Origin: Clostridia bacterium
Lineage (GTDB): Bacteria; Bacillota; Clostridia; Oscillospirales; Acutalibacteraceae
Assembly (NCBI GenBank): GCA_017430145.1
Contig: JAFRNP010000161.1
Location: 1-35,113 of the forward strand
Length of the DNA stretch: 35,113 nucleotides
Direction: 5' to 3'
A program made the position numbers and the translations under genes. Shown here piece by piece: positions 1 through 35,113 of this stretch. The number at the start of each line of letters is the position of its first letter. The stretch's first letter is position 1. The notes below the pieces were generated by a model, which worked only from the letters and a program-made list of their open reading frames with translations, was not told the origin of the DNA and did no database searches.

Positions 1-138
1 GATTGCGCAGTAGATTTTTTCGTCAGATTGTACAGATTTGACGCCGTCAACCTGGCGGTTGGCAAGGAAAATCTGTGCAGGATGACGGAATAAAGATCAA
101 GCAAGGCGTGCGCCGCGAATTGTGCGGTGTTGCCTTAA
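1..138 (+). repeat. Structured dispersed repeat, left copy
   Basis: This 138-bp segment is the reverse complement of 34973-35110, with one visible mismatch (position 95 against 35016) and no gaps. It can fold into one long imperfect hairpin: 18-25 pairs with 83-90, 29-39 with 69-79, and 48-52 with 57-61 around a TGGC loop. Both outer stems contain a G-U type pair, which favours a fold made as RNA. It lies 38 bp past the stop of the PstS-like gene. A reading frame starting in it continues antisense through that gene and is not credible. It could be a miniature element or a small RNA; I cannot name a family. Confidence 0.85.
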
Positions 139-176
139 TTTTTTTCGTCTTTGTCAAATGCCCAAATCATTCGCGA

Positions 177-1145
177 TCAGGAGATCCGCACCGGATAGTT
201 CTCCCTCTCCACCAGCTCTCTGCCCTGCGCCGAACAGATCCAGTTATAAAGGATGCGCTCCGGGCTGTCTTCGGCGGCGGATTTGCGGATCACGACGTAA
301 AAATCATTGGAAAGCGTATAGCTGCCGTCGCCGATGGTTTCGTTGGAAGGGGCCACCCCGTCCAGGGCGAGGATCTTTGTGGTGCCGAGCTTGTCACTCT
401 CCATGTTGGTCAGGTAATAGTAGACCGTATAACCGATGGCGCCCTTTGCGTTGTCGTAATCGGCGATCGCCTCCAGAAGCCCGATCATGGAGCTCACCTG
501 CAGTCCCTCGGGCGGGTCCATCAGGTCGTCGCCGAGATCGATCAGCTTGTCGAACAGCGTCTGGGAGCCGGAGTCGGTATTGCGCTGGTAGGGGACGATC
601 GGCAGATCCTCGCCGCCGACGTCTTTCCAGTTGTCCGTTTCCCCTTTGTAGATCGACTTGATCTGGTCGACGGAAAGGGAGCTGACCGGGTTGTCCTTTG
701 AGCAGATGAAGACCAGCGCGTCCACGCCGATGGGCGTCATCTCCAGTTCAACGCCCTGATCGGCGATATATGCCTTCGCCTCCTCGCTCGGCTCGTAGGC
801 AAGCAGGATATCAAACGTGCCGTCCACAAGGGCCTCGTAATTGTCGGTGGTGGAACCCTCAAAGGTGATCAGGCCGTCCGCGTCCTCCCGCGAAATGCCC
901 AGCACCGTTGAGGTGACCGCCTGCCCCAGCGGCAGGTTTGCAAGGGAACCGCCCATTTTGGGATAGTTTTCTTCGGTAAAAACAAAGCTTCCGTCCACCG
1001 GACGGGAATCAACGGTCGCGGCCGGCTCCGCCGGTGGCGTTTCGGCCGTCGCGTCAGCGTCGGTCGGCGTCTTTGCGCAGGCGCACAGCGAAACCAGAAA
1101 CGAAAGTGCCAGCAGCGCGGCAACGCCGGTTTTCATTTTTTTCAT
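177..1145 (-). CDS. PstS-like substrate-binding lipoprotein
   Basis: This 322-aa protein has a lipoprotein signal peptide (MKKMK, then a hydrophobic stretch ending in the lipobox LCAC, lipidated Cys23). A low-complexity Ala/Glu/Pro/Thr linker follows, then a periplasmic-binding-like domain of the PstS type, with the ligand-loop motif TDSGSQTLFDKL and a C-terminal FYVVIRK strand. It should be anchored outside the membrane and bind a small anion such as phosphate. No permease or ATPase gene (pstC, pstA, pstB) lies in the window, so it is an orphan here. It starts 29 bp after the 594-aa lipoprotein gene and is the last gene of the leftward thrC cluster. The family is fairly clear; the ligand is inferred. 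Confidence 0.8.
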   Translation of the reverse strand: MKKMKTGVAALLALSFLVSLCACAKTPTDADATAETPPAEPAATVDSRPVDGSFVFTEENYPKMGGSLANLPLGQAVTSTVLGISREDADGLITFEGSTTDNYEALVDGTFDILLAYEPSEEAKAYIADQGVELEMTPIGVDALVFICSKDNPVSSLSVDQIKSIYKGETDNWKDVGGEDLPIVPYQRNTDSGSQTLFDKLIDLGDDLMDPPEGLQVSSMIGLLEAIADYDNAKGAIGYTVYYYLTNMESDKLGTTKILALDGVAPSNETIGDGSYTLSNDFYVVIRKSAAEDSPERILYNWICSAQGRELVERENYPVRIS

Positions 1146-1174
1146 CGTATTCCTCCCTGAATAAACTGTTTTAA

Positions 1175-2959
1175 TCAGACATACGCGTTGATCTCAAGGG
1201 ACGCCAGCACCGTCCCGTCGGAACGTAACGTATATGCATGGTTTTTTGTGCATAAAAAGATGAGATCGCCGTCGTCCGTAGACGGGTATTCCGTAACCAG
1301 TACGTTCCAGTCGCCTTTCTCCTCCGTATACATATACGTCCGGGATCCGTATATGCCGTCCGCATAGCGATAGAAGAACAGCGCCTCTTTGCTTACGGAA
1401 ACCATATTCGGTTCCTCTCCGTCGGCGTTTCCGTCTGCGGGCATCTGCGGCAGATGCTTTTCGTTCCCGTCTGCCAAGTCGTAAAGGAATTCGCCCGCAT
1501 CCGAACATACGACCAGCACGTCCCCCTGACAAAACGCCTGGACCGCGTCCCCGTACGATGAAACGGCGGGTTCCCTTATCTTTACGGTTTTCAGATCCGA
1601 CAGCCGGCAGGCATACCACTCGCCGCTTTCCGTTTGCAGGGCGACCCATTGCAGCGTCTGCAAAGAAAACGCGCTTTCGTCATAATAAACGGTACCGGAT
1701 GAGATCCGGTAGGCGGCGTCGATCCTGCCGACGCCCGGATCGAGCGCCTGCCCGGTCAGCAGCGAAAACAGTTCGCCCCTGTCTTTTCGGAACCCCACGT
1801 TGCAGGTGAGCAGATAGTTCCGGAAATAATCCTTCTCCGCGTTCGTCGTCCGGTAATGCGCCATCCTGTTCCCGCCGGCGTCGTAAACGTCGACCTCCAC
1901 GGCCGTCTGATCGTCGTATTTTTCTTCCGGATCGTCGTATTTCAGCGCAAAGAAACAGCCGGACAAAGCGTCCTCCTGATACTCGTCGTACCCGTCGATG
2001 CCCACCGGCGCCCCCGAAAAATCCAGCACGCCGTATCCATCGGAGACCAGATACCTGCCGCAAAGGACAGACAGCCACTCGCTGTCGTCGGCTTCAAACC
2101 GGGACTTCAGGTTCCCTGCAGGGTCAAGATAACAGTACGCGTCTGTCCCGGCGATCATCTCGTCCGTCTCCTCATCCCAATCGGTCTGCGTCACGATCAC
2201 ACGAAGCAAATACCCGTCGTTCCCCGCATAGATAAGCTCGGCATTCTCCAGCCCCTCCGGCACAGCGGCGCCGAGGGCGTCGGCGCCAAGCAGCGTCTCA
2301 CCGTCAGGGGACGAAACGTGGTGCAGGCGATAATCGGAATACCCGTACGCCGAACGGCAGGCTTCCCCGCACACCAGCACGTACCCGTCGCCGCAGGGTT
2401 CCACCCGGATCTGGTCCGCCTCTGCCAGCGTTTTTCCGTCCGCAGAGATCACAAAGGAATGGGAGACGTTCCCCTGCGCCCTTTCAAACAGCCAGAAGGC
2501 GTCTGAACCGCCGGCATCGAAATACCTGCAGAAGGTATAGACGCCGCCGGTAATGATACGGCCGTCCGCCGTCATAACGCCGAACAGCTCATGTGACGAG
2601 CCGAATCCCCGGTCGATCCCGATCTTATTGTCCCAGTCGGTCTCCCCGGTCTCTTCATTGAAAAAATATGCGGGCTCATAAAAGTCGGTCATACCGGCGC
2701 AGTAGGGCAAAACCCCGCCGTAATCGTCCCGCGGCTCGAAAACGTCGCGGGGGCCGTCGTCAAAAAAGTACGCCGGTTTTTCGTGCGGCACGTAGCTGCC
2801 GATGTCCGGCAGCTCCTGCAACTGAAAGAATGCGGGGCCGTCGCCCGTACCGGACAGGGCGGCGGTGGCCGTCTCAGGCTCCTCATGCCCGCCGGGGACG
2901 CAGGAGACGCAGGAAAAGAGGAAAAGGGCCAGGATAAGCAGGGATATTGCTTTTTTCAT
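1175..2959 (-). CDS. 594-aa lipoprotein of unknown function
   Basis: I do not recognise a family. The protein begins with a short basic N-terminus and hydrophobic segment ending in LFSC/CVSC, a lipoprotein signal, followed by a Gly/Glu-rich linker. The rest is rich in aromatic residues, Gly and Asp, with strand-like segments of the kind VSDGYGVLDFSG that recur along the chain. This suggests a beta-propeller or WG-repeat-like extracytoplasmic domain (inference). The start is supported by a GGGAGGT ribosome binding site just upstream. A perfect 8-bp hairpin (GCAGGCGG/CCGCCTGC) sits between the upstream metallophosphoesterase gene and this site. Co-orientation with the PstS-like gene suggests the two lipoproteins act together. 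Confidence 0.7.
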   Translation of the reverse strand: MKKAISLLILALFLFSCVSCVPGGHEEPETATAALSGTGDGPAFFQLQELPDIGSYVPHEKPAYFFDDGPRDVFEPRDDYGGVLPYCAGMTDFYEPAYFFNEETGETDWDNKIGIDRGFGSSHELFGVMTADGRIITGGVYTFCRYFDAGGSDAFWLFERAQGNVSHSFVISADGKTLAEADQIRVEPCGDGYVLVCGEACRSAYGYSDYRLHHVSSPDGETLLGADALGAAVPEGLENAELIYAGNDGYLLRVIVTQTDWDEETDEMIAGTDAYCYLDPAGNLKSRFEADDSEWLSVLCGRYLVSDGYGVLDFSGAPVGIDGYDEYQEDALSGCFFALKYDDPEEKYDDQTAVEVDVYDAGGNRMAHYRTTNAEKDYFRNYLLTCNVGFRKDRGELFSLLTGQALDPGVGRIDAAYRISSGTVYYDESAFSLQTLQWVALQTESGEWYACRLSDLKTVKIREPAVSSYGDAVQAFCQGDVLVVCSDAGEFLYDLADGNEKHLPQMPADGNADGEEPNMVSVSKEALFFYRYADGIYGSRTYMYTEEKGDWNVLVTEYPSTDDGDLIFLCTKNHAYTLRSDGTVLASLEINAYV

Positions 2960-3026
2960 ACGGACCTCCCGGGCAGGCGGCCGAAACGCCCGCCTGCTTT
3001 CTATATCTTCTTTTTCTCGATCATTA

Positions 3027-3725
3027 TCATTCCGTCAGCAGTACTTTTTTCGGGCAAAAGCCCAGCGCGTCGGCGCTGATCAGGGAAAACAGGATCCCCC
3101 GCTCCGTAAACCGCAGCAGCCTGCCGGAGGTATCGCCGTGGACGTGCCCGAAATAGCACCGCGTAATGCCGAACTGCTCCAGCACCTCCATCAGCGGCTC
3201 CACCGTCTGCCCGTCCATGACGACGGGATAGTGCATAAACGCCACGGGCGTGCCGCCGAGCGAGAGCGCCTCTTCTATGGAGCGCGCCAGCCGCATGGCC
3301 TCCCGCCGGATGATCTTGCTGTTGTCCTCGGCGTCCTGCGCGTCGAAAAACCAGCCGCGGGTACCGCATACGGCGATATCGCCGACCCGGCAGGCGTTGT
3401 TGAACAGGAACCGGATGCTGTCAAAACCGTTGGCGTCCAGAAATTCCTGCATTTTCCGCATGGTACACCACCAGTAGTCGTGGTTGCCCTTGCCGATGAT
3501 CTTCTGGCCCGGCAGCGCGTGCAGGAACGCAAGATCCCGCTCGGCGTCCTTTATCTGCATCGCCCAGGAGATGTCCCCCGGGATCACCACGGTGTCTTCG
3601 GGCTTTACCAGCCGCCGCCAGGCGGCCTCCAGCCTTATCACATGGTCCTGCCAGCCGGGAAAGATGCACATGGGCTTATCCGTCCCGAAGGACAGGTGCG
3701 TGTCAGCGAGTACGTACAGCGCCAT
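3027..3725 (-). CDS. Metallophosphoesterase (calcineurin-like)
   Basis: A 232-aa cytosolic phosphoesterase if it starts at MALYVLADTHLSFG; an upstream in-frame Met lies inside thrC and is unlikely. The dinuclear-metal motifs appear in order: ADTH near the N-terminus, GDISWAM, GNHDYWW, MHYPVV and GHVHGD. All metal ligands expected for the calcineurin-like fold are present. The combination GDISWAM plus GNHDYWW is typical of small uncharacterised Firmicutes phosphohydrolases. The start lies 4 bp after the thrC stop, so the two are almost certainly co-transcribed and possibly translationally coupled. The substrate is unknown. Confidence 0.9.
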   Translation of the reverse strand: MALYVLADTHLSFGTDKPMCIFPGWQDHVIRLEAAWRRLVKPEDTVVIPGDISWAMQIKDAERDLAFLHALPGQKIIGKGNHDYWWCTMRKMQEFLDANGFDSIRFLFNNACRVGDIAVCGTRGWFFDAQDAEDNSKIIRREAMRLARSIEEALSLGGTPVAFMHYPVVMDGQTVEPLMEVLEQFGITRCYFGHVHGDTSGRLLRFTERGILFSLISADALGFCPKKVLLTE

Positions 3726-3729
3726 GGGA

Positions 3730-5223
3730 TCAGATCCCCAACAGGTCGTACACCGCCTGCTCCATTTCATCCTTCGTCACGACCCGGTCGAAACGGACCG
3801 CCTTGTTTTTCAGCGTTTTGAGCTGTTCGGGCGCGGGAACGCCTGTCAGCGCCTCCAGCTCCTCCACCATATCGAATTCGTTTTCCGCCGTAAAGCCGCC
3901 GTCCGTGAGTGCGGAGAGCACCGCCCGGCAGAACTTGTACGGGGAAGCGGTGGACGCGATGACCGTGGGCGTCTGATCGCCGGTCTTTTCCCGATAGGCG
4001 CTGCAGACGTTCACCGCCACGGCAGTATGCGTGTCGCAGAGGTAGCCGTTTTTTCTGAACGTGTCGGCAATAGTCGCTTTTGTCGCCGCATCGTCGCAGC
4101 AGCCGGCGGCAAACAGCTCCCTAAGCTTTGCAAGCGTTTCGCCGTCCACGGTATATTCCCCGTCCTCCTTCAGGCGCCGGAACAGCTCGGCCGTTTTATC
4201 GCTGTCGTCGCCGAGCAGATGGAACAGCAGCCGCTCCAAATTGCTGGAGATCAGGATATCCATGGAGGGAGAGACCGTCGTATGGAACGGACGCACACGG
4301 TTATAGCGCCCGGTGGTCAGAAACTCGGTCAGCACGTCGTTTTCGTTGGAGGCGCACACCAGCTTGTTCACGGGCAGCCCCATGCGCATGGCGTAGTACG
4401 CCGCAAGGATATTGCCGAAGTTGCCGGTGGGCACCGTAATGTTGATCTTTTCGCCGTTCTTCACCTTCCCGGCGGCAAGGAGGTCCGCATAGGCGGAAAA
4501 ATAGTAGACGATCTGCGGCACAAGCCTGCCCCAGTTGATCGAGTTCGCAGAGGAGAACGTCAGGTTTCCCGCGGCAAGCTTTTCGGCGATGGCAGGGTCG
4601 GTGAAGATCCGCTTCACGCCGTTCTGCGCGTCGTCAAAATTGCCGCGGATGGCGGCGACGCCCACGTTTTCGCCCTCCTGCGTCGTCATCTGCAGCTTTT
4701 GCATGGGGCTGACGCCGTCGGAGGGGAAGAAGACGAGGATGCGCGTACCTGGCACGTCCTTGAAACCCTCCAGCGCCGCCTTGCCGGTATCGCCGGACGT
4801 GGCGACGAGGATCACCGTGGTTTTGCCGCCCGACACGCGCGAAGCGGCGCCCGTCAGCAGATAGGGCAGAAGCTGCAGCGCCATATCCTTGAATGCGCAG
4901 GTCGGCCCGTGCCAGAGCTCCAGAATGTTCACGTTTTCATACAGATTGACGACCGGCGCCACGTTTTCGCTGCCGAAGCTGCCGGTGTAAGCACCGGCGG
5001 TATCCGCGTCGATCTCTCCGGCGGGATAGTCGGTCAGGAACAGGCGCAGCACGTCCCTGGCGCGTTCAATATAGGATTTGCCTGCGAGCGCCGCGATAAA
5101 ATCGGGCGTCACCTGCGGGACCTCGGTAGGCACGAACAGCCCGCCGTCTTTGGAAATACCGGCGGCGATAGCTTCGGAGGAAGAGACCCTGATCGTATTG
5201 TTTCTTGTGGATGTATATTGCAT
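3730..5223 (-). CDS. thrC: Threonine synthase
   Basis: This 497-aa enzyme converts O-phospho-L-homoserine to threonine with pyridoxal phosphate, the last step of threonine synthesis in the cytosol. The N-terminus SKDGGLFVP and the cofactor site HGPTCAFKDMA (Schiff-base Lys112) are diagnostic, as is the phosphate-binding region TSGDTGKAALEGFK. Its length matches the long (yeast/E. coli-like) subfamily. The start is preceded by GGGAGG. It is the promoter-proximal gene of the leftward cluster, with a sigma-A-type promoter at 5324-5352 and a roughly 95-nt structured leader. No other threonine-pathway gene is in the window. Confidence 0.96.
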   Translation of the reverse strand: MQYTSTRNNTIRVSSSEAIAAGISKDGGLFVPTEVPQVTPDFIAALAGKSYIERARDVLRLFLTDYPAGEIDADTAGAYTGSFGSENVAPVVNLYENVNILELWHGPTCAFKDMALQLLPYLLTGAASRVSGGKTTVILVATSGDTGKAALEGFKDVPGTRILVFFPSDGVSPMQKLQMTTQEGENVGVAAIRGNFDDAQNGVKRIFTDPAIAEKLAAGNLTFSSANSINWGRLVPQIVYYFSAYADLLAAGKVKNGEKINITVPTGNFGNILAAYYAMRMGLPVNKLVCASNENDVLTEFLTTGRYNRVRPFHTTVSPSMDILISSNLERLLFHLLGDDSDKTAELFRRLKEDGEYTVDGETLAKLRELFAAGCCDDAATKATIADTFRKNGYLCDTHTAVAVNVCSAYREKTGDQTPTVIASTASPYKFCRAVLSALTDGGFTAENEFDMVEELEALTGVPAPEQLKTLKNKAVRFDRVVTKDEMEQAVYDLLGI

Positions 5224-5237
5224 ATTCGGAACCTCCC

Positions 5238-5301
5238 GTCCCCTGCGGGGACCTTCGTTTTTCTCTGTTTTTTGCTTTGACCGCGGTTTTCAGCCGTCAA
5301 A
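5238..5301 (-). promoter_or_regulatory. Structured leader of thrC
   Basis: Two hairpins are visible in the leader on the minus strand. One pairs 5296-5301 with 5276-5281 (TTTGAC/GTCAAA). The other is GTCCCC-GCA-GGGGAC at 5238-5252, directly upstream of the GGGAGG ribosome binding site. There is no U-run after either, so this is not a plain terminator. A role in translation control is possible but unproven, and no known riboswitch was recognised. Confidence 0.4.
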
Positions 5302-5323
5302 ACGGTATATTTTAACAAATATC

Positions 5324-5352
5324 ATTATAGCAGACCCTTTGTCCGATGTAAA
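5324..5352 (-). promoter_or_regulatory. Sigma-A-type promoter of thrC
   Basis: On the minus strand, TTTACA (5352-5347) and TATAAT (5329-5324) are separated by exactly 17 bp. Transcription would start near 5317, giving a leader of about 95 nt before thrC. It is divergent from the antiporter promoter. Confidence 0.75.
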
Positions 5353-5423
5353 GCTATATTTTCGGTTGCCGGGAAGGATACGGAAAAATTCTTCTTTTTG
5401 TATAAAAATTCGTTGATATACGC

Positions 5424-5452
5424 TTGACAAATATGGAAAAAAAGAATACAAT
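5424..5452 (+). promoter_or_regulatory. Consensus promoter of the NhaC-type gene
   Basis: TTGACA (5424-5429) and TACAAT (5447-5452) are separated by 17 bp. The predicted start of transcription near 5459 lies upstream of the chosen start codon at 5487 and downstream of the earlier in-frame ATG codons, which helps decide the gene start. Confidence 0.85.
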
Positions 5453-5486
5453 CCAACTATTAAAAAAAGAAAGGATGATTTTTTTG

Positions 5487-7448
5487 ATGAAGAACAGAAG
5501 ATCCAGACGGTTTTTCGCCGTCCTGATCATGTGCATGGTCACCTTCCTGATCGGCACGTTCTCCGCCATGATGACCGAAACGCCCGACACGGCTGAAGAA
5601 GCAGCGATCAGCGAAGAGAACGCGGCGGTCTCCGAGGAAGCTGCGGAGAATGAGGCCGCTGCCGAAGACGCCGAAGACGCCGAAGCGGCTGAAGACGCGG
5701 AAACCGGGGAAGAAGCCAAGGCCGAAGAGGACGCCGAAGTCGACGGCGACGTGGTCCTGCTGACGACCGGACTTGACGTGTTCACGATCGGCGAAGGCGA
5801 AGACGCGGTGGATTACGACCTGACCGACGGCGAATCCGCGCAGGAATACGTTGACAACTACGCCGACAACCTGGAAGCGGACCCCGATTTTGAAGGCCAC
5901 GTCGCCGCGGCGATCGACAAGGTGCGCGAGGACGTGAAGGCATACGCGACCTTTTGGTCCCTGCTGCCGCCCATCATCGCCATCGTGCTGGCGCTGATCA
6001 CGAAGGAAGTGTACTCCTCCCTCGTCATCGGCATCATCGCCGGCGGCCTGATCTATTCCGGATTTAATTTTGAAGGCACCGTTGTGCATGTGATCAGCGA
6101 CGGGTTCATCGCGAACGTCGCGGACTCCTACAACATGGGCATCGTTCTGTTCCTGATCCTGCTCGGCGCGCTTGTCGCCATGATGAACAAAGCGGGCGGC
6201 TCCGCCGCTTTCGGCCGCTGGGCGACGAAACATATCAAGACCCGCACCGGCGCGCAGCTCGCCACGATCTGTCTCGGCGTGCTGATCTTTATCGACGACT
6301 ATTTCAACTGCCTGACCGTGGGCTCCGTTATGCGCCCCGTTACCGACGAGCATAAGATCTCCCGCGCAAAGCTCGCCTATCTCATCGACGCCACCGCGGC
6401 GCCCGTATGCATCATCGCGCCGATCTCCTCCTGGGCGGCGGCCGTGGCCGGCTTTGCCAGAGGCGCAGGCGCGGACAGCGGCATGAGCCTGTTTATCCAG
6501 GCGATCCCCTACAACTTCTACGCGCTTCTGACCATCGCCATGATGATCTTCCTGGCCGTGACAAGCTTCGACTTCGGCCCGATGAAGAAGCACGAGACGA
6601 ACGCGAAAGAAAACGGCGACCTGTTCACCACCGGCACCAAGCAGGCGGTGGAAGAGATGACCGTGAACGAGAAGGGCCGCGTGATCGACCTGATCTTCCC
6701 GGTGGTCGTCCTGATCATCTGCTGCGTGATCGGCATGATCTACTCCGGCGGCTTCTTTGACGGTGAAGGCTTCATCGACGCGTTCTCCAACTCCGACGCC
6801 TCCGTCGGCCTTGCCTACGGCGCGTTCATCGCCCTGATCATTGCCGTCATTTACTTCCTGATCAGAAGAGTCCTGACCTTCAAGCAGCTGATGGAAAGCC
6901 TGCCCGAGGGCTTCAAGGCAATGGTCTCCGCCATCATGATCCTGGCCTGCGCCTGGGCGCTCAAGGCCATGACCGATTCTCTCGGCGCGAAGATCTTCAT
7001 CTCCCAGATCATCGAAAACAGCGCAGGCTCCTTTGCGGCGTTCCTGCCGGCGATCATCTTCGCCATCGCCGTGGGCCTGTCCTTTGCCACCGGTACCTCC
7101 TGGGGCACCTTCGGCATCCTGATCCCGATCGTACTGAGCGTCTTCTCCGCGGGCGACCCGCTGACCATCATTGCGATCTCCGCCTGTATGGCAGGCGCCG
7201 TGTGCGGCGACCACTGCTCCCCCATCTCCGATACGACGATCATGTCCTCCGCCGGCGCGCAGTGCGACCACATCAACCACGTGTCCACGCAGCTGCCCTA
7301 CGCCTTGACGGTCGCGGGCGTATCGTTCGTGACCTATCTGATCGCGGGCTTCGTGACCCAGTGGTTCATCGTCCTGCCCATCGGCCTCGTGCTGATGATC
7401 GCGACCCTGTTCGTGCTCAGATCCGTGATGAACAAAAAATCCGCCTGA
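5487..7448 (+). CDS. NhaC-family Na+/H+ antiporter with acidic N-terminal extension
   Basis: A 653-aa polytopic membrane protein that should exchange Na+ (or another cation or organic substrate) for protons. The NhaC-type signatures are clear: ATGTSWGTFG near residue 533 and GDHCSPISDTT followed by CDHINHVSTQLPYA near residues 573-600. The start at 5487 is chosen because the promoter overlaps the upstream in-frame ATGs and a GAAAGGA site precedes it. Before the antiporter domain (from about residue 150) there is an extra part: a membrane segment at about 9-28, an Ala/Glu/Asp low-complexity tract at about 31-88, and a small acidic domain. The gene is monocistronic, with its own promoter and a terminator at 7470-7505. 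Confidence 0.9.
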   Translation: MKNRRSRRFFAVLIMCMVTFLIGTFSAMMTETPDTAEEAAISEENAAVSEEAAENEAAAEDAEDAEAAEDAETGEEAKAEEDAEVDGDVVLLTTGLDVFTIGEGEDAVDYDLTDGESAQEYVDNYADNLEADPDFEGHVAAAIDKVREDVKAYATFWSLLPPIIAIVLALITKEVYSSLVIGIIAGGLIYSGFNFEGTVVHVISDGFIANVADSYNMGIVLFLILLGALVAMMNKAGGSAAFGRWATKHIKTRTGAQLATICLGVLIFIDDYFNCLTVGSVMRPVTDEHKISRAKLAYLIDATAAPVCIIAPISSWAAAVAGFARGAGADSGMSLFIQAIPYNFYALLTIAMMIFLAVTSFDFGPMKKHETNAKENGDLFTTGTKQAVEEMTVNEKGRVIDLIFPVVVLIICCVIGMIYSGGFFDGEGFIDAFSNSDASVGLAYGAFIALIIAVIYFLIRRVLTFKQLMESLPEGFKAMVSAIMILACAWALKAMTDSLGAKIFISQIIENSAGSFAAFLPAIIFAIAVGLSFATGTSWGTFGILIPIVLSVFSAGDPLTIIAISACMAGAVCGDHCSPISDTTIMSSAGAQCDHINHVSTQLPYALTVAGVSFVTYLIAGFVTQWFIVLPIGLVLMIATLFVLRSVMNKKSA

Positions 7449-7469
7449 TCTTATCGAACCTTTACAAAG

Positions 7470-7505
7470 ACTCCGCTGTCCGTGACCCGGGCAGCGGAGT
7501 TTTTG
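7470..7505 (+). terminator. Intrinsic terminator after the antiporter gene
   Basis: ACTCCGCTG (7470-7478) pairs perfectly with CAGCGGAGT (7492-7500) and is followed by TTTTGT. It lies 22 bp after the stop codon. Confidence 0.85.
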
Positions 7506-7528
7506 TATTAAGCGGAGTTTTTGTATTA
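7493..7528 (+). repeat. 18-bp tandem duplication of a terminator arm
   Basis: The 3' arm and T-tract of the terminator (7493-7510) are repeated exactly at 7511-7528. The second copy lacks a matching 5' arm of its own but could pair alternatively with the first. Confidence 0.85.
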
Positions 7529-7764
7529 AAATCAATAAACAAAAAAAATATTTCAAATTTGGAACGCCGTTCCGCACGGTGATCAGGTGATCCTTCAGGA
7601 GACGGTTCCCGCTTGCCTTCCGCCGATAGGATGACCGTCCCCACGGTCGACCTTGCTGAGCTGCCTTCAGTTGTTCTCATCCCCACCTCAAGGGGAACGG
7701 CTTTCAAATGCCGCTTCTATAATCAAGCGCGAAGCGCTTCCGAATTTGCAACTTTGTAACTTTG
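7529..7764. other. Intergenic region between convergent antiporter gene and spoIIE
   Basis: No credible gene is seen. The stretch holds several short inverted repeats, including AAGCGC-GAA-GCGCTT near 7728-7742, and a CCGTCCCC/ACGGT-rich segment that loosely recalls the REP-like repeats at 19317 and 27444. It ends in a period-8 AACTTTGT repeat that runs into the spoIIE stop codon. Confidence 0.5.
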
Positions 7765-7774
7765 TTACTTTTCT
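7748..7774. repeat. Period-8 repeat at the spoIIE 3' end
   Basis: Two AACTTTGT units followed by TACTTTTC. The spoIIE stop codon (TAA read leftward, 7765-7767) is inside the repeat. Related arrays occur at 19204, 19480, 30632 and 34931. Confidence 0.6.
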
Positions 7775-10068
7775 TCTTTTATAAATATACACACCGCCGT
7801 CCGGTCGTCCTGTCTTCCCGGCTGGCGGATGCCGGCGGCGTTCAGCAGCAGCTCCGCCGTTTCGTCGGCGTCGGCGCCGCGGTGCCGGTACAAAAGGCTT
7901 TTATATTCCTCGGGCATACATACGGCGGCGCCGTCGGAGAGCAGCACGAGCTTATCCCCGGGCGCCAGCTTCAGGCGCACCGTGACGGTCTTCGGCTGCT
8001 GCAGGATCCCCAGCGGCATGGAGGAGGGTTCGAGCACCGCCGCCCGCTTTGATTTTTCGACCAGCGTCGCCGCCGCGCCGGCTTTGTACAGCACGGTCTC
8101 CCCGGTGCCCAGGTCCACCTGCACGAGATCCAGCGTCGCCAGCGTCTCCTCCTCCCCCGAAAGCATCAGCATCCGGTTTGCCGTTTCGATCGCGCACGCG
8201 GGGTCGATCCCCGCCTGCAGAAGGCGGCGGAGCATGGTCAGCACCAGGGTCGACTGCAGCGCGGCGGCGCTCCCTGTTCCCATGCCGTCGCTGAGAAGCG
8301 CGTAAAACGTGCCCGGCGGCACCGTAAAGGTCTCCACACAGTCGCCGCAGCGCGTCTGCCCGGTGGCAGGCGCCGTGCGCACGGCTGCTTCCGCCCTCAG
8401 GTTCGGCAGCACCGGAAACGTCAGCAGCGTCCCTTCGCCTTCGCAGCGCTCGGCGCCGGGCGCGGCAAAGCGCAGGTCCAGTTTTTCCTCCAGCAGGCCT
8501 TTCAGACGCCCGATCCCGGCGTTTTCGGGCACGCGCCTGCACAGCACGGTCAGCACGCCGCCGCCCGCATGGGTGAACCGGACGGCGCTGACGGCGTACC
8601 CCTGTCCGCGCAAAACGTTGCGGGCAAGAGCCGCCAGGTTCGGGTCGTCCTCCTCCCGCGCCCTTCCGGCGGCGGCTTCCATCACGCCTGCAAGCTGCGA
8701 GATCGCGGCGGCGCTCTGTGCGCGGCAGTCCCGTGCCGCCTGTTCGGCAGCCTGCCGCACCGACATCTCCCGCATACAGCTGCAGATCCCCTCCGCCGCC
8801 GACGCCGGGGACGGGCACAACGTGCGCAGGCGGGCAGGCAGGCTGCCGGCGTCCAGCGTCCCGGTCCTCCCGAGCGTTTCAGTCGCTTCGGCAAACGCCT
8901 TCTGCGTCAGCTCCAACGCGTCGCCGAAGCAGAAATCCTGTTTTTTGCAGTCCGCGCACACCGCCTGCCGCAGCCCGGCTGTCAGCGCTTCGGCGCTCGG
9001 GCGCTGCCGGTGGCCCAGCTGCTGCGACGCCGTCATCAGGGCACTGATCCGGCGCACCGCCTTTGCCGCTTTCAGGACCCCGAGCCGCAGAAACAGCCGC
9101 CCGGGGTCCCGTTCGGCAGGATCCATGGCGGAAAGCTTTTCCGAAAAGCCATCGGCAACGCGCTTCGGCAGGCAGATAAACAGCAGGATCCCCGCTCCCG
9201 CCTCCGCCACCCTCGCCACCGTACCGGGAGCGCCGCCGACCGAGAGCGCCAGCGCATAAACAAGCGCAAACACACTGCCCACCGCCGCTTTGCCGTAACA
9301 CGACACGATACCGCCGGCAAGCCCCGCCGCCGGCAGCGCAGCCAGCAGAAAACCGGCCCCGTCGGCGGTGCCGAGCACCAGTCCCGTACAGATGCCGACG
9401 ACGGCGCCGGCGGTCTCCCCGCCAATCAGCGCAGCAGCCATCACCAGCACAAAACCGGGGATATGCACCGGTACGAACGCGCCGAACCGGAACCGCACAA
9501 GCGAAAGCAGCAGCACGCTGCCCGAAAACAGGATCGCCGCCCGGTCCCCGGGCGCCGCCGGTGCAAAAATTCCGCCGTCCGGCGCCAGCAGGAAGACCCG
9601 GTAAAAAAAACAGGCGGCGGCAAACGCAGCCAGCGCCTTTGCAAAGCCCAGCAGCACCGACGCCGCATCCGGGGATGCGGCTGCCGCCACCGTTTCGGCG
9701 GCCAGCAGCACGGACAGAAACGCCATCATCCCGGCGGCCGGCGCCCCGACCTTCACGCGCAGCACGTACTTTGCCGCGCTTCTGAGCAGAAACACCAGCG
9801 TTACGGCGGCCACCTGCCGCAGTACGTCCAGGGAATCCCCGAAAACGAACGCGCCGACGCACGCGCCGAGGCTCGCGGGGATATACAGCCCCCCGGAGGC
9901 GCCGGCGCATAACGCCGCGGCAAACGGCGCCTCCTCCCCTTGAAATACGATCCCGGCAAGCGCCGCGCCGCACAGCGCCGTTCCCGCAGAAGGCGCCGCG
10001 CGTCTAAAAAGGTCCGTGAACGCTTCCCTGCTGCCCAGCGGCACCCTTTTTGTTTCCACCTTTTCCAT
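7765..10068 (-). CDS. spoIIE: Stage II sporulation protein E, membrane PP2C-type phosphatase
   Basis: This 767-aa protein dephosphorylates the anti-sigma-factor antagonist SpoIIAA in the forespore and so activates sigma-F. It has the standard layout: a short cytoplasmic N-terminus, about ten hydrophobic membrane segments (roughly residues 35-330), a central Cys-containing regulatory region, and a C-terminal PP2C-like domain. Metal-binding aspartates are visible in LSDGMGTG (Asp594) and VLLSDGAA (Asp712), matching the two key positions in the Bacillus protein. It is slightly shorter than the roughly 827-aa Bacillus version. It is transcribed alone from an unusually spaced promoter (10154-10186). 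It marks the host as a spore-former. Confidence 0.95.
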   Translation of the reverse strand: MEKVETKRVPLGSREAFTDLFRRAAPSAGTALCGAALAGIVFQGEEAPFAAALCAGASGGLYIPASLGACVGAFVFGDSLDVLRQVAAVTLVFLLRSAAKYVLRVKVGAPAAGMMAFLSVLLAAETVAAAASPDAASVLLGFAKALAAFAAACFFYRVFLLAPDGGIFAPAAPGDRAAILFSGSVLLLSLVRFRFGAFVPVHIPGFVLVMAAALIGGETAGAVVGICTGLVLGTADGAGFLLAALPAAGLAGGIVSCYGKAAVGSVFALVYALALSVGGAPGTVARVAEAGAGILLFICLPKRVADGFSEKLSAMDPAERDPGRLFLRLGVLKAAKAVRRISALMTASQQLGHRQRPSAEALTAGLRQAVCADCKKQDFCFGDALELTQKAFAEATETLGRTGTLDAGSLPARLRTLCPSPASAAEGICSCMREMSVRQAAEQAARDCRAQSAAAISQLAGVMEAAAGRAREEDDPNLAALARNVLRGQGYAVSAVRFTHAGGGVLTVLCRRVPENAGIGRLKGLLEEKLDLRFAAPGAERCEGEGTLLTFPVLPNLRAEAAVRTAPATGQTRCGDCVETFTVPPGTFYALLSDGMGTGSAAALQSTLVLTMLRRLLQAGIDPACAIETANRMLMLSGEEETLATLDLVQVDLGTGETVLYKAGAAATLVEKSKRAAVLEPSSMPLGILQQPKTVTVRLKLAPGDKLVLLSDGAAVCMPEEYKSLLYRHRGADADETAELLLNAAGIRQPGRQDDRTAVCIFIKEEK

Positions 10069-10153
10069 TTCCGTTTTTTCTGCCGGGCGACAGCACCCGT
10101 TCTTTTCGCCCGGCGCATCCTTTCCGTTATCCGGCAGGCGCCGGTTTTTTCTG

Positions 10154-10186
10154 ATTATAACACCCGGAAACGGTAAAAAATGTAAA
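10154..10186 (-). promoter_or_regulatory. Candidate spoIIE promoter with 21-bp spacer
   Basis: On the minus strand, TTTACA (10186-10181) and TATAAT (10159-10154) are separated by 21 bp instead of 17. The Spo0A-activated spoIIE promoter of Bacillus subtilis is known for the same 21-bp spacing with sigma-A-like hexamers. A possible Spo0A box with one mismatch (TGTCGGA against TGTCGAA) lies at 10254-10260, rather far upstream. Confidence 0.55.
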
Positions 10187-10274
10187 ATCCGCAGGTGAGA
10201 AACGGGGGAAACACAACGAATGCCGCCGAGAAAAAGAAAAACTGTATTTTTTTTGTCGGAACGCCTTTTTTCTC

Positions 10275-10303
10275 TTGCAAAATCTGTATTTTGATTCTAT
10301 AAT
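10275..10303 (+). promoter_or_regulatory. Promoter of the rlmB-like operon
   Basis: TTGCAA (10275-10280) and TATAAT (10298-10303) are 17 bp apart, in an AT-rich patch 54 bp before the start codon. It is divergent from spoIIE. Confidence 0.75.
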
Positions 10304-10356
10304 ATAGATTGTATTATTGTATAATAACATTTTGATATACAAAGAGAGAGATCTCC

Positions 10357-11133
10357 ATGGATTTTCCGGAAGAAAAACACGACCGCCGGGAGGAGGCCCC
10401 CCGCGAGGACCTGATCATCGGACGGGGCGCCGTGCGGGAGGCGCTGAAAAGCGGACGGCCCGCCCACGGCCTTCTGGTCCGCAAAGGGGAAAAGACCGGC
10501 GCCCTGCTGCCGATCATTGCCCAGTGCAAAGAAATGGGCATCCCGGTCAAGGAAGCGGACCAGAAAAAACTCGACTATATGTGCGGCCACCAGAACCACC
10601 AGGGCGTGATCCTGCTTGCCGCCGCCCACGAATACGCGACGCTCGAAGAGATCCTCGCCGCAGCCGAAAAGAAGGGAGAACCGCCCTTCCTCGTTCTGTG
10701 CGACGGCATCGAGGACCCGCACAACCTCGGCGCGATCATCCGGTCTGCGGAGGCGGGCGGGGCCCACGGCGTGGTCATTCCCGAGCGCCGCTCCACCGGC
10801 CTTACGGGCATCATCGGCAAAACCAGCGCCGGAGCGCTGGAATACATGCCGGTGGCGCGGGTCAAGAATATGACCGCCGCCATCCGCGAACTGCAAAAGA
10901 AAAACATCTGGGTGTACGCCGCCGACATGGACGGCGTTCCGTATGAGAAGGCCGATCTCGGCGGCGCCGTCGCCGTGGTCATCGGCAGCGAAGGCAAGGG
11001 CGTCAGCCGCCTTGTCAAAGAGACCTGCGACGGCAGCGTCTCCATCCCCATGCACGGGCGCATCAATTCCCTGAACGCATCCGTCGCCGCCGGTATCCTG
11101 ATCTTCAGGATCGCAGCATGCAGAACAGTCTGA
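10357..11133 (+). CDS. rlmB: 23S rRNA 2'-O-ribose methyltransferase, TrmH/RlmB family
   Basis: A 258-aa SPOUT-class enzyme that uses S-adenosylmethionine to methylate a ribose 2'-OH in RNA, most likely 23S rRNA guanosine (RlmB-type). The N-terminal substrate-binding domain starts with IIGRGAVREAL. The three SpoU motifs are clear: DGIEDPHNLGAIIRSAEA (motif 1), VIGSEGKGVSRL (motif 2) and IPMHGRINSLNASVAAGI (motif 3), which form the trefoil knot and cofactor site. GAGAGAGA-rich sequence precedes the start. It is the first gene of a rightward operon and ends 14 bp before the degenerate ATPase gene. RlmB is likely, but related TrmH paralogues cannot be excluded. Confidence 0.88.
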   Translation: MDFPEEKHDRREEAPREDLIIGRGAVREALKSGRPAHGLLVRKGEKTGALLPIIAQCKEMGIPVKEADQKKLDYMCGHQNHQGVILLAAAHEYATLEEILAAAEKKGEPPFLVLCDGIEDPHNLGAIIRSAEAGGAHGVVIPERRSTGLTGIIGKTSAGALEYMPVARVKNMTAAIRELQKKNIWVYAADMDGVPYEKADLGGAVAVVIGSEGKGVSRLVKETCDGSVSIPMHGRINSLNASVAAGILIFRIAACRTV

Positions 11134-11147
11134 AAGGATCGTAGAGT

Positions 11148-14100
11148 ATGAGCGACAACAGAAAAAAGAAAAACGCAAAGAGACGGACGCAGCCCCCGCG
11201 CCTGAATTACGACGCGGAGATCTCCGATATCATCTCCGGCAAAGCGCTGCGCAACGACAGCCCGGATACGGAAAAAAAGGCGGAGATCGTGCTCCCGCGC
11301 GAGACCGAAGAGGATATCAAGCTCGACGTCAACGATGAACGCCGGTTCATAAAGACCGGCGAGACGCCGTTTGTCAGCGTTCGCTCCGACCGGATCGCAG
11401 CGGAGGAGGATACGGAGATCACCGGTTTTGCCGACCGGCTCGTGACGCCCGCCGCTCAGAAGCGCGTGCATACCGGGTTTACCGGAAAGCTCAACACCTA
11501 TGAGACGCTCCACGCCGCCGACGGGTCCCGCCGCATGATCACCCCCACGGCGCCCCCCGAGGCCCGGGAGGAAGACAACGGCGCGCAGAACGCCGCAGAG
11601 GGACCGGAGACGCCGTCGCTTTTCTCCGATTTTCTGGAAGCAAAAAAGGACGCCGCCGTTCTGACGGAGGCAAGCCTGCGCCAGGGCGGAGCCGGACAGA
11701 CGGGCGAGACCGCCGTTTCGGACGTGGATATCGGACAGATGACGTTCTTCCCCGAAGATATCGTACCGGACGAGGCGCCCGCAGGCGCCGCGGAAGAAGA
11801 AAAGGCGCCGGCCGTTCCCGAAGCGCCGCAGCAGCCGCTGTACTATGCGGAATTTGACGATATCGGCGACGGCGCTGACAAAAACGCCGACGGGGAGCCC
11901 GCAGGCGCATCCGTAGAAGATAAAGGCAGCCTGCTCAGAGAGCTTGCCGGCACCGCAGAGGAGGACGTGCGCCGCAATCCCGACCAGATGATGATGGAGG
12001 GATTCAACACCGCCCAATTGCCGAAGGTCTCCCCCGCAGAGGACGCTTTCTTCGATATCGAAGAGGCGCCGCCCGCCGACCCCGATAAAAAAGAAGCCCC
12101 CGCCGGCAGCGCCGCCGAAGGCAGCGCCCCTGCCGACGGCACGGACGAACTGGAACGGGAACTGAAAAAATCCCGCCAGAAACTGATCAACGATTTCCAT
12201 TTCTGGGACACCTCCGAAAAAACCTTTGAGGATACGGAGGATGAAAAACTCCCGGCGGATAAAAACCGCAAGAAAAAGAACCTGCCCGATTTCTTACGCG
12301 ACGTGCGCGGGCGGTTCCTGCACGTGGGTACGCCCTTTACGCCGGTCGATACCGACGAATACACGCCCGCTTCTTCCCACCGGGAGATCTTCACCCGCCT
12401 GCTGGAGCTGGACCGTCTGGTCCAGGTCAAAATGGCCGTGCTCGGCGTACTGGGCCTGCTGCTGCTGATCATTGACCTGCTGGTGCGTATCAGCGCAAAA
12501 AACAACAACGGCTATTTCCATATGTTCGGGGGCAGCTACGTGCTCTACGGCGCCATCAACCTGGTATTCGTGCTCGGGGGCGCGGGGATCCTGTTCCCCG
12601 ACCTTAAAAACGGCGTCGTCTCCTTACTGAAGGCACAGCCGAAGACCGATACGGCGCTGCTGTTCATGCTGGCGGCGACCGCCCTGCAGAGTTTCGGCGC
12701 CATGTTCACCAAGCTCCCGCTGGAGGGCACCATCCATCTGCTGGCGCCGGCGGCGCTGATCCTGTGCGTCCCCTATTTTCTCGCCAAGCATTTTTACTAT
12801 GACAACGCGCGGCAGTGCTTCAAGGTCCTTTCCGCCAACGGAGAAAAGTCGTATCTGCGCAGCGTCGCGGACAAGGCGTTCACCGCCCGTCTGCTGCGGA
12901 ACAAGCAGAATGAAGGCAACGTGGTGTACGCCGGCAAAACCAAATTCATCAGCGGGTTCCTTGCCAAAAGCGCCAACGCCGCCATTTCCGGCATGACGCG
13001 CTCCCGCTTCGTGCTGATCTCGGCCGCCGTCTCTTTCGTGATCGCCGTTCTTGCGCTGATCCTTTCCAAGTCCTTCGTCGTTTTCCTGACGATCGGGACC
13101 CTGTGCCTGATCTGCAGCTTCCCCGTCAGCTGCCTTGCGGTCTCCGGTATCTTTATTGCCAGGGAGAACCGGAATCTCTCGGTCAAATCCTCGTACGTGC
13201 TGAGCTACGCCGACGCGGACAGCCTCTCCGGGATCGACAACATCGCCGTTGACGCCGGCGAACTGTTCCAGGTCCGTTTAACTGGATGCATGACCGCCGA
13301 CGGCGTCAGCGAGAACCAGGCGCGCTTTGCCGCTGCCTCCCTCGCCTCCAAATCGGATTCCCTTCTGCGCAAGGCGTTCCGCGAGGCGATCCGCTCCTTC
13401 GGCACGATGCTGCCGCAGGCGGAGGATTTCACCTATGAGGACCGTCTGGGCCTCTCCGCCTGGATCAACGGCAACCGGGTGCTGCTGGGGAACGAGGCGC
13501 TTTTGACGAACCACAACGTGGAGCTGCCCGATAAGGAGAAGGTCGCCGCCATGCTGAAGAACGGCGCGCAGCCGATCTACCTTGCCATTGAAGGGCATTT
13601 TGCCGCCCTGTTCACCGCCGTCTACACACCGATCCCCAACGTTCGCCGCGGGATCCACGACCTGACGGCAGGGCATGCCGGCCTGCTTATCAGCACGACG
13701 GACGCCAATATCACCGAAGCCTTTGCCGAGCGGCTGCTCAAGCTCGCCCCCGGCAGCGTCAGGATCGTCAGCTACACCGACGGGCAGAAGCTGAACACCG
13801 CCCGCCATACCGTCAAGGAATCCGAGAACACGGGCATCGTGTTCACCGAGGCGTTTGACAGCCTCTGCCGCTGCGCATCCGCCGCCGCGAAGCTCGCGCG
13901 CATCCGGATGATGAGCCGCACCATCTGCACCGTATGCGGCTTCATACTGCTCGCGGTCGTCGCCGTGCTGACCCTCACCGAAAAATACACCGATATCGAC
14001 TCCTTCCTGCCGATCCTGCTGCAGGCGCTGGTCTGCGGCGCGTGCCTTGCGGCGCCGCTCATCATGTACCGCGGCGAACCGTCCGCCCCCGACGGCGGCA

Positions 14101-14840
14101 TGCCGCAGCCTGCCGCGCCGTCTTACGAGGAGGAAGAGGAGGATCTGGAGGCCAAATACCGCCGCCGCTACGAAGAACTGAGCGCCCGTGCCGCCGAAAG
14201 CCAGAATCCGCCGGTCATCCCCGAAAAGGAAGAAGAGACGGAAGGGAACGGGGCGGACCCCGCGTTTGAAAAGATCGAGGAGCCCACCGACGACCTGTTC
14301 TCAAAGACCACGAAGGACGCGCTGGACAGCTTTGCGGATACGCCCGCCGAACGCGCAAGACAGCGCGCAAGACAGGCGCGGAAGGAAAAAGAGGAACGGG
14401 AGCGCCCGCGCCCCGACGGCAGCCTCATCACCTCCGAAAGCATGCGCAAAACGTTTTCGGAGCTTGACAGCTACGTAGAGGACCTTGCCGGTTCCAAGAA
14501 CTTCGGCGACGGCAAAACGCGTACCGATTTCTCCCTGTTCACCACCGAAAGCCAGCGCCGCCGCGTCAGCGCCGAGGATATCGAGAACGATTATGAGCGC
14601 CGCCGCGCAGAGGAAAAAGCGGTTCGCGACACCTTTACGGCGCCCGAGATCCCGGACCTGCCCGACACGGAAAAGGACGACGTCTGGGAGGACGCCTACG
14701 AAGCCATTGAGATCCCCGAGGACGTTCCGCCGGCAGGCACGGTAGACGTATTTGACGACGCGCTGTTCAGCCGGTTTGAGGACGATGCGATCTTTTCCGG
14801 CCTGCAGGAGGAAGAGAGCAAAAGAAAAATCGATTTCTGA
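11148..14840 (+). CDS. Degenerate P1B-type ATPase-like membrane protein, 1230 aa
   Basis: A long membrane protein with acidic, probably disordered N-terminal (about 1-425) and C-terminal (about 975-1230) arms. The core has eight hydrophobic segments, near 428-450, 465-484, 503-521, 530-549, 619-640, 645-670, 925-943 and 952-973. This is the 4+2+2 topology of heavy-metal P-type ATPases. After the sixth segment, GIDNIAVDAGEL aligns by eye with the phosphorylation site of P-type pumps, but DKTGT is replaced by DAGEL (Asp702). A nucleotide-domain-like stretch (LSAWINGNRVLLGNEALL) and a hinge-like stretch follow; no TGE, CPC or GDGxND motif is seen. Transport is therefore unlikely and a structural or sensory role is possible. 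It is not assigned to any named family. Confidence 0.75.
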   Translation: MSDNRKKKNAKRRTQPPRLNYDAEISDIISGKALRNDSPDTEKKAEIVLPRETEEDIKLDVNDERRFIKTGETPFVSVRSDRIAAEEDTEITGFADRLVTPAAQKRVHTGFTGKLNTYETLHAADGSRRMITPTAPPEAREEDNGAQNAAEGPETPSLFSDFLEAKKDAAVLTEASLRQGGAGQTGETAVSDVDIGQMTFFPEDIVPDEAPAGAAEEEKAPAVPEAPQQPLYYAEFDDIGDGADKNADGEPAGASVEDKGSLLRELAGTAEEDVRRNPDQMMMEGFNTAQLPKVSPAEDAFFDIEEAPPADPDKKEAPAGSAAEGSAPADGTDELERELKKSRQKLINDFHFWDTSEKTFEDTEDEKLPADKNRKKKNLPDFLRDVRGRFLHVGTPFTPVDTDEYTPASSHREIFTRLLELDRLVQVKMAVLGVLGLLLLIIDLLVRISAKNNNGYFHMFGGSYVLYGAINLVFVLGGAGILFPDLKNGVVSLLKAQPKTDTALLFMLAATALQSFGAMFTKLPLEGTIHLLAPAALILCVPYFLAKHFYYDNARQCFKVLSANGEKSYLRSVADKAFTARLLRNKQNEGNVVYAGKTKFISGFLAKSANAAISGMTRSRFVLISAAVSFVIAVLALILSKSFVVFLTIGTLCLICSFPVSCLAVSGIFIARENRNLSVKSSYVLSYADADSLSGIDNIAVDAGELFQVRLTGCMTADGVSENQARFAAASLASKSDSLLRKAFREAIRSFGTMLPQAEDFTYEDRLGLSAWINGNRVLLGNEALLTNHNVELPDKEKVAAMLKNGAQPIYLAIEGHFAALFTAVYTPIPNVRRGIHDLTAGHAGLLISTTDANITEAFAERLLKLAPGSVRIVSYTDGQKLNTARHTVKESENTGIVFTEAFDSLCRCASAAAKLARIRMMSRTICTVCGFILLAVVAVLTLTEKYTDIDSFLPILLQALVCGACLAAPLIMYRGEPSAPDGGMPQPAAPSYEEEEEDLEAKYRRRYEELSARAAESQNPPVIPEKEEETEGNGADPAFEKIEEPTDDLFSKTTKDALDSFADTPAERARQRARQARKEKEERERPRPDGSLITSESMRKTFSELDSYVEDLAGSKNFGDGKTRTDFSLFTTESQRRRVSAEDIENDYERRRAEEKAVRDTFTAPEIPDLPDTEKDDVWEDAYEAIEIPEDVPPAGTVDVFDDALFSRFEDDAIFSGLQEEESKRKIDF

Positions 14841-14869
14841 AAAGAAATCCGGCTGCCAAAGGACCTTCT

Positions 14870-16174
14870 ATGAAAAAGTACGTTTTTGCCCCTGCCCCGC
14901 CGATGGGCTTCAATACCTGGGACTGTTACGGCGCCGCCGTGAACGAGACGCAGTTCCTCGCCATGGCCGAAGTCCAGCGGGACCGCCTGCTGCCTTACGG
15001 CTGGGAATACGCCGTGATCGACATCCAGTGGTATGAGCCGTGCGCACATTCCGCCGCGTATAACCCGTTTGCGGATCTGTGCATGGACGGCTGCAGCCGT
15101 CTGGTCCCGGCGGAAAACCGCTTTCCTTCCGCGGCAGGCGGCAAAGGTTTCGGTCCGATCGCGGAAAAGATCCACAGCATGGGCATGAAGTTCGGCATTC
15201 ATATGCTGCGTGGGATCCCGCGGCAGGCGGTACACCTAAACACGCCCACCGTGACGCCCGGCGTCACCGCCCGCATGATCGCCCACCCCTACTCCCTGTG
15301 CCCCTGGAACACGGATATGTACGGCGTGGACCCGGACGCGCCCGGCGCGCAGGCATACTACGATTCCGTATTTGAGATGTACGCCGGCTGGGGCGTGGAC
15401 TTTGTGAAGGTGGACGATATCGCGAACACCGAGTTCAAACCCGCCGAGCCCTACTCCGCCAGACGGGAGATCGAAATGATCCGCCGCGCCATCGACAGGA
15501 CCGGCCGAAAGATCGTGCTTAGCCTCTCTCCCGGCCCCGCGCCCCTTGCCGAGGCGCAGCACCTGCGGGACCACGCCGACATGTGGCGGATGTCCGGCGA
15601 TTTCTGGGACCGGACCGACGCGCTTAATCGCATGTTCGACCTCTGCGCCGCCTGGTACCCCTACGTCGGCGACGGCTGCTGGCCCGACTGCGACATGCTG
15701 CCGCTGGGCGTACTGCAGCTAAACGACCGGGACCCTGCGTACCGCCGCAGACAGTCCCGCTTTACAAAAAACGAACAGGTCACCCTGATGAACCTGTGGT
15801 GCCTGTTCCGCTCGCCCCTGATGATGGGCGGCGAGCTGACGCTGCTGGACGAATTTACGTATTTGCTGCTCACGAACCGGGACCTGCTTGCGATCGATCA
15901 GGCGTCTTCCGGGAACCGCCCTCTGCAGATAAACCCCGACCTGGCGGTGTTCACCTGTCTGGATGCAGACCGCCGTCCCGTTTTCGGCGTTTTCAACCGC
16001 CGGCGTGAAGCTGCCGATATCACCGTCGTGCTGCCGCTTGCAGACACAGCTGTTTTGGAGGATATCTGGACAAAAGAGCGCCGGGCAGTTGCCGGCGGCA
16101 TTCTGACGTTAAGGCTCGGCGCCTTTGAAAGCCGCGTCTTTACCGCGGTTTCGGAGCCGGTCGAAAAAGAATGA
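14870..16174 (+). CDS. Glycoside hydrolase family 27 (alpha-galactosidase-like)
   Basis: A 434-aa retaining glycosidase with the GH27 opening motif PPMGFNTWD at residues 10-18. The likely nucleophile is in FVKVDD (Asp182) and the likely acid/base in MSGDFWD (Asp244). A C-terminal beta-sandwich follows (about 340-434). No signal peptide is present, so it should act in the cytosol on imported alpha-galactosides or related sugars; beta-L-arabinopyranosidase activity is an alternative for this family. It starts 29 bp after the degenerate ATPase gene, with an AAAGGA site, and is the last gene of that operon. No sugar transporter or regulator is adjacent, so the functional link to the operon is unclear. 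Confidence 0.88.
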   Translation: MKKYVFAPAPPMGFNTWDCYGAAVNETQFLAMAEVQRDRLLPYGWEYAVIDIQWYEPCAHSAAYNPFADLCMDGCSRLVPAENRFPSAAGGKGFGPIAEKIHSMGMKFGIHMLRGIPRQAVHLNTPTVTPGVTARMIAHPYSLCPWNTDMYGVDPDAPGAQAYYDSVFEMYAGWGVDFVKVDDIANTEFKPAEPYSARREIEMIRRAIDRTGRKIVLSLSPGPAPLAEAQHLRDHADMWRMSGDFWDRTDALNRMFDLCAAWYPYVGDGCWPDCDMLPLGVLQLNDRDPAYRRRQSRFTKNEQVTLMNLWCLFRSPLMMGGELTLLDEFTYLLLTNRDLLAIDQASSGNRPLQINPDLAVFTCLDADRRPVFGVFNRRREAADITVVLPLADTAVLEDIWTKERRAVAGGILTLRLGAFESRVFTAVSEPVEKE

Positions 16175-16184
16175 AAACTAAAAA

Positions 16185-16213
16185 TTGACATTCGTCCATT
16201 CATCGTGTATAAT
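16185..16213 (+). promoter_or_regulatory. Perfect consensus promoter of the 43-aa peptide gene
   Basis: TTGACA (16185-16190) and TATAAT (16208-16213) are separated by exactly 17 bp, a full sigma-A consensus. It begins 10 bp after the GH27 stop codon. Transcription should start near 16220. Confidence 0.9.
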
Positions 16214-16250
16214 ATCCAATGAGATGATTTTTCAGAAAGGAGTGCGGACT

Positions 16251-16382
16251 ATGGATTTTCTCCCCGGAGCAGTACAGGTCCTGATCGAATGGCTCATGCT
16301 GCTGATTTCCACGCTGATCGGCTATTTCCACATTAAGGATATAGAAGATTATCCGGTTGAGGACAGCAGCGCGGACGAATAA
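16251..16382 (+). CDS. 43-aa single-pass membrane peptide, unknown function
   Basis: I do not recognise this protein. It has one hydrophobic helix (about residues 8-27, containing IEWLMLLISTLIGYF) and an acidic C-terminus ending in SSADE. The start is set by a strong AAAGGAG site (16236-16242) 8 bp upstream; an earlier in-frame ATG lies in the promoter. It has a perfect consensus promoter and a 15-bp-stem terminator, so the 200-bp unit is an independent, probably highly expressed gene. The transmembrane helix plus charged tail suggests a regulatory subunit or partner of a membrane complex (inference). Toxin-like peptides are another option, but no antisense RNA signal was seen. Confidence 0.75.
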   Translation: MDFLPGAVQVLIEWLMLLISTLIGYFHIKDIEDYPVEDSSADE

Positions 16383-16394
16383 CCGTCCGCACGT

Positions 16395-16437
16395 AAACAC
16401 GGGACGTCCGGCGAAAGGACGTCCCGTGTTTCTTTCT
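16395..16437. terminator. Strong terminator between convergent genes
   Basis: A 15-bp perfect stem (16395-16409 with 16417-16431), seven-nt loop and T-rich tail TTTCTTTCTT. It ends the 43-aa peptide transcript and may also end the oppositely oriented oxidoreductase gene. Confidence 0.9.
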
Positions 16438-16457
16438 TATTTAGAATGAAAAAGCGT

Positions 16458-17867
16458 TTATTCCTCGTTCTCTTCTTTCTCTTCCGCTTCCGCTGCGCCC
16501 TTCGCGGGCTTGCCTGCCGTTTTCAGGCTCTCAAAAAACGAAACGTAGGCGTTCACCCATCTGACAACGTTTTTCTCATCCGGCTTTTCCTTCAGCAGCG
16601 ATCTGATCCGGCGGAAGCGCACGACGTTTTTGCCCACGTCCAGCAGCAGGCGGCGCGCATCGGGATGCCCTACGATCTTTTTCGCCTTGTCCGTAAGGGC
16701 GCGCATACGCATGGAGGTCAGGATCTTAAAGATCCCCGCCTCATTGCCGAACATTTCAAGGTCCTCCGAGCTCACCACGTTCTCCTTGATGAAATACTCC
16801 AGGTCCTCCGTGGTCAAAAACGGGAAGACCGCCTTGATCACGGCGATCGTCGCCGCGCTGAAGCCGATCTGCTCAAAATAGTCAAACTGGTAGTTCCAGA
16901 GCGTCTCCCGGGTGAAGGCGCCGTTTTCATCCGACGCAATGCAGTTTGCAAGGATCCTGCCCGCGCGCATGGAGTAGCCGATACCGGAGCCCTTGAGCGG
17001 CACCGTCATGAACGCGGCGTCGCCGATGGCGGCGTAGCCGTCCGCCACCAGCAGGCTCAGAGGCTGGCGGATCGGGATATCGGGGGTACGCCCGCCGTAC
17101 AGCAGCGTATCTCCGATCTGCGGGGCGGCGTCCCTGAGTAAGGAAAGCTTTTCTTCGATATCCGCATCGGTCATATCATACATGGAACCGATCAGCACGT
17201 CCACATGGTCCTCGTTCGTGATCGCCCACATGATGCCGCAGAATTCGCCCGCCAATACGGAAACCAAATACTTGTGCTCCGGCTCTCCCGCCGCCTCGTT
17301 GCGGGTAAAATACGCGCGGTAGGCATGCAGCATATCAAAGCGCCCCGGTTCCTTTTCGATATTCAGGAAAGCAGGCAGGTTGCTTCTGACGGGCGAATAC
17401 AGTCCGCAGGCGTCGATCACCAGATCCGCGTACATATCCCCGTTTGCCGTTTTCACTCCCACCACGCGGCTGCCCAGCAGCATCGGGCCCAGGATCTCCA
17501 CACCGTAGTGAAACTGCACGCCCGCCCCTTCGGCAAGCCCGATCAGGTGGTCGTACAGCGCCTTGCGGTCGATCTCCACGTTGTAGGTCTCTCCGGCGTC
17601 GCCCTGCACGAGCGGCGGCAGGTCCGTTCCCGGTACCCGGAAGGAAATGGGCGTGCGCTTGACGCAGTACGCCTCCGGCACCGGGATCCCGGAGAGCTCA
17701 AAGCCGTCCAGATGGATGGAGTCCTTCTGGTCGTAGCCAAGCGCCTCCCGCTGTTTTTTTTCGTAAACCTCCACCCGGTACCCGGCTTCGGCAAGATAAT
17801 ACGCCGCAACGATCCCGCCGTGGCCGGCGCCGGCGACAATGATCCTTCTGTCCGTCATGATCGTCAT
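16458..17867 (-). CDS. FAD-dependent oxidoreductase, geranylgeranyl-reductase-like
   Basis: A 469-aa flavoprotein. The N-terminal Rossmann motif GAGHGGIVAAYYLAEAGY with a following acidic residue (VEVYEK) binds the FAD ADP moiety. DACGLYSPVRSNLP is the middle FAD motif, and the region around AIGDAAFMTVPLKGSGIGYS, with the GD dipeptide, contacts the flavin. This order fits the geranylgeranyl reductase/monooxygenase-like group; the substrate is unknown, and a role in lipid or quinone reduction is a family-based guess. A tail rich in Ala, Glu and Lys is unusual. The start is weakly supported: neither ATG (17867 or 17858) has a close ribosome binding site, while a GAAAGGAG lies about 58 nt upstream beyond a hairpin. 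Confidence 0.85.
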   Translation of the reverse strand: MTIMTDRRIIVAGAGHGGIVAAYYLAEAGYRVEVYEKKQREALGYDQKDSIHLDGFELSGIPVPEAYCVKRTPISFRVPGTDLPPLVQGDAGETYNVEIDRKALYDHLIGLAEGAGVQFHYGVEILGPMLLGSRVVGVKTANGDMYADLVIDACGLYSPVRSNLPAFLNIEKEPGRFDMLHAYRAYFTRNEAAGEPEHKYLVSVLAGEFCGIMWAITNEDHVDVLIGSMYDMTDADIEEKLSLLRDAAPQIGDTLLYGGRTPDIPIRQPLSLLVADGYAAIGDAAFMTVPLKGSGIGYSMRAGRILANCIASDENGAFTRETLWNYQFDYFEQIGFSAATIAVIKAVFPFLTTEDLEYFIKENVVSSEDLEMFGNEAGIFKILTSMRMRALTDKAKKIVGHPDARRLLLDVGKNVVRFRRIRSLLKEKPDEKNVVRWVNAYVSFFESLKTAGKPAKGAAEAEEKEENEE

Positions 17868-17880
17868 GGATCCGGAATTT

Positions 17881-17916
17881 GCATAAAAAAGGGATGAAGC
17901 TCCGGCTTTTTTATGC
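17881..17916 (-). promoter_or_regulatory. Hairpin between ribosome binding site and oxidoreductase start
   Basis: An 11-bp perfect inverted repeat (17881-17891 with 17906-17916, GCATAAAAAAG/CTTTTTTATGC) lies just upstream of the start codon. The only strong Shine-Dalgarno-like site, GAAAGGAG, is on its far side at about 17926-17933. The repeat could control translation, or the true start may differ. Confidence 0.5.
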
Positions 17917-18013
17917 CCGAATCGCTCCTTTCTTCAGATTTTCCACTCGATAATTCTGTTTTCATCTTACCGCATAAAACAGAAAAATACAAGGGAAAAA
18001 TGCAAATATTTCA

Positions 18014-18042
18014 TTGCGGCGCTGAAAAAAATATGGTATAGT
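18014..18042 (+). promoter_or_regulatory. Promoter of the phosphodiester glycosidase gene
   Basis: TTGCGG (18014-18019) and TATAGT (18037-18042) are 17 bp apart. A strong AGGAGGT ribosome binding site follows just before the start at 18081. Confidence 0.65.
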
Positions 18043-18080
18043 TTTAATATGGTTCATTTTTCCCTTCAGGAGGTACGCCC

Positions 18081-19211
18081 ATGTCCGCGAAACCGTCCCG
18101 CTTTTCTCCCGTCCTGGCGCTCTCCGCGCTGGAAACGTCCCCGGAACAGATCAAGCTCGTCGTGCGCACCCGCATGCCGATGTTCAACGTAAAGCTGGAG
18201 CTCGGCGGCGTGCGCTTCACGGACGCGTTCAACGACGAAGAACCGCTGGATCTGAAGACGCACGTCTTTTATCTGCCCAAAAAGGACCTGACGCTTAACG
18301 CGCACGTCAAGCTCCTGTTCCGTCCCCTGAAGCGTCTGGGGCTTCAGGTTTCGTGCGGCTTTCCCTTCACGGCGCAGGTCCGGACCGATCCCGAAGCCAT
18401 CATTGCACAGGACGACAACGGCCTTGTCCCCGAGGAGACCGCTTCGCGCATCCTTGCCGAGGGGCTGACCTACCGGAAGATCCGTTACAGGGACACGGAT
18501 GGAAAACCCGTGATCGTTTGCGTGCTGCAGGCGGACCCCGAAAAGATCGGCTTTTACACGGGCACGCCCTCGGACGGCTATGCTTCAAAAAACGTCCGCG
18601 CCACGATCCCGGATATGATCGCCGCCGCCGAAAAGGGCGGGATCAATGGGCTTGCCGCCGTCAACGCGGACTTTTTTGATATGTTCGGGGACCATCATCC
18701 CTCGGGACTGTGCGTCAAAAACGGCAGGACCGTGGCGAACCCGCATTCCCGCCGCCCCTTTATCGGCGTGACGAAGGCGGGGACGCCGGTCGTGGATACG
18801 CTGCAGGAAACGCCGGAGCTGCGCAGGGAACTCGCCCATGCCGTCGGGGGGCTGCAGATGCTTGTCAGAGACGGAAAGCTTTATGAGCTCTCCCTTCTGG
18901 AGCCGTTCTCATACGTCCGGCACCCACGCACCGCCGCCGGGATCACAAAGGACGGGCAGATCCTGCTGGTCGAGGTGGACGGGCGCATCCCCGCCCACTC
19001 CAACGGTGCGTCGCTTACGGACCTTGCAAAGCTTCTGATCGCCTTCGGCGCCGACCGGGCCGTCAACCTCGACGGCGGCGGCTCCAGCGCCGTATATATC
19101 AAAGAGAACGGCGAATGGAAGCTGGAGACCGTCCCGGCGGACCTGTTCCGGCCCAATGACAAGCTGATCCGGAAGGATTATAACTGCATCATTCTCTGTG
19201 AGAAAAAGTAA
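18081..19211 (+). CDS. Phosphodiester glycosidase (NAGPA-domain) protein
   Basis: A 376-aa protein with a C-terminal NAGPA-type phosphodiester glycosidase domain (about 130-372): AAVNADFFDM, an Arg-Thr-Ala-Ala-Gly strand (RTAAGITKDGQILLVEVDGR) and AVNLDGGGSSAVY. The family cleaves sugar-phosphodiester bonds, as in uncovering mannose-6-phosphate tags or removing sugars from cell-surface polymers. The first 125 residues look like a beta-rich accessory domain. There is no signal peptide or membrane anchor, odd for a family that is usually secreted or membrane-bound. The start is set by AGGAGGT. Its stop codon lies in a period-8 repeat. Confidence 0.88.
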   Translation: MSAKPSRFSPVLALSALETSPEQIKLVVRTRMPMFNVKLELGGVRFTDAFNDEEPLDLKTHVFYLPKKDLTLNAHVKLLFRPLKRLGLQVSCGFPFTAQVRTDPEAIIAQDDNGLVPEETASRILAEGLTYRKIRYRDTDGKPVIVCVLQADPEKIGFYTGTPSDGYASKNVRATIPDMIAAAEKGGINGLAAVNADFFDMFGDHHPSGLCVKNGRTVANPHSRRPFIGVTKAGTPVVDTLQETPELRRELAHAVGGLQMLVRDGKLYELSLLEPFSYVRHPRTAAGITKDGQILLVEVDGRIPAHSNGASLTDLAKLLIAFGADRAVNLDGGGSSAVYIKENGEWKLETVPADLFRPNDKLIRKDYNCIILCEKK

Positions 19212-19235
19212 TAAAGTAAGAAAGTATAAAAGTAA
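19204..19235. repeat. Period-8 repeat beginning in a stop codon
   Basis: Four successive 8-bp units of the form NAAAGTAN (19204-19211, 19212-19219, 19220-19227, 19228-19235). The TAA stop of the phosphodiester glycosidase gene is the end of the first unit. Confidence 0.8.
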
Positions 19236-19614
19236 CAAATGATGGCGGGCTCTGCCCGCACCCGATCATAGAAGGGGTCGTGGGCAACGTCAACGACTCA
19301 TGGCGGTTGGGCGAGGTCAATCACGGGGACTGTTATCCCGATTGATGCAAGTCAAGCGGGAAACTGTCCCCTGATGGACCGAGCGGTCCTGTTGCTTCTT
19401 CTATTATGCTGTTGACATTGGGGCCGTGGAAAAACGGCGGTCTCCTATGATCATCGCCGCGTTAAGCGGCGATCCGGATCTGTTACTTTGTTACTTTATT
19501 ACTTTTCAACTTTTTTTGAATTCCGCTTGCCTCCCCATTCAGAATATGCTAAAATCATTTCATGCAGATAAAAGAGAAAGGAACACGGTACCGGCGGTAC
19601 CGAAAGGCTGAGCT
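19236..19614. other. Repeat-rich intergenic region before the pyrophosphatase gene
   Basis: No gene is seen. The stretch holds a GCGGGC-TCT-GCCCGC hairpin near 19246, a REP-like copy at 19317-19345 with a partly inverted companion near 19356-19377, and a second period-8 TTACTTTN array near 19480-19512. A ribosome binding site could not be assigned clearly for the next gene, although GAAAGG precedes it. Confidence 0.6.
19317..19377. repeat. REP-like element, isolated copy
   Basis: The 29-bp unit at 19317-19345 differs from the units at 27444 and 27487 at only two positions. An inverted, shorter companion containing AACTGTCCCCTGAT follows. The GGGGACNGTT core flanked by TCAATCA/TGATTGA recalls REP-type repeats linked to Y1 (IS200/IS605-like) transposases. 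No transposase is in the window. Confidence 0.7.
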
Positions 19615-20169
19615 ATGAGCAACATCTGGCATTCCATTGCGCCGTCGCGCATCACCCCCGAGGATTTCATTGCGGTCGTGGAGATCCCCAAGGGCAGCAA
19701 AAACAAATACGAGCTGGACAAGGAGACCGGCATGATCATCCTTGACCGCACGCTCTACACCTCCACCCACTATCCCGCAAACTACGGGTTCATCCCCCGC
19801 ACCTACGCCGACGACTACGATCCGCTGGACGTGCTGGTGCTGTCCTCCGAATCTCTGCACCCGCTGACACTCGTGCGCTGCTACCCCATCGGCGTGATCA
19901 AGATGCTCGACAACGGGCGCGGCGACGAAAAGATCATCGCGGTCCCGTTCTCCGACCCCATGTATTCCAGCTACCGCAGCATTTTTGCGCTGCCGCGCCA
20001 CACCTACGACGAGATGTCCCACTTTTTCTCTGTGTACAAGACGCTGGAGAAAAAGGAGACCGTCGTGGACGAGGTGCAGGATCGCGACGCCGCGGTCAGC
20101 ATCATTGCCGCCGCGATCCGCAATTATGAGGAGAAGTTCGGCGACGCAAACGAAAAAGAAGACGAATAA
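19615..20169 (+). CDS. ppa: Inorganic pyrophosphatase, family I
   Basis: A 184-aa soluble enzyme that hydrolyses pyrophosphate to two phosphates, pulling biosynthetic reactions forward. The fold markers are present: VEIPKGSKNKYELD near residue 22, YPANYGFIPRTYADD, and the Mg2+-binding DDYDPLDVLVL with the DxDPxD aspartates, followed by an MLDNGRGDEKIIAVP segment. Its length matches bacterial family I enzymes. It is followed after 16 bp by the RbsD/FucU gene, so the two probably form an operon. The C-terminal tail is unusually acidic and charged. Confidence 0.95.
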   Translation: MSNIWHSIAPSRITPEDFIAVVEIPKGSKNKYELDKETGMIILDRTLYTSTHYPANYGFIPRTYADDYDPLDVLVLSSESLHPLTLVRCYPIGVIKMLDNGRGDEKIIAVPFSDPMYSSYRSIFALPRHTYDEMSHFFSVYKTLEKKETVVDEVQDRDAAVSIIAAAIRNYEEKFGDANEKEDE

Positions 20170-20185
20170 AAAAGGAGCGAGTCAG

Positions 20186-20623
20186 ATGTTAAAAGGTATC
20201 CCGAAGATCCTCTCCCCCGAACTGTTGAAGGTCCTGTGCGAAATGGGCCACGGCGACGAGCTGGTGCTGGCGGACGGCAACTTCCCAAGTGAGAGCGTGG
20301 GCAAAAATGCGATCGTCGTGCGCATGGACGGCCACGGCGTACCGGAGCTGCTGGACGCGATCCTGACCGTCTTTCCGCTGGACGCCTACGTGAGCGCCCC
20401 GGCGGGGCTCATGGCGGTGGCGGCGGGCGACACCTGCCCCACGCCCGAGATCTGGCAGCGGTACGATGAGATCCTCTGCGCCCACGAGCCGGACAACCAT
20501 CAGGTGGAAATGATCGAGCGCTTCGCGTTTTACGAGCGGGCGAAAAAGGCCTACGCCATTATCGCCACCGGCGAAGAGGCGATCTACGCCAACATCCTGC
20601 TGAAAAAAGGCGTTGTGAAATAA
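20186..20623 (+). CDS. RbsD/FucU-family sugar mutarotase
   Basis: A 145-aa protein of the RbsD/FucU fold, which interconverts anomers of ribose or fucose. MLKGIPKILSPELLKVLCEMGHGDELVLADGNFP carries the family His and Asp near the N-terminus, and the C-terminus YANILLKKGVV is typical of FucU-like members. The start at 20186 is supported by AAAGGAG 8 bp upstream; longer frames run into ppa. No fucose or ribose catabolic gene is nearby, and pairing with a pyrophosphatase is unusual. It directly abuts MNT/HEPN remnants, with the stop codon at the junction. Confidence 0.88.
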   Translation: MLKGIPKILSPELLKVLCEMGHGDELVLADGNFPSESVGKNAIVVRMDGHGVPELLDAILTVFPLDAYVSAPAGLMAVAAGDTCPTPEIWQRYDEILCAHEPDNHQVEMIERFAFYERAKKAYAIIATGEEAIYANILLKKGVVK

Positions 20624-20632
20624 TGATACAAG

Positions 20633-20755
20633 ATAGGAGCGATTTGCCGCAGCTTTATAATCTCCGACGTCGATCAATACGTTTGCTGACGCTAATCGCT
20701 CTTTGGCGACATCTAATCTATGTTTTGAAAGTCCAACGATTCTGTCGTCAAGCAA
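20633..20755 (-). pseudogene. HEPN-domain protein, N-terminal fragment
   Basis: The first 41 residues, beginning MLDDRIVGLSKHRLDVAKERL and containing GDYKAAANRSY, match the opening helices of HEPN toxins of MNT/HEPN pairs (by eye). The next residues come from antisense of the RbsD/FucU gene end, so the HEPN gene is cut off before the usual catalytic Rx4-6H region. It overlaps the upstream fragment by 8 nt, as expected for an original operon. Confidence 0.65.
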
Positions 20756-20966
20756 CCCTGACGCCCTCCCTTATCACATTTTGATAGAAAGGCAGTACGT
20801 CAAGATACTTCGTAAAGGTTTCAATATCCTTGACGGTGACGGAGATCAGCAGATCGTGCGCAAGTCCCGAATCGTGATAGGGCATAAAGTACTGCGGGAA
20901 GCTGCGGCTTTCAAACGGCGCAATATAGCTGAAATCGGGCTGATTATCGGTAAAGCAACCAGTCAT
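20748..20966 (-). pseudogene. Nucleotidyltransferase (MNT-type) C-terminal fragment
   Basis: A 72-aa frame ending DVLPFYQNVIREGVRVA, which resembles the C-terminus of minimal nucleotidyltransferases paired with HEPN proteins. The catalytic GSxxxG and DxD part is missing. Its stop overlaps the HEPN fragment start. It is read as the relic of a toxin-antitoxin or tRNA-modifying pair, not an active gene. The match is from memory of family sequences. Confidence 0.5.
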
Positions 20967-21054
20967 GTTTGCCTTTTCTACTTGACTGTTCTTTTTTTAT
21001 GAACAGGAGGTATGCTTCCTTAACCCCCCGTAATAACTGACCAAAGCAATAGCA

Positions 21055-21082
21055 GCGGTGAGAGCGATCTCGCCGTTTTTTT
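21055..21082 (+). terminator. Intrinsic terminator-like hairpin upstream of the RNA gene
   Basis: CGGTGAG and CTCGCCG pair around an AGCGAT loop and are followed by a run of seven T. It faces rightward. The natural gene to end here would be the ppa-RbsD/FucU transcript, although the remnants lie between. Confidence 0.6.
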
Positions 21083-21125
21083 ATATATTTGTTCGGGTAT
21101 TTCATCCAAATTCTTCATAAAACAC

Positions 21126-21154
21126 TTGACAAGAAAACAAATGTTCTATACAAT
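21126..21154 (+). promoter_or_regulatory. Consensus promoter of the non-coding RNA
   Basis: TTGACA (21126-21131) and TACAAT (21149-21154) are separated by 17 bp. No open reading frame of size follows; a folded transcript and terminator do. Confidence 0.8.
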
Positions 21155-21160
21155 GATATT

Positions 21161-21412
21161 TGTAGTATTGTGTCGATTTGCCAGATACTACCACAATAGA
21201 ATAACAGTCTGAAACCTTATTGAATTAAGAGGAAAGCCGACGGAGAGCTGACAATCTCCGCACGACCGGAGAAACGACGTCTGACGCCGGTTTGTTACGG
21301 ACACATTGGTTTCTGAATTTCAGAAAGCCGTTACATAGGTTCAGCACGAAGCAGCGAAGAGAATGAAATGTTCTCCCGTCTTTTTAAGTGCTGTCTGTGT
21401 AACGGCTTTTTT
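21161..21412 (+). ncRNA. Probable structured non-coding RNA, unassigned
   Basis: A transcript of about 250 nt is bounded by a consensus promoter and an intrinsic terminator. Visible pairings: GTAGTAT (21162-21168) with ATACTAC (21185-21191), or alternatively TATTGTG (21166-21172) with CACAATA (21192-21198); GAAACC (21211-21216) with GGTTTC (21308-21313), enclosing the hairpins 21241-21246/21255-21260 and 21265-21269/21287-21291; then a three-tiered terminal hairpin, 21327-21335/21398-21406, 21342-21347/21388-21393 and 21359-21363/21371-21375. No long frame exists. I compared it by memory with 6S, RNase P, SRP, tmRNA and common riboswitches and found no convincing match. The 5' end is a prediction. 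Confidence 0.7.
21327..21412 (+). terminator. Terminator of the non-coding RNA
   Basis: GCCGTTACA (21327-21335) pairs with TGTAACGGC (21398-21406), followed by six T. Inner stems CAGCAC/GTGCTG and GAGAA/TTCTC extend the hairpin. Confidence 0.85.
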
Positions 21413-21431
21413 GTTTATTTAGATATCTTTT

Positions 21432-21761
21432 TTATGGATCGATTTCGGAAAGCATCCGCAGTTGATCGCGTTTTCCATAGATCACGGCGAGGACGTAAAC
21501 CTTTTTCGCCGATTCTTCTACCCGATAGTACACAATGAAGTTTTTTACGATCAGCCTGCGGAGTCCGCGCGAATGCCACGGTTCCTCGTCAACCGTTTTG
21601 ATTCTTCCCGGCATTTCCGATAACGTGCTGATCTCACGGCGGATCGTCCGGATATATTTCAGCGCTGTCTCCGGCGCTGATAACGTCCCCGCGATATAGT
21701 CGCGCAATTCGATCAGATCGGCAACGGCATCCGGCGTCATGACGATCTCATAAGATCCCAT
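21432..21761 (-). CDS. RelE/ParE-family toxin
   Basis: A 109-aa protein with the RelE/ParE fold signatures: N-terminal YEIVMTPDAVADLIEL followed by a helical hairpin, a central RGLRRLIVKNFIVYYRV strand pair and C-terminal VYVLAVIYGKRD. RelE members cut mRNA in the ribosome, while ParE members poison gyrase; sequence alone does not separate them here. It starts at the last base of the antitoxin gene (1-bp overlap), the usual coupled order. The C-terminus ends soon after the core fold. It is read toward the terminator of the RNA gene. Confidence 0.88.
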   Translation of the reverse strand: MGSYEIVMTPDAVADLIELRDYIAGTLSAPETALKYIRTIRREISTLSEMPGRIKTVDEEPWHSRGLRRLIVKNFIVYYRVEESAKKVYVLAVIYGKRDQLRMLSEIDP

Positions 21762-22057
21762 CAGGCAAGGCTCCCTTCCAGTTCGTCAAAAACCTGATCG
21801 AAGGGGCTGCCCTGCCCGGAAAGAGATTGCTCAAAGCTATGCTGCAGCTTTGCATTCAACTCCTCTTTCGTCATGGCGTCCAGCGTTTTCGGCTCCTGCG
21901 GAACCGTCAGAGTGAACGGAACGCCATGTCTGTATATGATTTGCCGGTAAAGAGAATTAATGACAACGGAAACGGGTATGCCGAGCTTTTGAAGAATATC
22001 TTCCGCCTCGGTTTTAACGTTCCATTCTACACGCGCACTGACTGTTGCGTCTTTCAT
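21761..22057 (-). CDS. RelB/DinJ-family antitoxin
   Basis: A 98-aa antitoxin beginning MKDATVSARVEWNVKTEAEDIL, a ribbon-helix-helix DNA-binding N-terminus with the LGIPVSVVINSLYRQI helix typical of RelB/DinJ. The C-terminal half (from about residue 50) is acidic and helical, suited to wrapping the toxin. The start is set by AGGTGGT upstream; a longer frame from 22180 passes through the promoter and is rejected. It overlaps the toxin gene by one base. A dyad sits between its -35 and -10, consistent with autorepression. Confidence 0.88.
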   Translation of the reverse strand: MKDATVSARVEWNVKTEAEDILQKLGIPVSVVINSLYRQIIYRHGVPFTLTVPQEPKTLDAMTKEELNAKLQHSFEQSLSGQGSPFDQVFDELEGSLA

Positions 22058-22079
22058 AATAGCACCACCTTTCAAAATG

Positions 22080-22108
22080 ATTGTATCACAATGTTGTGCA
22101 GATTGCAA
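22080..22108 (-). promoter_or_regulatory. Promoter and operator of the toxin-antitoxin pair
   Basis: On the minus strand, TTGCAA (22108-22103) and TACAAT (22085-22080) are 17 bp apart. Inside the spacer is a perfect dyad CACAA-TG-TTGTG (22087-22098), and TTGTAT/ATACAA arms flank it. This is where a RelB-type repressor would bind. Confidence 0.75.
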
Positions 22109-22255
22109 TACAAATATGCAAAACAATTCATAATACGCGGAACCCACGTGACAGCTTTGCAGCTCCGCTGAAAGTGTCATAGTAGGTTACGCACTTTGAA
22201 AAGATGGGTAACAGAAAGCGCTGACAGGTGGACTTACCGAAATTTTAGTTACAAT

Positions 22256-22308
22256 GACCGCCCCTTCGGGCACCTTCCTTACGTCGGGTGTCCGAAGCGG
22301 TCTTTTTT
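22256..22308 (+). terminator. Orphan rightward terminator
   Basis: The stem is built from GACCG (22256-22260)/CGGTC (22298-22302), CTTCGG (22264-22269)/CCGAAG (22292-22297) and CACC (22271-22274)/GGTG (22287-22290), followed by TTTTTT. It is a textbook terminator for rightward transcription, yet both neighbouring genes run leftward and no rightward gene precedes it. Confidence 0.75.
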
Positions 22309-22335
22309 CTTTTTTCCGAAATCGCTGACCTTGCG

Positions 22336-24192
22336 TCAGATCGTTGCGCCCGCGAACTGGGCGTCGTAAAGCTCTTTGTAGAAACCGCCTTTGGCGATCA
22401 GCTCGTCGTGGGTACCGGTCTCCACGATGCTGCCCTCGTCCATCACGAGGATCGCATCCGCCTTGCGGATGGTGGAGAGCCGGTGGGCGATCACAAAACT
22501 GGTGCGGTCCGCCATCAGCTCCTTCATGGCGTTTTGGATCAGCAGTTCCGTACGGGTATCCACGGAACTGGTGGCTTCGTCCAGAATGAGGATATCGGGA
22601 TCGGCAAGGATCGCGCGGGCAATGGTCAACAGCTGCTGCTGACCCTGCGAAATATTGGCTGCGTCCTCCTCCAATACGGTATCGTAGCCGTCCGGCAGCA
22701 TCCGTATGAACGGATCCGCGCGGGCCGCCTCAGCCGCCGCAACGATCTCCTCCATCGAGGCGCCCTCCCTGCCGTAGGCGATGTTCTCCTTCACGGTGCC
22801 CTCAAACAGCCACGTATCCTGCAGCACCATGCCGAATACGTGCCGCAGTTCGTTTCGCGGGACGGTACGGATATCCGTGCCGTCTATTCTGATGACGCCG
22901 CCGTCCACGTCGTAGAAGCGCATGAGCAGGTTGACGATGGTGGTCTTCCCGGCGCCGGTGGGGCCCACGAGCGCGACGAGCTGGCCCGCCTCCACCTTCA
23001 GGCTCAGATTTTGTATCAGCGTTTTTTCCGCCGCGTAGGAGAAATCCACACCCGCCAGCTCCACGCTCTTATGGCGGTCTTCGCTCAGGTGGTTCTCCGT
23101 GCAGTCCGCCGGCTCGCTCTCCTGCTCCAGCACCTCAAAGACGCGCTCGGCGGAGGCCAGCGAGGACTGCAAGTGGTTCGCGATATTGCTCATGTCCACA
23201 ATGGGCTGCATGAACAGCTTGGAATAGACGAAAAACACGGTCATGTCGCCGATGCTGAGCTTGCCGCGCGCCACAAAAATGCCGCCGAAAATACAGATCA
23301 GGATATACCCGATGTTGCTGGTAAAGGTAATGATCGGCTGCAGCACGCCGGAATAAAACTGCGCCTTGCGGTCCACGTCGCACAGTTCCTGATTGATCTG
23401 TTTGAATTCCTCCACGGCACGCTTCGTGTGGCCGAACACCTTGACGATCCTATGGCCGGTGTACATCTCCTCGATATGGCCGTTCAGATCGCCCATGGTG
23501 CGCCAGTTTTCCCGGAAATACCTGCGGGAGATCCGCAGCAGCGCCAGCGCCAGCAGCAGCCCGAAAGGAAGAACGACGACCGAGATCAGCGTCATGATCG
23601 GGCTGATACACAGCATGATCACAAACACGCCCGTCACGGACACCACCGAGGTGATGATCTGGATCAGGTTATTCTGGAAGGTGTTCTGGATATTGTCGAT
23701 ATCGTTGGTGACGCGGCTGAGGATATCGCCTTTGGTGTGGGAATCGAAGTATTTCAGCGGCAGTTCCGAAAGCTTCCGGTTCAACAGCCGCCGCATCTTG
23801 AAAATCAGGTCGCGGTTCAGTCCCGCCATGGTAAAGTGCTGCAGGAACGAAGCGACGGAGCTGGCGGTATAGATGGCAAGGATGGTCAGCAGCACCTGCC
23901 CGATGGCGGACAGATCCAGCGGCTGCCCGTTGAGCTTCACTTTGATCAGATCGGTGATGCCGTCGATGATATCGCCGATATAGACCGGGCCGATAATGCT
24001 GAGGACCGTGCTGATGATGCTGATAACGACGACAAGCGTCATCTTCAGTTTCTTTTCCCACAGCAGCGCCAGCATTTTTTTTGCGGCGGCAGTCATATTT
24101 TTCGGCTTGTCTTCCTGCGTCTTCTTTATGTCGGCGTAATCCCGGAACTTGCTGTGGCGCTTTTCGCGCGCACGGTTTTTTTGCTCTTTCAT
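22336..24192 (-). CDS. Heterodimeric ABC exporter subunit with canonical ATP site residues
   Basis: A 618-aa half-transporter with six membrane helices (about residues 55-340) fused to an ATPase. Walker A is GPTGAGKTT, the signature is ISQGQQQ, Walker B is ILILDEATSSVD with the catalytic Glu, and the switch His is in VIAHRLSTI. The ISQGQ form is typical of the canonical partner in asymmetric exporters of the TM287/288 type. It overlaps the partner gene by 4 nt (ATGA). The pair should export hydrophobic compounds such as drugs or lipids; the substrate is unknown. An N-terminal Lys/Arg-rich stretch of about 50 residues is longer than usual. Confidence 0.93.
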   Translation of the reverse strand: MKEQKNRAREKRHSKFRDYADIKKTQEDKPKNMTAAAKKMLALLWEKKLKMTLVVVISIISTVLSIIGPVYIGDIIDGITDLIKVKLNGQPLDLSAIGQVLLTILAIYTASSVASFLQHFTMAGLNRDLIFKMRRLLNRKLSELPLKYFDSHTKGDILSRVTNDIDNIQNTFQNNLIQIITSVVSVTGVFVIMLCISPIMTLISVVVLPFGLLLALALLRISRRYFRENWRTMGDLNGHIEEMYTGHRIVKVFGHTKRAVEEFKQINQELCDVDRKAQFYSGVLQPIITFTSNIGYILICIFGGIFVARGKLSIGDMTVFFVYSKLFMQPIVDMSNIANHLQSSLASAERVFEVLEQESEPADCTENHLSEDRHKSVELAGVDFSYAAEKTLIQNLSLKVEAGQLVALVGPTGAGKTTIVNLLMRFYDVDGGVIRIDGTDIRTVPRNELRHVFGMVLQDTWLFEGTVKENIAYGREGASMEEIVAAAEAARADPFIRMLPDGYDTVLEEDAANISQGQQQLLTIARAILADPDILILDEATSSVDTRTELLIQNAMKELMADRTSFVIAHRLSTIRKADAILVMDEGSIVETGTHDELIAKGGFYKELYDAQFAGATI

Positions 24193-25964
24193 GCGTTCGC
24201 CCTCCTTTCGGAGATCTCCTCGGGGGAGAGCTGCGACTGCGCGATCTCCCGGTAGACGGCGCAGTTTTCCATCAGCTCGTCGTGCGTACCGATGCCGGCG
24301 ACGCCGCCGACGTCGAGCACCACGATCTTGTCTGCGGAGAGGATGGTGCCCACCCGCTGCGCCACCACGATAACGGCGGCGTCCTTCAGCTCTTCCCTGA
24401 CGGCAAGCCGCACCGCAGCGTCCGTTTTGAAATCCAGCGCGGAAAAGCTGTCGTCAAAGATATAGATCCCGGCGCGGCGGACCAGCGCCCGCGCGATGGC
24501 GATCCGCTGCTTCTGACCGCCGGAAAGGTTGGTGCCGCTCTGGCTGACGTGCGCGTCCAGGCCTTCCGGCAGCGCACGCACAAAATCCGCCGCCTGCGCC
24601 AGTTCCAGCGCGCGCCAGACCTGCGCGTCCGTGGCGTCCGGCATACCGAAGCAGACGTTTTCCCGTACGGTGCCGCTGAAAAGCGAGGCCGTCTGCGGGA
24701 TATAGCCGATCAGGCTGTACAGCGTCTCGGCGTCCATATCCTTCACGTTCACGCCGTCCACTTCCACGCTGCCGGACGTTGCGTCGTACAGCCGGGGGAT
24801 CAGATTGACAAGGGTGGATTTGCCGCTGCCGGTGCCGCCGATTATGGCCGTCGTCTGTCCGGGCAGCGCCGTAAAGGAGACGTGCCGCAGGATCGCGTCC
24901 TTTGAACCGGCAAAACCGAAGGACACGTCGTTGAACGTCACAGTGGAGCGTTTGACGGGGTCGGGCATAACGGGCTTTTCCGGCGGCAGGATCTCCGGCT
25001 CCAGGTCCAGCACCTCCAGAATGCGTTTGGCGGAAATGTTTGCCCGCGGCACGATCACGAACATGCTGCCCGCCATAACAAGGGCGGCGACGATCATGAT
25101 CATGTAAACGATAAACGCCTGCAGGTCGCCGATGGTATTGGCGATCTTTGCCGCCTCCAGCACCGGGTCCATGCTGTCGATATTTCGGGCGGCGGCAAGG
25201 ATCAGCAGACTTACGCCGATAAACGCCAGCACAATGCTGGCAGGGATCAGTACCGAAAAGATCCGCGCTATGCGCAGCGCGATATCCGCCAGCTCGGCGT
25301 TCTTTTCGTCAAATCTGGCGTCCTCATACGCCGATCTGTTGAACGCCCGGATCACGCGGATCCCGGAGAGCTTTTCGCGCACCAGATGGTTGAGCCGGTC
25401 GGTCAGCTTCTGCCGCTTCTTAAAAAGCGGCTTTACAAGCTTCAGTACCAACGCGGCAAGACCGCCGATCACGGGAAGCACCGAAAAGATATACAGCGCC
25501 AGCCGCGCGTTCATGATCAGCGCCATCACCGTTCCGCCGACCAGCAGCACCGGCGCCGCCAGCACCATACGCACCATGACCAGAATAAAATCCTGCAGCT
25601 GCTTTACGTCGTTGGTGCTGCGGGTGATCAGAGACGCGGCGCCGATCTTGTCAACGTCACACTGGGACAGGCTCTCCACTTTCAGAAAAACCTTTTCCCG
25701 CAGGATCATCCCGTACATCGCCGCAAGCTTTGACGTACAGTAGGCGTTCAGCACGGAAAACAACAGGCCGAGAACGGCGCCGCCGAACATGGCCAGCCCC
25801 ATCTGCTTAATATAGACAAGGTCCTTGTTTCCGATCCCGTTGTTGACGATCTGCGACATCAGCGCAGGAAGCAGCAGCGCCATACCCTGGCTGACGAGCA
25901 TCAGCAACACGGACAGGGCCACGTATTTTTTGACCGGTTTCAGAAAACCGAGTATCCGGATCAA
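24189..25964 (-). CDS. Heterodimeric ABC exporter subunit with degenerate ATP site
   Basis: A 591-aa half-transporter whose six helices occupy about residues 15-310. Walker A is GGTGSGKST and the signature LSGGQKQR is intact, but the Walker B end is IFDDSFSALD (Asp in place of the catalytic Glu) and the switch His is Gln (VVAQRVGTI). This is the pattern of the TM287-type subunit, in which one of two ATP sites is inactive. It forms an operon with the following 618-aa subunit through a 4-nt overlap. GGGAGGTG precedes the start. The promoter is unclear; a TATAAT at 26005-26000 lacks a good -35. Confidence 0.93.
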   Translation of the reverse strand: MIRILGFLKPVKKYVALSVLLMLVSQGMALLLPALMSQIVNNGIGNKDLVYIKQMGLAMFGGAVLGLLFSVLNAYCTSKLAAMYGMILREKVFLKVESLSQCDVDKIGAASLITRSTNDVKQLQDFILVMVRMVLAAPVLLVGGTVMALIMNARLALYIFSVLPVIGGLAALVLKLVKPLFKKRQKLTDRLNHLVREKLSGIRVIRAFNRSAYEDARFDEKNAELADIALRIARIFSVLIPASIVLAFIGVSLLILAAARNIDSMDPVLEAAKIANTIGDLQAFIVYMIMIVAALVMAGSMFVIVPRANISAKRILEVLDLEPEILPPEKPVMPDPVKRSTVTFNDVSFGFAGSKDAILRHVSFTALPGQTTAIIGGTGSGKSTLVNLIPRLYDATSGSVEVDGVNVKDMDAETLYSLIGYIPQTASLFSGTVRENVCFGMPDATDAQVWRALELAQAADFVRALPEGLDAHVSQSGTNLSGGQKQRIAIARALVRRAGIYIFDDSFSALDFKTDAAVRLAVREELKDAAVIVVAQRVGTILSADKIVVLDVGGVAGIGTHDELMENCAVYREIAQSQLSPEEISERRANA

Positions 25965-26040
25965 CCTGTCACCTCCCGTTAGACGGTATTATTCAATTAA
26001 TTATATCATATACATATGAATAAAGTTTTAACAAAACGAA

Positions 26041-26106
26041 AAAAACCGTCCGTTTTCAAACGCAGCGTCTGTTTCTGTCAGGCGCCGTCTGAAAAGGACG
26101 GTTTTT
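26041..26106. terminator. Bidirectional terminator after hydF
   Basis: AAAAACCGTCC (26041-26051) pairs with GGACGGTTTTT (26096-26106), with further inner pairing (for example TTTC/GAAA). Both strands end in a T-run. It closes the leftward hydrogenase-maturation operon before the ABC exporter genes. Confidence 0.88.
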
Positions 26107-26186
26107 AAGATAAAAGAGGCAGCTTTTCTCCCGGGACTTATCTTTCCATTACGGGATCTCAGCACAGCGCACCGCTTGTTTTGCGG

Positions 26187-27374
26187 TCAGCGGACCAGCG
26201 CCGCAACGCTCCTTTGCAGGATCCCGTGCATCTCGGCGATCGCGATCCCGTAATTGACCACCGGCACCCCCTGCCGCCGTGCGTGTTCCAAACGGGAAAG
26301 CATTTCCCGTTCGCTCAGCATACACCCGCCGCAGTGGACGACCAGCCGATAAGGGGAAAGGTCGGCGGGAAAATCGCCGCCGGAAGTAAAGTCAAAAACA
26401 AGGTCCTGCGTCCCGCTGTAATCGCGGATCCAGCCCGGCAGCTTCACGGTGCCAATGTCGTTGCACTGGCGGTGGTGCGTGCAGCCCTCGGAGATCAGCA
26501 CCCGGTCGCCGGGCGCAAGGGCTTTCAGCGCCGCCGCGCCCTCTAAAAACGGGGCCAGCTCCCCCTTGTACCGGGCGAACAAAATCGAAAATGAGGTCAG
26601 CCTTACGTCCGGCGGCGTCAGGCGCGCCACCTGCTCAAACGCCTGGGAATCCGTGACCACCAGCGCCGGGGGCTTTTTGAGCCCGCCGATCACCGCCGGC
26701 AGCTCCGGCGGCTGGCAGACGCTGAAGGTACACCCCGCGTCCAGGAGGTCCCGCATGGTCTGCTGCTGCGGCAAAATCAGCCGCCCTTTGGGCGCGGATT
26801 CGTCGATCGGGATCACCAGCACCGCGTGGTCGCCCGGGGAGAGCAGGTCCGAAACAATATGCTTTTTGTTCTCCCGGTCCTTGCCGAGCGCGCCGATCCG
26901 TTCTTTGAGCGCCTCGACCCCCTCGCGCGTCACGGCGGAGGTATATAGCCCCTCCGGGGGCAGGTCCGGGCGGCTTTCCAGCAGGTCTGCCTTGTTGTAC
27001 GCCGTTAAAAACGGGATCCGCTTTTCGGCAAAGATCGTTTCCAGTTCCCGGTCGGCGTCGGTCTTTCCGGCGGCGGCGTCCAGTACCAGCACCGCCACGT
27101 CCGTACCGGCGAGCACCTGCCGGGTCTTCTGCACGCGCAGTTCTCCCAGCGTCCCCACGTCGTCAAAGCCGGGGGTGTCGATGATCTGCACCGGCCCCAG
27201 GGGCAGCAGTTCCATTGCCTTTTTCACCGGATCGGTGGTGGTACCCGGCGTATCGGATACCACCGAGAGCGACTGGTTCGTCACCGCGTTTACAAGGCTC
27301 GATTTTCCGGCGTTGCGCCGCCCGAAAAAGGCGATATGCAGGCGCTCGGCAGAAACCACGCTGTTCAGGCTCAT
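26187..27374 (-). CDS. hydF: [FeFe]-hydrogenase maturation GTPase HydF
   Basis: A 395-aa scaffold on which the 2Fe subcluster of [FeFe]-hydrogenase is assembled before transfer to the apo-enzyme. The N-terminal GTPase domain has P-loop GRRNAGKSS (18-26), a DTPGTTTDPV switch, DTPGFDD and NKAD. A dimerisation part follows, then the iron-sulfur domain with CTH and HCGGC separated by 46 residues, within the family spacing of CxHx(44-53)HCxxC. It is the last gene of the maturation set and lies 246 bp after hydG, the gap being filled by REP-like repeats. It may therefore be less tightly co-expressed. Confidence 0.96.
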   Translation of the reverse strand: MSLNSVVSAERLHIAFFGRRNAGKSSLVNAVTNQSLSVVSDTPGTTTDPVKKAMELLPLGPVQIIDTPGFDDVGTLGELRVQKTRQVLAGTDVAVLVLDAAAGKTDADRELETIFAEKRIPFLTAYNKADLLESRPDLPPEGLYTSAVTREGVEALKERIGALGKDRENKKHIVSDLLSPGDHAVLVIPIDESAPKGRLILPQQQTMRDLLDAGCTFSVCQPPELPAVIGGLKKPPALVVTDSQAFEQVARLTPPDVRLTSFSILFARYKGELAPFLEGAAALKALAPGDRVLISEGCTHHRQCNDIGTVKLPGWIRDYSGTQDLVFDFTSGGDFPADLSPYRLVVHCGGCMLSEREMLSRLEHARRQGVPVVNYGIAIAEMHGILQRSVAALVR

Positions 27375-27443
27375 GTTTTTTCCCTCTCTCAGATCAATTC
27401 AAATCAAAGGGAGATCGATCAGGGAAAGCCAGTCAATCAGGGA

Positions 27444-27579
27444 TCAATCACGGGGACGGTTATCCTGATTGACGCCAGTCAAGGGATCAATCACGGGGAC
27501 GGTTATCCTGATTGATGACGCCAGTCAATCAGGGAACCGTCCCCTGATTGATGATTGAGGGAACCGTCCCCTGATTGAT
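27444..27579. repeat. REP-like repeat array between hydG and hydF
   Basis: Two identical 29-bp units lie in direct orientation (27444-27472 and 27487-27515), followed by two units in the opposite sense containing AACCGTCCCCTGATTGA (27525-27551 and about 27554-27579). The unit at 27525 is a 10-bp perfect inverted repeat, TCAATCAGGG/CCCTGATTGA, around AACCGTC. Spacers are short and non-unique, so this is not CRISPR. It resembles REP elements mobilised by Y1 transposases and is related to the copy at 19317. Confidence 0.85.
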
Positions 27580-27620
27580 GATTGATGACTTGATTGACTC
27601 GATTGCGTCCGATCGATCCC

Positions 27621-29072
27621 TCAGAAGCGGAAATCCCGGCGGTTGGAAGACCGGATGTCCGCGATATTCTGCTCGGCGATGGCGCGCACCTTCTCCTTCG
27701 GGATACGCCCCAGCTCCTTTTCGATCATGGCGTAGCCCTTCGCCTTCGTTTCGGGAGAGGCGTAGTCCTCCAGATACTCGGCGAGGGTCATCAGGGCATT
27801 GGGGTGGCAGCAGTTTAAGATCTGCCCGCTCTTGCACAGGCTCATGAAGCGGTCGCCGGTGCGCCCCTCGCGGTAGCAGGCGGTGCAGAAGGACGGGATA
27901 TGCCCGTTGTCCATCAGCCACGCCACCACCTCGTCGAGACTCCGCTGGTCGGAGACGTCGAACTGCTCGGTGTCGTGGGGGCGCTCCTCTTCGGTATAGC
28001 CGCCCACCGAGGTACGCGAGCCGCCGCTGACCTGCGAAATGCCCACCTTCAGCATTTTGGAGCGGACCTCTTCGGTCTCGCGGGTGGAGATGATCATGCC
28101 CGTATACGGCACCGCGATGCGGATGCAGGCGGCGATCTTTTCAAAGGTCTCGTCCGGGATCGAGTTATCGAAGGCGTCGGGATCGATGTCGTCGGCGCGT
28201 TTGACGCGCGGCACGCTGATCGTATGCGGGCCCACGCCGTGGACCGCCTCTAAGTGCTCCGCGTGCATCAGAAGCCCCGCAAACTCGTATTTGTACAGCT
28301 CCAGCCCGAACAGGACGCCTAAGCCCACGTCGTCAATGCCGCCCTCCATGGCGCGGTCCATGGCCTCGGTGTGGTAGGCGTAGTTGCTTTTGGGGCCCGT
28401 GGGATGCAGCCGTTCGTAGCTCTCCTTGTGGTAGGTCTCCTGGAACAGGATGTAGGTACCGATGCCCGCCTCTTTCAGCTTGCGGTAGTTCTCCACCGTA
28501 GTGGCGGCGATATTCACGTTGACGCGGCGGATGTCCCCGTTTTTGTGGTGGACGCCGTAGATCGTTTTGATGCAGTCGAGGATATACTCGATCGGGTTGT
28601 TCACCGGGTCCTCGCCCGCCTCGATCGCCAGCCGCTTGTGGCCCATATCCTGCAGGGCGATCACTTCTTTCCGGACCTCCTCCTGCGTGAGCTTTTTGCG
28701 CGGGATGTGCTTGTTTTTGTAGTGGTAGGGGCAGTACAGGCAGCCGTTGACGCAGTAGTTGGACAGATACAGCGGCGCAAAAATGACGATGCGGTTGCCG
28801 TAGAACGCCAGCTTGATCTCTTCGGCGATGGCAAAGATCCGCTCGGTCACCGCCGGGTCCTCGTTCGCCAGCAGCACGCTTGCCTCCCGGTGGGTAAGCC
28901 CCCGGCAGACGTAGCCCTTCTCTTTTTTCACAGGACGCGCCTTCTCCAGTATCTCGTCGATCAGCGCCGTATCGTTTTTATGCGCCTCGGCGAAGGCGAG
29001 CGTCTCCTGTATTTCGGCGTCGTTGATGAATTCGACCGCCTTCATGGACTTGGGATCATAGGGTATCGGCAT
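27621..29072 (-). CDS. hydG: [FeFe]-hydrogenase H-cluster radical SAM maturase HydG
   Basis: A 483-aa radical SAM enzyme that cleaves tyrosine to make the CO and CN ligands of the H-cluster. The radical SAM cluster motif is CVNGCLYC (Cys107, Cys111, Cys114), and the C-terminal second cluster is formed by Cys396, Cys399 and Cys422, exactly the CX2CX22C spacing of HydG. The region SGGSRTSVGGY is also typical. It is transcribed with hydE upstream (gap of about 45 bp, poly-pyrimidine rich). Its presence implies an [FeFe]-hydrogenase elsewhere in the genome. Confidence 0.97.
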   Translation of the reverse strand: MPIPYDPKSMKAVEFINDAEIQETLAFAEAHKNDTALIDEILEKARPVKKEKGYVCRGLTHREASVLLANEDPAVTERIFAIAEEIKLAFYGNRIVIFAPLYLSNYCVNGCLYCPYHYKNKHIPRKKLTQEEVRKEVIALQDMGHKRLAIEAGEDPVNNPIEYILDCIKTIYGVHHKNGDIRRVNVNIAATTVENYRKLKEAGIGTYILFQETYHKESYERLHPTGPKSNYAYHTEAMDRAMEGGIDDVGLGVLFGLELYKYEFAGLLMHAEHLEAVHGVGPHTISVPRVKRADDIDPDAFDNSIPDETFEKIAACIRIAVPYTGMIISTRETEEVRSKMLKVGISQVSGGSRTSVGGYTEEERPHDTEQFDVSDQRSLDEVVAWLMDNGHIPSFCTACYREGRTGDRFMSLCKSGQILNCCHPNALMTLAEYLEDYASPETKAKGYAMIEKELGRIPKEKVRAIAEQNIADIRSSNRRDFRF

Positions 29073-29117
29073 AGTTTTTCCCTTCTTTAACTTTCATCTT
29101 TTATCTTTTTTCTTTTA

Positions 29118-30167
29118 TCATTTTTTCACGTCGCCCCGGTCGGTCACGATGCGGTACCCGACGGAAGCTACGCGCTGCGATAGGCAGTTTTTGCACTGTG
29201 CAGATTCCTCGCCGGTGCAGGCCTTGTTGTCGTACAGTTCGTACTGTTTGCGCACCTTTACCGGCGACAGGTTCGGCATGACCACGTTCGCCCCTGCCAG
29301 AATGCCCTTCTCCCTGCCGCGCGGGTCCGCGGTGGCAAGGGCGGTGGTGGCGGGCAGCAAAACGTTCGGCTGTATGAGCCGGATCACCGACAGCAGGTGC
29401 AGCGTCAGGCGCAGCGACCCGGCGGGATATGCGGCAAAGGGCGTTTCGCGGTGCGGCAGAAAGGGGCCGATGCCGCACATATCGGGAGAGAATTCCTGAA
29501 TGAAATACAGGTCCTTCGCCAGCGTCCCGGCGGTCTGGAAGGGCGACCCCACCATAAAGCCTGCGCCCACCTGGTAGCCGATCACCCTTAGCGTATACAG
29601 GCAGCGCATCCGGTTTTCAAAGGACATCTCCCCGGGGTGCAGCCGGGCGTAATGCGCCGCGTCCGCGGTCTCGTGCCGGAGCAGGTACCTGTCCGCCCCG
29701 GCGGCAAACAGCAGCCGGTAGCTTTCGTCCGTCCGCTCCCCGAGGGACAGCGTGACCGCGCAGTCCGGGTACCGGCTTTTGAGACGAAAGATCAGATCGC
29801 ATAAAAGTTTGTCGGTGTAATACCCGTCCTCCCCGCCCTGCAGCACGAAGGTGCGAAAGCCCAATCGGTACCCCTCGTCGGCGCAGGAGAGGATCTCCCC
29901 GGGCGTCAGGCGGTAGCGCTCCAGGGCGCGGTTATCCCGCCGGATGCCGCAGTACAGGCAGTTGTTTTTGCAGTGGTTGCTGATCTCAATCAGCCCGCGC
30001 ACGTACACGTCCCGCCCGTAGACGCGTTCCCGCGCGGCGACGGCAGCCGCGCGCAGCCGTTCGCCGGTCTCTTTGTCCGGGACGGCGGCCAGCAGACGGA
30101 AGTCCGCTTCGCGCAGCCGCTCCCCCGCGATCAGGCGGTTGGCGGTTTCCGAAAGGCGTTCATTCAT
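29118..30167 (-). CDS. hydE: [FeFe]-hydrogenase H-cluster radical SAM maturase HydE
   Basis: A 349-aa radical SAM enzyme that takes part in making the dithiolate bridge of the H-cluster. The cluster motif is CKNNCLYC (Cys66, Cys70, Cys73). The second cluster motif near the C-terminus, C-x7-C-x2-C in ACTGEESAQCKNC, is kept, as in Thermotoga HydE. EISNHCKNNCLYCGIRRDN and LQGGEDGYYT are conserved HydE segments. It starts 8 nt inside the regulator gene, so the two are translationally coupled. Confidence 0.96.
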   Translation of the reverse strand: MNERLSETANRLIAGERLREADFRLLAAVPDKETGERLRAAAVAARERVYGRDVYVRGLIEISNHCKNNCLYCGIRRDNRALERYRLTPGEILSCADEGYRLGFRTFVLQGGEDGYYTDKLLCDLIFRLKSRYPDCAVTLSLGERTDESYRLLFAAGADRYLLRHETADAAHYARLHPGEMSFENRMRCLYTLRVIGYQVGAGFMVGSPFQTAGTLAKDLYFIQEFSPDMCGIGPFLPHRETPFAAYPAGSLRLTLHLLSVIRLIQPNVLLPATTALATADPRGREKGILAGANVVMPNLSPVKVRKQYELYDNKACTGEESAQCKNCLSQRVASVGYRIVTDRGDVKK

Positions 30168-30417
30168 TGGCGCCGACGGTCGACAGCGCCGTCTTCACGC
30201 TCACGCCGTCCAGCGCCCCGACCTTGCCCGCCAGCGCGGAGATCGTATCCTGCGGCGCGTCCAGCGCGATGGAGATGATGTTGATGTGCCGCTGCCGGTA
30301 GGGCAGGCCCATACGCCCAATGATAAAATCACCGTAGGCGTGCAGGACGGCGTTGAGCGCCTCCACGGACGCCTCGTTTTCGACGATGATGCTCATGACC
30401 GCTACTCTTGTGTTCAT
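30160..30417 (-). CDS. TM1266-family iron-only hydrogenase system regulator
   Basis: An 85-aa protein with an ACT/NikR-like small fold. It begins MNTRVAVMSIIVENEASVEALN and contains GRMGLPYRQRHINIISIALDAP, typical of the TM1266 family found beside hydE, hydG and hydF. Family members are putative regulators with unknown ligand. The start is chosen because AGGATACAAA with a good ribosome binding site lies directly upstream and the family begins at this Met; a longer frame from 30516 crosses a terminator. It is the first gene of the maturation operon, and its end overlaps hydE. Confidence 0.85.
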   Translation of the reverse strand: MNTRVAVMSIIVENEASVEALNAVLHAYGDFIIGRMGLPYRQRHINIISIALDAPQDTISALAGKVGALDGVSVKTALSTVGANE

Positions 30418-30469
30418 TTTGTATCCTCCGTATCCGGCAGGGCCTCCCCCGCCGTTTTTTGATGGCATG

Positions 30470-30517
30470 AAAAAAACCGTGCTCCGAGGCACGGCAAAAA
30501 AGACCTTTGGCCGCACC
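30470..30517 (-). terminator. Terminator in the leader of the maturation operon, possible attenuator
   Basis: On the minus strand, CCGTGC and GCACGG (30494-30489 and 30482-30477) pair around a six-base loop and are followed by seven T (30476-30470). An alternative pairing of GGTGCGGC (30517-30510) with GCCGTGCC (30495-30488), allowing two G-U pairs, would break this stem. Promoter-like hexamers lie upstream at 30569-30597, and none was seen between the terminator and the first gene. Confidence 0.6.
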
Positions 30518-30568
30518 TTTCACGCAGAGCGTACCCTTTGTGTCAGGAAGCAGATGTTTTTCATACAT

Positions 30569-30597
30569 AGTATACCACGGTCCGGCAAAAAAAGCAA
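30569..30597 (-). promoter_or_regulatory. Candidate promoter of the hydrogenase-maturation operon
   Basis: TTGCTT (30597-30592) and TATACT (30574-30569) on the minus strand are 17 bp apart. Transcription would begin near 30562, giving a leader of about 145 nt that contains the terminator at 30470-30494. Confidence 0.6.
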
Positions 30598-30631
30598 GGG
30601 GAAATGTTTGCATGTAAGATATTTCCTCTTT

Positions 30632-30663
30632 TACAAAAGTAACAAAGTAAAAAGTATCAAAGA
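30632..30663. repeat. Period-8 repeat at the cupin gene 3' end
   Basis: AAAAGTAA, CAAAGTAA and degenerate units follow one another just beyond and up to the cupin stop codon (30657-30659). It belongs to the same family as the arrays at 7748, 19204 and 19480. Confidence 0.55.
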
Positions 30664-31010
30664 TCAAAATACTCCGTGTTGCTTCTGTCCGTGTCGCTGT
30701 TTTCCGCGATCAGCACGCTTGCGTCCGCGGAGCAGACGATGTTGTGCCAGGTGCCTGACGTCACGTTGTAGAGCTTGCAGGGCTCCATGACGACCGGCGT
30801 GCGGTCCTCGCCGATATAGAGGGTGGCTTCGCCTTTGAGCAGCACGAACACCTCGTCGGTCTCCATGTGGCGCTCCATATAGGTATTTTTTGTGTACTCG
30901 TCGTCCTGCGTCAGAAAGGCGACGCACCAGGTTTTGAATATCATGGTCCGGTCGTAGCCTCTGCCGGTGAACTGGCTGATCTCAAGCCCTGCGGGCGCGG
31001 TGTTTTCCAT
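30657..31010 (-). CDS. Cupin-domain protein
   Basis: A 117-aa single-domain cupin. The conserved core shows METDEVFVLLKGEATLYIGED (first cupin motif, with metal-ligand-like acidic residues) and a second motif in TSGTWHNIVCS with His. It probably binds a metal or small ligand in the cytosol; its substrate is unknown, and a sensory or isomerase role is equally possible. The start at 31010 has a GGAGG site 8 bp upstream, which rules out a longer start at 31112. It is alone and leftward, with a TATAAT-type promoter on the minus strand near 31037-31042. Its stop codon touches a period-8 repeat. Confidence 0.82.
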   Translation of the reverse strand: MENTAPAGLEISQFTGRGYDRTMIFKTWCVAFLTQDDEYTKNTYMERHMETDEVFVLLKGEATLYIGEDRTPVVMEPCKLYNVTSGTWHNIVCSADASVLIAENSDTDRSNTEYFDL

Positions 31011-31111
31011 TTTGTTTTCCTCCGAATGATCCTGTATTGCCATTATTATAGCACATGGGACGAAAAAAGCAAATCTTTTTCCTGCGCGGGCGGTAAAAAA
31101 AGCGAAACCCA

Positions 31112-31140
31112 TTGAAAAAGAGTAACTTTTCTGTTATAGT
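31112..31140 (+). promoter_or_regulatory. Promoter of the Cys-cluster protein/radical SAM pair
   Basis: TTGAAA (31112-31117) and TATAGT (31135-31140) are 17 bp apart, and TG at 31132-31133 gives an extended -10 (TGnTATAGT). Start near 31147, leader about 104 nt. A second candidate (TTGACA at 31202) is too close to the ribosome binding site. Confidence 0.65.
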
Positions 31141-31250
31141 TATTTCAGAATGGTTACAAATACCGTTTTTTTGCAACACTGCCGATTCAAAAACCGTCTT
31201 ATTGACAAAAGGCAAACCCCTGAATCTTATTTAAGAAGGAGTGTACCGCA

Positions 31251-31718
31251 ATGACCGGCAAGAAAAAATGCAAAATGCTGCGCGAGATCCGCAGAAGGAT
31301 CGCCACCGAAAACGATATCGCCTACATCACCGAGGACTGCAAATACAAAGGCGACTGCAAAGGTACCTGCCCGAAATGCGAAAGCGAGGTGCGCTATCTG
31401 GAGGAGCAGCTTGAAAAACGCCGCTCCCTCGGTAAAAAGGTCACTGTCTCCGCGCTTGCCATCGGCCTGATCGCCGGCGGCGCCGCCGGCTGCAAGCCCC
31501 AGGTCGCCGGATATATGGAGCCTGCCACCTCCGACCTTGCGGGCGCGGTCGCCGACCCTGAGCCCGATACTTACGTGCTGGAGGGCGAGGTCGCCGTGGA
31601 TGAGACCGAAGAGGACGAAAGCGCCGCGGAAGACGAAACCGAAGCCGAAGGCACCGGTTCCCGGGACGGGACCGAGACGTTCGTCGAATTAGAGGGAGAC
31701 GTCCCCTACAACCCATGA
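31251..31718 (+). CDS. Cys-cluster membrane protein coupled to a radical SAM gene
   Basis: A 155-aa protein with an unusual order of parts. A basic N-terminal helix is followed by a Cys cluster, C30-x5-C36-x3-C40-x2-C43 (CKYKGDCKGTCPKC), and a charged coiled segment. A hydrophobic stretch (65-80) ends in GGAAGC, a lipobox-like Cys81, and a long acidic tail ends in ELEGDVPYNP. The cluster could bind an iron-sulfur centre or zinc. The hydrophobic segment behaves as an anchor or internal lipobox. It overlaps the radical SAM gene by 4 nt (ATGA), which suggests a partner or substrate of that enzyme. The start has GAAGGAG. No named family is claimed. Confidence 0.78.
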   Translation: MTGKKKCKMLREIRRRIATENDIAYITEDCKYKGDCKGTCPKCESEVRYLEEQLEKRRSLGKKVTVSALAIGLIAGGAAGCKPQVAGYMEPATSDLAGAVADPEPDTYVLEGEVAVDETEEDESAAEDETEAEGTGSRDGTETFVELEGDVPYNP

Positions 31719-32347
31719 AAAAGCCGGACGATACTCCCCTGTTTCCCCTGCTTGCGATCTCCCGCCTGCGTATGGGTATCGACGGCAAGGGCGTGACCTC
31801 GCTCGTCGCGGGGGCGGGCTGCCCGCTCAGATGCAAATGGTGCATCAACAAAAAGATCCTGCAAAACAGGCAGCCGGAATATGTTACGCCCGAAACGCTG
31901 TTTGAACGTCTTCGGATCGACAACCTGTATTTTCAGGCCACCGGCGGCGGCGTTTGCTTCGGCGGCGGGGAATCCCTGCTGCACACGCCCTTTATCGGCG
32001 CATTCCGTGCGCTGACCGGCGGCGCGTGGAAGATCACGGCGGAGACCTCTCTCAACGTCCCGGAAGAAAACGTACGCGAAGCGCTCGATTGCGTGGATGA
32101 ATTTATCGTCGATATCAAAACCGCCGACCCTGCGATCTACCGCAGCTATACCGGCGGCGAAAACGGACGGGCCCTTCAAAACCTCACCCTGCTGGTGCCC
32201 TATGCGGATCGCACCGTGATCCGCGTGCCGCTGATCCCGTCTTTCAACGACGGCGCGGACCGGGAAAAGACCGTGGCGCTGATGAAGTCCATGGGATTTG
32301 AAACGTTCGATCTGTTCGAGTACCGCGTTGTGGATAATAGCCGTTAG
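31715..32347 (+). CDS. Radical SAM protein, PflA-like (activase-type), 210 aa
   Basis: A short radical SAM enzyme. The cluster motif CPLRCKWC (Cys36, Cys40, Cys43) follows GAGCP, and FGGGESLL is the GGE motif that helps bind SAM. A later strand, VDEFIVDIKT, and a C-terminal RVPLIPSFND strand match glycyl-radical-enzyme activases. It is about 35 residues shorter than the pyruvate formate-lyase activase. No glycyl radical enzyme is nearby, so its target may be the coupled Cys-cluster protein. Its last two codons and stop lie inside a TAGCCGT tandem repeat, so the native C-terminus may have been altered. Confidence 0.82.
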   Translation: MKKPDDTPLFPLLAISRLRMGIDGKGVTSLVAGAGCPLRCKWCINKKILQNRQPEYVTPETLFERLRIDNLYFQATGGGVCFGGGESLLHTPFIGAFRALTGGAWKITAETSLNVPEENVREALDCVDEFIVDIKTADPAIYRSYTGGENGRALQNLTLLVPYADRTVIRVPLIPSFNDGADREKTVALMKSMGFETFDLFEYRVVDNSR

Positions 32348-32379
32348 CTGTTAGCCGTTAGCCGTTAGCCGTTAGCCGT
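32338..32379. repeat. TAGCCGT heptamer array beginning in a stop codon
   Basis: Six tandem 7-bp units (TAGCCGT, one TAGCTGT) occupy 32338-32379. The last two codons and the TAG stop (32345-32347) of the radical SAM gene are part of units 1 and 2. Confidence 0.85.
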
Positions 32380-32397
32380 TCAAGCTGCTTTATTAAG

Positions 32398-32430
32398 AAA
32401 GCCGAAGGCTTTTTGGGCCTCCGGCTTTCG
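32398..32430. terminator. Bidirectional terminator between convergent genes
   Basis: AAAGCCGAAGGC (32398-32409) pairs with GCCTCCGGCTTT (32417-32428) with one mismatch, and a T-rich stretch follows. It can end the radical SAM transcript and the opposing gene that stops at 32431. Confidence 0.75.
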
Positions 32431-33471
32431 TTATTTTTTCATCACGACCAAAATCACGATCAGCGCAATAAGGCCCAAAACGGCAACGCCGAGCAGGATA
32501 TATAGGAAGACCCTCGCCATCGGCGCGGACACCAGCTTGTCCGTTCTTCCCGCGGCGCGCCCGACGGTCGTTTCGATATCATCCGCCATTGTCCCATAGA
32601 CCGGGGCTTCGGCGGTCGTCTCCTCAAAACCGTATCGGGATTCTTCCGGCACGTCGCTCACGGTCTCAGTCAGCGTCTCCGCGGGCACGGTCGCCGCGGC
32701 GCTGCCTGCGCCGGGGACGTAGGCGATGTTGTCGCCGAAATACCCGCTGTTCGCCGTGACGGCCCCCGAAGTGGAATAGGAGATCAGGTGCAGGTCCCAG
32801 GTGTCAAAACTTGTTGCGTCCGGGTCCCCGCGGTACTCGAATTTCACGCTTCCCGTATACAGCTTTGTCGCCTTCTGGCTGAGCGTATCTTCCTGCATAT
32901 CCGCATAGCCGTACAGCGCCGAAGGCGACCCCTCGTCCACCCGGTACACTGTAAAGGCGGTCGAATACCGGTAATTGCCCTCGTATCCGATCCAGTGGTC
33001 CGGCAGCGCGACAAGCCGGATCGGCGCGTTCGCGTTGTCCGCCCGGACAACGACCTGCCCGTTCAGGTAGCCGGGGCACCCGGCGGCGGAGACGGCGCGG
33101 CCGAACATCTGCTGCGCGCGGCGCTGGAAGCGCTCGGCGGGGATGGTCATATACTGCTGGCCGTTCGTATCGGTCAGGATCTTTACATCGGGGCTGAACT
33201 GCGAGGCGTTCAGCTCCATATGTTTGAGCACGCAGTTGTTTACCACGCTGTCGGAGGCGCTGCCGTCGTAAGCGGTCAGCCCCGTTTCCGCAAAATTGCT
33301 TAAAAACAGGCTGACGGTCCTGCCGCCCTCCATGCTCTGGCAGAGCATCATACTGCCGAACCCATCCGGCGGATGCCAGGAATCCGCAAACGTCTGCGCC
33401 GTCGGCAGCAGGCACAGCGTGAGAACGCACAGGACAAGAACCGTTTTTTTAAGAAAAGAACACCTTGTCAT
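32431..33471 (-). CDS. Secreted protein with C-terminal membrane anchor, unknown function
   Basis: A 346-aa protein of unrecognised family. It has a clear signal peptide (about residues 1-29, cleavage likely after TFA before DSW), a folded domain of about 220 residues rich in aromatic and polar residues (for example DHWIGYEGNYRYSTAFTVYR and FDTWDLHLISYSTSG), a Thr/Glu/Ala-rich linker, and a C-terminal transmembrane helix (about 320-343) with a KK tail. It should be anchored with its domain outside. It overlaps the upstream four-helix membrane protein gene by 23 nt, so the two are probably co-expressed. Confidence 0.8.
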   Translation of the reverse strand: MTRCSFLKKTVLVLCVLTLCLLPTAQTFADSWHPPDGFGSMMLCQSMEGGRTVSLFLSNFAETGLTAYDGSASDSVVNNCVLKHMELNASQFSPDVKILTDTNGQQYMTIPAERFQRRAQQMFGRAVSAAGCPGYLNGQVVVRADNANAPIRLVALPDHWIGYEGNYRYSTAFTVYRVDEGSPSALYGYADMQEDTLSQKATKLYTGSVKFEYRGDPDATSFDTWDLHLISYSTSGAVTANSGYFGDNIAYVPGAGSAAATVPAETLTETVSDVPEESRYGFEETTAEAPVYGTMADDIETTVGRAAGRTDKLVSAPMARVFLYILLGVAVLGLIALIVILVVMKK

Positions 33472-33871
33472 ACAACACCCCTCCGAAATAAGAAAACAGA
33501 TTCAACAGCAAACTCAAAAGCAGCGGCGGCACCCGCCGTTCGCGCAGCCTGAGCCGGTATAATCCCCACTCGGCAAGCACGGCGGCCAGTTCCGAAAGGG
33601 CGATCCAGTACCACGCGGGGAACGCCCCGCCGAAGAGATAGATCCCGTCCAGCGTGATCCCGACGAGCGGGTTCGTAAGCAGGTTTACGAGGAACACGAG
33701 CAGCAGATCATGCCGGTTGAGCACCCCGAGCGCATACGCCAACGTAAGCTCCAGAAGCAGCGTCAGCAGCAGAGACGTGACCAGAGATTTTATCAGAGAC
33801 GGCAGGATCACGGCGCGGCGGAGGCCAGGCTTGCCCTGCGCCGCAGATAAAACGCGCCCTGCATCCTCCAT
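33449..33871 (-). CDS. Four-helix small membrane protein
   Basis: A 140-aa hydrophobic protein with about four membrane helices (near residues 25-50, 54-72, 80-100 and 113-135). LTNPLVGITLDGIYLF sits between helices 2 and 3. I do not recognise a family. The 23-nt overlap with the secreted anchored protein downstream suggests a two-gene unit. Leu-rich composition and the lack of charged catalytic residues argue for a structural or transport-accessory role. No promoter was clear. Confidence 0.7.
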   Translation of the reverse strand: MEDAGRVLSAAQGKPGLRRAVILPSLIKSLVTSLLLTLLLELTLAYALGVLNRHDLLLVFLVNLLTNPLVGITLDGIYLFGGAFPAWYWIALSELAAVLAEWGLYRLRLRERRVPPLLLSLLLNLFSYFGGVLYDKVFFS

Positions 33872-33995
33872 CCCTCCGTTTCATGATACCATTTCGGCGA
33901 AAAAACCGCAAGCGTTTTTTCGTATTCTTTTTTCGGGCGATCCGAACGCCAGCCAGCCGGGAAAACCGGACCGCAGGCGTTCGGCTCCCCCCGCT

Positions 33996-34916
33996 TTATT
34001 CGTGGTCTTCCTCCTGATCAGGGTTCACGTGCACCATGATGTGCTTGACCTCCGGGAAGCGATTTTCCACGCTCTCGTGGACCTGCCGGGCGATGGCGTG
34101 CCCTTCGTTCAGCGTCAGGTTGCCGTCAGCGCTGATCTCGATATCCACGTAGATCCGGCTGCCGAACATGCGCGTCTGCAGCAGGTCCACGTGGACGACC
34201 CCAGGCACGCTGGCCGCCAGGGCGCGGATCGCCTGCTCCGTCTCTGCGCTGCAGGCGCGGTCCACCATCCTGCCGACGGCGTCCCTGAAAATATCATAGG
34301 CGGCCTTTGCGATAAAGACGCAGATCAGAAGGCTTGCCACGGTGTCGGCTATGGGATAGCCGCACATGGCGCCGGCGATACCGATCAGCGCGCCGATGGA
34401 GGAGAGCGCGTCGCTGCGGTGGTGCCAGGCGTCTGCCATCAGCGCCCCTGAGGAATATTTGCGGGCGTAGTGCCGCGTATACCAGAACATCCCCTCTTTG
34501 ACAAGGATGGACACCGCTGCGGCCACCAGCGCCAGAACGCCCGGCGCCTCCATGGCCTCCGCCTCGCCGGACATGATCTTTTCTATGCCGGTGTGCCCGA
34601 TGAACAGGCCGCTGACCAGCAGCAGTACCGCCAGCACGATCGCCGCCACGCACTCAAAGCGCTCGTGCCCGTAGGGATGCTCCCGGTCGGGGGCGCGGGC
34701 GGCGAGCTTTACGCCGACGATCACGATCAGGCTGCTGACCACGTCGGACGCGGAGTGGACCGCGTCGCTGACCATGGCGCCCGAATGCGCAAAAATACCG
34801 GCGAAGAGCTTAAAAACGGACAGCACAAGATTCCCGGCGATGCTCACGCCCGAAACCCGGACGGCGGTCTTTTCAAAATCAGAGGCTGATGAAACCTCAG
34901 AGGCTGCAGAAACCAT
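33996..34916 (-). CDS. Cation diffusion facilitator transporter
   Basis: A 306-aa CDF-family efflux pump for divalent metal ions (Zn2+, Fe2+ or Mn2+), driven by proton exchange. Helix 2 carries the metal site DAVHSASD and helix 5 carries ADAWHHRSD, giving His/Asp ligands. The C-terminal cytosolic domain ends HIMVHVNPD, the usual fold of these proteins. The start at MVSAAS (34916) has AGGGGTG six bases upstream; a longer frame running into the terminal repeat and giving MQDDG at its N-terminus is rejected. The metal cannot be fixed from sequence alone. Confidence 0.92.
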   Translation of the reverse strand: MVSAASEVSSASDFEKTAVRVSGVSIAGNLVLSVFKLFAGIFAHSGAMVSDAVHSASDVVSSLIVIVGVKLAARAPDREHPYGHERFECVAAIVLAVLLLVSGLFIGHTGIEKIMSGEAEAMEAPGVLALVAAAVSILVKEGMFWYTRHYARKYSSGALMADAWHHRSDALSSIGALIGIAGAMCGYPIADTVASLLICVFIAKAAYDIFRDAVGRMVDRACSAETEQAIRALAASVPGVVHVDLLQTRMFGSRIYVDIEISADGNLTLNEGHAIARQVHESVENRFPEVKHIMVHVNPDQEEDHE

Positions 34917-34972
34917 AAAAACACCCCTTCTGCAAAAGTTGAAAAGCAAAAAAGATACAAAGTTACAAATAC

Positions 34973-35110
34973 TTAAGGCAACACCGCACAATTCGCGGCG
35001 CACGCCTTGCTTGATATTTATTCCGTCATCCTGCACAGATTTTCCTTGCCAACCGCCAGGTTGACGGCGTCAAATCTGTACAATCTGACGAAAAAATCTA
35101 CTGCGCAATC
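34973..35110 (-). repeat. Structured dispersed repeat, right copy
   Basis: Reverse complement of 1-138 with a single mismatch (35016). The hairpin region corresponds to 35021-35093. The copy lies 57 bp upstream of the CDF start codon. See the left copy for the fold. Confidence 0.85.
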
Positions 35111-35113
35111 CGC

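Follow-up and report, generated by a model that had tools for sequence, protein, structure and literature searches.

Results

The window, a 35,113-nt stretch of DNA from a Clostridia bacterium (contig JAFRNP010000161.1), carries an open reading frame of 1230 aa with coordinates exactly as in the initial annotation (Table 1). It is preceded on the same strand by rlmB, which encodes the 23S rRNA G2251 2'-O-methyltransferase and ends 14 nt before the start codon of the longer gene. A sigma-70-like promoter match lies upstream of rlmB, and none was found between rlmB and the 11148–14840 gene.

Table 1. Features of the rlmB locus and of the encoded membrane protein in the window
Feature	Position	Strand	Basis or remark
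Sigma-70-like promoter match upstream of rlmB	10275..10303	+	consensus match only
rlmB, 23S rRNA G2251 2'-O-methyltransferase, order-wide neighbour	10357..11133	+	TIGR00186, 1.7e-69
Whole gene, encoding a 1230-aa membrane protein, P1B-ATPase-like and catalytically degenerate	11148..14840	+	homology to copper ATPases
N-terminal arm, acidic, low hydrophobicity, residues 1-404	11148..12359	+	disorder predicted, from composition only
QMMMEGF, short motif in N-terminal arm (Q[MLI]..GF type)	11985..12005	+	
TM1-TM4, four hydrophobic segments (MA, MB, M1, M2 of P1B pumps)	12426..12794	+	hydropathy
Actuator-domain remnant, shrunken, without TGE	12795..13004	+	alignment to CopA
TM5-TM6, Pro659 conserved at the CPC place, flanking Cys lost	13005..13148	+	
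Former phosphorylation site GIDNIAVDAGELF, residues 695-707	13230..13268	+	D702 aligns with Asp of DKTGT
Nucleotide-domain-like lobe, most conserved region; GN retained, HP His lost	13347..13505	+	
Tyr826, replacing an Asp invariant in the genuine pumps compared	13623..13625	+	alignment
TTDANIT, residues 850-856, TGDN-loop remnant; GDGxND segment deleted after it	13695..13715	+	
TM7-TM8	13914..14066	+	hydropathy
C-terminal acidic arm, residues 986-1230	14103..14837	+	seen only in the window's genus

P1B pumps have a topology of 4+2+2 helices. The eight hydrophobic segments that had been proposed in this order were recovered by hydropathy analysis for the window protein and also for the average over 54 family sequences, with TM5/6 forming one long peak in both and TM7/8 a single peak in the average only. 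The segments GIDNIAVDAGELF, GNRVLLGNEALL (described as nucleotide-domain-like) and TTDANIT were likewise found where they had been placed. TTDANIT had been termed hinge-like; its counterpart in the alignment is not a hinge but the P-domain TGDN loop.

Homology to P1B pumps

A single-sequence search with the window protein matched the copper ATPase 3rfu (CopA of Legionella) with an E-value of 1.6e-7. With a profile of 54 family sequences the match strengthened to 8.1e-35, indicating homology of the P and N domains, and the similarity in these domains spans profile positions 206–484. Conversely, the CopA model matched 52 of the 54 members at 1e-3. The alignment of the TM1–TM4 region to CopA 117–208 is by itself not significant, and the actuator remnant comprises 61 profile positions compared with 127 CopA residues. 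No Pfam model, including those for metal-binding domains, matched the window protein above its cut-off; the core parts of the family gave weak matches to E1-E2_ATPase (4/54) and Hydrolase (1/54).

In a tree of 41 of the 133 non-redundant members and all 37 genuine pumps, the family formed one group apart from the pumps (SH-aLRT 100), and the split was retained (SH-aLRT 99) when the columns of four motifs were removed. Several of the family rows are long-branched, and the order inside the family is therefore not trusted.

Loss of the catalytic motifs

Motif counts were obtained from an alignment of the 133 members with the 37 genuine pumps, which were drawn from profile matches and may over-represent pumps near the family. 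DKTGT and GDGxND are kept in all 37 pumps. In a separate motif check, none of the motifs tested was missing from any of 20 genuine controls. At the DKTGT place the Lys occurs in none of the 133 members and the Gly has become Asp or Glu in 121. The family sequence here is approximately D[AS]x[DE][LI]F; the AGEL of the window protein, whose conservation among homologues had been in question, is not a family motif. The Asp that the initial annotation regarded as kept is indeed present in the window protein (D702), but across the family it is retained in only 92/133 members, and in 24 the first and second motif positions both lack an Asp.

The GDGxND segment is a gap in every member, and the string GDGxN occurs in none of the 133 proteins. 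At the TGE place the Thr and Gly are gaps in 133/133, with a lone aligned Glu in 2, and this place is also a gap in 8 of the 37 genuine rows. The His of the HP motif (Ser-Glu-His-Pro) is found in no member. In the sixth helix, the Pro of the CPx motif is kept in 117/133 members and the two Cys in only 3 and 6. Where all 37 pumps carry an Asp, the hinge Asp, 128/133 members have a Tyr (the Tyr826 column). Other positions have been preserved: G768 and G781 are found in all members and all pumps, and the Asp of the TGD loop (D852) is invariant in the family.

The proposal that the window protein lacks DKTGT, GDGxN, CPC and a TGE at the actuator position was confirmed; the string TGE occurs twice in its N-terminal arm, away from that position. 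Elsewhere in the family, motif-like strings were seen sporadically (DKTG in the arm of 1/133 members, TGE-like and CPC-like strings each in 3/113 proteins, HP in many).

Selection, distribution and gene neighbourhood

Among 10 pairs of relatives, several of them sharing a genome, dN/dS ranged from 0.037 to 0.115 in the core and from 0.083 to 0.189 in the arm. The family thus combines loss of catalytic residues with purifying selection, as in a pseudoenzyme, and its motifs predict that it has no ATPase activity.

By hand count, the family is present in 272 of 295 genomes of the window's GTDB order, Oscillospirales (E ≤ 1e-38). It was seen in none of the 279 other genomes of the class sample. 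In the phylum sample it was found in 2 of 199 genomes, both belonging to the same order. Many bacteria of this order come from animal guts. Eleven good-quality genomes of the family were missed by tblastn, nine without any profile match. Six of these nine reduced genomes keep rlmB above the family cut-off. Reduced genomes can therefore do without the protein, and RlmB does not depend on it. A link to sporulation was considered and rejected: Spo0A is present in 11/11 genomes where the family was not found, and absent in 2/12 others.

RlmB is encoded upstream on the same strand in 42/42 loci, 40 of them with a gap of at most 81 nt or an overlap, and in 60/61 loci of a wider set. This gene order agrees with the operon with an rRNA methyltransferase suggested initially, and more strongly than a single sequence could show.

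The arms

Long acidic arms had been described on both sides of the core. The composition of both in the window protein bears this out (D+E 21.8% versus K+R 13.1% in the N-terminal arm; 27.8% versus 15.1% in the C-terminal arm), but a long C-terminal arm is confined to the window's genus: tails of more than 60 aa occur in only 3 of 124 non-redundant members, namely the window protein and two same-genus relatives (258, 288 and 67 aa). The pattern Q[MLI]..GF, which was picked after the alignment had been inspected, is present in 65 of 124 arms, compared with 0.75 on average after shuffling of the arms. Some members are almost armless, and the arm therefore cannot be the whole function. Members with a short arm include proteins of 680 and 553 aa. 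A search for the arm motifs in other open reading frames of 2.2 Mb of loci gave no lead to a shared partner. It gave 7 matches in proteins not already listed as members; 3 of these proved to belong to the family, having been missed by the filter, and the other 4 looked unrelated, including an EF-G-like frame seen twice.

Discussion

Homology, motif counts and order-wide conservation are strongly in favour of a P1B architecture from which catalysis has been lost, as the initial annotation had it. Taken together, the catalytic loss, the selection and the position beside a ribosome-modifying gene across the order suggest an old pump put to a new use, and the repurposing as a scaffold or sensor put forward from the single sequence is plausible. 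With moderate confidence, we hypothesize that the family is a non-pumping pseudo-P1B-ATPase, descended from a pump ancestral to the order and acting as a membrane scaffold or receptor. A P1B metal pump ancestral to Oscillospirales would have lost its phosphorylation machinery, leaving a membrane protein that performs no ATP-driven transport cycle. Its eight-helix body may anchor the nucleotide- and phosphorylation-domain-like lobe at the inner membrane face, where this lobe and the long, putatively disordered arm with its short motifs could bind a partner or ligand. The protein would be made together with RlmB.

A more specific role is possible, on balance unlikely, in which the N-domain-like lobe would bind a nucleotide or small ligand in a remodelled pocket and signal via the arms or the membrane part. 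This lobe is the best conserved part, keeps its GN and has acquired new conserved positions (Y, E, W, H and D-x-N), and human TMEM94, which has no TGES, is reported to bind AMPPCP at micromolar affinity with no ATPase activity (PMC12134183). However, the HP His is lost throughout, and in divergent families a number of the new residues become rare (W in 4/27). It appears improbable that the protein works as a transporter without phosphorylation, with its retained helices serving, for example, for facilitated transport or for flipping: the eight hydrophobic segments and the Pro of TM6 persist, but the CPC Cys are nearly gone and no energy-coupling motif is left. A conventional, active P1B pump whose motifs happen to be unusual would account for the profile homology to CopA and for the Asp at the phosphorylation site of many members, and is nevertheless very improbable, given the DKTGT Lys, GDGxND segment and HP His missing from every member, the TGE missing from its place and the members with no Asp at all at the first two motif positions. 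A split frame or in-frame stop at a few loci (L084, L163 and L180) would fit a decaying pseudogene or mis-called frame, but this reading can practically be dismissed, since nearly all members listed have long open frames and the gene is under strong purifying selection and retained across the order.

Beyond the preferred reading of a non-pumping scaffold or receptor, these proteins might be the first pseudo-P-type ATPase family from bacteria, a copper-pump-derived, order-wide membrane receptor that works with RlmB and neighbouring translation genes and couples translation, or the maturation of ribosomes, to a ligand or to the membrane; in this full form the proposal is speculative and rather unlikely. 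An order-wide family kept after motif loss would show a second use for the P-type scaffold. It would also offer a large natural sequence set for exploring what the N and P domains are capable of once phosphorylation is gone. For a gene left unnamed by the Pfam and NCBIfam models tested, the family provides a lead to function.

The family resembles the P1B-1 copper ATPases (CopA, 3rfu) in its 4+2+2 order, the Pro at the CPC place and the similarity of the N and P domains. It differs from CopA in having no DKTGT, TGE, HP, hinge Asp or GDGxND and almost no CPC Cys, in its halved actuator domain and long arms and, for the window protein, in having no Pfam metal-binding domain. P-type ATPases are described as pumps recognizable by a characteristic phosphorylation motif (PMC10654040). 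No description of the family was found in the literature searched, which was covered mainly at title and abstract level with subscription papers mostly outside its scope; there, TMEM94 was the only other P-type-like protein whose status as a pump is disputed. Pseudokinases and other pseudoenzymes are similar by description, having lost catalytic motifs while the fold is thought to be kept (PMC4718504), but pseudokinases are protein kinases and not membrane pumps. Human TMEM94/ERMA shares with the family P-type-like cytosolic domains, a missing TGES and a disputed pump status (PMC12134183, PMC13322241). Unlike the family, it is a human ER protein with ten helices that keeps D417, and it is reported to be structurally closest to SPCA (PMC12134183).

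Pump ancestry and loss of the catalytic motifs

The window protein is a membrane protein that derives from a pump and lacks the motifs of the P-type catalytic cycle. The 4+2+2 order of hydrophobic segments proposed in the initial annotation was borne out by hydropathy analysis of the protein and of the mean of 54 sequences, TM5/6 being fused into a single long peak in both and TM7/8 in the mean. Copper ATPase (CopA structure 3rfu) was matched at 1.6e-7 by the window protein alone in a single-sequence search, and the NCBIfam CopA model matched it at 1.7e-12 and 52 of the 54 members at 1e-3. The 54-sequence family profile matched 3rfu at 8.1e-35 over a span from TM5 to the P domain, and also aligned the first helices, a part not significant alone. 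Between these two parts lies the actuator region, with 61 profile positions against 127 CopA residues; the GDGxND-bearing part of the pumps is missing from the profile.

An alignment was constructed of 37 genuine pumps and 133 members, window included (kept from 186 loci after partial and near-identical ones were left out). The claimed loss of catalytic motifs extends to the whole family: the DKTGT Lys and the HP His are found in 0/133 members, the GDGxND place is a gap in 133/133 (string GDGxN in 0/133 proteins), and at the TGE place T and G are gapped in all 133, with a lone E in 2. At the CPC place, Cys occurs in 3 and 6 of the 133 and Pro in 117. The AGEL reported where pumps have KTGT is not the motif of the family, which is roughly D[AS]x[DE][LI]F: the catalytic Asp is kept in 92/133 members, 121 carry D or E at the fourth DKTGT position, and 24 have Asp at neither of the first two positions. 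The hinge Asp, invariant in all 37 pumps, is Tyr in 128/133 members. D852 (the TGD Asp) is present in every member, and members and pumps alike have G768 and G781 without exception, as a retained fold would lead one to expect. A string check run separately found neither DKTGT nor GDGxN in any of 113 members, 28 of which represent 20 other families of the order; DKTGT, GDGxN, TGE, CPC-like and HP strings were all present in 20/20 pump controls. The motif loss is shared by all members, so the window protein is not a lone broken pump, but part of a family that conserves positions of its own.

In trees of 41 members and 37 genuine pumps, one branch parts the two groups with an SH-aLRT of 100, and of 99 after removal of the columns around four motifs, long branches being a caveat. 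In 10 close pairs, several of which share a genome, dN/dS was 0.037–0.115 for the core and 0.083–0.189 for the arm. The sequences point to a family descended from P1B pumps but failing the tests that define them.

Variable arms

Among 124 non-redundant members (members lacking the first 30 profile positions excluded), the N arm ranges from 109 to 1108 aa, and the only C tails longer than 60 aa are those of the window protein and of two relatives from its genus. A Q..GF motif is present in 65/124 arms (0.75 after shuffling), and WS.EEID.LL-like motifs in 33/124 (0.35 after shuffling), contrasts inflated because both patterns were picked once the alignment had been seen. No partner could be derived from these motifs in a search of the other ORFs in 2.2 Mb of loci. 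Two relatives are nearly armless, L175 (553 aa in all) and L265 (~35 residues before the first helix, frame cut by the locus end), which shows that what stays constant across the family is the body.

Gene order around rlmB

In the window, 14 nt separate the rlmB stop from the start of the pseudo-P1B-ATPase ORF, which has AAAGGAT as its likely ribosome-binding site, judged by eye. A consensus scan gave one promoter match upstream of rlmB and none in the intergenic gap. RlmB is encoded upstream on the same strand in 42/42 loci (window and 41 others), with a gap of ≤81 nt or an overlap in 40 and about 3.1 and 4.6 kb in the other two. Clustering of 61 loci, to which other families contributed 19, placed an rlmB-cluster gene in 60 and directly upstream in 58, a gene order that supports the proposed operon with an rRNA methyltransferase gene. 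A third survey, of 127 loci overlapping the other two sets, with the window RlmB as query, found it adjoining in 110 and further away in 3 (L163 and L084, both with an interrupted frame, and L097); 12 had too little sequence, and in 2 none was found. Of these 2, L233 has an adjacent rlmB by the clustering, and L218 has none there either.

A gene of one particular cluster lies within two genes downstream in 15/61 loci; in locus L220 this gene encodes a protein resembling elongation factor G. In L232 (family f2), rplU, rpmA and obgE precede the rlmB/pseudo-P1B-ATPase pair; the next gene in the window encodes a glycosidase. Judging from the EF-G-like, rplU, rpmA and obgE neighbours, the neighbourhood is often rich in translation genes. 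Downstream of the pseudo-P1B-ATPase in L220, the EF-G-like gene (NF009381) is accompanied by a short unknown gene and by one like RsuA; the EF-G-like cluster, named in L220 and assigned by clustering elsewhere, also occurs in L226, L046 and others.

Distribution and loss

Core tblastn matched 185/200 genomes of the window's GTDB family, genuine pumps possibly among them, and the profile matched 289/295 genomes of the order at 1e-10, a score that genuine pumps can reach; the six unmatched are 75% complete or less. By hand count, 272/295 pass 1e-38, motifs having been checked in part of them. In the class sample, 35/291 genomes pass 1e-30, 12 from the same order and 23 others (best 3.1e-36), 18 of the latter, given as loci, being partial matches to pumps with DKTGT; the 236 unlisted genomes without a match were counted without kinship. 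In the phylum sample 2/199 pass 1e-38, both from the same order. The relatives, nearly all MAGs and many from gut, rumen or faeces as named, are labelled 'Oscillospiraceae', 'Ruminococcaceae', 'Clostridiales' or 'Clostridia'; Candidatus Limimonas belongs to Acutalibacteraceae (NCBI) and Candidatus Onthovicinus to Oscillospiraceae. These names suggest that the order is Oscillospirales of GTDB and the family Acutalibacteraceae.

Of the 15 family genomes without a core match, only G178 has a family-like profile match. Eleven are of good quality: 9, all of 0.9–1.4 Mb, lack any match, and 2 have weak partial ones. rlmB is kept above the family cut-off in 7/11 (six of the 9 and genome G099) and is below it in 4, two of these giving no match whatever; for two of the four, a genus mate does carry rlmB, so assembly gaps may explain part of its absence. 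Small genomes that retain the pseudo-P1B-ATPase keep rlmB in 8/8 cases. Downstream of the seven retained rlmB genes, two loci reach the contig end, four have another same-strand ORF, and one has only a 100-aa ORF ~1 kb on. These losses with rlmB kept indicate that the pseudo-P1B-ATPase is dispensable in reduced genomes; RlmB can persist without it, which speaks against an obligate RlmB partner role. In L267, from a genome without the protein, two short ORFs follow rlmB, both with the stretch MKKMLSFISAAVLSSC.

Possible role and precedent

We infer that the pseudo-P1B-ATPase does not pump; it may act at the inner face of the membrane as a scaffold or receptor, its N/P-like lobe and arm would serve as binding surfaces, and it is probably co-expressed with RlmB. 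No description of the family was found in literature on non-catalytic P-type ATPases or on rlmB with a P-type ATPase. The nearest precedent found is human TMEM94, whose pump status is disputed: a cryo-EM study reports that it binds AMPPCP with micromolar affinity yet shows no ATPase activity (PMC12134183), and a second paper makes the case for a Mg2+ ATPase (PMC13322241).

Other genes in the window

Features of the window
Feature	Position	Strand	Remarks
Pseudo-P1B-ATPase ORF	11148-14840	+	1230 codons
SpoIIE-like gene	7765-10068	-	PF07228, 1.7e-24; divergent from rlmB
hydF, hydG, hydE in a row	26187-30167	-	[FeFe] hydrogenase maturation genes
Two neighbouring ABC transporter genes	22336-25964	-	Membrane and ATPase domains
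Cation diffusion facilitator transporter	33996-35036	-	TIGR01297, 1.3e-72
ORF	16446-17141	+	No Pfam match; overlaps longer opposite-strand ORF
ORF	17205-17897	+	No Pfam match; overlaps longer opposite-strand ORF
Long ORF	3484-5280		No Pfam match at 0.001
Long ORF	5460-7577		No Pfam match at 0.001
Long ORF	1175-2959		No Pfam match at 0.001

The two plus-strand ORFs without a Pfam match may not be genes. The long ORFs at 3484-5280 and 5460-7577 lie opposite other long ORFs. A gene of the SpoIIE-like cluster is found near rlmB in 5/61 loci, the window included.
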